IMG/VR virus record: IMGVR_UViG_3300009788_000191
Coordinates: 1 to 39,038 of that record
Direction: 5' to 3' (one strand)
DNA from: a virus
Length of the DNA: 39,038 bases
In this document: positions 1-39,038 of the stretch, piece by piece
Numbering within the stretch: position 1 is the stretch's first letter
Layout: every line of letters begins with the position of its first letter
The notes under the pieces: generated by a model
Database searches by the model: none
What the model was told of the DNA's origin: nothing
The model's input: only the letters and a program-made list of their open reading frames with translations
Made by a program: the position numbers and the translations under genes

Positions 1-136
1 AACCTACGGGCGTATCCTCAAAACCGCCAGAAATAGAACAAGTAATAACATCCCCCACAGAAGTAATAGTGCCAGGGCCTTCAATTTCTTCCGTAGACCC
101 GGTTAGCCAAACACCATCGAACATTGTAAGTGCCAT
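1..136 (-). CDS. Partial gene running off the left edge, possible fibre N-terminus
   Basis: The ATG at 136 follows an AGGAG Shine-Dalgarno (SD) site with good spacing. The frame stays open for 45 codons to position 1, starting MALTMFDGVWLTGS. The C-terminus lies outside the window. The glycine/threonine-rich beta-type composition, with the pattern ITSVGDVITCSISGG, resembles a fibre or tail-appendage start. If the molecule is circular this gene leads into the fibre fragment at the right edge; direct joining gives an immediate TGA, so one base would have to differ for the two to be one gene. The product is otherwise unrecognised. Confidence 0.6.
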   Translation of the reverse strand, partial: MALTMFDGVWLTGSTEEIEGPGTITSVGDVITCSISGGFEDTPVG

Positions 137-145
137 TTTTTTCTC

Positions 146-217
146 CTAATTGAAATTATATTTTAGAAACCCTTCATGTGAACCTTGATAAAAAGTGCAG
201 AACAATTCTGCAAACAT
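146..217 (-). CDS. Doubtful 23-codon ORF
   Basis: An ATG-started ORF of 23 residues begins MFAELFCTFYQ and ends just inside the SD of the next gene. It continues the spacing pattern of the microgene run, but it lacks a convincing SD of its own. It may be spacer sequence. Confidence 0.2.
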   Translation of the reverse strand: MFAELFCTFYQGSHEGFLKYNFN

Positions 218-233
218 AACTTTTTTATCGTAG

Positions 234-281
234 TTAGTTAAACTTACGAGCATCAAAAGTCAGGCCACCTAAACAACACAT
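234..281 (-). CDS. 15-residue microprotein with strong SD
   Basis: The ATG at 281 is preceded by GAGGAGATAATA, an excellent ribosome binding site, and encodes MCCLGGLTFDARKFN. It is too short for a domain call. The SD quality and its place in an unbroken run of tiny same-strand genes support translation. Function unknown. Confidence 0.4.
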   Translation of the reverse strand: MCCLGGLTFDARKFN

Positions 282-302
282 TATTATCTCCTCAAACCTC
301 TT

Positions 303-416
303 TTATTTACCAACTACACCATTACTTGATGGAACACAAAGACCAAAACAATTCGTTAGCTTCCGCCCTATTGCTATCCCGCTACAAGCATAGGAACAAC
401 AGTCCATATAACACAT
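303..416 (-). CDS. Cysteine-rich 37-residue microprotein
   Basis: The ATG at 416 follows AAGGGAG with a 5-base spacer. The product has six cysteines in 37 residues (positions 2, 6, 7, 11, 23 and 27), starting MCYMDCCSYACSG. The middle is weakly hydrophobic. Cysteine spacing such as CC-x3-C could bind metal or form disulfides if exported; no signal peptide is visible. It belongs to the microgene run downstream of the portal gene. Function unknown. Confidence 0.5.
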   Translation of the reverse strand: MCYMDCCSYACSGIAIGRKLTNCFGLCVPSSNGVVGK

Positions 417-438
417 TAAACTCCCTTATTGAAAGTTA

Positions 439-534
439 TTACATCAAAAACATTCTCTGGATTATATCAGAGATACATACAGTTACATCTACTCCAAAAA
501 TTACTATTCCTTGCAATACTTGAATGCATCCCAT
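439..534 (-). CDS. 31-residue hydrophobic microprotein
   Basis: The ATG at 534 follows AGGTGA with short spacing. The product (MGCIQVLQGIVIFGVDVTVC and 11 more residues) is mainly hydrophobic with a possible single membrane segment over residues 5-20 and an amphipathic tail IIQRMFLM. It belongs to the microgene run. Function unknown. Confidence 0.45.
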   Translation of the reverse strand: MGCIQVLQGIVIFGVDVTVCISDIIQRMFLM

Positions 535-546
535 ACGTCACCTATT

Positions 547-696
547 TTAGAATAAAGAAGGAAAACATGGACACCATACTAGATGAAAAGCCTCAACCCC
601 AGTTTGTATAAGATCAAACAATGGACTGCAATCAAACACAGGTACATTGCCAACGGAACTTATAAAAACATCAGATACAATAACTCTAAAAGGCAT
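547..696 (-). CDS. 49-residue microprotein
   Basis: The ATG at 696 follows AGGAGTGGG. The product begins MPFRVIVSDVFISSVGN and ends with a WCPCFPSLF tail containing a CPC motif. It has mixed hydrophobic character and no recognised domain. It lies 12 bases downstream of the previous microgene and 12 bases upstream of the next, a spacing typical of co-translated operon genes. Confidence 0.5.
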   Translation of the reverse strand: MPFRVIVSDVFISSVGNVPVFDCSPLFDLIQTGVEAFHLVWCPCFPSLF

Positions 697-708
697 TGGT
701 TCCCACTC

Positions 709-870
709 CTATAGAATACCATGTAAGGCTTCAGTAGCTGCCACTAAAGCATAGGTTGCTCCAGTAGCTACTGCAATTGCCGTTCCCCCAATAACGGAAC
801 AAGCAGCTCCAGCAACGATACCAGTAGCTAAAACAGTAGCTAAGCCTATGCCGGTAAAGAAAAACTCCAT
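709..870 (-). CDS. Gly/Ala-rich two-segment membrane microprotein
   Basis: The start is placed at the ATG at 870, six bases after AGGAGG. A longer reading from 951 would run backwards through the neighbouring gene in a Cys/Trp-rich frame and is unlikely. The 53 residues (MEFFFTGIGLATVLATGIVA...) are almost entirely Gly, Ala, Val, Thr and Ile, with two hydrophobic stretches at about 5-25 and 28-47. Small-residue packing motifs suggest membrane oligomers. The start codon overlaps the stop codon of the upstream gene (TAATG), so translation is probably coupled. Confidence 0.65.
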   Translation of the reverse strand: MEFFFTGIGLATVLATGIVAGAACSVIGGTAIAVATGATYALVAATEALHGIL

Positions 871-983
871 TACATGCCTCCTACAGCAAAAACAGCAACA
901 ATAACAGTCCCCATACCAGCAGCAAAACAACCAGCTCCGCCAGCAATACAACCTATAGCAGTACCTAATAATAGTGTAGCCAT
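870..983 (-). CDS. 37-residue glycine-rich membrane microprotein
   Basis: The ATG at 983 follows AGGGGGA. The product (MATLLLGTAIGCIAGGAGCF...) is hydrophobic from end to end, with GG, GxxxG-like and AxxxG steps. It ends in AVGGM at a TAATG overlap with the next gene. A single membrane helix or hairpin is likely. It could be a holin-like pore former, a virion membrane peptide or a host-membrane effector; the sequence does not decide. Confidence 0.6.
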   Translation of the reverse strand: MATLLLGTAIGCIAGGAGCFAAGMGTVIVAVFAVGGM

Positions 984-990
984 TGTGTTA

Positions 991-1134
991 TTATCCCCCT
1001 ATTCCATAAAGAGAAGCTACTGTCCATCCAATCAGTGCTCCAACAGTTCCTCCAAAGCTTCCACCTATTCCAGACGCAATCAGCATTCCAGTAACGCCAA
1101 ATAAAGTACTTGATGATACAAAGCCTCTGTACAT
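991..1134 (-). CDS. 47-residue glycine-zipper membrane microprotein
   Basis: The ATG at 1134 follows AGGGGGAGATT. The product has a short polar start (MYRGFVSSS) and then two hydrophobic stretches rich in glycine. These include IASGIGGSFGGTVGALIG, a run of small residues every four positions like a glycine zipper. It fits a small membrane hairpin. The stop is 7 bases from the next ATG. Confidence 0.6.
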   Translation of the reverse strand: MYRGFVSSSTLFGVTGMLIASGIGGSFGGTVGALIGWTVASLYGIGG

Positions 1135-1148
1135 AATCTCCCCCTAAA

Positions 1149-1244
1149 TTAGAATGGCAAAATGAATAAACCGAAAAGTGCCCCAATAGATGTTCCCATG
1201 GCAGTACCGACTAAAGTTGTAATAGATATTATCGCACCAGTCAT
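1149..1244 (-). CDS. 31-residue single-span membrane microprotein
   Basis: The ATG at 1244 follows AGGGGAGTGACT. The product starts MTGAIISITTLVGTAMGTS and is hydrophobic throughout, with GTAMG and GALFG small-residue motifs and no charged residue. One membrane-spanning helix is expected. Function unknown; same class as its neighbours. Confidence 0.6.
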   Translation of the reverse strand: MTGAIISITTLVGTAMGTSIGALFGLFILPF

Positions 1245-1264
1245 AGTCACTCCCCTTTCCACTA

Positions 1265-1369
1265 TTAAAAGAATATAGATTGCCCAAATAATCCGTAACT
1301 TACAAAATCATTTACTAAAATATAACCAGTAATAATTAACTGTTCTGCGTATCCTAATATTGCCCCCAT
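1265..1369 (-). CDS. 34-residue membrane-associated microprotein
   Basis: The ATG at 1369 follows GGGAGGTAGCGA, one of the best ribosome binding sites in the run. The product (MGAILGYAEQLIITGYILVN...) has one hydrophobic segment, an E-Q pair near the N-terminus and an aromatic C-terminal end (GLFGQSIFF). Function unknown. Confidence 0.55.
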   Translation of the reverse strand: MGAILGYAEQLIITGYILVNDFVSYGLFGQSIFF

Positions 1370-1440
1370 TCGCTACCTCCCAGTATTATTTATCATCAAT
1401 AAATAACCTAATACCACACATATAGTGTTTAAGCAAGTAA

Positions 1441-1548
1441 TTATATACAAAGAAACAATGTTTTTACTATGCACAACTCTACAACTGCAAGTCCAACAAG
1501 TGCAATTTCACCTCCCATTATACATACACTCCAGAATATCTCGCACAT
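1441..1548 (-). CDS. 35-residue membrane microprotein with cysteines
   Basis: The ATG at 1548 follows GGAGAACTGACA, directly after the zinc-ribbon gene. An in-frame internal ATG at residue 11 lacks an SD. The product (MCEIFWSVCIMGGEIALVGL...) has a hydrophobic core, four cysteines and one basic residue near the C-terminus. It probably spans the membrane once. Function unknown. Confidence 0.5.
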   Translation of the reverse strand: MCEIFWSVCIMGGEIALVGLAVVELCIVKTLFLCI

Positions 1549-1550
1549 TG

Positions 1551-1718
1551 TCAGTTCTCCACAAATCTATTATAGTATTCGCTCTTTCTTATCTCATACG
1601 TAGTGAACCTGTTGCCACAATCATTGCAAACACGCCTACGTCGTATTGTTCTTCCGCCTCTTGCACTACGTGTCTCTCTAACCATATCATTCCAGCTACT
1701 ACAAATCTCACACCTCAT
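1551..1718 (-). CDS. Stand-alone NrdR-like zinc ribbon (55 residues)
   Basis: The 55-residue product starts MRCEICSSWNDMVRETRSAR and continues with a TIRRRRVCNDCGNRFTTYE block. This matches the N-terminal zinc ribbon of the ribonucleotide reductase repressor NrdR (MRCPxC ... RRRRxCxxCxxRFTTYE). Zinc ligands are C3, C6, C31 and C34, and the basic IRRRR strand that contacts DNA is kept. The ATP-cone that follows in cellular NrdR (about 150 residues in total) is absent. The start overlaps the portal 3' end by 11 bases. It is probably a small phage DNA-binding regulator; an NrdR-box target or interference with host NrdR is inference. Confidence 0.8.
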   Translation of the reverse strand: MRCEICSSWNDMVRETRSARGGRTIRRRRVCNDCGNRFTTYEIRKSEYYNRFVEN

Positions 1719-3243
1719 CGGTGTCAACTCCTTCTATGTCGTCTTCTGTAATCTCGCTAGCCAACTCTATTTCTTCGTCAGAGTAGCTTAGCTCTCTTTT
1801 CAAGAACAGATCTACAGGAACAACATTCTCAGTTCCTGGAGTACTAACATATTTTACTAATGACTCTGTCCTCATTCTTCCTATCTCTGCTTTATCCTTC
1901 TCCTCTAATACTACAAGAGGATCCCATGTAACTGTATAGTCAGTGCTAGGATCAGCAAGAATACCAAGGCTTATTAACCTATCTATAAGAGGAACTAATA
2001 TTATCTCTTTGGCTACGGATTCTCTTCTATGCTCTATCAACTTAAGCCATGCTCTCTCATCTTGCGTAGAAGCTAGCTCTCCTCTCTCTGATCCAGTAAG
2101 CATCCTTATGGGCATTCCAGTAGCAGCAGCAATCATCTGCAGTTGTACTTCTACATGGTCGCTAGGTGAAACAACTTGTGGGGCCAGAGGCTTAATATCA
2201 ACACCTTCAACGAATAAGAATCGTTGCATGTCATTAATATAGTTAGTTAGCTCTGACTTTATAGCATTTAACTGTGTTTGGTTAACCACGCTATCTTGTA
2301 GGGCTTGTGCAGTATAACCTGGCCTTGCTCCCCTCCAATACATTTCAGGAGAGCCACCACAGAGTTTGTCTAAGCCAATGAGTCTGTTGTATATAGGTTC
2401 CATGAATGGGATACCATATACTTCGCTTTCTAGTGTATTCTCTGCAACATGTATTACTCTTGTCCAATTAACGTGTTTAGTGGAGGTGCTTGCATCACCA
2501 ACATTGAACTGTATTTGATACATCAACGGAAGCCCGAATCTTGGAGACTTTGCATCTATATCCCATAAACTTATAGATACTCTATTCTCTGGCAATGCAC
2601 TTAAATAATTAACTCCCTTAACATTCTCTGCTGGTTGCGAAACATTGTCTGCTGAATCATCAAGGCCTAAGAATAAAACAGCATACCTTCCAAGAGACGC
2701 CAATAGATCTACTTTCCTTAGATAGAAATATAGATTTGTTTCATCTGCAAATAGTTTGTAATCTTTCTCAAAGGCTGTCTCTTCTGCTGCAGTTTCAGAC
2801 ACATACGGAGGCGCACCCCATGTTGCTTGAACAGGTGCAGATATAACTCTATGAGCAATGTCCTGTCTCTTGTATCTATGTCTATAATCTTCGTACGATA
2901 TACTAGTTGGATAGTTTAATGCTTGGTATAAAGTAGACTCATTGGACGAGAACCTATTTGACAACTGCTTCTGTAAACTATTCGCCTTAACCATTAACTG
3001 CTTAACTTCATCATCGGTATCGGTACTGGACTCATACCCAGCCATACCGAACAACTTTCCTCTATCAATGCTATAATGCTCAGCAAGCTTTCGTAGCCTT
3101 CCCTGAGAAGGTGGGTTTGCATTCTTGCCATTTTCCATAGCATGAATACAGTACCTGGATATTCCCGTACTATCAGCTACTTCTTTTATTGTCTGCTTCC
3201 TGTAAGATCTTGCATTCTTTAAAGTATTGGCTAAATCATTCAT
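1708..3243 (-). CDS. Portal protein with N-terminal XRE-type HTH domain
   Basis: The 511-residue product has two parts. Residues about 5-65 form an XRE/HTH_3-type helix-turn-helix (LKNARSYRKQTIKEVADSTG, then a recognition helix around ISRYCIHAMENG). After a polar linker, residues about 90-490 look like the DUF1073/Phage_portal_3 family: YKRQDIAHRVISAPVQATW near the start, YLRKVDLLASLGRYAVLFLG, a central insertion, and ATGMPIRMLTGSERGELAST. The portal forms the dodecameric DNA gate at the capsid vertex. The start at 3243 has an AGGA site nine bases upstream; no good SD precedes an internal ATG at residue 84, so the HTH seems to be translated as part of the protein. The acidic C-terminus overlaps the zinc-ribbon gene. 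Confidence 0.85.
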   Translation of the reverse strand: MNDLANTLKNARSYRKQTIKEVADSTGISRYCIHAMENGKNANPPSQGRLRKLAEHYSIDRGKLFGMAGYESSTDTDDEVKQLMVKANSLQKQLSNRFSSNESTLYQALNYPTSISYEDYRHRYKRQDIAHRVISAPVQATWGAPPYVSETAAEETAFEKDYKLFADETNLYFYLRKVDLLASLGRYAVLFLGLDDSADNVSQPAENVKGVNYLSALPENRVSISLWDIDAKSPRFGLPLMYQIQFNVGDASTSTKHVNWTRVIHVAENTLESEVYGIPFMEPIYNRLIGLDKLCGGSPEMYWRGARPGYTAQALQDSVVNQTQLNAIKSELTNYINDMQRFLFVEGVDIKPLAPQVVSPSDHVEVQLQMIAAATGMPIRMLTGSERGELASTQDERAWLKLIEHRRESVAKEIILVPLIDRLISLGILADPSTDYTVTWDPLVVLEEKDKAEIGRMRTESLVKYVSTPGTENVVPVDLFLKRELSYSDEEIELASEITEDDIEGVDTDEV

Positions 3244-3244
3244 T

Positions 3245-3838
3245 TTAATGTCCTATCACTCTAAGCTTCTTACTTCTGTTTAACTTGTCTTCTATGTACC
3301 ATACTACCATAGCTAGAGACATTACAGTATCATCATGATATCCACTTGCTGCCTCCATCTTTATTCCTCTTCCAGAAGTTATAGTAAAGTTTATCAACTC
3401 CTTTATTAAGACATCGATGCACTGTATGCCCTTCGCTAGTTGCAGTTTGCTACATTGTATAGCAACTTGCAACCTTGATATCAATTCCAACTTAGGAACT
3501 GTTACTGATCTTCCTGTTGCCCAGTTAGATTTATGTCCACCTGTTATGGTAAGTCCTATTGTATTTATGTCGTAATCATTTAGTAAATCTACCACTGGTC
3601 TTCCTACCCCAGTGTAATCTACTATCAACACATACTCGTCCAACTCTCTGTTTTTTATGAACTTTTCTAAGTATTCAACTACATAGACATAACTCATTCT
3701 AAGGGGGAACCTGTATACATAAGGAACATTTATAGAAAGAGATCCGTCAGTGCCGAATACCGGCTCAGCCACAGTTAAAACAGTATAGTCGTTTTGCTGT
3801 CCCAGATCAAGACCCAATGTGTACTTTACAAACATTCG
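3245..3838 (-). CDS. Large terminase, separate nuclease domain
   Basis: The 197-residue product is the RNase H-like nuclease half of a large terminase. Metal-binding acids are visible: D10 in LGLDLGQQND, D73 in LIVDYTGVGRP, and D168/D169 in GYHDDTVMSLAM. It would cut concatemeric DNA during packaging. The ATPase half is a separate gene 1.6 kb upstream on the same strand (5456-6211). The ATG at 3838 has GGGAG 11 bases upstream; a TTG at 3856 would add six residues. Frame upstream is closed by TAA inside the hairpin at 3859-3886, so no direct read-through fusion is possible. It sits one base upstream of the portal gene. Confidence 0.85.
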   Translation of the reverse strand, partial: RMFVKYTLGLDLGQQNDYTVLTVAEPVFGTDGSLSINVPYVYRFPLRMSYVYVVEYLEKFIKNRELDEYVLIVDYTGVGRPVVDLLNDYDINTIGLTITGGHKSNWATGRSVTVPKLELISRLQVAIQCSKLQLAKGIQCIDVLIKELINFTITSGRGIKMEAASGYHDDTVMSLAMVVWYIEDKLNRSKKLRVIGH

Positions 3839-3858
3839 TGTTGCAACTCCCAACAAGT

Positions 3859-3889
3859 AAGCCCCAACCTTTTACGGAAGGGGCTTTTT
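3859..3889 (+). terminator. Hairpin with U-tract upstream of terminase nuclease gene
   Basis: The arms AAGCCCC and GGGGCTT enclose an inner CC/GG pair, an AA/AA mismatch and a six-base loop. TTTTT follows on the plus strand only. It therefore reads as a terminator for plus-strand transcription. On the minus strand it is a hairpin without U-tract, between the lipoprotein gene and the nuclease gene, where it could tune or stabilise the message. Confidence 0.5.
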
Positions 3890-3959
3890 AAGTAATCACA
3901 TCCAGTGATTATAATGCTAACCCTTCGCTAGAACCAGGGTAGCAATCTCCGCCTATATT

Positions 3960-4733
3960 TCATGCGCAGCCATTCCAACAAGCATTCTCAAATAAACAAC
4001 CTGGAGAACTGCCAGCGGCTCCAAGGATCCCCATCCCTTCGAAATCAGGTACAAAGGCAGGACCTGTTCCAATAGCAGTTCCTATATCTCCCCAAATTAC
4101 ATTAGTAACATCATATGGTAATGTAACAGGGTGAGTTATTATATTAGGAAAGTCCGGTGGTATTACTGTTGATACAGGACAGACGTTAGGCAAACAAGGC
4201 CTCTCCATTATTGGAGCTGGTCGTGTTGGTGTTGGTGCTGGTGTAGGTGCAGGAACTGGACAAGTGGGTGGACTCATACTCGCTGCTTTAATACCAATCC
4301 CGTCGACATAAGTAGGCATATTCAATGGATTAACTGTCCCGCCTTGAGGAGGAACGATTGGTTTAATTGGTAGGTTATTTGCTGCCAATGACAATATGTG
4401 TGAGCTATTAACCATTCTTCTTATATTATTGGGACTAGATGGTGGTGGTGCCATTCCACCTTGTTGAGGAGGATCAGCCATCATAGCACCAGATACTTCT
4501 ACGTCTGGAGAACATGGCGCTTCCTCTCCGATTATATCCTCTATCTTCTTTTCTAGCTCATCAACTTCATCTACAAGGTCTATAACAGTATCTGTTATGT
4601 CTCTATACTTGTCTACATCTTCTTTTGTACATCCTGCAAGAGAGCAACATGCTACAACTGCAACCATAGCTACCACAAGTGCCCAAGCTATCTCTTTTTT
4701 TACTTTATAAATAGCATTAAAAAACTTATCCAT
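3960..4733 (-). CDS. Proline-rich phage lipoprotein
   Basis: The start is set at the ATG at 4733, six bases after AGGAG. The first 35 residues are a lipoprotein signal: basic MDKFFNAIYKVKKE, a hydrophobic core, then LAGC with the lipidated cysteine at 35. Next comes a charged stretch likely to be coiled coil (about 38-68), then about 190 residues rich in Pro, Gly, Ala and Met with several CP pairs (PACSPDV-like, CPVPAPTPAPTP). It sits between the two terminase halves beside a second exported protein. Proline-rich lipoproteins are typical of outer-membrane spanins such as Rz1, though those are much shorter. A lysis or envelope role is inference. Confidence 0.6.
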   Translation of the reverse strand: MDKFFNAIYKVKKEIAWALVVAMVAVVACCSLAGCTKEDVDKYRDITDTVIDLVDEVDELEKKIEDIIGEEAPCSPDVEVSGAMMADPPQQGGMAPPPSSPNNIRRMVNSSHILSLAANNLPIKPIVPPQGGTVNPLNMPTYVDGIGIKAASMSPPTCPVPAPTPAPTPTRPAPIMERPCLPNVCPVSTVIPPDFPNIITHPVTLPYDVTNVIWGDIGTAIGTGPAFVPDFEGMGILGAAGSSPGCLFENACWNGCA

Positions 4734-4745
4734 ACTCATCTCCTA

Positions 4746-5030
4746 TTAACCAGTAATCCCAAACCCAGGGGTAGGTGATCCATCAGGTATCAATTGAATT
4801 GTTATAGGTGGAGTTACAGTAGGTGGATTAACTACAGGTGTGGTTACAACAGGAGGAGTAGTTCCTATTGTTCCGCCACCAGAACATCCCCAATCACCGC
4901 TAGCTCCAAAACCAGGAGTCAATGTTGCATGCGCCTTCTGTATTACACCAACGAAAATTCCTATGGCTATACAACAAGCTACTGCAAAAAGTAATAAACA
5001 TCTTCTAAAAGAATTAAGTTTACTAAACAT
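4746..5030 (-). CDS. Sec-exported Pro/Thr-rich small protein
   Basis: The ATG at 5030 follows GGAGGGTAT. The 94-residue product has a signal peptide: basic SFRRC, hydrophobic LLLFAVACCIAIGIFVGV, then a likely AHA signal-peptidase site near residue 35. The mature part is low complexity: Gly-rich, then repeated TPPVVTTPVV-type proline/threonine units, and it ends TPGFGITG, echoing TPGFGASG just after the cleavage site. Such a chain could span the periplasm. It may act with the lipoprotein next to it, as two-component spanins do, but this is inferred from position and composition only. Confidence 0.55.
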   Translation of the reverse strand: MFSKLNSFRRCLLLFAVACCIAIGIFVGVIQKAHATLTPGFGASGDWGCSGGGTIGTTPPVVTTPVVNPPTVTPPITIQLIPDGSPTPGFGITG

Positions 5031-5051
5031 ATACCCTCCATTGTTTTTTGG

Positions 5052-5465
5052 TTACTTTCTTAAACTATATTCCTCGCTCTTATTTAAATCACAATATATA
5101 ACTATACTATATGGTCTAGATTCTTTATGTTCATACAAAGGACATCTATAAACGATATACTCATTCTTCTCTTCATGTGGCCTGACAATTGGATACAATT
5201 CCTTTACCATCCTTGCACCACCTGTTGCAGCAGCATTTGTTCTAGCTCCAGACGATAGTTTAGTATACCCAACACTACGAAACACATTGTCAATCTCATC
5301 TATGAACTCAAACACGACTATGCGCTTTTTATCCATAACGGTGAATCGCACACCTTCGTATTCGTGCAACTCGAACTCATTAGTCGCTACGGTATTGAAT
5401 ATATAGGTTGTCTTCTTTCCAAATGTAACAAATGGATGCCCGTTTTTCCAACCATCTAAGCCCAT
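5052..5465 (-). CDS. Hypothetical protein between terminase halves
   Basis: The 137-residue product is not recognised. It is predicted mixed alpha/beta and soluble, with FELHEYEGVRFTVMDKKRIV and an AAATGGARMVKELYPIV block. The ATG overlaps the last ten bases of the terminase ATPase gene, so the two are probably translationally coupled and this is a real gene rather than an intron remnant. It has no motif of homing endonucleases or inteins (no LAGLIDADG, GIY-YIG or HNH). Confidence 0.6.
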   Translation of the reverse strand: MGLDGWKNGHPFVTFGKKTTYIFNTVATNEFELHEYEGVRFTVMDKKRIVVFEFIDEIDNVFRSVGYTKLSSGARTNAAATGGARMVKELYPIVRPHEEKNEYIVYRCPLYEHKESRPYSIVIYCDLNKSEEYSLRK

Positions 5466-6211
5466 ACTTCCACCTCATCAGTTATACATTTAATTATGTC
5501 GTCATAAGAGAATAGCTGAGTTTCATTGTCAACAAACTCACAAAAGTATTCTTGCTTAACCCACCATTCACCCATTCTCTTCATTTCAGTATTTATAAAA
5601 TCATCAGTTATTCTCGGACAGTCACTTGCAGTTATCTTTATCTTAAACCAGTCATCATCACCTACCCAAGCCTTATGGAACCATCCCTGCTTACCAAAGG
5701 GGGTAGTTAGGGCTAAGATCTTACCTCTTGATATGGCTAACATAGGGCGTACTGAGTTGTACAATTCCTCTCCTACTCTTGATGCTTCATCTATTATAAT
5801 AAGAGACACGGCTGAATAAGCACGAATAGTATCCTCTCTACCAGGTAGGCTTAATATTCTACTGCCGTTATCCAACTCTATCTCTGATTGGTTTTCCTTG
5901 ACAATTGCCAAGACAGAGGAGACGAAAGGAACTCCAACCTTTACTTTCCTTAACAACTCCTCAGCTTGGCGATATGCTTTTGATACGATTATTACTAAAG
6001 AATTACTTTTAAAAGCAGCCTGATGTAATGCTAGGGTAGCACTAACTGTTGACTTCCCAGACTGTCTTGAGCAGAGCAACAGAGACTCTTGAGGAAAATT
6101 ATCTAATAGACCAATCTGCCAATCATCTGGCTTCATGTTAAAAGCCTTATACATGAATAACGATGGACTCATGGATGATGCGACAAAATCTTTTAGACTA
6201 GTCTTTTTCAT
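5456..6211 (-). CDS. Large terminase, separate ATPase domain
   Basis: The 251-residue product is the packaging motor half of a large terminase. Walker A is CSRQSGKS at 47-54, Walker B LIIIDE at 137-142, and the coupling motif LTTP at 168-171 is followed by GKQGWFHKAW. It ends around the linker CEFVDNETQLFSYDDI where the nuclease domain normally continues. Here the ORF stops after VEVWA and the nuclease is encoded at 3245-3838. The two products would have to associate, or the ATPase acts with nuclease supplied in trans. It starts four bases inside the end of the kinase gene. Confidence 0.88.
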   Translation of the reverse strand: MKKTSLKDFVASSMSPSLFMYKAFNMKPDDWQIGLLDNFPQESLLLCSRQSGKSTVSATLALHQAAFKSNSLVIIVSKAYRQAEELLRKVKVGVPFVSSVLAIVKENQSEIELDNGSRILSLPGREDTIRAYSAVSLIIIDEASRVGEELYNSVRPMLAISRGKILALTTPFGKQGWFHKAWVGDDDWFKIKITASDCPRITDDFINTEMKRMGEWWVKQEYFCEFVDNETQLFSYDDIIKCITDEVEVWA

Positions 6212-6960
6212 CTTAAAATATCACAAGTTGTAGGACAACTAGAACATGGAGGAATACTAGTCATTACTATTCCCGATCTATATATATTAGTAGGAGTAAC
6301 GAAGCAATCACTTAGCTTGTCTGCTAGTTGATAAACGTTTAACTTACTTACGTCTATGATATGAGCATCGTCGGCAGGCACAACCCAATTAGAGTCTTCA
6401 TCCCTGTCATTTAGAGCTTTAGCAACGCTTTCTTTACTCTCTCCGTACGCAGATCCTTCGTACTTATGTCTCCATCCAACCCTTGATTCAAAGTCGGACT
6501 TAAAAAAGAACTTTACGTCTGCCTCTGGAAACACTGCAGTTCCCATATCTCTTCCGTCAGTTACTACGTCAGACCCTCTGACTTGCGTCCTAAGGCATTC
6601 TTCTACAGCAGCCCTTACAACAGGATAGACTGATAGCTTAGAAGCGCATAGAGTGGTAGAGGGACTTGTTAGTTCTTGCTCTATATACTTAGTTATTCTT
6701 GTTTCATCTCCATGAGCATGTCTTTCTATAGATGACCCAAGCCATTCAATCTTATCTGAAGTAAACCTCATATCCGATACTATCAACGCCATCTTAGAAA
6801 GCCTTGGAGGATTACAATCCTTCTTTCTTTCTAATACTTCTACTGCAAGCGCTCTGTATACTAATCCACTGTTTATATGTTTATACCCCAGTTTATTCGA
6901 CAATATATAAGCAACTGGAGACTTCTTTGTTGCTGCCTTACCGTCTATAGTAATTATCAT
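6208..6960 (-). CDS. Cytidylate-kinase family protein with altered P-loop
   Basis: The product matches bacterial CMP/dCMP kinase (Cmk) across its length: an ITIDG start, INSGLVYRALAV, the conserved DGRDMGTAVFP, an NDRDEDSNWVVPADDAHIIDVS stretch near the C-terminus. The family phosphorylates CMP or dCMP with ATP. The start is set at the ATG at 6960, preceded by GGGGAAAGAAC; an ATG five codons earlier has no SD. The P-loop is unusual: family form GPSGxGKG/ST, here GKAATKKSP, with the second glycine replaced by lysine (residue 12). Catalysis may be weakened or the protein repurposed. The C-terminal tail ends with a cysteine-rich segment PPCSSCPTTC. Confidence 0.75.
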   Translation of the reverse strand: MIITIDGKAATKKSPVAYILSNKLGYKHINSGLVYRALAVEVLERKKDCNPPRLSKMALIVSDMRFTSDKIEWLGSSIERHAHGDETRITKYIEQELTSPSTTLCASKLSVYPVVRAAVEECLRTQVRGSDVVTDGRDMGTAVFPEADVKFFFKSDFESRVGWRHKYEGSAYGESKESVAKALNDRDEDSNWVVPADDAHIIDVSKLNVYQLADKLSDCFVTPTNIYRSGIVMTSIPPCSSCPTTCDILR

Positions 6961-6977
6961 GTGTTCTTTCCCCATAG

Positions 6978-7424
6978 TTATCTAACTATTATTGGAGCTA
7001 CTTCTGTCATTGACATAGTAGCTACACTTGTTGTCAATGCTCCATCTATTGTTAACATTCTTTTCATTTCTGGTTTTAAATAAGTTTCAGTTACAGACTT
7101 CATCTTTCTGGTATCTTCTTTCTCATCTGGATCATACCAGAAGTTAGCCGTGTAGAACGATACTCCTGTTAGTCTAAGCTCCACTCTTACACCAGCTACC
7201 TCATATCCTCCCCACGCATTGTGTCTTGCCGAATCAGAAACGTTCTTTGTAAACAATGACAGAGTAATATTGTTATGTCTTAATAAGTCACTAAATCCAA
7301 CTAAATCAAACTCAGACATCTTCGGTGGCTTGTTTTCGTATAACTTTAGAAAAGTAGTCTTGTATACGCCAGCCTCTATGTAATCTGCCCAAGTATTAGT
7401 TTTTATGTCGTTGGTTGTTATCAT
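6978..7424 (-). CDS. Hypothetical protein, paralogue A
   Basis: The 148-residue product is not recognised, but it is a clear paralogue of the next upstream gene (7464-7907). Shared features in the same order: FLxxYxNxPP, FDLxGFxD, VxDxAH/RH, SFYTANFWYDPDE against SVSFWYSPDK, IDGALTTSVATMSMTEVAPI against LSGALTSRIVSARMTELSPV. Probably an alpha/beta soluble protein. Located between small terminase and kinase genes. Role unknown. Confidence 0.65.
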   Translation of the reverse strand: MITTNDIKTNTWADYIEAGVYKTTFLKLYENKPPKMSEFDLVGFSDLLRHNNITLSLFTKNVSDSARHNAWGGYEVAGVRVELRLTGVSFYTANFWYDPDEKEDTRKMKSVTETYLKPEMKRMLTIDGALTTSVATMSMTEVAPIIVR

Positions 7425-7463
7425 CTTTTAACCTCAAGGCTATCACTGGTTGCAACTACCTAT

Positions 7464-7907
7464 CTATGCTATCCTTATTACTGGAGATAGTTCCGTCATC
7501 CTTGCAGAAACTATCCTGGAAGTTAGCGCTCCTGATAGGTCTATCTTTCTCTGCGACTCTACGATTCCATCTTCCTTCTCCATGTATCTCATTTTCTTTG
7601 TAGTAGGCATCTTATCTGGACTATACCAAAAGCTAACTGAACAAAAATCAGGGCCAAAACACCTTAGGCATATACTAATACCTGATATATCTTTATTGGG
7701 CCATAGAACATGGGCAGTATCTGGTACGTTTTCTGTAGAAAGATAAATATCTATCGCGTTGCTTTGACTAATATCCTTGAATCCAGAAAGATCAAACTTG
7801 TTAAATCCAGGTGGATCATTCTTGTATATACTTAGAAACCTATCCTTAATCTCACTCTTGTCCACATTCGAAATCCAACGGCTTCCAGTATCTCTATTTT
7901 CTACCAT
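7464..7907 (-). CDS. Hypothetical protein, paralogue B
   Basis: The start is set at the ATG at 7907 behind AGGAGACTGATA; a longer reading from 7928 has no SD. The 147-residue product is the tandem duplicate of the gene at 6978-7424, with the same motif order and diverged sequence. Duplication followed by divergence suggests hetero-oligomer subunits or neofunctionalisation. Role unknown. Confidence 0.65.
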   Translation of the reverse strand: MVENRDTGSRWISNVDKSEIKDRFLSIYKNDPPGFNKFDLSGFKDISQSNAIDIYLSTENVPDTAHVLWPNKDISGISICLRCFGPDFCSVSFWYSPDKMPTTKKMRYMEKEDGIVESQRKIDLSGALTSRIVSARMTELSPVIRIA

Positions 7908-8121
7908 TATCAGTCTCCTGCTCTGCAATATGATATAACATCTCCTTTTTTAAATGCTCTGTGGTAACCTCTTTCCTTCCGCTGTAGTCAAATTCGCAGT
8001 CCTTGATGTTTTCTGCGCAACTAGACCTAGAAATATCTTTATCGTACACTTCTCCATTACGATAGCATTCGTTTGTTATTGCATTTCTAACTGGACAAAA
8101 TATACATTTTAAATCTAACAT
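7894..8121 (-). CDS. Cysteine-rich small protein
   Basis: The ATG at 8121 follows AGGGAGAATAAT. The 75-residue product has five cysteines, the first pair as CIFC (residues 6 and 9), then C19, C35 and C42. This may be a small zinc-binding fold. The C-terminal half is charged and helical. It overlaps the next gene by 14 bases. Function unknown. Confidence 0.55.
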   Translation of the reverse strand: MLDLKCIFCPVRNAITNECYRNGEVYDKDISRSSCAENIKDCEFDYSGRKEVTTEHLKKEMLYHIAEQETDNGRK

Positions 8122-8131
8122 ATTATTCTCC

Positions 8132-8569
8132 CTATGAAGTCCAAGTGTAAGTACATATGTTTAATGTAGGGCCACAACTAATGCGATACCTCTTGTCTGC
8201 TTTACCGTAAGGCTTTGAAGAGCAGAAAGAATATGACAGCCTATTAATCCAGTTCGACAAAGAAACGCTACGTATTATCATTGCTACATAGATACCCCTT
8301 GCCTCTTTACCTATGCTTGCGAAAGTATCGTTATGTTGTGCATCTGGATCAAACTTTAAAGACAGCTCTGATCTTAGGTCAGAAGTAGTTAATACTAAGT
8401 CTCCTAACTGTTCTGACATTAGTGATGTAAGGCCACACAACAAGTCTTTCTGACATTCTGGCTTTAACACTATTACTAATTCTTCTGGTTTTCCTTTTAC
8501 GTCAACCGTCTTTACATCTACGTGTGATAAAGCTTCCAATACAAATCTTTGTACTCTTTCTTGTTTCAT
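8132..8569 (-). CDS. Hypothetical protein near small terminase
   Basis: The 145-residue product is not recognised. The N-terminal half is charged and helical (MKQERVQRFVLEALSHVDV); the C-terminal part has several Cys, Ser and Tyr residues. The SD is weak. It lies between the small terminase and the Cys-rich gene in the same operon, so it is likely expressed with packaging genes. Confidence 0.5.
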   Translation of the reverse strand: MKQERVQRFVLEALSHVDVKTVDVKGKPEELVIVLKPECQKDLLCGLTSLMSEQLGDLVLTTSDLRSELSLKFDPDAQHNDTFASIGKEARGIYVAMIIRSVSLSNWINRLSYSFCSSKPYGKADKRYRISCGPTLNICTYTWTS

Positions 8570-8607
8570 AACACAGCCACCTTATAACATTAATAGTTAA
8601 ATTATTC

Positions 8608-9156
8608 TTATAAGTTACTATCAAGTGCCTTTGCTACTGCTAGTTTTGCCTCTGGGAAAGGTTCAAGCGCTACTAATATTACGGCTAACGTATCTTTCCA
8701 GTCTGTCTCATTTGTATCGTCTAAGACAAAAGCAGAAGCTTTTAACACCATCTCCAGTATCTGTCTTGCTTCCCTTATTGCAGCTAGTCTGAGCTTGTGC
8801 TTTCCTGTTTCTTCGCACTCAGCCATTACCTGCAAACAACTTGTATACAATACCTTAATGTTTTCTGAAAGAGTAGAAACGTTTAACTCAACTCTTTTTG
8901 CCTCTATAGTTGATGGCAATCCAGCTCTTTCCGCTGTAGGAATGGATTTGCCCATTTCCTCTTTGTATCTACGTTTAAGCTTATCAAGTTGTCCTTTCGT
9001 TATACCGCATTTCCTGAGATGATTCTCTACTGTTCTTTTATCAAAACCAAATTCATTGGCGATACTATTAATAGATCTACCATCTCTCAGCAAAGCGTCG
9101 ATAGAGGCACAATGATCACTTAAACAAATATTGCAATAACCTTTTCTATAAGCCAT
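8608..9156 (-). CDS. Small terminase subunit-like DNA-binding protein
   Basis: The 182-residue product has an N-terminal Cys pair (CNICLSDHCASID) followed by a helix-turn-helix around SINSIANEFGFDKRTVENHL, then a long helical region ending in an AIREARQILEMV-type segment. That order fits small terminases, which bind phage DNA to start packaging. It is the first gene of the terminase/portal operon. A TTGACA-17-TATAAG promoter lies so close that transcription should start at or within a base or two of the ATG at 9156, giving an essentially leaderless message; no SD is visible. Confidence 0.7.
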   Translation of the reverse strand: MAYRKGYCNICLSDHCASIDALLRDGRSINSIANEFGFDKRTVENHLRKCGITKGQLDKLKRRYKEEMGKSIPTAERAGLPSTIEAKRVELNVSTLSENIKVLYTSCLQVMAECEETGKHKLRLAAIREARQILEMVLKASAFVLDDTNETDWKDTLAVILVALEPFPEAKLAVAKALDSNL

Positions 9157-9162
9157 ATTTAA

Positions 9163-9191
9163 CTTATACTATGCATGTAGTGTGCTGTCAA
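9163..9191 (-). promoter_or_regulatory. Sigma-70-type promoter for terminase operon, leaderless geometry
   Basis: On the minus strand TTGACA (9191-9186), a 17-base spacer and TATAAG (9168-9163) form a near-consensus promoter. Start of transcription about seven bases on coincides with the small terminase ATG at 9156. The spacer carries CTACATGCATAG, related to a motif in the other control promoters. Confidence 0.75.
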
Positions 9192-9239
9192 GGATTATCA
9201 GATAGAAATTGACAAATAATTTAGGCTAGAAAATAGAAA

Positions 9240-9269
9240 TCCTCCCGACTTTTGCGTTAGAAGGGAGGA
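9240..9269 (-). terminator. GC-rich hairpin in leader, possible attenuator
   Basis: The perfect 7-bp arms TCCTCCC and GGGAGGA enclose a 16-base loop. On the minus strand TTTCTATTTTCT follows. A second GGAGG (9284-9288) can compete for the same CCTCC partner, which would allow alternative folds. It lies between the two minus-strand promoters. Confidence 0.45.
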
Positions 9270-9324
9270 CTTCTACTCTCTTAGGAGGTAGAGACTTTTT
9301 AAAACAAACTTATAGTTAAGCAGC

Positions 9325-9353
9325 AATGTACACTACATACAGAGTGTTGTCAA
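9325..9353 (-). promoter_or_regulatory. Second minus-strand promoter upstream of terminase operon
   Basis: TTGACA (9353-9348), a 17-base spacer and TACATT (9330-9325) match sigma-70 spacing. The spacer contains GTATGTAG immediately before the -10, the same motif found in the early promoter near 10.5 kb. A transcript from here would carry the hairpin at 9240-9269 in its leader. Confidence 0.6.
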
Positions 9354-9551
9354 CAATTATTTATATCTTTAAAGAAAAAAAACTTATAAGTTGCTGATAT
9401 AGCAAAGCCCCATAATCTTTGTTAGGCTAGTTAAACCAAAGAGAACAGGGCTATGCAGGGAATAAGTCTTTATCTACTTTGCAGACTACTATACCGATCT
9501 ACTAAATACAATGCTTATTTATAAATAAGAAAATGGTTGTCATTCCAGCAG

Positions 9552-9573
9552 TATAAAATATTTATATTTTATA
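9552..9573. repeat. AT-only inverted repeat
   Basis: The arms TATAAAATA and TATTTTATA (9 bp) flank a 4-base loop. They are followed by TATATATTC, a pyrimidine tract and phased GTTACAT boxes. The same order of elements recurs at 36570-36673. Confidence 0.6.
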
Positions 9574-9606
9574 TATATTCTTTCTTCTCTCTTCTTTCTT
9601 CTACGT

Positions 9607-9635
9607 GTTACATTGATGTTACATTTCCGTTACAC
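9607..9635 (+). repeat. Three phased boxes GTTACAT, 11-bp period
   Basis: GTTACAT lies at 9607-9613 and 9618-9624, and GTTACAC at 9629-9635, with exactly 11 bp between starts. The preceding pyrimidine tract from 9591 is identical to that at 36607 for 23 bases including the first box. The boxes lie upstream of the minus-strand terminase promoters and just past the 3' end of the radical-SAM gene. Confidence 0.8.
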
Positions 9636-9639
9636 CATC

Positions 9640-10350
9640 CTAAAGACCACTGATACTGCAATTCTTAACCATAGGTTTAACTATTTTTAAGAAGCTAATC
9701 ATCTCATCTTCCGGTATGAAAGGATTTTCACCATTGAAGAAACCCTTGTTTAATATACAAGCTACGTTTCTATTATATGGCTGCAAGGTATATCGTTTAG
9801 CATCTTTTATTAAATAACATATTTGTTTTATTGTTTCTTTGTCTATTAAAGAATTGACACAAGTAGTTCGAAACTCATAATCAGTAGCACTGCTCATAAG
9901 TATATCAATACTCCTTCTTACTGCATTCACAACATTTGTTTCAGCCGTGAACGGCCTGTATAGAACTCCTGACGGGTATGTCTTGATATCCATTGAGATG
10001 TAATCTATAAGCTTGCGATCTAACAACTCAGATAATACATCTGGTCTACTTCCATTAGTGTCAAGCTTTAATTTATAACCCATCTTCTTTATAGAATAGC
10101 ATAGATCCAATAAGCCATCATCAATAGTTGGCTCTCCTCCGCTTATTACTATTCCATCGTATATATTCTTTCTTTCTTTAATAAGATCCATTATTTCTTT
10201 TACATCCACTCCTTCTTTTTCTTTATTCAATACTGTCTGTGGATTGTGACAGTACGGACAGGAGAAGTTACACCCAGAAACAAACAGGACACAACTTATT
10301 TTTCCATAGAAATCATTTAATGATACTTTCTCAATACCAATAATTAACAT
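9640..10350 (-). CDS. Radical SAM activase, NrdG2-like
   Basis: The 236-residue product carries the radical-SAM CxxxCxxC cluster motif (C27, C31, C34 in SGCNFSCPYCHNPQ), GGEP at 71-74 and a DTNGSRP strand. The CHNPQ form and overall size match the NrdG2 branch of anaerobic ribonucleotide reductase activating proteins, which use a 4Fe-4S cluster and S-adenosylmethionine to make a glycyl radical. The start is at 10350 after AAAGGAAATAT; longer readings pass through the leader hairpins. No class III reductase gene is in the window, so it may activate a host enzyme or do other radical chemistry. It lies alone between the two main transcription units. Confidence 0.8.
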   Translation of the reverse strand: MLIIGIEKVSLNDFYGKISCVLFVSGCNFSCPYCHNPQTVLNKEKEGVDVKEIMDLIKERKNIYDGIVISGGEPTIDDGLLDLCYSIKKMGYKLKLDTNGSRPDVLSELLDRKLIDYISMDIKTYPSGVLYRPFTAETNVVNAVRRSIDILMSSATDYEFRTTCVNSLIDKETIKQICYLIKDAKRYTLQPYNRNVACILNKGFFNGENPFIPEDEMISFLKIVKPMVKNCSISGL

Positions 10351-10369
10351 ATATTTCCTTTGGCATATT

Positions 10370-10430
10370 AAAAAGAAAGCCCCGTATCTGAGGCAAATAC
10401 GAGGCTCGTGGGGTTGCTCCTTTCGGAGCA
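10370..10430 (-). terminator. Two-hairpin leader with intrinsic terminator before radical-SAM gene
   Basis: On the minus strand a 6-bp hairpin TGCTCC-GAAA-GGAGCA (10430-10415) is followed by a 10-bp stem AGCCTCGTAT/ATACGGGGCT (10406-10378) with a 9-base loop, then TTCTTTTT. This is a strong rho-independent terminator 20 bases before the radical-SAM start codon. It either ends transcription entering from the upstream side or acts as an attenuator. Confidence 0.75.
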
Positions 10431-10509
10431 CAGAAAGAACACATGGCTACCCTATCAATAACATTTTGATAGTCAACTAAATAAAAATAAACTTTTTTTA
10501 AAAAAGTAC

Positions 10510-10538
10510 TTGACATCGAACACCGTATGTAGCATATT
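10510..10538 (+). promoter_or_regulatory. Early plus-strand promoter
   Basis: TTGACA (10510-10515), a 17-base spacer ending GTATGTAG, and CATATT (10533-10538) form the best promoter facing the plus-strand operon. The first gene starts at 10582. The spacer motif is shared with the promoter at 9325-9353. Confidence 0.65.
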
Positions 10539-10581
10539 GTAATCAATCATAACGTAAAACGCTTTCAAATAGGGGGTAAAG

Positions 10582-11097
10582 ATGGAAAAGACTGCTAGAC
10601 AAGAAACCAACTCAAATGAAAATGTATACGGATTCTTAGTAGGAAAATATGACCTAGAAGACTACTCTAAGAAGATAAGCCAGATGTTGAAAAGAGGAGA
10701 TGTAATCAACGAAGAATGTCTTACAAATAAATATGGCAGGCTAGTAGAAAACTTAAGGGATCGTACCTTTGAATTAAAAGTAGCAACTGAATATATCTCA
10801 TCTAGAATATCTAATGTTACTGGAATAATAGAGGTAGCAAAAGTATTAGACGAAACCATTCACGATTTTGAAGTAAACGGACTAGAAATAGACGGTGATG
10901 GTCCATTAGATGAAGCTGAACACATTCTATTACGAATAGAGAACATAGACGGAACCTTATTTACTGATAGAGAAAAATGTATATACGCTATGGCCGATAT
11001 ACTTGAGTATTATTTTGAATTAGACGAGGCAAGAGAATTCTTTGACGCTGTATATCTTGGTTATTATGAGAGAGAAGAAAATATCAACGCTAATTAA
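10582..11097 (+). CDS. Acidic hypothetical protein, first early gene
   Basis: The ATG at 10582 follows AGGGGGTAAAG. The 171-residue acidic, mostly helical product has no motif I recognise (LVGKYDLEDYSKKISQML, HILLRIENIDGTLFTDREKC). First genes of phage early operons often encode host-takeover or anti-defence proteins, but nothing in the sequence shows this. Confidence 0.65.
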   Translation: MEKTARQETNSNENVYGFLVGKYDLEDYSKKISQMLKRGDVINEECLTNKYGRLVENLRDRTFELKVATEYISSRISNVTGIIEVAKVLDETIHDFEVNGLEIDGDGPLDEAEHILLRIENIDGTLFTDREKCIYAMADILEYYFELDEAREFFDAVYLGYYEREENINAN

Positions 11098-11113
11098 TCT
11101 GGGGGAGAGAACA

Positions 11114-11377
11114 ATGCCTAAAAAGACAGTAATAAAAACTCTGACTAAAGCCTTAGAGGAAGGATTGCTACCAGTAAGACCAAGAACGGTGTACGGATGG
11201 ATACAAGAAGGAAAATACCCTGATTTAATCTTTAAGTTGTTCGGAAAAATAGTAATAGATCTTAGTGAACTAGATAGTATGGTAAAAGAAGCAAAACAAA
11301 GTAGAAAGCATTTCGGATGTTCGGGTAATTGCACATGCAATAAAAGATCTCATGCAAAAAAAATTAGGAAAAGATAA
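11114..11377 (+). CDS. AlpA/excisionase-like HTH protein with Cys-rich tail
   Basis: The start is at the ATG at 11114 behind GGGGGAGAGAAC; a longer frame from 11042 has no SD. The 87-residue product has a MerR-type winged HTH: RTVYGWIQEGKYPDLIFKLF then a KIVIDLSELDSMV wing. The C-terminus is basic and has HFGCSGNCTCNKR, three cysteines that may bind metal. Probably a small transcription regulator or architectural DNA-binding protein. It is the first of three such genes in this operon. Confidence 0.65.
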   Translation: MPKKTVIKTLTKALEEGLLPVRPRTVYGWIQEGKYPDLIFKLFGKIVIDLSELDSMVKEAKQSRKHFGCSGNCTCNKRSHAKKIRKR

Positions 11378-11502
11378 TGACGATACCTAACATACCCATA
11401 ACACCAGATATACCAGCACTTAAGCTTGCTGTGATAGCGGACTCCTCAATAGTAGTAGAAACAATAAGATTTCTAACAGATATAATAAGGTTTATCTTTT
11501 AA
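11377..11502 (+). CDS. 41-residue small protein
   Basis: The ATG overlaps the preceding stop (TAATG). The product starts MTIPNIPITPDIPALKLAV and has a Pro/Ile pattern followed by a hydrophobic-amphipathic helix ending IIRFIF. It could associate with the membrane. Function unknown. Confidence 0.5.
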   Translation: MTIPNIPITPDIPALKLAVIADSSIVVETIRFLTDIIRFIF

Positions 11503-11518
11503 ATATAGCGAGGCCGAG

Positions 11519-12157
11519 ATGATCAGAACATACAAGATTACACTAGATGATAAAATGTTAGAAGAACACAAACCAAAAAGGCCAAGAAAAGCAAACAAAG
11601 AAATAAAATTAGCCGAGTCTATCAAATTAATGGCTAATGAGGGTTTCGCTCTTGTACTAAACTCATTCATAGCAAGAGAGCGTAGAAAAAGTAAAGTTTT
11701 TTGGGAAGGAACTCCAACTTCATTGATTGTTGCTTTGAATGCTGAGAGAGAACACTATTTTAAAGATTGTATTAATATCAGTTATAGACTTTGGCCTAAT
11801 AATCCTTCTTCTCTGTCAAAAAAATTAGCAAAGATATCCAAAGCTTTAAAAACAAAAGGTATTCATGTCATTTTGGGCCTGAGAGATAGTGTTGGACGCC
11901 GTATTACCACAATAAGTTGGGAGCCATCTAATATATATAAAAATAGCAACTCCGATGAAGAGAATGTAGTTTATAGAAATACAGAACCAGACGTATATAA
12001 AAAAGAGATTTTACCAAAACAAATTAAGACTGTGTCGTTCAGAGTTCCTGTTGAATTATGGGAGGCCTTTCGTATAAGAGCATTAAAGGAAAGGACTTCG
12101 ATGCAGAAAATAGTTATAAATCTTATTAATTCGTACCTAGATCAGGAAAAGTTTTAG
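11519..12157 (+). CDS. Winged-helix plus ribbon-helix-helix DNA-binding protein
   Basis: The 212-residue product joins two DNA-binding types. Residues about 55-140 (FWEGTPTSLIVALN ... RLWPNNPSSLSKKLAKISKA ... GRRITTISW) resemble the winged-helix domain found at the C-terminus of phage D5-type primase/helicases. Residues about 165-212 (IKTVSFRVPVELWEAFRIRA ... MQKIVINLINSYL) look like a ribbon-helix-helix of the Arc/CopG type. No primase or helicase active site is present. It is probably a sequence-specific DNA-binding protein, and a candidate ligand for the phased GTTACAT boxes (inference). Confidence 0.6.
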   Translation: MIRTYKITLDDKMLEEHKPKRPRKANKEIKLAESIKLMANEGFALVLNSFIARERRKSKVFWEGTPTSLIVALNAEREHYFKDCINISYRLWPNNPSSLSKKLAKISKALKTKGIHVILGLRDSVGRRITTISWEPSNIYKNSNSDEENVVYRNTEPDVYKKEILPKQIKTVSFRVPVELWEAFRIRALKERTSMQKIVINLINSYLDQEKF

Positions 12158-12183
12158 AGCGTTACTTATAAGGAGGTGTAGAG

Positions 12184-12384
12184 ATGATAAGAAGATACGA
12201 AGCAACAGTTGAGGAAAAAGATCACCACACTGTAATATCAGTATCAGAAAGAAACAGAATGCCTATATCAAGTGATACAGTTTATAAAATAGCAGATGAT
12301 CTCGATGCCTTAACAGAAATAACAAACCTTGTCTTATCAATTAATGATTCTAACAAATATAACTTTAATAATGAAATTAAATAG
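12184..12384 (+). CDS. Hypothetical small protein
   Basis: The ATG at 12184 follows AAGGAGGTGTAGAG, a strong ribosome binding site. The 66-residue product is charged with a helical C-terminal half (YKIADDLDALTEITNLVLSI). No domain recognised. Confidence 0.55.
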   Translation: MIRRYEATVEEKDHHTVISVSERNRMPISSDTVYKIADDLDALTEITNLVLSINDSNKYNFNNEIK

Positions 12385-12394
12385 GGAGAATACA

Positions 12395-12457
12395 ATGTTA
12401 TTTTTAGCACCTTTTTTATTCTACGCAACAATGATGGTAATAGCATCTGTTATGTAA
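12395..12457 (+). CDS. 20-residue membrane peptide
   Basis: The ATG at 12395 follows AGGGAGAATAC. The product MLFLAPFLFYATMMVIASVM is hydrophobic from end to end, long enough for one membrane span. SD quality and fit between its neighbours (10 bases each side) support it. Function unknown. Confidence 0.5.
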   Translation: MLFLAPFLFYATMMVIASVM

Positions 12458-12467
12458 GAGGAGAGCA

Positions 12468-12665
12468 ATGGAGATTGAAAACCTTTTGGAGGCTTCGGAG
12501 GTTGCCTCCATCATAGGGATAAAGAAAGAAACATTAAGGTCATGGAGGGCAAAGAGGGTTGGCCCTCCCTTCATAAAAATACAAAAAACAATAAGATACA
12601 ACAAGGACGATTTATCTGAATATCTAAATGAAAAAGCTAAGGGGACAACATGTACAACAAAGTAA
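12468..12665 (+). CDS. AlpA/excisionase-like HTH protein
   Basis: The ATG follows AGAGGAGAGCA. The 65-residue product has the HTH_17/AlpA layout: LLEASEVASIIGIKKETLRS, then WRAKRVGPPFIKI and a RYNKDDLSEYL wing. The family includes excisionases and small transcription activators. There is no integrase here, so regulation is the more likely role. The 3' end overlaps ssb by 16 bases. Confidence 0.75.
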   Translation: MEIENLLEASEVASIIGIKKETLRSWRAKRVGPPFIKIQKTIRYNKDDLSEYLNEKAKGTTCTTK

Positions 12666-13045
12666 CAATAATCGGTAACTTAGGAAGAGATCCAGAGGCA
12701 AAGCAAAGTGGATCTGGAACTGACTTCTCTACATTCTCTGTGGGAACTCAGAATAGAAGCGAAGATAAAACAGAATGGTTTAACGTAGTTGCTTTTGGAA
12801 AAGTTGGCGTAGCTTGTAGTGAGTATCTAAAAAAGGGAGATAAAGTATTTGTAGAAGGACCATTAAGAAGTAACGAGTGGGAAGATGGTGAAGGACTTAA
12901 AAGAACTAGCTATTCTGTAACTGGAAACACTGTTAAGTTCTTATCACCAAAAAAAGAAAGCTTTGATCGACCTGATGATAATGGGCAGAGAGAGGATCCC
13001 TCTTCCCTTACACAAAGTAAATTGGATAAAGACATTCCTTTTTAG
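12650..13045 (+). CDS. ssb: Single-stranded DNA-binding protein
   Basis: The 131-residue product is a bacterial-type SSB with an OB fold: YNKVTIIGNLGRDPEAKQSG, TEWFNVVAFGKVGVACSEYL, KKGDKVFVEGPLRSNEW. It ends in the acidic tip DKDIPF (residues 126-131), the signature that recruits partner enzymes. It protects single strands during replication and works with the exonuclease and annealing protein downstream. The start overlaps the preceding HTH gene. Confidence 0.92.
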   Translation: MYNKVTIIGNLGRDPEAKQSGSGTDFSTFSVGTQNRSEDKTEWFNVVAFGKVGVACSEYLKKGDKVFVEGPLRSNEWEDGEGLKRTSYSVTGNTVKFLSPKKESFDRPDDNGQREDPSSLTQSKLDKDIPF

Positions 13046-13052
13046 AGGTGAC

Positions 13053-13232
13053 ATGGGATTCAATCTTGTAACAGAAAAACAAGTGTCAGAAATGTTAGGG
13101 GTCACATTAGATACTGTAAGAAGATGGAGGAGAGAGAATCGTGGCCCTTCTTTCCTTACTCTAGGAAAACTAGCACGATACGATAGAAAAGATATAGAGG
13201 AGTTTAGAAACAAAAAAAGGAGGAAGAAATGA
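13053..13232 (+). CDS. AlpA/excisionase-like HTH protein
   Basis: The start is at the ATG at 13053, behind AGAGGTGAC; a longer frame inside ssb has no SD. The 59-residue product (LVTEKQVSEMLGVTLDTVRR, WRRENRGPSFLTLGKLARY) is a full MerR-like HTH with wing and a very basic end. It resembles the product of 12468-12665 closely enough to suggest duplication. Confidence 0.7.
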   Translation: MGFNLVTEKQVSEMLGVTLDTVRRWRRENRGPSFLTLGKLARYDRKDIEEFRNKKRRKK

Positions 13233-13759
13233 AAGCAATAGTAATGGCAATAGCATCTTTAATAGCATACCTAGTAATATTAACATTGGTAACAGTGCTT
13301 ATACTGCTATGCATATCTAAATCCTTCAAGAATACAAGTGAAGCATGCTTTAATCATCGAACTCAAAGCACAATGGCTATGGCTACTCCATGTGGAGTGC
13401 AGTATCAACATTATATGTGGTACAATCCTAGCAACTATCATTTTGGATATCAAATTGTTGGAGAAGGATTACCACTTATTGGTAGGCCTGTGAATTATGG
13501 ACCACCGTACATGCCTAAGATACCTGTGGACAAAGAGAGACTAACTGCAAAATCGGTAAGCTTTTTAGACGATCCAGATGCTTATCATTTTCCTATCGAT
13601 CCGTTATCATTAGATCAAGAGGTGACGATGGAATTTGCAAGAGAAGCTCTTAGGTTTAAATTAAATCGTATGTTCGAAGAGATAGTGGTGGATGAGTCGT
13701 TTAATGATTTTGCAATGGGGAGATGCGCAGGATTGGATATAATAGGAACTGTAGCATAA
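13229..13759 (+). CDS. Membrane-anchored hypothetical protein
   Basis: The ATG follows AAGGAGGAAGAA and overlaps the preceding stop. The 176-residue product has one N-terminal membrane helix (about residues 3-29, AIASLIAYLVILTLVTVLIL), then a Tyr/Pro-rich segment and a helical acidic C-terminus. No domain recognised. An inner-membrane anchor with a soluble domain is likely. Confidence 0.6.
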   Translation: MKAIVMAIASLIAYLVILTLVTVLILLCISKSFKNTSEACFNHRTQSTMAMATPCGVQYQHYMWYNPSNYHFGYQIVGEGLPLIGRPVNYGPPYMPKIPVDKERLTAKSVSFLDDPDAYHFPIDPLSLDQEVTMEFAREALRFKLNRMFEEIVVDESFNDFAMGRCAGLDIIGTVA

Positions 13760-13779
13760 AACAGATGGGGAGAAAGAAC

Positions 13780-14055
13780 ATGGAATGGAAAAAGGCTTTA
13801 GTGGCAGTATCATTAGGAGTGATAGTAAGTTCTGGAACTTTAGGTTTCTCATATAGTGTTGAAAGCAAGAAGTTTGCTCCATTCGTAAAAGTTAAGAGAG
13901 CAGAGATTGGTAATGCGGGAAAAACAGAGATGACAATGGCATATGACTTCGGATATAAGATTCTAAGTGGGGCAATAGAGAGAACTGAGATGGATATTAG
14001 AGGCGGATTTGGAAATCCTTTGGATTTCGTACCTAAAGATGATCTTACTCAATAG
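13780..14055 (+). CDS. Exported or anchored small protein
   Basis: The start is at 13780 after GGGGAGAAAGAAC. The 91-residue product has an N-terminal hydrophobic segment after MEWKK (ALVAVSLGVIVSSGTLGFSY), a signal peptide or anchor, followed by a polar domain. No recognised family. It may be a periplasmic protein expressed early. Confidence 0.5.
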   Translation: MEWKKALVAVSLGVIVSSGTLGFSYSVESKKFAPFVKVKRAEIGNAGKTEMTMAYDFGYKILSGAIERTEMDIRGGFGNPLDFVPKDDLTQ

Positions 14056-14065
14056 GAGCTGAAAA

Positions 14066-14761
14066 ATGACCTCGAAACTTCCTTCTGTTACAGAGATCTG
14101 CTGCCTTCACATAGATAGGCATTGGTTTCCACCTGGGTGCGCTGAGAGAGGATCTAAGGTGCACTCATGGGCAAATCACTTTTTAAACAATATTTGGGAT
14201 CCATTTGTAGAGGAAGAGTACCCAAACTATGTAACAGGACTTAAAAAATGGTTTGAAAATAACGAAGCTAAGATTATTTTCGGAGAAGGCAACTTAATTA
14301 ACAAGGAATCTGGATTTAGAGGACATCCTGATTTTGTAGGAACAATAAAAGACGAAGATGGATTTGGCCTGATAGATTTCAAGACATCTAATTCTGTACA
14401 ACCCTGGTGGAAGTTACAACTTGCTGCGTACGCAAGCTTAGCTGAATGTAATAAAGAAGAAATAGGAATAGATAAATTGTCATGGGTAGCTTCTCTAAGC
14501 GTTAACAAAGAAGGAGAAGTTACATTTAATAAGTATGATAAGAAAGAGATAGATAAGGAACCGCTGAAGAAGTTTATGAACATGTTGTATTTTTACACTA
14601 GGTGGTATACTCTTTCTAATAAAGAGGACAATGAGTTCACAAAAAGTATGAGCTTATTATCAAAGAAGTTTGGACTATCTACACAACAATTATTAGCAAA
14701 TTATGTTAGGTATAATGCTGTTCACCATAAATCACATTTCAACAAAGTAAAAGGAGCTTAG
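14066..14761 (+). CDS. PD-(D/E)XK exonuclease (RecE/lambda-exo role)
   Basis: The 231-residue product carries the PD-(D/E)XK nuclease core: a GxxxH-type helix with H33 (AERGSKVHSWA), HPDF with D89, GLIDFKTS with D104 and K106, and the QxxxY helix LQLAAYASL (Q118, Y122). This motif order is that of RecB-like and phage recombination exonucleases. With the RecT-type gene after one small gene, it would resect DNA ends for single-strand annealing recombination. Confidence 0.82.
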   Translation: MTSKLPSVTEICCLHIDRHWFPPGCAERGSKVHSWANHFLNNIWDPFVEEEYPNYVTGLKKWFENNEAKIIFGEGNLINKESGFRGHPDFVGTIKDEDGFGLIDFKTSNSVQPWWKLQLAAYASLAECNKEEIGIDKLSWVASLSVNKEGEVTFNKYDKKEIDKEPLKKFMNMLYFYTRWYTLSNKEDNEFTKSMSLLSKKFGLSTQQLLANYVRYNAVHHKSHFNKVKGA

Positions 14762-14762
14762 T

Positions 14763-15008
14763 ATGTCAAAGTTAGAAGATTGGTGCAATGATAAAGGTCT
14801 GAGCCAACAACAGAAAGTGGAAGTGAAAAAACATATAAGAAAAGACGGAGGAGAGTCTGTAAGAGATAAGAAGCTGTTTGATTTCCTATCAGAAAAAACA
14901 CCACCAGAGCTAGCAAAGAGCAACTATTTGTATATGAGCTGCGATGCTACAGTTAAAGTAGGCGGAGGACCTAACAACGGATCCGAAAAGAAACCAGAAA
15001 ATAAATAG
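14763..15008 (+). CDS. Hypothetical protein between exonuclease and annealing protein
   Basis: The ATG follows AAGGAGC, one base after the exonuclease stop. The 81-residue product is hydrophilic and helical (MSKLEDWCNDKGLSQQQKVE) with a Gly/Asn-rich tail. Its place inside a recombination cassette suggests an accessory role; no motif proves it. Confidence 0.6.
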   Translation: MSKLEDWCNDKGLSQQQKVEVKKHIRKDGGESVRDKKLFDFLSEKTPPELAKSNYLYMSCDATVKVGGGPNNGSEKKPENK

Positions 15009-15015
15009 ACACATT

Positions 15016-15033
15016 GCCCGCTGCAATGCGGGC
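15016..15033 (+). promoter_or_regulatory. GC-rich hairpin before recT-like gene
   Basis: The perfect 6-bp arms GCCCGC/GCGGGC enclose the loop TGCAAT, standing out in AT-rich sequence. There is no U-tract, so it is not a typical terminator. It lies 20 bases before the start codon at 15053, just ahead of the AGGAGG site, and may protect or regulate the downstream message. Confidence 0.5.
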
Positions 15034-15052
15034 GTAACAATAGGAGGAACAC

Positions 15053-15940
15053 ATGAAATCTATAAGCATAACTAGAATAGAAGATATTGAGAGATTGGCA
15101 GAAGGTGTAGCTAAGGGATATGCAATAGCAAAGAAGATACCTAGAAGAGGTGATAGAGTACCTGACGAACTCACAAAGAAAGAATACGTATTCATGACAA
15201 TGGTAATGGGATTAGAGATAGGTATGAAACCTATGCAAGCTCTTCAAAACATAAGCCTTATAGATGGAAAACCTGTCTTGTGGGGAGATGGAATGATAGC
15301 AGTTGTTAGAGACTCTGGCGAGTTAGAATCTTTCAATGAATCATACTCAAATATTGACTATGATTCAACAAAGATGACTAGAAAGCAACTGTCAACAGAT
15401 GTTTATACTGATGACTTCTGTGCCATATGTAAGATAAAGAGAAAAGGGTATGAAGAAAAGATATACAAGTTTTCAGTAACAGACGCTAAGATAGCTAATC
15501 TGTGGTGTTTTACTACTGATGTTAAAGGTAAGCAATACACTCCCTGGTATAAATATCCAAAAAGAATGTTGCAGATGAGGGCAAGGTCATGGGCCTTAAG
15601 AGATACTTTTGCTGATCACTTAGCTGGGTTCTCTACAGTAGAGGAAACAAGGGATATACATCAACAGTACGACGTTGTTGCTGACAATACTCCAGATGAC
15701 GTTATAATAGAAGCAAAAGAAACAGTTACCAAAGAAAAACCTAAGAAAAAAATAGAGAAAAAAGAAAACAAATTGACTGATCCTACAGGTAGTGGTAGAG
15801 AGAAGGAAGAAAGAATTAAAGAATACGTATCTCACCTAGCTAAAACATTAAATAGAAAAGAAGAAAACATAGTCGAAAGAGCTAACAAGAACTTTGAACC
15901 ATTCTACTCAAGTTATTCAGATTGGTCTGTAGGAGAGTAG
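15053..15940 (+). CDS. recT: RecT-family single-strand annealing protein
   Basis: The 295-residue product matches RecT-type annealing proteins: FMTMVMGLEIGMKPMQALQN, LIDGKPVLWGDGMIAVVRDS, then FSVTDAKIANLW and YPKRMLQMRARSWALRDTFA, followed by DHLAGF. Residues after about 215 form a charged Lys/Glu-rich tail and an end domain. The protein coats and anneals complementary single strands produced by the exonuclease. The start follows AGGAGGAACAC. Confidence 0.85.
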   Translation: MKSISITRIEDIERLAEGVAKGYAIAKKIPRRGDRVPDELTKKEYVFMTMVMGLEIGMKPMQALQNISLIDGKPVLWGDGMIAVVRDSGELESFNESYSNIDYDSTKMTRKQLSTDVYTDDFCAICKIKRKGYEEKIYKFSVTDAKIANLWCFTTDVKGKQYTPWYKYPKRMLQMRARSWALRDTFADHLAGFSTVEETRDIHQQYDVVADNTPDDVIIEAKETVTKEKPKKKIEKKENKLTDPTGSGREKEERIKEYVSHLAKTLNRKEENIVERANKNFEPFYSSYSDWSVGE

Positions 15941-15976
15941 CTTTATGGTGATTGATGAAAGTCTTTGGGAGGAGAC

Positions 15977-16708
15977 ATGAGCAAACTTACATGGTCAAAA
16001 TGGTTTTGGGATGCACATTCAAAGAGCTGGAGAGGGCATCCCTTATGGATGGAAGGTGCATGGATGAGGGTGTTGGAACAATTGCATTCGTCTAAGGAGA
16101 CAGGGGTCATGTCGAGACCCATTAACTCTTGGGCTATGATAATAGGTTGTACAGAAAAAGAAGCAGATGAGTTTATAAAACATATAGATAAATATGACCT
16201 AGCTTCTGTGGAATTTGGTGATGACATTACAATATCATCAAGAAGAATGATTAGAAATGAAGAAGAAAGAAACGGTACTGCTGATAGAGTAAGAAAACAT
16301 AGAGCAAAAAAAGTAGAAATAAAAACAGAGGTCAAGGAGAAAAAAGCTACAAATAGTAAGAGCTCTGAAAGAAGATCAGATATGCTTAAAAAACTTAGAG
16401 AAGCATATCCACAAAATCGAGCGCATCTCCAACCTTCAACACAAAGAGAAGAATTTAAAAAGATAATGATTGAATGCTCTAAGAATATTGCACCAAACAA
16501 TAAAGAAGTAGAAGAGATGGCATTATTCAAAAAGATACAGACACGTATAATGACCATGAGTGACACTAGTGAGTGGACAAAAGAAGACGGTAAGTTTGTT
16601 CCAGGTCTCGGCAACTTCTTAAAGTCTAGGGCATGGGAAACAAGTCATGTTATAAAAGCTGACGTAAAGAAGATAAAAGAACACGAAACTAATAATCTTT
16701 GGGGGTAG
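15977..16708 (+). CDS. Replication initiator/DnaD-like protein
   Basis: The start is at the ATG at 15977 after GGGAGGAGAC. The 243-residue product has an N-terminal winged-helix region (WFWDAHSKSWRGHPLWMEGA ... ISSRRMIRNEEERNGTADRV) like phage replisome organisers and DUF1376 proteins. A basic linker follows. The C-terminus is typical of helicase-loading partners (LFKKIQTRIM, EWTKEDGKFVPGLGNFLKSR). With the DnaC-like gene next door it should recruit the host helicase to the phage origin, as lambda O does with P. Confidence 0.7.
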   Translation: MSKLTWSKWFWDAHSKSWRGHPLWMEGAWMRVLEQLHSSKETGVMSRPINSWAMIIGCTEKEADEFIKHIDKYDLASVEFGDDITISSRRMIRNEEERNGTADRVRKHRAKKVEIKTEVKEKKATNSKSSERRSDMLKKLREAYPQNRAHLQPSTQREEFKKIMIECSKNIAPNNKEVEEMALFKKIQTRIMTMSDTSEWTKEDGKFVPGLGNFLKSRAWETSHVIKADVKKIKEHETNNLWG

Positions 16709-16710
16709 CT

Positions 16711-17472
16711 ATGAAGCTTGATCTGTTTAGCAATGGAAAAGGATCTTGTTGCAAGTGTGGAGCAGAAACTGAATACAAATTAATAAGATATTGCGAAGAA
16801 TGTTTCGAGTCAGAGCAGAAACGAATAGACTCAGAGGAACGGATACAAAAGAGATCAATGCTACTTTCTTCATCAGGAATTCCTAGAAAGATGAGAGATA
16901 ACGGATTAGACTCATTCTTGCCGACTTATAATCAAAAGAAAGCAATAAGCTTATTAACAAATCAGATAGAATCATATGGCACCGAAACTAGTTGGCAACT
17001 TCCTTATCTATACGGATCTCCAGGCACAGGAAAAACTCTAATAGCTATAGCTTCTTGTATTGAGTTCATAAACAGAAGAAACGCAAGTGTTAAGTATATA
17101 CATGTTCCAGATATAATGATAGATAATGAGTTCTATAAAGAAAATAAGTCGATGATGCAGTCTTGTCAAATGCTTGTGTTAGATGACATAGGTCACCATA
17201 ATACGAATCAATACTCTATAAATATGTTATACAATATAATAAATTATAGACTAATGAATCAGATGGGAGTAATGATAATAAGCAACTTTTCTGTAGAAGA
17301 GCTTACATACAAGTTAAGCAAAGATAATGATAAGATAAATGATATGACATGCGTTGCTTTAAGAGATAGAATAATGGAAATGTGCTTACCAATAGAGATA
17401 AAAGAAGAGAACATAAGAATTAGAAAAGCTATAAAAAGAACAAAAGATAGATATAAACACTTAGGAATATAA
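16711..17472 (+). CDS. DnaC-like helicase loader ATPase
   Basis: The 253-residue product is an AAA+ protein. Residues 12-31 hold a Cys cluster (SCCKCG ... YCEEC), a likely zinc finger. Walker A is GSPGTGKT at 102-109, Walker B MLVLDDIG around 154-161, sensor region MIISNFS, and an arginine-bearing ALRDRIMEM motif. This is the DnaC/IstB-like loader family, which opens the replicative helicase ring. It begins two bases after the initiator-like gene and overlaps rusA by one base. Confidence 0.85.
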   Translation: MKLDLFSNGKGSCCKCGAETEYKLIRYCEECFESEQKRIDSEERIQKRSMLLSSSGIPRKMRDNGLDSFLPTYNQKKAISLLTNQIESYGTETSWQLPYLYGSPGTGKTLIAIASCIEFINRRNASVKYIHVPDIMIDNEFYKENKSMMQSCQMLVLDDIGHHNTNQYSINMLYNIINYRLMNQMGVMIISNFSVEELTYKLSKDNDKINDMTCVALRDRIMEMCLPIEIKEENIRIRKAIKRTKDRYKHLGI

Positions 17473-17855
17473 TGAAACGTATTTTCTTTATACCTGGACC
17501 ATTGCCGTCTATGAATGAGATAATAACAGCAAGCTCAACAGTTCTAAAAGGCGGCATAAGGTTTGGTTCTAAATATTCAGTAATGAAAAAGAAATGGCAA
17601 AAAATAATATCAGATATAGCAATATCAGAAGGAATAAATCCTGTTGTAGGTACCTACACTTGTAGTTTTGATTGGATAGAAAAGACAAGAAGAAAAGACC
17701 CTGACAATATATCTGTTGGAGTTAAATTTATCTTTGATGCACTTGTAGAAGTAGGGATCCTTGAGGGAGACACCTGGAGATTCAACAAAGGATGGGCAAA
17801 TACTTTCTCTACAGGAAAAGCACCAGGTGTAACAGTTCATATTTATGAATATTAA
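17472..17855 (+). CDS. rusA: RusA-like Holliday junction resolvase
   Basis: The 127-residue product has the RusA layout: IPGPLPSMNE near the start and RRKDPDNISVGVKFIFDALV with the paired acids D76 and D78, then GILEGD, where D100 fits the third catalytic acid. RusA is a metal-dependent resolvase of Holliday junctions, needed to clear branches before packaging. The ATG overlaps the previous stop (TAATG). It is the last gene of the plus-strand operon. Confidence 0.85.
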   Translation: MKRIFFIPGPLPSMNEIITASSTVLKGGIRFGSKYSVMKKKWQKIISDIAISEGINPVVGTYTCSFDWIEKTRRKDPDNISVGVKFIFDALVEVGILEGDTWRFNKGWANTFSTGKAPGVTVHIYEY

Positions 17856-18388
17856 CTGGAATGAAATCGAAATGTAATTTCATCTGCTAGGAATACTACT
17901 ATGTCGAACCATTTTATCTCCTGTGCAGACGTCTCGCCATACATCCATCCTCCCCGTGATTTAATCTGACCGTCTATATCTGAGAATCCCATCGAAAATC
18001 TCGTAGTCACCCTATTATTGGTTAAGAAAGGCCAGGGTAGCCACTCAATAATAAATTTATTAGCAATGCTGTAATCCTTTGCAATGGGGTGACTGTAAAC
18101 ATGGAAAAGCTCTAGGCCGCTGTACAGAGACGCAAGGTTAATTGCTTGTATTGCAGTGTCGTACTCTGGCGGCCATAACCTATTATCATTTCCAACCCTT
18201 CTGTCGTGGTTTACTCCTTCTTCAAATGGAGATTCATGAAGTGACATGTAGTAAAACCCTATGCCGTACGGTTGCAGAGCTGTTTTGTAATAACTACCAC
18301 CTCCATTAAAGTGTAGGGAAGCATTTATAGCAAGTGAGGTAAGCGTACTTGAATACCCCGAGTAATCACCTTGAACTATCCAAGTCAT
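17852..18388 (-). CDS. Tail appendage or fibre-associated protein
   Basis: The 178-residue product is not recognised. It is aromatic and glycine rich (SYYKTALQPYGIGFYYMSLH, SRGGWMYGE), which suits a beta-rich structural protein. It is the last gene of the tail operon, at the position of host-range genes. Its stop shares the bases TTAA with the rusA stop on the other strand. Confidence 0.55.
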   Translation of the reverse strand: MTWIVQGDYSGYSSTLTSLAINASLHFNGGGSYYKTALQPYGIGFYYMSLHESPFEEGVNHDRRVGNDNRLWPPEYDTAIQAINLASLYSGLELFHVYSHPIAKDYSIANKFIIEWLPWPFLTNNRVTTRFSMGFSDIDGQIKSRGGWMYGETSAQEIKWFDIVVFLADEITFRFHSS

Positions 18389-18389
18389 A

Positions 18390-18908
18390 CTAGACTCCTG
18401 GTATAAAACCTATTGTTATGTTACCTAAAAGAAAAACAGGTGTCTGATCCGACGCTATTGTTATTTGATCAGACAGCTTACCAAATCCACCTGCTTTGTC
18501 TGGGGTTTCCTGCTCAAAGGCGGCCAACCCAAAAGCATATCCCTTGCACAAAGTTGAAACTCCAGTGTTATTTATAAGAGCTATGTCTTTTATATTGCTT
18601 AGTGCAATATAAAACGGGCTGCTTCCACCAGTGTCTATGGAAGTAGTCGACCCGATTCCGAAATATTCTTCTGATAAATGGTTAGTGTTCATTAAGGAAG
18701 TGCCAGTAGGAAGGTTCGAGGCTCCTGTTGGAACAGTCTTGTCAAATGTATCATAGGTTGTAACTCCCGATGTAATGTATTTTCCAAACTCGAATGGAAG
18801 GTTGGAGTTGTAAGGCCAATCATTTGGAAAGTACGATAGATTAAGAATCCAATTTACATAATCCATCTCTACAAAAGAAACGTTAACAAATCCAGCTGTT
18901 ACTGACAT
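18390..18908 (-). CDS. Tail appendage or fibre-associated protein
   Basis: The start is set at the ATG at 18908, after GAGGG; the GTG at 18923 lacks an SD. The 172-residue product is beta-rich and Ser/Thr/Gly-rich, ending in SDQTPVFLLGNITIGFIPGV. Similar short C-terminal strands occur in phage fibre proteins. Not recognised further. Confidence 0.5.
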   Translation of the reverse strand: MSVTAGFVNVSFVEMDYVNWILNLSYFPNDWPYNSNLPFEFGKYITSGVTTYDTFDKTVPTGASNLPTGTSLMNTNHLSEEYFGIGSTTSIDTGGSSPFYIALSNIKDIALINNTGVSTLCKGYAFGLAAFEQETPDKAGGFGKLSDQITIASDQTPVFLLGNITIGFIPGV

Positions 18909-18922
18909 AGCACAATCCCTCA

Positions 18923-19429
18923 CTAATAATTAATATTAAGCGAACCAGGAAGATAAATTAAAGTCCATCCCTCTATTAGATAAAAGATATCTCTGAAACC
19001 AGCAACAATAAAAAATTGCTTATTGTCTGGATGCTCTACTGGAGCGCGCTCATGAGAAATAAACTCCTGCTCAATTTTCGTAGTCTCGAAAAAAACAGGA
19101 AATTCTATTGAGTAACGATTAGCAAATATCAAATTCGCGCTACCTGAATCTGTTGTAAGAAACGAATTACTAGCGATAGCCATATTCACATCTCTGTAAT
19201 TTGTTGTTTCTTGCGGAGGAGACGTTTCGGATGGAACTATAAAGGTATAAGGTAGGTTAACGTCAGTGTCGGAACTCTCAAGGTGCAGAGACACTCTCCA
19301 GCGTTGAGGCGAATACGAAGGAATTCCCACATATTGAAGAAGCGTCTCAGTAGGCTGGTTATCATACGCGTAATCATTTTGTGTCCTCTTTAAAGCATCC
19401 ATAAGCATAGCATCAGAAAACGCTTCCAT
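18923..19429 (-). CDS. Tail-associated hypothetical protein
   Basis: The start is at the ATG at 19429; a longer frame to 19618 runs through the neighbouring gene. The 168-residue product starts MEAFSDAMLMDALKRTQNDY and has a Phe/Tyr-rich beta-type body (FPVFFETTKIEQEF, FIVAGFRDIFYLIEGW). It is not a known family to me. Confidence 0.5.
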   Translation of the reverse strand: MEAFSDAMLMDALKRTQNDYAYDNQPTETLLQYVGIPSYSPQRWRVSLHLESSDTDVNLPYTFIVPSETSPPQETTNYRDVNMAIASNSFLTTDSGSANLIFANRYSIEFPVFFETTKIEQEFISHERAPVEHPDNKQFFIVAGFRDIFYLIEGWTLIYLPGSLNINY

Positions 19430-19443
19430 AAGTAGTCCTTGTA

Positions 19444-19917
19444 CTATATAAATGTAGTAGTGGTTATTGAGAACGACATTATATCTTCGTTCGCAAGGAA
19501 GATTAATCTCTGTCCTGTAGCCATAGGTATTGATGGGACTTCTACTCCGAATAAGAAATACTCTGGGGCTAGTGAAACTTTGTCCGCCCATATCCCTAAC
19601 TGTATTATTGCTCCCCAATTAGCTGTAGGGGTGAATGAAACATTTGTTGGTATATTGACACTAAATGTAGGATTATAGTCTGGGGCACCTGAGTCAGAGT
19701 AGTTAAATATGAGATCTCCTTGAGTGAAAGTAAGCAGGCCTGGTTCATAACCATCCAAAAGTGATGGCTCAAAAAAATTGTTACCATCTTGTTTACATGT
19801 GGTCTTGCTAAGCCTTATATATCTTGAGTTCCAAGGACATTGGCGGCTGGTGTACTGATTCCCCCTGGACATAAAATATAGCGTTTCTCTCATCAAAGAC
19901 TCTGACATTCCATTCAT
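19444..19917 (-). CDS. Tail-associated hypothetical protein
   Basis: The start is set at the ATG at 19917 after AGGAGCTAAA. The 157-residue product is beta-rich with FSVNIPTNVSFTPTANWGAI and EYFLFGVEVPSIPMATG. It is in the fibre cluster with one-base to 20-base gaps. Function unknown. Confidence 0.5.
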   Translation of the reverse strand: MNGMSESLMRETLYFMSRGNQYTSRQCPWNSRYIRLSKTTCKQDGNNFFEPSLLDGYEPGLLTFTQGDLIFNYSDSGAPDYNPTFSVNIPTNVSFTPTANWGAIIQLGIWADKVSLAPEYFLFGVEVPSIPMATGQRLIFLANEDIMSFSITTTTFI

Positions 19918-19918
19918 T

Positions 19919-20251
19919 TTAGCTCCTATTCGTAACAAATAATCTTACAGAACCAAACATTAATCCCAAATCATATCTGTCGTCGTATATATATAATTGC
20001 CCTCTGTACACACCAGTTTCTAAAGGCATATCGTATCTGCCTGGTGTAATAACTACAACACTAGGTATTGTTTTCCAACTAAACATACGAGGATATGTGT
20101 CAGAATCGATAGAAGCTCCATTAAGCAGATCAATAGAAACCTTTTCTACAGACGAAAGGTCAATTTCTTTATCACAATCAAGTAACCGCACTGACGTGCG
20201 GTTATCAGACTCAATAAATACATCAACATTGCTAGTATGAGTACTAGACAT
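19919..20251 (-). CDS. Small beta-domain tail protein
   Basis: The start is at the ATG at 20251 after GAGG. The 110-residue product has a layout like small immunoglobulin-like phage domains: SVEKVSIDLLNG, then TPGRYDMPLETGVYRGQLYI and a final SVRLFVT strand. The part YDMPLETGVYRGQLYIYDDR resembles baseplate/fibre accessory domains. Assignment beyond that is not supported. Confidence 0.5.
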   Translation of the reverse strand: MSSTHTSNVDVFIESDNRTSVRLLDCDKEIDLSSVEKVSIDLLNGASIDSDTYPRMFSWKTIPSVVVITPGRYDMPLETGVYRGQLYIYDDRYDLGLMFGSVRLFVTNRS

Positions 20252-20264
20252 AGATAAGCCTCTA

Positions 20265-20720
20265 TTAGGTATTTGACAGTGTAATTTGGAAAGCACCTTC
20301 TAGAAAAACTGGAGTAACACCAGATACAATCTGTTTCTCTGGAACTATAGCTCCACCATAGAGCATGTCGCCAACACTCTGAGCTGAAACAGTTGTCATT
20401 ACAAGTGCTCCACGAGCATATCCCCAATCAGCAGTAGCTGTAGCAAACGTTATTTGCCCAATATTGGATACTAGAAACAAAGTCGCTGGTGTTCCAGGCA
20501 CAGACCAAGAAGGCTGAGCACCACCTACTGCATTTACTGCTTGTCTAGCATAGTCACCAACACCAATTGTGAACTCTGTATTCAAATTACTTCCATCGGC
20601 TTGTGGAATTGCTGTATAAAGTGCAACATACCAAGATGTTGGTGCAGTAAGAGTTCCTCCAGTAATATACGCCTGAACACCACTAGCAAGAACATCAGCA
20701 TAACCATTTAAAGCGGCCAT
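20265..20720 (-). CDS. Phage tail fibre-type protein
   Basis: The 151-residue product has the pattern of a widespread small phage tail fibre family: PTSWYVALYTAIPQADGSNL, GDYARQAV, ITFATATADWGYARGALVMT, then a final FLEGAFQITLSNT strand. The start at 20720 follows AAGGAGTTTTTC. Likely a trimeric or ring-forming tip or fibre component. Confidence 0.7.
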   Translation of the reverse strand: MAALNGYADVLASGVQAYITGGTLTAPTSWYVALYTAIPQADGSNLNTEFTIGVGDYARQAVNAVGGAQPSWSVPGTPATLFLVSNIGQITFATATADWGYARGALVMTTVSAQSVGDMLYGGAIVPEKQIVSGVTPVFLEGAFQITLSNT

Positions 20721-20738
20721 GAAAAACTCCTTTTTTTA

Positions 20739-22859
20739 TTATATCGTACAAAGATTAAAAGCTTCTAAAGAAGGATCAGATATATTCCCCAAAGTTGAGT
20801 ATCTAAGATCCGTAACAACACTAGTAACATTACCACAACTACATTCAAAAGCAATAGATAAATCAGAATCAACAGATGTTCTTTGAGCTGCCACTATCTC
20901 TATTGAATAAGCAGGACCATCGATAACTACTGCAGACTCATTGACAGGGAAAGTAGCCAATGAAACTTCTCCGATATCTCTTTCTGGAGACTGAACAGAA
21001 GCACTAGCAGACTCGGCATTAATATCTATCCTAGTATATGCTGAAATACTATTTCCAACATGTGTGGCAGAGCTAGCTAAAACATTAATATCTGATTCTG
21101 CCTCAACTTCAACAACAGAAGGAGAACAACCAGAAGAAGAATTAGCTGATATTGGAATTGGTTTGTCTAGTTCTATTAAATCTGTATCAACAGAGACTCC
21201 AGAAACTACACTGTCAATCGTAGTAATATAGGAAGAAACGTCAATGTAAGTATCAACAGAAGTTTCTTGGTTAATTAGTTCCGTGTATATTGGTACAAAT
21301 TTCTGTACATCAAGAGCTACACCATTGACTTGATCGCACATTGTATACAAAGAAGCCCTAGATGTTAATATAGGTGACACAGAGCACGTAGTTTGTGCAT
21401 CAATAATGATATAACCTGTTGTAAATATAGCAATGTCACATTTTGAAGCCTGCTCGTAGTTAACGTCAGACAATGAAAGATCAAAAAGCATATCAGATAC
21501 CCCTGAGCTAATTTGTTTCGCAGTTATAGAGAATGGCTGTGGAACGTAAAGATTTGGATCTGCTCCACTGCTTACTCTAGTTTCAGAGGAGACAAGCGAC
21601 TGCAAGTACATCCCTACAATATTAAAACCTGATATTTGATCTGCTCTAACACTATGGAACGAATCCTCTCCTATAACCATCGAAGCAGAAGTCCTGCTGG
21701 CTACCCAAATATCGAACCCTGAGTTTAAAATAGATGAAAAGGCTAAAGAAGTTGAACAAGCAACGGCGTAGTTAGTATTTACAAAAGCAGTCAATGACGT
21801 TTCGGATGAAGATTGACATTTGGTGTATAATATCTCCGTTCCTTCTCCGAAAATACTTAGTACTATATTGCTTCTACTATATGATATATAAATATCGCTG
21901 GCAAGATGTGTAACCATTGTCATTGCGTTACCATCGCACAAGAATGAAGAACCAGAACTAGGTGTAAGATCTAAGTACGAAAATCTTAACAATGAATCAT
22001 ACTCTATAGTAAAAATACTATTACTGTTGCAAGAGCAAGATGAACCTTCCATCAGCACAGATATAAACCCAGTTGAGGTCTTCCCTGCAGTTGTTGCAAG
22101 AGACTCAGCAGCTGCATAATCAGCAGACGACGTACTAGAGTTTATTGTTGTAGGTCTACCAGCATTAATAGATAAATATGTGCTTGATTCTGGAAAATAC
22201 AAGTCTCTAGTGGCTCTGGATGCAATACCAGAGACATATATATTGTCTATTGTGTGTGCGCCACCATTATCAAGAAAATATATACTAACATCAGTCATGT
22301 CTTGGTAGTTAATAGCTGTTAAATTAACACATATAGTATGAAACTCATCTGTCCATGATGGTGCGTTGCTTACAAGTACACCCTCTATTACCCTAGATGT
22401 ATAAGTACCATAATATGTATTAACAGCTTGTATAACTACATTTACTTTTCCACTCTGTTGCAGTGAAGACTGTATACGAACCCTGAACTGCACAGCCTTG
22501 TTAGTTTCATTTGAGTCAGTGCCTTTTTTTGGAAATAGCCTGAACTTCAACTGCGTTGACCCAGGTATTATTGCTGTAACTGGTACTTGTAATAATGGAG
22601 AGCCTTCCGGCCTACTTGGTGTCTGAATCTCATCTAATGGCTGATATTGAGGAATAGCAGTTAAGAATCCAACAGCCCTAGAATGAGTAGAATATGGGCC
22701 GTCCTCATTGAAATGATGTATTATTAGAAGATCGCTTTGTATAAAAGTTGGTGATGAAGAAGAACGGAAGGCCTGAATGAAGTCGTATGATGTCTTCGTA
22801 TGCTCAGGTTCTCCAACAACACTATAGTACGTCCTTGGATAAATCTGTAAATAAGCCAC
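20739..22859 (-). CDS. Large Ser/Thr-rich fibre or receptor-binding protein
   Basis: The start is set at the GTG at 22859, with AGGAA upstream; a frame to 22898 overlaps the previous gene and lacks an SD. The 706-residue product is beta-rich, Ser/Thr/Val-rich and poor in basic residues after the start. The N-terminus (YLQIYPRTYYSVVGEPEHTK) is followed by a jelly-roll-like stretch (VIPGSTQLKFRL-type) and long repeats of SSS- and VSSG-type strands. Size and position between tail tip and small fibre genes make it the main adhesin candidate. Confidence 0.6.
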   Translation of the reverse strand: MAYLQIYPRTYYSVVGEPEHTKTSYDFIQAFRSSSSPTFIQSDLLIIHHFNEDGPYSTHSRAVGFLTAIPQYQPLDEIQTPSRPEGSPLLQVPVTAIIPGSTQLKFRLFPKKGTDSNETNKAVQFRVRIQSSLQQSGKVNVVIQAVNTYYGTYTSRVIEGVLVSNAPSWTDEFHTICVNLTAINYQDMTDVSIYFLDNGGAHTIDNIYVSGIASRATRDLYFPESSTYLSINAGRPTTINSSTSSADYAAAESLATTAGKTSTGFISVLMEGSSCSCNSNSIFTIEYDSLLRFSYLDLTPSSGSSFLCDGNAMTMVTHLASDIYISYSRSNIVLSIFGEGTEILYTKCQSSSETSLTAFVNTNYAVACSTSLAFSSILNSGFDIWVASRTSASMVIGEDSFHSVRADQISGFNIVGMYLQSLVSSETRVSSGADPNLYVPQPFSITAKQISSGVSDMLFDLSLSDVNYEQASKCDIAIFTTGYIIIDAQTTCSVSPILTSRASLYTMCDQVNGVALDVQKFVPIYTELINQETSVDTYIDVSSYITTIDSVVSGVSVDTDLIELDKPIPISANSSSGCSPSVVEVEAESDINVLASSATHVGNSISAYTRIDINAESASASVQSPERDIGEVSLATFPVNESAVVIDGPAYSIEIVAAQRTSVDSDLSIAFECSCGNVTSVVTDLRYSTLGNISDPSLEAFNLCTI

Positions 22860-22878
22860 TCTTACACTTTCCTTTCTG

Positions 22879-23271
22879 CTACGCTGACGACGTAGCAAGT
22901 CCCTGAACTGTTATAAACGCAGGAACAGCAGCTATTGTCCACTTTATTTGCCAGTAGATATCCTTCCACAAAGACGCGCCACCATAAAGTAGTATTTCTG
23001 GTGGACTCCAAGATCCACCTATTGTTGTAAAGGGAAGAGACCCGCCAGAGAACTCATCGTCAATCATAAGCCTAAACGTTACAGCTTCACCGAATGCAGT
23101 GTATACTCGTATAGCGCTTCTCACCGAAACGCCTGTCTCAAGAAACGATTTTGCCACCAACCCGGGTACGTTATGATATACCTCTCCTGGAAGTCCTGTT
23201 GTGTTAAGAGTATAAGTGGAGCCTCCAATTGGCTCACACGGAAAAGAACTTGGAAGTATAGGCGTTGTCAT
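22879..23271 (-). CDS. Fibre domain protein, paralogue of the C-terminal domain of its neighbour
   Basis: The 130-residue product matches the C-terminal part of the 233-residue neighbour (23292-23993) in order: FPCEPIGGSTYTLN against FPCSYIGGSDYSIS, GGSLPFTTIGGSWSPPEILL against ADSLPFAALGGIWSPEVTLS, LWKDIYWQIKW against SWQELKWEIDW. It is a free-standing copy of one fibre domain, probably carbohydrate binding or trimerising. Confidence 0.6.
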   Translation of the reverse strand: MTTPILPSSFPCEPIGGSTYTLNTTGLPGEVYHNVPGLVAKSFLETGVSVRSAIRVYTAFGEAVTFRLMIDDEFSGGSLPFTTIGGSWSPPEILLYGGASLWKDIYWQIKWTIAAVPAFITVQGLATSSA

Positions 23272-23291
23272 ACAATAACTCCTTTTTATCG

Positions 23292-23993
23292 CTAAATCAT
23301 TTCACTTACGTTATGACCTGTTACCTTAATAGTACCAAATGTTTTAGTACCCCAATCTATTTCCCATTTCAATTCTTGCCACGACGTACCAACTACTGAC
23401 AAAGTTACTTCTGGAGACCAAATACCACCCAGAGCAGCGAAAGGTAGCGAGTCTGCAGATGTCTCAGCCCCAACTTTTAGCCTAACATTTATTAAGTCAG
23501 TGAAGTTGGTATTGACATATATTCTACCTCTGCAAGACATTCCGTCATAAACAAAAACAAGAGTTGACATTCCAGGTACTGGGATAAAACCACCACTTGG
23601 TCCAGATATAGAGATAGAGTAATCGCTTCCTCCTATGTAACTACAAGGAAAACTAACTCCAGCACCAGATCCAGATCCACAAGTTTGTAGAGTGCATGAA
23701 GCTGGGTCTATATCCTCACCCTCAACTATAGAGCCTTTTCTAACCGTATCTTGGATGATTATCTCATTGTCCTCAACATTAAACATGGGAAGCCAAGACG
23801 AGTTCAAGTCATTTCTTACCTTCACAATGTTGTTGCTGTTATCTGCCCAAAATTGAAATGGCACAGGTACAGCTGGCCCGCTAGAACTAGAGAAGACCGT
23901 TCTTAATGCCTCGAAGTTAGAGTTTATATTGTCCATATCATCTAGGACTACGTGAGAAGGATCGTATGGATCGGGATAGTAAGTATTAGACAT
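23292..23993 (-). CDS. Fibre protein with N-terminal adaptor and C-terminal beta domain
   Basis: The 233-residue product has an N-terminal adaptor-like region (YYPDPYDPSHVVLDDMDNIN, then a helix SNFEALRTVF), a central part with FQFWADNSNN, and a C-terminal domain from about residue 113 that is duplicated in the next gene. It lies directly after the tail tip protein, as expected for a fibre attached to the tail tip. Confidence 0.6.
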   Translation of the reverse strand: MSNTYYPDPYDPSHVVLDDMDNINSNFEALRTVFSSSSGPAVPVPFQFWADNSNNIVKVRNDLNSSWLPMFNVEDNEIIIQDTVRKGSIVEGEDIDPASCTLQTCGSGSGAGVSFPCSYIGGSDYSISISGPSGGFIPVPGMSTLVFVYDGMSCRGRIYVNTNFTDLINVRLKVGAETSADSLPFAALGGIWSPEVTLSVVGTSWQELKWEIDWGTKTFGTIKVTGHNVSEMI

Positions 23994-23999
23994 AGTGTA

Positions 24000-26582
24000 T
24001 TACCTTCTGTAACCATAAAGTTGAATAGGCCCAACCATTGTGTAATGGCCTAACGAATCATCGTCTATATAGATTTTTACCTTAACAAATCTTGCAGTAG
24101 TGGCTATGTATCTTGTTTCTGCTCCCTCAAATTCTTCATAAGGGCCACCTGGAGTAGTAGACGCTAACAACGACACCCTAACTCCTGCTGGCCGTACGGC
24201 ATTAAGAGTTGCGTTGTTCCAAGTCCTTATATCTCCTGTCGTAAAACAAAAATTCCACGACCTGTTTCCCACAGGACTCCTTGAACGACAAACTCCATTC
24301 CAAGTACGATCAGTAGCGTAATAACGACCTACTGTAAAAGAAGCATAAAAATAGGTCTGGTTAGTTCCAGCATAGCCAGAAGAATACTCTGGAGAAATAT
24401 AAGTTCCTGCAAAAGGATACGCTGTGTTCTTTATGAGTCTGAGAGTAGGAGTTCCTGGAGCTACATCCGAAACAGTACCATAATGAGTTCCAACAGTATA
24501 AAATACGGTAGTATTCAAAGTTTGAACCCATGGAGACAGGAACGTTTCTATGACTACTTCTCTACTTATAGGCGCCTCACAGTATACTCCATCTATAGTT
24601 GAGTTATCTCTTTTTGTAGCTGCCCAGAAATTATAAGTTCCAGGCCGTAGACTGTTAACTGCTACCTTAGATTGAGAGGCTGTGGCTAATGGAAGTGACA
24701 TGGCATTGCCGTAATCTTCTTGACCTGGCTGAGCAGACCCTACCCTATAATCCCAAAGCTGAGCTTCAGCAGACTCACCACCCACAGAGTCTATCTCCAT
24801 AGAAAAAGTATTGCCATTAATATATATCTCGGTAGGACAATCAGGTCTAACGTCTCGTGTGCTTCCTATCTGATATTGCACATATGCAGCGTCATCATCG
24901 TCTTGTCTTACGCCTATTGTATTAACAGACACCATCTTGAAGTAATAAAAAGTATTTTCTTGAGCTGGATCTATAGTAAAGTCATCACTAGAATTAAACA
25001 ATATATACCAGTCATCGTCTTCTGCCGTCTTAGAATAAACCTCTACGTAATCAAACCATGGATAATCAATTGGCTCGTCAAATCTAATGTTTAATCGTAT
25101 ATATTGTCTGTCTTGATTTATATAGCTAACCTCCTCAAACGTTATATTCCAAACAGTAGGGGGTGGATCAGTTATGTTTGGGATATCAACAACATACGAT
25201 GTAGTTAAATCTTTATTATATATAGAATCATACAGGTCATAATCTTCAAGTATAAGAGAAAGATTCATCAGTCCATCAGATGTGATACTGCTTTCTTTAA
25301 CTCTTACAAGCTGGCCTTCTAAGCCAAGTTCAGAAGATCTTAAAACTCCTACATCGTTTATGTCGAGCTCTATTAGATCGGCTCTAGCCGTAAGAGAGAT
25401 AACCTTATTAAGCCTGTTTCTCTCAAGGGTGTATCTTCCTAGGTCAAGAGCTAACCCTCTGTCAGAGAACGCATTGAATACTATCTGTTGGATGTTACCT
25501 TTCGTATCTCCTACTGGAATATCGTCTAAAGTCCAATTATTTTTCTTGTTGTAGTATTTTACTAACATTCCATCTGGTATGCCGAAAGAACTAGGCTGTG
25601 ACACAGATATAATATCATGTCCAGAAGGAGTCCTGGCTATCACATCGTCTGCTATAGAGAATATAGTCGCTTCGTACCTTAGGTCAGTATATGTTAAATA
25701 TATCTTTCCAGCAAACCACGAAAGAGAACCACGAAAATGGCTTAGTATGGTGTCTATAATGGATTGTGATCGCATCTGAGACCCAACATAATAATCTATA
25801 AAGTATATTGGTTTACCAGAACAAGGTTCATCTATGTCGCAATAATCAGCTGTTGATTCCCAAGTGGAACCAATGCCTGTATCGAACAGAGAAGTGTCCC
25901 ATCCAAGACCGTATCTAGTATTAGTCATATAATCATATAGAATAAGTGCAGGATTCTGGCTCCAGGAAGTTGTTGAAACCCTGTAATCAAATATCTTTAT
26001 ACCCTTCATTACTACTGTTCTTGATGGAATTCCAGTGAATATTTTTGTGTCGAACTTTATCTTGAACAATAAATAAGAAGTATTTACCATAGGGTCGGTG
26101 AACTTTCCACCAAGCGCTGAGGATATGTTACTATCTACAGCCTGAGTATTTGTGCCTGAATGAAACCAATATTGTATTATGCCAGACTTATATTTAGAGG
26201 CAAGCCTTTCATTGATAAATACCTGATCTATTCCATTCTTATCCTGAGATATTCCTTCACATTCACCCTCTCCTAGGCAGTGAATAATGTATATATATTT
26301 TGTTCCTGTCTTTGATACTTCTATGAACACGTCGTTACTTCCTACTTTGTGCTCACCGTATATAAGAGGAACGGTTCTTTGAGTAGTGCTTGTATTTAGC
26401 TTTATATTGGCCAAAGCGTCAATGTGATTTCCTGCATCACTTCCAATTATTCTAGAGGCAACATATGATCCTAGCATACCAGCACCAGCTACTATAGCTG
26501 CGCTAGATAATCCGCCAAGCCCAATAGCTCCAGCAATACTTGATGCAGCAATTTGTGCTCCTATCGGGATTGCAGCTGGCAT
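24000..26582 (-). CDS. Tail tip/central fibre protein (lambda J-like)
   Basis: The 860-residue product starts with a Gly/Ala-rich hydrophobic segment (about residues 1-47). It continues with TTQRTVPLIYGEHKVGSNDV, the hub-type domain of lambda gpJ and gene transfer agent baseplate proteins. A fibronectin-like region lies around 480-580 (ITDPPPTVWNITFEEVSY ...). The C-terminus is a discoidin-like beta domain ending MVGPIQLYGYRR. It forms the distal tail hub that contacts the host surface and opens the DNA channel. It follows the L- and K-type genes in the usual order. Confidence 0.8.
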   Translation of the reverse strand: MPAAIPIGAQIAASSIAGAIGLGGLSSAAIVAGAGMLGSYVASRIIGSDAGNHIDALANIKLNTSTTQRTVPLIYGEHKVGSNDVFIEVSKTGTKYIYIIHCLGEGECEGISQDKNGIDQVFINERLASKYKSGIIQYWFHSGTNTQAVDSNISSALGGKFTDPMVNTSYLLFKIKFDTKIFTGIPSRTVVMKGIKIFDYRVSTTSWSQNPALILYDYMTNTRYGLGWDTSLFDTGIGSTWESTADYCDIDEPCSGKPIYFIDYYVGSQMRSQSIIDTILSHFRGSLSWFAGKIYLTYTDLRYEATIFSIADDVIARTPSGHDIISVSQPSSFGIPDGMLVKYYNKKNNWTLDDIPVGDTKGNIQQIVFNAFSDRGLALDLGRYTLERNRLNKVISLTARADLIELDINDVGVLRSSELGLEGQLVRVKESSITSDGLMNLSLILEDYDLYDSIYNKDLTTSYVVDIPNITDPPPTVWNITFEEVSYINQDRQYIRLNIRFDEPIDYPWFDYVEVYSKTAEDDDWYILFNSSDDFTIDPAQENTFYYFKMVSVNTIGVRQDDDDAAYVQYQIGSTRDVRPDCPTEIYINGNTFSMEIDSVGGESAEAQLWDYRVGSAQPGQEDYGNAMSLPLATASQSKVAVNSLRPGTYNFWAATKRDNSTIDGVYCEAPISREVVIETFLSPWVQTLNTTVFYTVGTHYGTVSDVAPGTPTLRLIKNTAYPFAGTYISPEYSSGYAGTNQTYFYASFTVGRYYATDRTWNGVCRSRSPVGNRSWNFCFTTGDIRTWNNATLNAVRPAGVRVSLLASTTPGGPYEEFEGAETRYIATTARFVKVKIYIDDDSLGHYTMVGPIQLYGYRR

Positions 26583-27001
26583 TTATAAACCTCTCCTATC
26601 TCAAAGTTTCTTTTTCTTTCTACCACACAGCCATTTGTATTGCTAACAGTAATAATATACCCATTTCCACAGTCTATACCAATTGCTATGCTACTATCGT
26701 CACACCCAATTACTACAATATATCCAGGCAAGCTTTTGTTGTTAGGTTCTTTAGTAAGAAAAGTAGATAGAAACTGTTGGAACTTATCCATTGTCCCCTC
26801 TGGATCATCGACATACCTATCACAGTAGTTATTTCTAGTAAGTCCTTCGTATTCTTCTGGGAACTTTATGTCATAATAGGAGAAATAATCCTCCAACATC
26901 TTAAAACAATCAGTATGCTTAGGATCGCTAGAGCCAAGCTCGTACTTCTTGCCTATTTGCGAATAAACAAACCTAGATAGTAATCTACTAGCGCCTACCA
27001 T
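26561..27001 (-). CDS. NlpC/P60-like tail protein with altered active site
   Basis: The 146-residue product sits where lambda K and the gene transfer agent peptidase lie. The cysteine helix is seen as KHTDCFKMLEDYF (C32), followed by the family YDIKFPEEYEG turn. The strand that normally begins with catalytic His (HVxIYxGNG) reads SSIAIGIDCGNG, with serine where histidine is expected. The protein may be an inactive plug or use another residue. It overlaps the J-like gene by 22 bases. Confidence 0.65.
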   Translation of the reverse strand: MVGASRLLSRFVYSQIGKKYELGSSDPKHTDCFKMLEDYFSYYDIKFPEEYEGLTRNNYCDRYVDDPEGTMDKFQQFLSTFLTKEPNNKSLPGYIVVIGCDDSSIAIGIDCGNGYIITVSNTNGCVVERKRNFEIGEVYKCQLQSR

Positions 27002-27635
27002 ATGGCCACCTCATTGGGTTCTTATATGTTTTGATTTCTTCCTTATCTTCTAAGCTCTGTGTCCATCTAAATCCACCAAAATTGTCTTCGTTGCTAAAAC
27101 CTTCGCAAGTAAAGTACGTTCTGTCACACATATTTTCATCTCCTGCATATTTGCATTCAGAACCCTTGAAAACTGTCCATCTGCAACTACCAGAGAAAAC
27201 ATGCGTTGTTATTTTTGTCCATTGCACAAAGATAGAGGATATTTTGCACGATAACTTTGTTGGACTATACGACCACTCACTAATACTTCCTATAAAAATA
27301 TCTGTAGCACCTAATATTTCATAATAACTGTCTAGAACAGCTATCGTTATGGTAGTTTCTACACTTCCAGGGGGTTGAGTAGAAATAAATGAATATATTG
27401 CTCTATCCGTATCGTCAAGTTTCATCGAAACGTTGTCTACTACAGATGAAGCACCATATTTTATAGTATCAAATGCCATACCTCTAGGGTGGTACAACTC
27501 ACCATTATATGCTATTCCACAATCCCACGTTGTATAATATATTTGATTTACGCCATCGTCTATCTTAACAAGAACGCAAGGTCTGTATTCCTCTGATGCA
27601 AGTCCATCTATAAGGCTTTTGCTTATGTTTCTCAT
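26988..27635 (-). CDS. DUF2163/lambda L-type tail tip protein
   Basis: The 215-residue product has the DUF2163 layout (LVKIDDGVNQIYYTTWDCGI, GELYHPRGMAFDTIKYG) and a C-terminal cysteine domain: SGSCRWTVFKGSECKYAGDE, then NMCDRTYFTCEG and FGGFRW. Lambda gpL binds a 4Fe-4S cluster with similar cysteines. It is part of the tail tip and shares one base with the DUF2460 gene. Confidence 0.78.
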   Translation of the reverse strand: MRNISKSLIDGLASEEYRPCVLVKIDDGVNQIYYTTWDCGIAYNGELYHPRGMAFDTIKYGASSVVDNVSMKLDDTDRAIYSFISTQPPGSVETTITIAVLDSYYEILGATDIFIGSISEWSYSPTKLSCKISSIFVQWTKITTHVFSGSCRWTVFKGSECKYAGDENMCDRTYFTCEGFSNEDNFGGFRWTQSLEDKEEIKTYKNPMRWPYGRR

Positions 27636-28249
27636 TAGGTTAACTCCGATTGCAACCCTATTAATTTAACAGTCATATCCGATGCTATACCTTTTTCTTC
27701 ACTAAATCCAACTGACTTATCATCGAACCTGGCCTTTATTCTGAGTCTTCCAGTAAATGAGAAGAAATATACCTGGCCTTTGGAGCCAGAGTTACTTAGA
27801 AATGCCTGATCTCCACCATCAGGGCCAGTACCAAAAGACAATACGTACTCATACGGAGATGTAAGAGACACGTTTCCTCTTCTTAGTTTAAAAGACTCAC
27901 TGTCTTGTAGCCCCTTGCAAGGAAGATTTATTACAGTTTCACTACCAGTACTTGTACCAAAAGCTTCATCATAGTAAGTACGTTGTTTAGGAAAAAAGAA
28001 AGAAAACGAAGTAAAAGGACCGTTCATAGACCTATAGAACTCCCAAAAAGAGAGAGCTTGACCCTCAGTTAGCCTTTTATAATATATTGTTACATTCCTT
28101 CTAGGAGAACTCCATATCTGTCGCCTAACCTCTTTGCCAGAAGCAAAGTCAGTTTTTAGAATAGGCTGAGCAGCTGTATAATCAAAAGGGATTACACCTG
28201 GGATTCCTGTTATTATATCTGGATATATAGGTAAACTAGGATAACTCAT
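27635..28249 (-). CDS. DUF2460 distal tail protein
   Basis: The 204-residue product matches the DUF2460 (TIGR02217) family of gene transfer agents and siphophages: SYPSLPIYPDII, WSSPRRNVTIYYKRLTEGQA, LSFWEFYRSMNGPFTSFSFF. It joins the tail tube to the tip complex. The order tape measure, DUF2460, DUF2163, NlpC-like, J-like is preserved. Confidence 0.82.
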   Translation of the reverse strand: MSYPSLPIYPDIITGIPGVIPFDYTAAQPILKTDFASGKEVRRQIWSSPRRNVTIYYKRLTEGQALSFWEFYRSMNGPFTSFSFFFPKQRTYYDEAFGTSTGSETVINLPCKGLQDSESFKLRRGNVSLTSPYEYVLSFGTGPDGGDQAFLSNSGSKGQVYFFSFTGRLRIKARFDDKSVGFSEEKGIASDMTVKLIGLQSELT

Positions 28250-29859
28250 ACAGCACCTCTAAACGCAGCTATAAGTCCTCTGTCTCCGCCCTGCAAGGCG
28301 TCTGCTATAGGAGCTACAATTGCACTTGGATTATCTCTCATTAATTCAGATAGCGATCTGCTGTCTAAAGCGTTGATGCTTACATTAACTATGTTTGTAC
28401 CACTAGGCTGATCAGGACTTGAAGTCTTTTTCATTGGAACCACAGCCTCTCTCCCTTCCTCTCCAAATGTGTATCTGGTTCCAGAAGAAAGTCCTATGCC
28501 TGCTACTGGCTCTGTTATCATTCCACCGTCAGCAAAAGCTTTTGTTTGTCCTTTGAATCCACTACCTAAGAATGAAAATAAAGTACTGAAAAATCCACCA
28601 CCAAAATCTCCACCTTGTTCTTTAACGTCAAGAAAAGATCTTAATGCTTCCATCAAAGGCTTTACTACCAATGCTTGATGAACTATTCTCATCATATCTT
28701 TTAGAATAGAGTCTGCAAAGTCCTTAAAAGAAACTTTACCACCAGTGGCCCATTCTTGCATAGCACTAAGAGTAGAGTCTAGAGTGTTATCGAAAAAGTC
28801 TATTATGTCTTTGTTACGCTCTTCGAATAGACGCTTCTCTTCATTAAAAGCTGCCTGTTGAATCTTTATTCTTTTTTGCAAACCATCGTAATCTACTTCG
28901 TATAGCTTCTTTTGCACCTCTTCCTCTATTGAAACGATTTCTTTCCCTACATTATTATATAGTTCTGAAAGTCTGTCTAATTCTTGTACAGTTCCAGCCA
29001 ATAAAGATCCAGCATCAAATCCATGTGTTACAGCGTCTAACAATCCTGTAGCAGTGTTAGCCATTAGTTTTAACGATTGAGTAATCAGCGATTCTTCACC
29101 CAAGAAAAGTCTATTGAACTCAAACCATGCTGATTCCATTCGCCCAACAGCCGCTGCCAACGATCCGTCTAACTCTTCTAAGCCAGGGACAACTTCTTCA
29201 TGCAACGTCTTAGCAAACATAGGGAGAACCTCTGATGAGAGCAATCCTGTGGTCATCATCATCTTGTTCATTTCCCTAATGTTAACTCCAAGCGCTCTAG
29301 CCATTATCTGTGCTGCACCTGGTAAATGGTCACCCAACTGTCTTTTTAATTCTTCTGACTGGACAACACCCTTACTCATCATCTGGCTAAGTGCCAAAAA
29401 TGACAACTTAGTTGCTTCTGTATCCATTCTCAAAACAGCTGCTGCTTCTGCCACAGCCGTAAATACAGACCTTACTTCATCTACAGTCATCTTACTACTT
29501 TTAGATGCTGCAACAAATGTTCCGTATTCCTTAGCCAATACCTTTAGAGAAACACCTAGTCTATCCGATTCTTCTCTAAGATATGAAAAGGCATCGTCAG
29601 CTGCTGCGATACTGCCTGTAGCGAATAGAAGTTTTTTGTCTATAGACTCAACCTCTCTTGCCACTTTAGTCAACTTGGCTGCTGTTCCTATCGCTGCAAT
29701 GCCAGTTATCATCAGCTTAGCTTTTAAGCCGAGAAGAGAATTTGACGCAGACTTGATGCTCTTCTCTGCTTGCTTAGTAGAGGATTTTACGCCTTCCATT
29801 CCTGAAACAAACTGTGACGCATCTATAGTGAATAATGCTTTTAAAACACCTACTATCAT
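28246..29859 (-). CDS. Tape measure protein
   Basis: The 537-residue product has a tape-measure domain in the first 230 residues (LKAKLMITGIAAIGTAAKLT, KMTVDEVRSVFTAVAEAAAV, MSKGVVQSEELKRQLGDHLP). A helical middle and a small C-terminal domain follow (GMITEPVAGIGLSSGTRYTF, GREAVVPMKK, typical of tape measure ends). At about 1.5 angstrom per residue the tail would be roughly 80 nm, short for a siphovirus. It determines tail length and enters the cell with DNA. Confidence 0.85.
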   Translation of the reverse strand: MIVGVLKALFTIDASQFVSGMEGVKSSTKQAEKSIKSASNSLLGLKAKLMITGIAAIGTAAKLTKVAREVESIDKKLLFATGSIAAADDAFSYLREESDRLGVSLKVLAKEYGTFVAASKSSKMTVDEVRSVFTAVAEAAAVLRMDTEATKLSFLALSQMMSKGVVQSEELKRQLGDHLPGAAQIMARALGVNIREMNKMMMTTGLLSSEVLPMFAKTLHEEVVPGLEELDGSLAAAVGRMESAWFEFNRLFLGEESLITQSLKLMANTATGLLDAVTHGFDAGSLLAGTVQELDRLSELYNNVGKEIVSIEEEVQKKLYEVDYDGLQKRIKIQQAAFNEEKRLFEERNKDIIDFFDNTLDSTLSAMQEWATGGKVSFKDFADSILKDMMRIVHQALVVKPLMEALRSFLDVKEQGGDFGGGFFSTLFSFLGSGFKGQTKAFADGGMITEPVAGIGLSSGTRYTFGEEGREAVVPMKKTSSPDQPSGTNIVNVSINALDSRSLSELMRDNPSAIVAPIADALQGGDRGLIAAFRGAV

Positions 29860-29861
29860 AG

Positions 29862-30206
29862 CTACCCATTCTTTTTATTTCTTAAACAAGTATTGTGGGT
29901 TATCATGTTCTTGTCCATTAATAACCTCTGCTGTTCCCATGTCTGTTTTTTAGTATCTTTTTTTCCACCCACCATGAAGTCTTTAGGATGAAAAGGTTTT
30001 GTCTTAAGAAGCTTAGGCGCAGAAGACAAAAGGCCAGCATTAGCTATTGTGGCACAAGTTAACGCATCTCTGTAGCTTTCCACAGAGTTTCCAAAAGGTT
30101 CTATCGAATAATATGCAATCCATTCAGTTAGCTCCCTGGAATCTATCCTTTCGGATAATTCCTTAACAGTGCACCCAAGAGACAACGCAAGCCTAAACAT
30201 AAACAA
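29862..30206 (-). CDS. Tail assembly chaperone, frameshifted T domain
   Basis: This ORF lacks a proper start of its own (only TTG) and no SD is seen. The frame opens upstream into the A-run of the previous gene, giving IEKSPTRLFMFRLALSLGCT after a -1 shift. The pattern PTRLFxFRLALxLG ... ELxERIxxxELxEW matches the T domain (DUF4035-like) of phage chaperone fusions. It is translated as a C-terminal extension of the protein encoded at 30224-30589. Confidence 0.85.
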   Translation of the reverse strand: MFMFRLALSLGCTVKELSERIDSRELTEWIAYYSIEPFGNSVESYRDALTCATIANAGLLSSAPKLLKTKPFHPKDFMVGGKKDTKKQTWEQQRLLMDKNMITHNTCLRNKKNG

Positions 30207-30223
30207 GCGAGTTGGTGATTTTT

Positions 30224-30589
30224 CTATTTTTTTTTAACTTCTTCCTCTGTTTTTCTGGTCATCCAGTTTATTTCTAGGGATTTCTGAAACAACTCATGAA
30301 CAACACGTCCATTCTTGTTGCCAAGTATCGATATTTCGTCCCTTGTAAACATAGGAGATCCACTGTCAGTCCTCAAAGAAGAAGCTAGCAGGTCGAGAGG
30401 AGCATCGTTATGTTTAAAATCAATAACTCCACTCTCTCCTGTATACTTTCCTTCAAATTCCAAACGATCTTTTGCGCTTATTACATAAAGTCTTACATGA
30501 CCATCCCATTCTTTTACAAAAATCTCTACAAAAGATGAGTCGTCTACTCTAAGAATGTCGTCTTTATTTAATATCTTTCTTTCTTCCAT
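30224..30589 (-). CDS. Tail assembly chaperone, G domain
   Basis: The 121-residue product starts MEERKILNKDDILRVDDSSF and ends with EEEVKKK at a nine-A run. It is the unshifted form of the tail chaperone; a fraction of ribosomes slip to give the longer G-T fusion of about 240 residues. The two forms at a fixed ratio load tube protein onto the tape measure, whose gene follows. Confidence 0.8.
   Translation of the reverse strand: MEERKILNKDDILRVDDSSFVEIFVKEWDGHVRLYVISAKDRLEFEGKYTGESGVIDFKHNDAPLDLLASSLRTDSGSPMFTRDEISILGNKNGRVVHELFQKSLEINWMTRKTEEEVKKK
30227..30235 (-). promoter_or_regulatory. Programmed -1 ribosomal frameshift site
   Basis: On the minus strand the codons GTT AAA AAA AAA TAG end the G frame. 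The run of nine A contains A-AAA-AAA directly before the stop, ideal for a -1 slip. The -1 frame is closed by TAA just upstream of the run, so the shift must occur in the run itself. After slipping the frame reads ATA GAA AAA TCA CCA ACT CGC into the T domain. Confidence 0.88.
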
Positions 30590-30610
30590 ATAAACCCCAC
30601 GTTATATTGG

Positions 30611-31045
30611 TTAAGACAATGTACCAGTTGTTATAGCTCCACTTATAGTTAATGTTAGGTTGTAAGTCAACCTATCATCTAAAGGAGTGACTGGTGTAAC
30701 ATTGGTAACGTTAGCTTGAAATTCATGGTAATAATTATCAGGATATAGTAATCTGTAATAATCTATAGCTAAGGCAGGATCATCCTCTCCTATCTTAGAA
30801 AATAGCATTTCGTACTGTTCATTAACGTAGTTTACTCCCATTGTAAGACTTGATATAACGTACATTCCAGCTATCGTTTCTCTATAAAAACTAGCACTAT
30901 GTCCAGTTACATCATATATGGCTCGTTCTACAGGAAGCTCTCCTATGTCATATACTTCTACTATTTCTTCCCAAAGAGTAGGTGGTGGACCACCGCTACC
31001 GATTTGGATAACAGCTTGTTTACCAGCTAATGCTGCTGTTGACAT
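30611..31045 (-). CDS. Major tail tube protein
   Basis: The 144-residue product lies directly before the chaperone gene, in the place of the tail tube gene. Sequence MSTAALAGKQAVIQIGSGGP, EVYDIGELPVERAIYDVTGH and a beta-rich body ending LTYNLTLTISGAITTG fit tail tube proteins of lambda-V type. It polymerises into hexamer rings around the tape measure. Confidence 0.8.
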   Translation of the reverse strand: MSTAALAGKQAVIQIGSGGPPPTLWEEIVEVYDIGELPVERAIYDVTGHSASFYRETIAGMYVISSLTMGVNYVNEQYEMLFSKIGEDDPALAIDYYRLLYPDNYYHEFQANVTNVTPVTPLDDRLTYNLTLTISGAITTGTLS

Positions 31046-31054
31046 ATATCACCT

Positions 31055-31453
31055 CTATGTTATTGTGGTTCTCATTGAATTAAAGTTAACAATATTCTTC
31101 GGTCTCATAGTGCCATCCTCTAACAAGCTTATGGGTCCTGAGTTTTGGAATATCTGTATATATCTATTGTAATTGATAGAATAGTTGGTGAGTCCATGTA
31201 AAATGTCCACTACCTCTTTTGTTCTATCATCACAGGATGCTCGCTCTCCCTTCTCACTCCTAATTGTTACTTGACAACTTGGGTAAGAATAATCCAAGTT
31301 AGTGATATTAGGCTGATAAGTTCCTGTGTTTACAACGAATATAACGCCAGAAGGAGAAGATGGCTGGTCAAGCCCAGCGAACAGATTAACACCTATTGTT
31401 CCGACTCCGTAGTCTTGTAAAATGCCAGCTATATCAATATCAATTAGAGCCAT
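31055..31453 (-). CDS. Tail terminator-like/minor structural protein
   Basis: The 132-residue product (LIDIDIAGILQDYGVGTIGV, YPSCQVTIRSEKGERASCDD, RTKEVVDILHGL) fits the tail terminator family that sits between connector genes and tube gene. It ends tube growth and joins the tail to the head. Start overlaps the previous gene by 14 bases. Confidence 0.65.
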   Translation of the reverse strand: MALIDIDIAGILQDYGVGTIGVNLFAGLDQPSSPSGVIFVVNTGTYQPNITNLDYSYPSCQVTIRSEKGERASCDDRTKEVVDILHGLTNYSINYNRYIQIFQNSGPISLLEDGTMRPKNIVNFNSMRTTIT

Positions 31454-31859
31454 CTGCCATCCTTACCATTCTAGAGTCTCTCATTGCCCTTCTACTAAAC
31501 GCTGTATTTATTCTTCTCTTAAGCATCTTGGGTAGCAAAGGAGTAATAAACCTTATTGCATTTTCTAGGAACTTAGATTCTCCTATCGGGTGTACGCTTG
31601 TCAGCACCTCGTGTACTGGCACTGAATAAGGAGCGTTGTAGCTTATTTCTCCAAATGCGCCATTCTCTCCGCTATACTTAACTACCTTTCTAGCAGATGC
31701 TCTCAGAAATCCAGTGTCTACAGGAGTTCTTGCCAAAGAGTCTCTCAATACCATTATCATAATCTCCTCCATAAAACTTCTATAGAGGTTAGGCATTTTG
31801 ATTCTGGTCAATATGTTAATATTAGTGAAGAAAGTTTCTACACCTAGTAATTTTACCAT
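31440..31859 (-). CDS. HK97 gp10-like tail completion protein
   Basis: The 139-residue product has the HK97-gp10 pattern: LARTPVDTGFLRASARKVVK and SYNAPYSVPVHEV, then FLENAIRFITPLLPKML. The family completes the head-tail joint. The start codon overlaps the upstream stop (TAATG). Confidence 0.75.
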   Translation of the reverse strand: MVKLLGVETFFTNINILTRIKMPNLYRSFMEEIMIMVLRDSLARTPVDTGFLRASARKVVKYSGENGAFGEISYNAPYSVPVHEVLTSVHPIGESKFLENAIRFITPLLPKMLKRRINTAFSRRAMRDSRMVRMADGSN

Positions 31860-32197
31860 TATCTCAAAAATGCCTTATAGCAAATTATTGTTTGTTCGCG
31901 TAAAGATTTAATAGTATCAATAGATATTATTTGCCTTGCTGCTTCTGGCGGACTAAGTAAAGTGGAGCCTGCGTACAAATATCCTCCGATTACTACATCA
32001 ATAGATAGATAAACAACAGTGCTAGACACTATATGAGAACCATCCGAAGCATAAATAAGATTACTGACTTCCTCCCACTTAGAAAGAATGGTGGACGGAG
32101 AACTCCAGACATATCCACCATATCCATCTCTTGAAGGTGGACTCCAGTATGTGGCTGTTTCCCTTAGAAGATCTGAGTACCAAGACATATCAAACAT
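31859..32197 (-). CDS. Head closure (stopper) protein
   Basis: The 112-residue product (MSWYSDLLRETATYWSPPSR, GYGGYVW, STVVYLSIDVVIGGYLYAGS) matches head closure proteins by size, place and the YWSP...DGYGG motif. It follows the adaptor gene and precedes the gp10-like gene. Confidence 0.65.
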   Translation of the reverse strand: MFDMSWYSDLLRETATYWSPPSRDGYGGYVWSSPSTILSKWEEVSNLIYASDGSHIVSSTVVYLSIDVVIGGYLYAGSTLLSPPEAARQIISIDTIKSLREQTIICYKAFLR

Positions 32198-32627
32198 CCG
32201 TTAATGCGACAACCGCAGGAGGTCTTCCACCTAAGCTGCCTAGTTTACCAGAAGGATCAAACATTATTGCTGTCTGCCCCCACATCGTGCTTCTTAGATT
32301 CACCATCGACGACGAAGTAGATATATGAGATGACTTACCGTACTCAATAGAAGCATCACCAACTTTTTCTTTCATTACCGACGTAGCAAACGTATCAGAA
32401 GATCCAGAACTCTTGGTGGATAGCATAGAGCTTTTTATGGCAACAAAATGCGCGGCCACCCAGCGAGTCATCTCTACTTCACTGTCTGGATCTACAAAGC
32501 AATCACGTGTTGTAGACAAAACTAGAGTAGAAGCTGCTGCGATTAATCCATTTATTTCATTGTCGGTAAGAGCAGTGTTTATAACTTCCCTTACCGAATT
32601 TGGTGTTATAAGCGACTGAAAAGACAT
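32190..32627 (-). CDS. Head-tail adaptor protein
   Basis: The 145-residue product starts MSFQSLITPNSVREVINTAL and has helical pairs, as in HK97 gp6-like adaptors that form a ring under the portal. It sits directly downstream of the major capsid gene. Assignment rests on position and the short helical layout. Confidence 0.65.
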   Translation of the reverse strand: MSFQSLITPNSVREVINTALTDNEINGLIAAASTLVLSTTRDCFVDPDSEVEMTRWVAAHFVAIKSSMLSTKSSGSSDTFATSVMKEKVGDASIEYGKSSHISTSSSMVNLRSTMWGQTAIMFDPSGKLGSLGGRPPAVVALTDV

Positions 32628-32634
32628 AATAACC

Positions 32635-33597
32635 TTATACAGAACCGTGTACTACACCACATTGTCCATCATAATCTGAGTAAACAAATGGAACCATGAT
32701 AGTAAGAACTTTCCAAGTATGTCTCCAGTTAGGTGAATTAGCTGGTTCCCAATCTATAACCTGCATTGGAAGCCCATTAATCATCTGAACCGTAGTGGAG
32801 TTCATTTCTACTAAAACAACATTGTTAGTAGCTAAATTACGACTTGTTCTAATTGCATTTAGACCGTCTATCTGGAGAGCTCTTTGCTCTATAGTTAGAC
32901 CAGTTGGATATGTTCCTACAGCATAATCTTCGCTGAATCTTGCTCTATATCCACTTGGGATATAAAGGTTCCATGGACCATAATGATTTGCAGTAACACT
33001 AAGAGAGATCATTGCGATAATTTCGTTAATGATATCCTCTGGAGTAGTTGCAACATTAGCCCAATCAGATATAGTATCAGTATTACGATCTGGGAAGGTA
33101 GTGTACCCATAAAGAGTTTGGCCAGCAGCGGTATAAGAACCATTGAACAATGTTTCTTCTAGCATTCTTGATACTGCTCTTGTAGACTCTTCAATAAGAG
33201 TAGTTCTAAAAGGAATATTCTCTCTACGAGCAGACTCGATCTGTCGTTTTTCAACAGGGAAATCTTTGTAGGTAACAGGTAGAGGAACACCAATCTCGTC
33301 AAACAATAAGGCACCTGATTCTCCTCTAGTGTCAGGAGACATTGCCATCTTAGCTTCATTTACTTCTGACACTCTATCTCGCAAGTAAACACTTGAAGAA
33401 GTACCGTCAAAGTTAATGTTAGTATCTGGACTAGAAGCCAAATCAGCAATACCAACTAGCTCTGCTTTAGCAACAGCCAACATCCTATCGTCAATATATT
33501 TCCAGGCTCGCTCTGGTAGTGTGGAAAGTTGACGGTATTGAGCCATATTAGCAAAAGCCTTACCGCTTAACATTTCCATTCTTGCATTGTCACTCAT
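32635..33597 (-). CDS. Major capsid protein, encapsulin-like HK97 fold
   Basis: The 320-residue product matches the encapsulin-like (Linocin-M18 related) branch of HK97-fold capsid proteins. Seen in order: AWKYIDDRMLAVAKAELVGI, an IGVPLPVTYKDFPVEKRQIE strand, IEESTRAVSRMLEETLFNGS, LYGYTTFPDRNT, NHYGPWNLYIPSGYRARFSE. It builds the icosahedral shell with portal and decoration proteins. No delta domain is present at the N-terminus; the scaffold is supplied by the protease gene's C-terminal region. Confidence 0.88.
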   Translation of the reverse strand: MSDNARMEMLSGKAFANMAQYRQLSTLPERAWKYIDDRMLAVAKAELVGIADLASSPDTNINFDGTSSSVYLRDRVSEVNEAKMAMSPDTRGESGALLFDEIGVPLPVTYKDFPVEKRQIESARRENIPFRTTLIEESTRAVSRMLEETLFNGSYTAAGQTLYGYTTFPDRNTDTISDWANVATTPEDIINEIIAMISLSVTANHYGPWNLYIPSGYRARFSEDYAVGTYPTGLTIEQRALQIDGLNAIRTSRNLATNNVVLVEMNSTTVQMINGLPMQVIDWEPANSPNWRHTWKVLTIMVPFVYSDYDGQCGVVHGSV

Positions 33598-33622
33598 ATT
33601 ATCACCTTATGATTTTTTTTAT

Positions 33623-34069
33623 TTACAGAAACTTTATTTGTACCAATAAAGGGAGTTCTTGTCCAGGGCCGCAGAGACAATAATCTAGGGATATCCCTAT
33701 GTGATGATGCCATGTTCCAGCAGATATATTACCTGGCATAACAGCACCAGAAACTAGACCAACTGGTTCACCAACATCAACTTCTTGTTGTGATGCAGAT
33801 CCAAATCTCAGATATACAACGTCCCCAGTTCTTAGTCTACGACAATATACAATCTCTCCAATTTCGTACGGATCTACAAATTCTTTTCCAGCATGGAAAT
33901 TTTCTATAGCAACAAATGCTGTGATATCCTCTTCATTTGATGTATTCCTATAGCACTTCCATTCGCTCATTGTTATTAAATGTCCAGGCAGAATTCCAGA
34001 TTCGCCAGCAACAAACTCCTCAAGATTAGATGTACTCTTGATAAAAGATATTACGCTCGCTATAGCCAT
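33623..34069 (-). CDS. Capsid decoration protein, copy 3
   Basis: The 148-residue product has the same layout as its two upstream neighbours: PGHLITMSEWKCY, FVAIENFHAGKEFVDPYEIG, EIVYCRRLRTGDVVYLRFG, then a C-terminal strand. This suits a small beta-barrel coat protein that stabilises the shell. It directly precedes the capsid gene. Confidence 0.65.
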   Translation of the reverse strand: MAIASVISFIKSTSNLEEFVAGESGILPGHLITMSEWKCYRNTSNEEDITAFVAIENFHAGKEFVDPYEIGEIVYCRRLRTGDVVYLRFGSASQQEVDVGEPVGLVSGAVMPGNISAGTWHHHIGISLDYCLCGPGQELPLLVQIKFL

Positions 34070-34103
34070 ATCAGGGCTCCTGTTCGATGCCGTGCATTAC
34101 TTC

Positions 34104-34559
34104 TTATTTAACTATTAATTTTGCTAGCAAACCGCCAGTAGCGAAAGTCTTGTTCTCTCCCATCAGTACGACTGAGTTGGCAATTGTTATCGTAGTAGAA
34201 GTAAATCTACCAGCCTGTGAGGATGTTCCAACTGGAAGTCCGAAAACGTGTGCCCCACTGTCATGCAAGATTCCCTGGAATAGATCTCCAGATCTAAGAT
34301 GAACAGCGTAAACTTTGTCTCCTGTTTCATATGGGTCAGTAAGGCCCATACCCTCAGCTGTATTTTCTATAGCAATGATTATAGGGAAGGGCTCTCCTGC
34401 TCCTACTGGTGTTGATAGCTGAAAGTTACCGTTGTCATCATATTCTAGCAATGCACCAGGATATATATCACCAGCGTCTACGCTTGGTGCTTCCAGAAGC
34501 TTTGAATCGCTACCAACGTCAAGCAATATTGTATTTGGGCTAGTATTAGTTAAAGCCAT
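34104..34559 (-). CDS. Capsid decoration protein, copy 2
   Basis: The 151-residue product shows YPGALLEYDDNGNF, PIIIAIENTAEGMGLTDPYE and TGDKVYAVHLRSGDLFQG, the shared block of this gene trio. The C-terminal half ends FATGGLLAKLIVK, similar to SRLVVVAVK of copy 1. Confidence 0.65.
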   Translation of the reverse strand: MALTNTSPNTILLDVGSDSKLLEAPSVDAGDIYPGALLEYDDNGNFQLSTPVGAGEPFPIIIAIENTAEGMGLTDPYETGDKVYAVHLRSGDLFQGILHDSGAHVFGLPVGTSSQAGRFTSTTITIANSVVLMGENKTFATGGLLAKLIVK

Positions 34560-34617
34560 TATTATTTATCTCCATTATTTAGCAAACAACGTAATTAGTT
34601 AAGTTGTTTTTTCTTGA

Positions 34618-35091
34618 TTATTTTACAGCTACCACAACAAGTCTAGAGACAGCACCAGCTTCTATAGCTTCTTGTGCATAGCACATAGCATCGGCCCAAA
34701 GTGTTGTATTAGTAAAGGTACCGAGTGTAGTACCAGTAGCTTTTAGTCTCTGGCCTTGATCATAAGCACCAGGCTGTTTGAATCTTACTAAGCATAGATC
34801 GCCTGGCCTGAAATGTCTAAGAGGAACCATATCTCCAGGACTGTAAGCAACTTCAAGCCCATGCCCATTATCTACATCTTCAAGGGCTATCAACATTGGA
34901 CTTATAGCTCCACCAACTTGTCCACAAGTATGAACAGAACCATCGGTAAGAACTCCATTGACTAGGCCTCTTTTGATATGACAAAGACTACCTGGATAAA
35001 CTATCTCATCAGGTTGCTCCTCATCAGAAGCTGGTCCAGTTACTAGTGGCGTACTTGAATGAGCATAAACTATTATTGTGTTATATGCCAT
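34618..35091 (-). CDS. Capsid decoration protein, copy 1
   Basis: The start is set at the ATG at 35091 behind AGGAGATGATA. The 157-residue product has YPGSLCHIKRG, PMLIALEDVDNGHGLEVAYS and DMVPLRHFRPGDLCLVRF. It aligns in order with the two following genes: a tandem triplication with divergence, suggesting a composite or alternative capsid decoration layer. Confidence 0.65.
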   Translation of the reverse strand: MAYNTIIVYAHSSTPLVTGPASDEEQPDEIVYPGSLCHIKRGLVNGVLTDGSVHTCGQVGGAISPMLIALEDVDNGHGLEVAYSPGDMVPLRHFRPGDLCLVRFKQPGAYDQGQRLKATGTTLGTFTNTTLWADAMCYAQEAIEAGAVSRLVVVAVK

Positions 35092-35100
35092 TATCATCTC

Positions 35101-36483
35101 CTAGAATAAAGAAGGAGCCTCACAACGTTTCTTGTCAGATACTTCCATGCCAGCCTGTAGGCTGTAATCAACCTTACGTTCTACTGCTTTTTCTTTAATA
35201 GCTTCCCCAACTAAAGAAGCAATGGCTTTGAGTTCTTTCGTTTCTGTTTTTTCTAAGAAGTTTGGACAGAATTTAACTTTCTCATAGCCATTGATTGCAA
35301 CTACTAAAGCAGAGCGTTGCTCTTCTCTTTCTCTCATAGCATCTGCAATAGCGCCTCTAAGTTCTTCTGGAGCGGTAGCTAATACATCCTGCATTGTTAC
35401 TGGGGCCTGTGGCTTTTCTTCTTTTGCTTCTACAACATTACAAGCATTAACTTCAGCTTTATCTTTCTTTTCTTCCATCTTGGTTTCCTTTTTAGCAAAT
35501 TCAGATTTCAAGAGCCTGTTGGCCATCTTTTGGGCAGACGCCCTAGCACCTTCTGATATTTTAGCTTGTGCGCCCCTACCAGATAGCACCGCTCTCAATG
35601 CACCTTCGTTTAGTTTGTTAGTAGATGGGTCAACAACAGGGAAAAATATTAAATCATCGCTAGTCTTAGCTCTAGAATCACCCAATAATGTCTTCGAAGC
35701 TATCCAATCCTTAGCAGATGATGATAACTCAGTTACATCAGATGGTAAAACTTCTGGTTTATTGGCCTTAAGCTGGCCGTAGTAAGCTTTTATATATTCA
35801 TGAAGGTCTTTACTAATATCTCCCCATGAAATACTCTCCACGCCTGAGTAAGCCGGCTTCCTAGAAACTACTCTAGTAGCGTTAACTAATTCTTTTTCTC
35901 CATTCATTCTTATTCCACATCCGTCAGACCAACTGCACGCACCCAATACATCGGGTAATACAGCTAAATGGTCACCAACAATGTTAGTCATGCGTTGTGT
36001 GTAATCAGTACCATTAAAGTTTCCCTTTTCATGGATTATATCTCCGAATGCACCTACGCTCAACTCTATTTTATCGCCTTGACGAATTTTGTCAACAATA
36101 AATTCACCTCTATCCTTATCTAACCATAGATCGGCTCGTAATTTGTTTCCTACCTGGTCAAACATAGCATTGAATACATATCCAATAAGTTGACCGTCTA
36201 GAACATAAGGAACATTACAAGAGGTGTTGCCAATGGGGTGATACAACGATACTGGTCTGCCATTCCATGTGTGCACGCTCTCAGATATGTCATCTCCATC
36301 AAAGTATAGAGACACAGGATCTTCGAAAGTACTAACAGCTGGAGTGAATGCTCCTTCTACCAACATGATAGATGGAACTATATAATAATTCTTACCAGCA
36401 AAACTACCATCGTTGATAATTACTTGGTCATCAAGGAAATCACAAGTGATAAGAACACTTCTTAACTCTGACTTCGCTGTCAT
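35101..36483 (-). CDS. DUF2213 prohead protease with scaffold tail
   Basis: The 460-residue product has a DUF2213 protease domain in residues 1-195: WNGRPVSLYHPIGNTSC, KIELSVGAFGDI (serine), RMTNIVGDHLAVLPDVLGAC and SDGCGIRMNGE (histidine in DHLAVL). The middle has a FFPVVDPSTNKLNEGALRAV block found after DUF2213. The last 130 residues are charged and helical (KMEEKKDKAEV ...), typical of internal scaffolds. It organises the prohead and then cuts itself and the scaffold. First gene of the capsid operon. Confidence 0.82.
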   Translation of the reverse strand: MTAKSELRSVLITCDFLDDQVIINDGSFAGKNYYIVPSIMLVEGAFTPAVSTFEDPVSLYFDGDDISESVHTWNGRPVSLYHPIGNTSCNVPYVLDGQLIGYVFNAMFDQVGNKLRADLWLDKDRGEFIVDKIRQGDKIELSVGAFGDIIHEKGNFNGTDYTQRMTNIVGDHLAVLPDVLGACSWSDGCGIRMNGEKELVNATRVVSRKPAYSGVESISWGDISKDLHEYIKAYYGQLKANKPEVLPSDVTELSSSAKDWIASKTLLGDSRAKTSDDLIFFPVVDPSTNKLNEGALRAVLSGRGAQAKISEGARASAQKMANRLLKSEFAKKETKMEEKKDKAEVNACNVVEAKEEKPQAPVTMQDVLATAPEELRGAIADAMREREEQRSALVVAINGYEKVKFCPNFLEKTETKELKAIASLVGEAIKEKAVERKVDYSLQAGMEVSDKKRCEAPSLF

Positions 36484-36512
36484 GCCATCTCCTTATAAAA
36501 ATTAAAGTTATG

Positions 36513-36518
36513 ATTATA
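36513..36518 (-). promoter_or_regulatory. Minus-strand -10 box for capsid operon
   Basis: A perfect TATAAT lies about 30 bases before the protease start codon. At the -35 place (17 bases further) is TCCAAT, a poor match. ATTACATACTGTG lies in the spacer. A consensus -10 without -35 is what activator-dependent promoters show; the phased GTTACAT array lies about 105 bases upstream. Confidence 0.5.
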
Positions 36519-36569
36519 TAACACAGTATGTAATCATTGGAAAGAGTTTATTTCAGTAGCCCTCGCGCG

Positions 36570-36600
36570 TATATAGAGAATACGTAGTATTCTTTATATA
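36570..36600. repeat. 14-bp inverted repeat (palindrome)
   Basis: The arms TATATAGAGAATAC and GTATTCTTTATATA pair with one G-T mismatch around a 3-base GTA loop. It lacks a T-tract and is followed by the pyrimidine tract and phased boxes. It may form a cruciform, be a dimeric protein site, or help strand opening at an origin. Confidence 0.8.
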
Positions 36601-36622
36601 CTCTTTCTTCTTTCTTCTACGT

Positions 36623-36673
36623 GTTACATCGCTGTTACATTTCTGTTACATAGCCGTTACATTTGCGTTACAT
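36623..36673 (+). repeat. Five phased boxes GTTACAT, 11-bp period
   Basis: Five perfect GTTACAT heptamers start at 36623, 36634, 36645, 36656 and 36667, each exactly 11 bp apart, with non-conserved 4-base spacers. One box per helical turn puts the sites on one DNA face. The conserved heptamer with variable spacers shows selection on protein binding rather than simple duplication. Confidence 0.93.
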
Positions 36674-36860
36674 AGATTCTATGATTCATAACTAACTGTA
36701 TAAACTGTATATTCGTAACTACAGGATCCTGTACAAATACTGTGTTAATTGATAAAAAAACAACAAATATACACTAAAACACTACATATAGTACTTAACC
36801 ATGACACCAGATGTAGCGCTTTAGTTGTTTTTACTGTTAAAATAGAGACAAGAAACGGAC

Positions 36861-36933
36861 TTGTAACAAGTTTGTAACAACATTGTAACGGTAATGTAAC
36901 ACGAATGTAACAGCAATGTAACAAGAATGTAAC
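36861..36933 (-). repeat. Seven phased boxes ATGTAAC/TTGTAAC, 11-bp period, inverted
   Basis: On the plus strand GTAAC starts at 36863, 36874, 36885, 36896, 36907, 36918 and 36929, exactly every 11 bp, preceded by TT (first three) or AT (last four). This is the same heptamer as the 36623 array but in the opposite direction. The two arrays face each other across about 190 bp. Confidence 0.93.
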
Positions 36934-37085
36934 AAATAACTGTAAGTATGTGTAATGCTTATACTTTAATTCAATGAAACGTAAAAGAGTCTCTTTCTAG
37001 TTTTAGACGATTACAAACAGATAGGAGCGATTACAAGTAAATATTGCAATTGCTCCTTAGAAAAGCTTTGTTTATCTGTCTTTAT

Positions 37086-37113
37086 TTGATACAAGAGCGA
37101 GCATCTGTATAAT
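37086..37113 (+). promoter_or_regulatory. Strong plus-strand promoter
   Basis: TTGATA (37086-37091), a 16-base spacer and TATAAT (37108-37113) make one of the best promoters in the window. It faces the 3' end of the minus-strand thyA/membrane-protein unit, so its transcript would be antisense or a short regulatory or primer RNA. Confidence 0.6.
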
Positions 37114-37131
37114 ATTGAATAGGATACAGAT
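37103..37131. repeat. 8-bp inverted repeat over promoter
   Basis: The arms ATCTGTAT and ATACAGAT flank 13 bases and overlap the -10 box at 37108-37113. A dimeric repressor bound here would block the plus-strand promoter. Confidence 0.6.
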
Positions 37132-37234
37132 AGACGAGAGAAAACGTTTAGTTGTACATTCAGTATAACAAGTAACATCAGACAAAATGTATAGGGAAGT
37201 TGAAAATAAAGAAAGCATTATGATCATTCTTATA

Positions 37235-37393
37235 TTAATCTTCATGCTCTAATCTTTCCTTCTCTTTCTCTTCAAGAGTTTCATTTCTAATATAAGGAAA
37301 GAACATAACAGAAATAACACCAGCTGAACAAATTAACAGGACGCCAAGAACAACATAGGCTAGTACGAATATTATATCTAGTAATGTACCCAA
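37235..37393 (-). CDS. Small single-span membrane protein, holin-like candidate
   Basis: A TTG start at 37393 lies eight bases after GGGAG, just past the ThyA stop. The 52-residue product has a hydrophobic segment (about residues 4-32, LLDIIFVLAYVVLGVLLICS and on) and a highly charged tail ETLEEKEKERLEHED. One membrane span with a charged tail is the shape of several small holins, but also of other phage membrane peptides. Confidence 0.55.
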   Translation of the reverse strand: MGTLLDIIFVLAYVVLGVLLICSAGVISVMFFPYIRNETLEEKEKERLEHED

Positions 37394-37394
37394 T

Positions 37395-38096
37395 CTAATG
37401 TCTCCCTACTCTTATTTTAGCTATTTCCTCAGTATGTCCATATATATGTAGCCCTTTACTAGCCACTATCATCTCTCCGTCTAGTACGCCTATCTCGCTA
37501 GCCATAAACTCTTTAAGATATTGTATTCCGGCTAGATTAGCAGGTAGTCCAGCCCATGCCTCCCAAGACCTAAAATATATAAAAAAGTGAAGTTTGTTGT
37601 CTTGTATACGAGTATCTATGTGTCTTAAACAAGGAGGATCTACGAGCATGATATCCTCTATCTTTCCAACTTGCATTATGTTTTGGTTAGATCTGTGACC
37701 CTTCACCCTATATGATAATATTGTTTGGGATATCTGGTCAATCTTAGGCAAGCTCCTTTTAGATCCTACAAGCCTCTCTCCATAAGTATATTCTTCGTTG
37801 TCTGCTATACTGTTAGACATTATATATTCTACGTACGATCTTTCTACACCTTCTCCACCTTCTATATATTTAATGTCTACAGGGTTTGGTATTCCTAAGT
37901 GATCTGGTACTTGAGGAACCAAAGGAATAGTTCCAGGATGCTTAACTCTAGCCGTGAAGTAATCAAGCTCTATCCTATCTTCTCCTGCATACGAGCCAGA
38001 ATCTATTTTAAACCTTCTACCTTTACTAACAAGCGCATGAAGACTTTGAAACCAAAGGTCTGGTAAGTCAGTTGCCTCAATATTAACTATGTTCAT
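37395..38096 (-). CDS. ThyA-superfamily thymidylate synthase or hydroxymethylase
   Basis: The 233-residue product resembles thymidylate synthase of the archaeal-like, shorter type. Conserved residues: EYTYGERL (103-110), catalytic Cys156 in VDPPCLRHID, Arg176 in FRS, Asn187 in GLPANLAG and His217/Tyr219 in LHIYG. Asn187 is at the position that reads uracil rather than cytosine, so dUMP is the expected substrate. Product could be dTMP or 5-hydroxymethyl-dUMP; motif reading cannot separate these. The SD is GGGGAGGGG. No folate reductase gene is seen. Confidence 0.8.
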   Translation of the reverse strand: MNIVNIEATDLPDLWFQSLHALVSKGRRFKIDSGSYAGEDRIELDYFTARVKHPGTIPLVPQVPDHLGIPNPVDIKYIEGGEGVERSYVEYIMSNSIADNEEYTYGERLVGSKRSLPKIDQISQTILSYRVKGHRSNQNIMQVGKIEDIMLVDPPCLRHIDTRIQDNKLHFFIYFRSWEAWAGLPANLAGIQYLKEFMASEIGVLDGEMIVASKGLHIYGHTEEIAKIRVGRH

Positions 38097-38113
38097 CAGG
38101 TACCCCTCCCCTA

Positions 38114-38147
38114 GTTTGGGCTTGTCTTTTCTATAACAAGCCCAAAC
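38114..38147 (-). promoter_or_regulatory. 12-bp perfect hairpin upstream of thyA-like gene
   Basis: The arms GTTTGGGCTTGT and ACAAGCCCAAAC pair perfectly around a 10-base loop between the fibre gene and the ThyA-type gene. No U-tract follows on the minus strand, only the SD region. It may partially terminate, protect or process the message so that fibre and enzyme are expressed at different levels. Confidence 0.65.
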
Positions 38148-38155
38148 CCTAATCT

Positions 38156-39038
38156 TTATATTCTAGAAATCCTTATTGAGCTATCTGTGGTAGGCGTTCC
38201 AGCATAAAGAGAAAAATTCTGCAAAGAGTTATTATGAAACAAGCCAATCTTGTACACAGTATCAGCTACTAGGGCAGAAGACCAAGACAAAACTACAGTC
38301 TTTGCGCCAATAGCAGTTGGTTCGTAGAAAAGGGAAGACCCGTATGCAGTGTTAAATTGGGTTGGAAGGTCGCCCGAATATATTTGACAAATTATATATG
38401 TTCCAGTGGTAGGGATAGCTGTTGTAAAATCAGAAGTAAGGTTTATGTCTATAGAGTATATCCCATCTGTCTTAGGTGTAAAAGTATTGTTTTCGACAGA
38501 AACGTTGTCGGCACAATCGAACACGGTACTAGCAAATGGAATGGTAGTATATACATCCTTAAGAGCTGAAAGGGCTGTAGTCCTTATAGAAACAGCCTCT
38601 TTAATAGCCTCATACACAACTCCAGTTGTTCCGTCAATTAGCAATGCGCCTGACACTGATTCTACATCGAAAGATATATCTCCATCATTGCCAATTGACA
38701 CACTTGTAGATCCAGCTTCTAAAAGTATATCTCCAACATCGCCAACTGACACACTTGTAGTTCCAGAAATTAAAGATATCTCTCCGCTGTTGCCAACCAT
38801 CACACTTGTAGCTCCAGCATCTAAAAATATATTTCCATTATTGCCAACTGACACACTTGTAGATCCAGCACTTAAAGATATGTCTCCATCATTGCCAACC
38901 AACACACTTGTAGTCCCAGCATTTAAAGAAACGTTTCCGCTTCCTCCGGCAAGTACAGTAGCATTCCCACTGCCAGTAGCACTCACAGTAACATCCCCAG
39001 TATCTTCTGCCAAAAAGTTTGCTCCGTTAGGTGCAGTC
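38156..39038 (-). CDS. Tail fibre with 17-residue repeats, partial at window edge
   Basis: The frame is open to the right edge, reading ACT GCA CCT AAC GGA upstream of a TTG at 39013, so the 5' end is missing. After a degenerate region come five 17-residue repeats of the type TTSVLVGNDGDISLSAG, likely a beta-helical or trimeric shaft. A C-terminal head domain (about the last 140 residues) begins near SVSGALLIDGTTGVVYEAIK and resembles C1q/TNF-like heads: FTPKTDGIYSIDINLTSDFT, ending SSIRISRI. It is a strong candidate for host binding. Confidence 0.7.
   Translation of the reverse strand, partial: TAPNGANFLAEDTGDVTVSATGSGNATVLAGGSGNVSLNAGTTSVLVGNDGDISLSAGSTSVSVGNNGNIFLDAGATSVMVGNSGEISLISGTTSVSVGDVGDILLEAGSTSVSIGNDGDISFDVESVSGALLIDGTTGVVYEAIKEAVSIRTTALSALKDVYTTIPFASTVFDCADNVSVENNTFTPKTDGIYSIDINLTSDFTTAIPTTGTYIICQIYSGDLPTQFNTAYGSSLFYEPTAIGAKTVVLSWSSALVADTVYKIGLFHNNSLQNFSLYAGTPTTDSSIRISRI
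38700..38909 (-). repeat. 51-bp tandem repeats inside fibre gene
   Basis: The string ACACTTGTAG (plus strand) recurs at about 38700, 38751, 38802 and 38853, and as ACACTTGTAGT at 38904, exactly 51 bp apart. Each unit encodes 17 residues of the fibre shaft. Flanking copies are degenerate, which suggests an array that grows and shrinks by recombination. Confidence 0.9.

Follow-up and report, generated by a model that had tools for sequence, protein, structure and literature searches.

One-box-per-turn repeat arrays at the heads of two late gene units of a little-known bacterial virus, with features of paired replication origins and of late-gene switches

The genome of phage SPP1 contains two replication origins, each composed of direct repeats and an AT-rich DUE, which are placed about 13 kb apart in one account (PMC6316719) and 12 kb apart in another (PMC3485210). 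According to the same sources SPP1 also encodes an initiator, a loader, an SSB, an annealing protein, an exonuclease and a resolvase. In lambda ori, four 18-bp iterons set at irregular steps of around 20–24 bp precede a purine-rich tract and then AT-rich DNA on the same strand, and the whole assembly is present as one copy inside gene O. Direct repeats are also found just upstream of late operons, as with the Alt/Ltr sites of TP901-1 and phi13. Alt is reported to bind at -76 to -32, where there are four imperfect direct repeats, and the activity of phi13 P23 was abolished by deletion of the repeat region from -107 to -42 (PMC13123087). The sites of Apl, RdfS and BldC have direct repeats that are one helical turn apart. 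Filament formation has been described for RdfS and BldC, and cooperative binding to direct repeats for Apl, a functional analogue (PMC11963761, PMC7498355).

The window described here, by which is meant the whole stretch of DNA that was analysed, is the 39,038-base record IMGVR_UViG_3300009788_000191 of a little-known bacterial virus. Its late genes form two leftward units, headed by terS (start at 9156) and by a protease gene (start at 36483), and its early operon runs rightward from 10582, giving two HTH_17 proteins, an RHH-like protein, an SSB, an exonuclease, RecT, an initiator-like protein, a DnaC-like loader and RusA. Searches with the terminase, RecT and capsid found distant relatives and did not fix the host, and tblastn against phages gave zero matches with either the RHH or the initiator-like protein as query. 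Scans of viral contigs with the protease, the initiator-like protein and the TerL ATPase as queries each returned the same single relative, IMGVR_UViG_3300024265_000021 (G001), and conservation is therefore judged here from one genome pair. G001 is 42,080 bases in length with a 127-bp terminal repeat, and shares about 69–84% DNA identity with the window where the two align. Within the late genes, the portal protein (1708-3243, minus strand) is a fusion of Phage_portal_3 with a Cro/C1-type helix-turn-helix (HTH_19, E 1.5e-9) at its N-terminus. The large terminase is apparently split on the minus strand into 3245-3856 and 5456-6211, the parts being an ATPase (Terminase_6N) and a nuclease-like protein (weak terL match, phrog_2), with three ORFs between them in an order that is kept in G001. 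A fibre-like ORF contains a 51-bp tandem repeat at 38665-38941.

An earlier note on this DNA had reported that a pyrimidine tract and the first of a set of phased boxes, at 9591-9613, recur without change over 23 bases at 36607-36629. The identity is exact and the maximal match is 24 bases (9590-9613 and 36606-36629). The two further boxes said to follow in 11-bp phase are present, as is the AT-rich inverted repeat before each pyrimidine tract on the plus strand, and both copies do lie upstream of minus-strand genes. What had been overlooked is that there are five boxes in the copy at 36623 and that an inverted array of seven boxes lies at 36933-36862. The composite element is real, duplicated and conserved, and a third array accompanies it; the coordinates are collected in Table 1. 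On the plus strand the order in both copies is AT palindrome, pyrimidine tract and then GTTACA boxes. Read on the minus strand, the boxes of array 1 are TGTAAC and face terS, which is some 450 bp away. Array 3 is without a purine tract and without a palindrome.

Pairs of GTTACA at exactly 11 bp were observed 12 times in the window and 0 times in each of 200 dinucleotide shuffles. An unbiased scan for any word of at least 6 bases, repeated at least 3 times with a constant period of 9–24, gave 13 matches in the window and 14 in G001, all of which fall in these arrays, and detected no other direct-repeat array of this kind in either genome. When the same scan was applied to mononucleotide shuffles, 19 of 20 gave none and one gave 2. 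The composite pattern of box plus tract matches G001 alone outside the window, at two places. An RNA family was ruled out by zero Rfam matches, and no published description of phage TGTAACA / GTTACAT repeats was found in literature listings that are poor in subscription papers.

G001 keeps three arrays, with 4, 5 and 7 boxes, along with both purine tracts and both palindromes; its array 1 has the 4 boxes, at G001:31022-31060. Between the two genomes the boxes changed at 0 of 90 positions and the spacers at 10 of 60 (Fisher p 6e-5), a count that is biased by the use of exact boxes to identify the arrays in the two genomes, and that leaves out the lost box next to the radical-SAM gene as well as degenerate boxes at array ends. 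The alignment of array 3 has an 11-column gap at the array end, with the phase preserved. At the array 1 palindrome one arm reads TATAAAATAT in the window and TATAGAATAT in G001, and the other arm shows the corresponding change; at the array 2 palindrome one arm differs between the genomes while its partner does not. From 36955 to 36569, bins of 25 columns are 76–100% identical to G001 except for the bin with the 11-bp gap, the segment between arrays 2 and 3 (76–96% identical) included, and these two arrays with the intervening 189 bp make up one conserved non-coding block.

Array 1 has a different neighbour in each genome. In G001 it adjoins a hairpin before the early promoter, whereas in the window array and hairpin are separated by a radical-SAM gene (9640-10431, minus strand), the end of which, at 9640, is 5 bp from the array. 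This gene has no G001 counterpart, save for 21 matching residues at the start of the ORF, and a fourth box of array 1 has apparently been lost at it.

The longest purine/pyrimidine run of G001 is also of 25 nt and also at its array 1. The distance from boxes to palindrome differs by around 7 bp between the two copies of the window. In terms of duplex stability, no 30-mer of the 39-kb record is weaker than 9552-9581, on the array 1 flank, and the least stable 100-mer lies on this flank too; in G001 the least stable 100-mers are at the array 2 flank and then at the array 1 flank. The array 2 flank of the window is within the top 0.5% for 30-mers and the top 3% for 100-mers, with lambda ori, as a yardstick, within the top 0.3% for 30-mers. 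Among 11 intergenic regions of at least 40 bp, taken from our own gene list, the two that bear the elements rank first and second by 30-mer instability, although the minimum of the second is at 36492-36521, near the protease start and away from the palindrome. By 100-mer instability the array 2 region is fifth of the 11.

Table 1. Coordinates of the box arrays, their flanking features and the candidate binding proteins in the window
Feature	Position	Strand	Remarks
Promoter, consensus sigma-70 (TTGACA-17-TATAAG)	9163..9191	-	directly before terS ATG
Terminator-like hairpin	9228..9281	-	z -5.0; between array 1 and terS promoter
AT-rich inverted repeat beside array 1	9552..9573		arms 9552-9561 / 9564-9573
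Homopurine tract at array 1	9578..9602	-	25 nt; longest purine/pyrimidine run of window
Array 1	9607..9634	+	three GTTACA boxes, 11-bp steps (9607, 9618, 9629)
Candidate binder 3	11519..12157	+	C-terminal ribbon-helix-helix-like domain; G001 match at that end alone
Candidate binder 1	12468..12665	+	65-aa HTH_17 winged-helix protein; 91% identical in G001
Candidate binder 2	12963..13232	+	HTH_17 protein; about 70% identical in G001
Candidate binder 4	15965..16708	+	replication-initiator-like protein; phrog_9474, E 3.3e-5 (modest)
DnaC-like helicase loader	16699..17472	+	match E 6.3e-37
AT-rich inverted repeat beside array 2	36569..36601		15 pairs, loop 3
Homopurine tract at array 2	36601..36618	-	18 nt
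Array 2	36623..36672	+	five GTTACA boxes, 11-bp steps
Segment between inverted arrays 2 and 3	36673..36861		non-coding, AT-rich (29.6% GC)
Array 3	36862..36933	-	seven GTTACA boxes, 11-bp steps; inverted relative to array 2

Other signals are found in the DNA around the arrays. The stretch 9228-9353 on the minus strand resembles a small RNA with anti-Shine-Dalgarno segments, in which a TTGACA-17-TACATT promoter precedes a conserved CU-rich stretch (ACCUCCU, UCCUCCC) and the terminator-like hairpin. A TATGTAG/CTACAT(G) motif, possibly a repressor operator, occurs at 9339, 10526, 9169-9185 and 36788; three TTGACA promoters carry it between their -35 and -10 boxes, and one copy lies between arrays 2 and 3.

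The two composite elements may be origin-type sites of the phage's own replicon, a reading of somewhat less than even probability. A role in origin function is nonetheless the most likely, with a late-gene switch almost as likely, and the anatomy and gene set fit the paired oriL and oriR origins of SPP1 slightly better than a late promoter. An origin is required in a phage that brings its own initiator-like protein and loader, and the arrays are the sole iteron-type candidates since they are unique in both genomes and the initiator gene is without direct repeats. The DNA next to this direct-repeat cluster is AT-rich and easily melted, to an extreme degree at array 1 in both genomes and at array 2 of G001, and the genes for replication and recombination comprise, beyond initiator-like protein and loader, those for SSB, RecT, exonuclease and RusA. 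As in SPP1, where the interval is 12–13 kb (PMC6316719, PMC3485210), there are two sites of direct repeats and AT-rich DNA; on the assumption of a circular record those of the window are about 12.0 kb apart, and those of G001 are separated by 12.6 kb. Whilst SPP1 oriL is inside the initiator gene and oriR elsewhere, both sites of this virus are intergenic, at the heads of late operons, with short boxes in 11-bp steps. The order of repeats, purine tract and AT-rich DNA on one strand is that of lambda ori, which differs in the length, spacing, number of copies and genic position of its iterons.

We infer the binding protein, the strand opening and the origin function along the following lines. 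An early phage DNA-binding protein, either the initiator-like protein (candidate binder 4) or a small winged-helix partner, would occupy one face of the DNA, binding a box at each helical turn. The adjoining purine tract and AT-rich palindrome would then open and the DnaC-like loader would bring in the replicative helicase. The two sites, about 12 kb apart, may act like oriL and oriR of SPP1, one of them starting replication and the second acting late or stalling the fork, so that recombination would make concatemers. An extra binding cluster that completes a larger site may be provided by array 3, which lies in inverted orientation 190 bp away from array 2. The initiator-like protein is 87% identical in G001, and its structure model (pLDDT 45) is too poor for use.

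Several features are less easily reconciled with origins. A core of 6–7 bp per 11 bp is smaller than the 18-bp iterons of lambda and more typical of regulators, the array 2 flank of the window is only moderately unstable, array 3 has neither tract nor palindrome, and both elements are exactly at the heads of the late units. Repeats inside or next to the initiator gene, which are common although not universal for origins, are absent here, and an origin inside that gene was ruled out by zero direct repeats in 15940-17480. Third-codon-position skew did not locate an origin. The strongest reason for limited confidence is that the same box code fronts sigma-70 promoters in other phages.

The earlier note had suggested a composite late control element. 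Its duplication at the heads of both leftward late units, kept in G001, stands, but the late-promoter role is only partly supported, given the terminator-like hairpin and promoters before terS. It is quite possible, although on balance doubtful, that an activator from the early operon attaches to the phased boxes, read in the TGTAAC direction, and brings in host RNA polymerase. Such a promoter would resemble the Alt/Ltr kind, with no -35 box, a -10 at the start of the AT palindrome, and the palindrome doubling as an operator. Placement exactly at the heads of two late units is what would be expected of promoter elements. Moreover, TATAAA/TATAAT hexamers like a -10 lie downstream of the last box, at 30–34 bp for array 2 and 39–46 bp for array 1, roughly one helical turn apart, and are present at these distances in both copies of both phages, a loose fit to the geometry given for Alt/Ltr in PMC13123087. 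The spacing between boxes and palindrome is nevertheless variable between the copies, and the early proteins scanned gave zero matches to families annotated as late activator. Within 120 bp of arrays 1 and 2 in the TGTAAC direction, no two-hexamer sigma-70 promoter stands out at matching positions in both phages; in the GTTACA direction of array 2 there is a weak TTCATA-17-TATATT / CATATT pair, at 41 bp and common to both. At array 1, unlike at Alt/Ltr sites, the boxes are separated from the late genes by a terminator-like hairpin and two strong promoters of conventional type. The -10 of one promoter, at 9163-9191, ends 6 nt before the terS ATG, which argues against the element being the terS promoter, and the other is a TTGACA-17-TACATT promoter between array 1 and terS. 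A further hairpin, conserved, lies at 9395-9460, also between array 1 and terS, and a terminase transcript started at the palindrome would have to cross both this and the 9228-9281 hairpin and would then meet the 9163-9191 promoter. No terminator is listed on the minus strand between array 2 and the protease gene. Identical boxes at the same 11-bp step, 3–4 in number, occur at a rigid distance from sigma-70 promoters in marine phage contigs whose appearance, by eye, is T4-like. In 9 marine loci chosen from 18 stretches, some of whose contigs are near-copies, TATAAT is at 53, 54 or 65 bases from the last box in 7 and absent in 2. The pattern of last box, 25 bp and TTTACA-17-TATAAT was found in 15 stretches and its variant with a 30-bp gap in 0; the boxed loci comprise L009, L010, L012, L015, L017, L023 and L025 in addition to those 15 stretches. 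The marine array is, as far as sequence can tell, an apparent activator code for a promoter class. Since the box is locked to a promoter in those unrelated phages the code serves transcription there, yet the promoter is on the opposite side of the boxes, in the GTTACA direction, an orientation opposite to that of the late units here, and no promoter so fixed is found near arrays 1–3.

The step of about one helical turn is also that of RDF/BldC-type sites, and it is conceivable, if unlikely, that a small HTH_17 protein assembles on the boxes as a head-to-tail polymer, with a monomer for each turn, and so represses or bends the three intergenic regions, in the manner of Apl between the promoters of phage 186. 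The binder, candidate 1 or 2, would be an excisionase-type protein without an integrase. Both candidates are above the Pfam HTH_17 cut-off, zero integrase matches were obtained among the proteins scanned, and RdfS (TM 0.70), BldC and Pukovnik Xis are among the best PDB matches to the model of candidate 1, although the Foldseek E-values are weak (best 1.2e-3). The early operon, however, encodes further candidate binders, and coating alone does not account for the purine tract and palindrome that accompany the boxes here and set them apart from Apl, RdfS and BldC sites. That an HTH_17 filament, again without an integrase, opens tract and palindrome and gates the late operons, making origin firing and late switching one event at two duplicated sites, is distinctly improbable. 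It is more improbable still that the boxes are sites of a host OmpR/PhoB-type response regulator exploited by the phage. Direct repeats of 11 bp suit the binding style of such regulators, which include those of the PHO box and TcpP (TGTAA-N6-TGTAA), and similar boxes were found in 79 stretches of bacterial genomes. By eye, these stretches are in unrelated contexts with no single promoter architecture, several being simple tandem repeats, and a simple host box shared across bacteria was rejected on these contexts. Three GTTACAT boxes recur beside a segment like CCCTTTATTTATSG in many Prevotella/Bacteroidales genomes, resembling part of a mobile or regulatory element (L071, L073, L079, L089, L090, L093, L099, L112, L118, L121, L132 and L146), and at three places in a Kiritimatiellae MAG three GTTACAT are directly followed by inverted GTAAC boxes (L075, L130 and L138). 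Least probable of all is a partition-type centromere bound by a ribbon-helix-helix protein. The phage does encode an RHH-like domain, which G001 retains, and R1 parC has 11-bp repeats, but neither a ParA nor a ParM gene turned up among the proteins scanned and two sites at late-operon heads would be left unexplained.

If the composite elements are paired origins, as is tentatively preferred, they would offer a way of recognising SPP1-like two-origin replication from sequence in uncultured phages, whose origins have seldom been located. Should they instead be the sites of a late activator, they would represent an activator code for a phage group without a known late regulator. On either reading, one box per helical turn, recurring in unrelated phages, is a compact and testable module.

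Follow-up and report, generated by a model that had tools for sequence, protein, structure and literature searches.

Phased arrays of a seven-base box at predicted late promoters in a phage genome record

Genes around the arrays

The window, by which we mean the whole stretch of DNA analysed, consists of a single IMG/VR virus record, 39,038 bases long. Its structural genes run leftward from 36483 to 17852, a terminase/portal block runs leftward from 9156, and a rightward gene block (10582-17855) encodes three HTH_17 proteins, an RHH protein and SSB-like (assigned by reading of the sequence only), exonuclease, RecT-like, initiator-like, DnaC-like and RusA-like proteins. The two genes that open the leftward operons are:

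35101-36483, minus strand: first gene of the structural operon, head maturation protease-like, assigned to promoter P1
8608-9156, minus strand: first gene of the terminase operon, an HTH protein and probable small terminase, assigned to promoter P3

A query with the terminase found a relative, IMGVR_UViG_3300024265_000021, of 42,080 bases, whose terminase is 94% identical and which is probably circular because its ends overlap by 127 bases. The portal protein, used as a query against genome contigs, returned no relative and hence indicated no host. With the protein encoded at 10582-11094, 54 further loci were returned as weak matches over 80 residues, and Rfam and tRNA searches gave no matches.

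Three arrays of one box at an 11-bp step

Three arrays of a 7-bp box, each box 11 bp from the next, are present in the window:

36623-36673, minus strand: array 1, part of predicted late promoter P1; five boxes, ATGTAAC on the transcribed strand, 11-bp step
36674-36860, no strand: AT-rich spacer between arrays 1 and 2, 187 bp, with an imperfect inverted repeat at 36756-36832
36861-36933, plus strand: array 2, candidate promoter P2; seven boxes, 11-bp step
9607-9635, minus strand: array 3, part of predicted late promoter P3 of the terminase operon; three boxes, 11-bp step

In array 1, GTTACAT starts at 36623, 36634, 36645, 36656 and 36667. The boxes of array 2 end at 36867, 36878, 36889, 36900, 36911, 36922 and 36933 and read, in order, three times TTGTAAC and four times ATGTAAC, inverted relative to array 1. 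The preliminary description had reported these two facing arrays, five GTTACAT and seven inverted copies in 11-bp phase, and we confirm both, with a gap of 187 bp between them; it had overlooked array 3. Its statement that they lie in a long non-coding region also holds, but the extent of that region is corrected to 36484-37071, its right end being set by small ORFs on the minus strand (37072-37245 and 37235-37393) that are conserved in the relative.

The 4-bp spacers inside arrays 1 and 2 all differ from one another. When runs of one 6-mer repeated at a fixed step of 8-14 bp were counted, the longest had 7 copies in the window versus 2-3 in 30 dinucleotide shuffles, and GTTACATN4GTTACAT, with up to 3 mismatches allowed, matched the window 20 times versus 5.7 expected, a count of 20 or more being reached in 0 of 100 shuffles. 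A weight-matrix scan of the window found no phased boxes beyond arrays 1-3. All three arrays share one orientation, with ATGTAAC pointing to a -10-like element: arrays 1 and 3 point leftward into the late operons, 140 bp and about 450 bp upstream of the structural and the terminase operon respectively, and array 2 points rightward. The folding energy of the 187-bp spacer is ordinary (z -0.4), leaving a hairpin reading of it without support.

The terminase operon is separated from array 3 by a leader (9157-9560, minus strand) that is strongly structured (z -5.6), shows 9 compensatory pairs relative to the relative phage and contains a terminator-like hairpin at 9230-9269. It is possibly an attenuator or a small RNA; given the hairpin, one might speculate about antitermination at this operon.

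The boxes are conserved in a relative

The relative keeps arrays 1, 2 and 3 at matching places, with 5, 7 and 4 boxes. When the two genomes, the relative being the one close relative on which these figures rest, were aligned box by box, 2 of 105 positions had changed in the boxes versus 9 of 48 in the spacers (Fisher p 0.0005). Array 1 has five boxes in both phages, with a single substitution, in a spacer. Array 2 differs by an indel of exactly 11 bp that keeps the phase, the relative having 7 boxes together with degenerate boxes and one extra 11-bp unit. Thus, since boxes vary less than spacers and the indel is exactly one step long, both the box word and its phase are under selection. Conservation of the 187-bp spacer was mostly 88-96% per 25-bp bin, with one bin at 72%. 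Phased boxes, whose absence from homologous phages the preliminary description had named as counter-evidence, are therefore carried by the homologue.

In the relative, the fourth box of array 3 stands where the window has an NrdG-like radical-SAM activase gene (9640-10431, minus strand), which directly adjoins array 3 and is absent from the relative. It was probably inserted recently at the edge of the promoter, or replaced what stood there. An NrdG query gave distant matches only, the best of them (45%, in Desulfotignum) not being decisive for the host.

Arrays 1 and 3 share a promoter module

The regions of P1 and P3 have a 24-bp exact match, at 36606 and 9590, which extends into a purine tract. 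On the transcribed minus strand, both have the same order of elements, namely array, purine tract, TATATA, AT palindrome and first late gene, and the purine tract of both reads ACGTAGAAGAAAGAAG..AAAGA. The elements of these two modules, of P2 and of the early promoter are:

36601-36622, minus strand: purine tract of P1, ACGTAGAAGAAAGAAGAAAGAG, between array 1 and the -10-like element
36595-36600, minus strand: TATATA, candidate -10 of P1, 22 nt from the last box
36569-36601, no strand: AT-rich palindrome of P1, 15-bp arms and 3-bp loop, which overlaps the -10 region and is mostly retained in the relative
9578-9606, minus strand: purine tract of P3, ACGTAGAAGAAAGAAGAGAGAAGAAAGAA
9572-9577, minus strand: TATATA, candidate -10 of P3, 29 nt from the last box
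9552-9573, no strand: AT palindrome of P3, TATAAAATATttATATTTTATA
36960-36965, plus strand: TATACT, candidate -10 of P2, 26 nt from the last box
10510-10538, plus strand: early promoter of the plus-strand operon, TTGACA, 17 nt, CATATT; no boxes

In the relative, P1 has TATAAT 6 nt further on, one A-T pair of the P3 palindrome is replaced by G-C in a compensatory manner, and the stretch from the last box of array 2 to TATACT is nearly identical. By our reckoning the last box would lie near -35 to -48 in P1-P3. A -35 element in register was looked for at P1, P2 and P3, and none was found. In contrast, a perfect TTGACA stands in the early promoter, which lacks boxes. Set against this constitutive early promoter, P1-P3 would thus look like the pattern expected of activator-dependent late promoters. 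The distance from array to TATATA differs by 7 nt between P1 and P3, which counts against the explanation by activator-dependent late promoters.

Candidate binding proteins

Four proteins of the rightward block are candidates for binding the boxes:

13053-13232, plus strand: candidate binder 1, HTH_17, BldC-like
12468-12665, plus strand: candidate binder 2, HTH_17, 91% identical in the relative, with the recognition helix unchanged
11114-11377, plus strand: candidate binder 3, AlpA-like, with a Cys-rich tail
11519-12157, plus strand: candidate binder 4, with a C-terminal RHH (Arc-like) domain

The best NCBIfam match of the protein at 13053-13232 is BldC (2e-6, below the family cut-off), a PDB sequence search likewise led to BldC (E 0.14; matches to 6AMA and 6AMK), and its structure model (pLDDT 74) gave Foldseek matches to RdfS, RacA, BldC and Xis, all with weak E-values. 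HTH_17 and RHH queries in viral contigs returned only the relative. We would rank the three BldC/AlpA-like winged-helix proteins first, the RHH protein next and a host regulator of the OmpR/PhoB type last. To our knowledge, many phages encode HTH_17 (AlpA/BldC/excisionase-like) proteins, few of which have known targets.

A model of activator arrays at late promoters

Arrays 1 and 3 precede both late operons, share promoter sequence and are kept in the relative, which bears out one option of the preliminary description, that of late-gene activator sites. We consider it probable that the arrays are the activator-binding regions of phage late promoters. The boxes would be occupied by a small DNA-binding protein that the early operon encodes, the likeliest being one of the three BldC/AlpA-type winged-helix proteins; one 7-bp box would be bound per helical turn, with the proteins side by side on one face of the DNA. 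The bound protein, which we infer to activate rather than repress, would bring host RNA polymerase to promoters in which a -10-like element is present but a -35 is lacking. The structural operon would be transcribed leftward from 36483 under P1 (array 1) and the terminase operon leftward from 9156 under P3 (array 3), and P2, with array 2, would fire rightward from about 36970. Array 2, however, faces convergent genes, which counts against the late-promoter explanation; the product of P2 would therefore be a short or antisense RNA.

In the predicted P2 RNA (36966-37100, plus strand) there is a stable hairpin at 37023-37057 (z -2.1), and beyond it the RNA would run antisense to the small conserved ORFs at 37072-37393.

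More specifically, and tentatively, a phage BldC/AlpA-like protein may form a sequence-strict filament with one subunit per 11-bp turn and act as master activator of the late genes, the 12 boxes of P1 and P2 then serving as a bidirectional hub that switches on the virion operon together with an opposing RNA. As far as we know, late-gene switching in tailed phages is mostly unknown outside a few models. Phased and conserved arrays offer a readable, testable code in which box number, step and orientation can be changed separately, and the locus is a candidate operator for three HTH_17 proteins at once.

Similar arrays in other phages

Other phages carry, at several genes, four GTTACA in 11-bp steps that lie about 20 bp before sigma-70-like promoters. 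These phages, apparently marine, encode a peptidase with relatives in cyanophages and in a Pelagibacter phage. As these arrays come from other metagenome phages, arrays of this kind recur in unrelated phages. The looser pattern of four GTTACN6 units occurs in more than 119 stretches of viral contigs, a raw count that is uninformative, many of them being simple 11-bp tandem or coding repeats. Apart from the relative, the pattern TGTAACNNGTAGAAGAAAG matched three further viral contigs, and these matches were set aside as chance; these contigs have no arrays and no protein in common with the window. No phased array was found in the 24.3 kb scanned of the Manatee Spring phage, which encodes a protein annotated as prtN and homologous (33% identity) to that at 13053, nor in six capsid relatives (L129-L134), one of which, L129, begins inside the protease gene and so misses the control region.

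Comparison with known systems

The closest known layout is, by analogy, that of the P-box of Pseudomonas aeruginosa, an array of repeats 10-11 nt long, usually four, which stands before the phage-tail-like pyocin genes and is bound by the small activator PrtN (PMC4905994). As there, 5, 7 and 3 boxes stand at 11 bp here, and arrays 1 and 3 lie upstream of late operons. Unlike in the P-box, as many as 7 nearly identical boxes follow one another here at a strict 11-bp step, their word is ATGTAAC N4 whereas that of the P-box is ATTGnn(n)GTnn(n), and no protein of the PrtN family (PF11112) matched in the window, in a search whose controls gave sub-threshold matches only. The likeness would thus be one of working, and membership is not claimed. 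GafY/GafZ of the Caulobacter GTA and AlpA of P. aeruginosa show that degenerate promoters, combined with antitermination, can serve to switch late operons of the phage-like kind. They resemble the present case in the positive control of phage-like late operons and in the downstream terminators; the portions of the published accounts drawn on here report no repeat arrays for them, unlike here, and place AlpA between -10 and -35.

The fold of the HTH_17 candidates is that of the winged-helix filament proteins BldC, RdfS and Xis, which bind cooperatively and head-to-tail to direct repeats (PMC5859096, PMC11963761). BldC forms such head-to-tail multimers on direct repeats in 9-bp steps (PMC5859096), a geometry that the 11-bp step here does not match. 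Furthermore, BldC repeats are AT-rich, AATTXXXX(C), whereas the boxes here are sequence-strict and of another word, and RdfS has no clear motif, again unlike the strict boxes here.

Alternative explanations

The same arrays of late promoters might be bound by the RHH protein at 11519-12157, with one dimer per 11-bp box, a serious alternative, though one we regard as unlikely. Binding to repeats of 11 bp is known for RHH proteins: ParR of plasmid R1, itself of this kind, needs at least two of them (PMC9426499). The domain has PHROG Arc-like repressor matches and persists in the relative as a free 55-aa protein, to which the window protein adds about 150 aa N-terminally, its presumed DNA-contacting strand being nearly unchanged. 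The RHH matches are weak, however (E 4e-4 to 1.5e-3), the structure model is uninformative, giving one long helix and no RHH, and the protein is less conserved (63-73%) than the HTH_17 protein at 12468 (91%). A host response regulator of the OmpR/PhoB family, coupling late expression to a host signal, is an unlikely occupant of the boxes, even though their geometry is exactly that of the PHO boxes of PhoB/PhoP, which are 7-bp direct repeats with a 4-bp spacer (CTGTCAT N4). Other PHO boxes read GTTCACC in 11-bp repeats and TCACAGC N4 (PMC9019756). The GTTACA arrays just upstream of sigma-70 promoters in marine-metagenome phages also speak for such a regulator. It would have to come from the host, since a search of the phage for a Trans_reg_C protein found none; moreover, PHO boxes usually come as pairs, and 5-7 boxes at late promoters would be unusual for a phage without other host-signal genes. 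That the arrays instead silence the late genes early in infection, through a repressor filament, seems quite unlikely. For BldC, which coats DNA, it has been proposed that RNA polymerase is sterically excluded and transcription thereby repressed, but the boxes here lie upstream of the -10-like elements without overlapping them, and promoters without a -35 would need an activator.

The preliminary description had also offered a replication origin and a centromere-like site, and neither fared well. That the initiator-like protein (15965-16708) binds the boxes as iterons next to an AT-rich unwinding region is a very unlikely explanation: AT-rich sequence adjoins the arrays, and an initiator-like protein and a DnaC-like loader are encoded, but the architecture is found at the starts of two late operons as well as at array 2, GC skew tracks gene strand with no change at 36.7 kb, and the initiator gene lies 20 kb away. 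No iterons were found in the replication genes. Least probable of all is a partition centromere (parC/parS-like) or an attP/excisionase binding region. The parC site of R1 has, by the title of a reference given in PMC9426499, ten direct repeats flanking a promoter, and its 11-bp repeats resemble those of the window; HTH_17 proteins, for their part, include excisionases. Unlike in R1, the arrays here sit in predicted late promoters, array 3 in that of the terminase, and no partition ATPase was found: a search of the phage for a ParA-type ATPase gave none while its controls matched, and in the search for ParM (StbA) the control itself gave no match. Against an attP site, searches for tyrosine and serine recombinases (PF00589, PF00239) found none in this possibly incomplete record, with controls that matched. 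The activator arrays set out above remain the explanation we prefer.

Other features of the genome

Among the further genes of the window, a thymidylate synthase-like gene lies at 37395-38096, and a cytidylate kinase is encoded at 6208-6975 on the minus strand (PF02224, 1.4e-33). The large terminase subunit is apparently split into an ATPase ORF and a nuclease-like ORF (5456-6211 and 3245-3856, minus strand), which lie 1.6 kb apart and are both kept in the relative. In the portal protein (1708-3243, minus strand), an XRE-type HTH domain (PF12844, 1.5e-9) precedes the portal domain as an N-terminal fusion, and the homologue in the relative aligns over the full length, with 84% identity over 522 aa.
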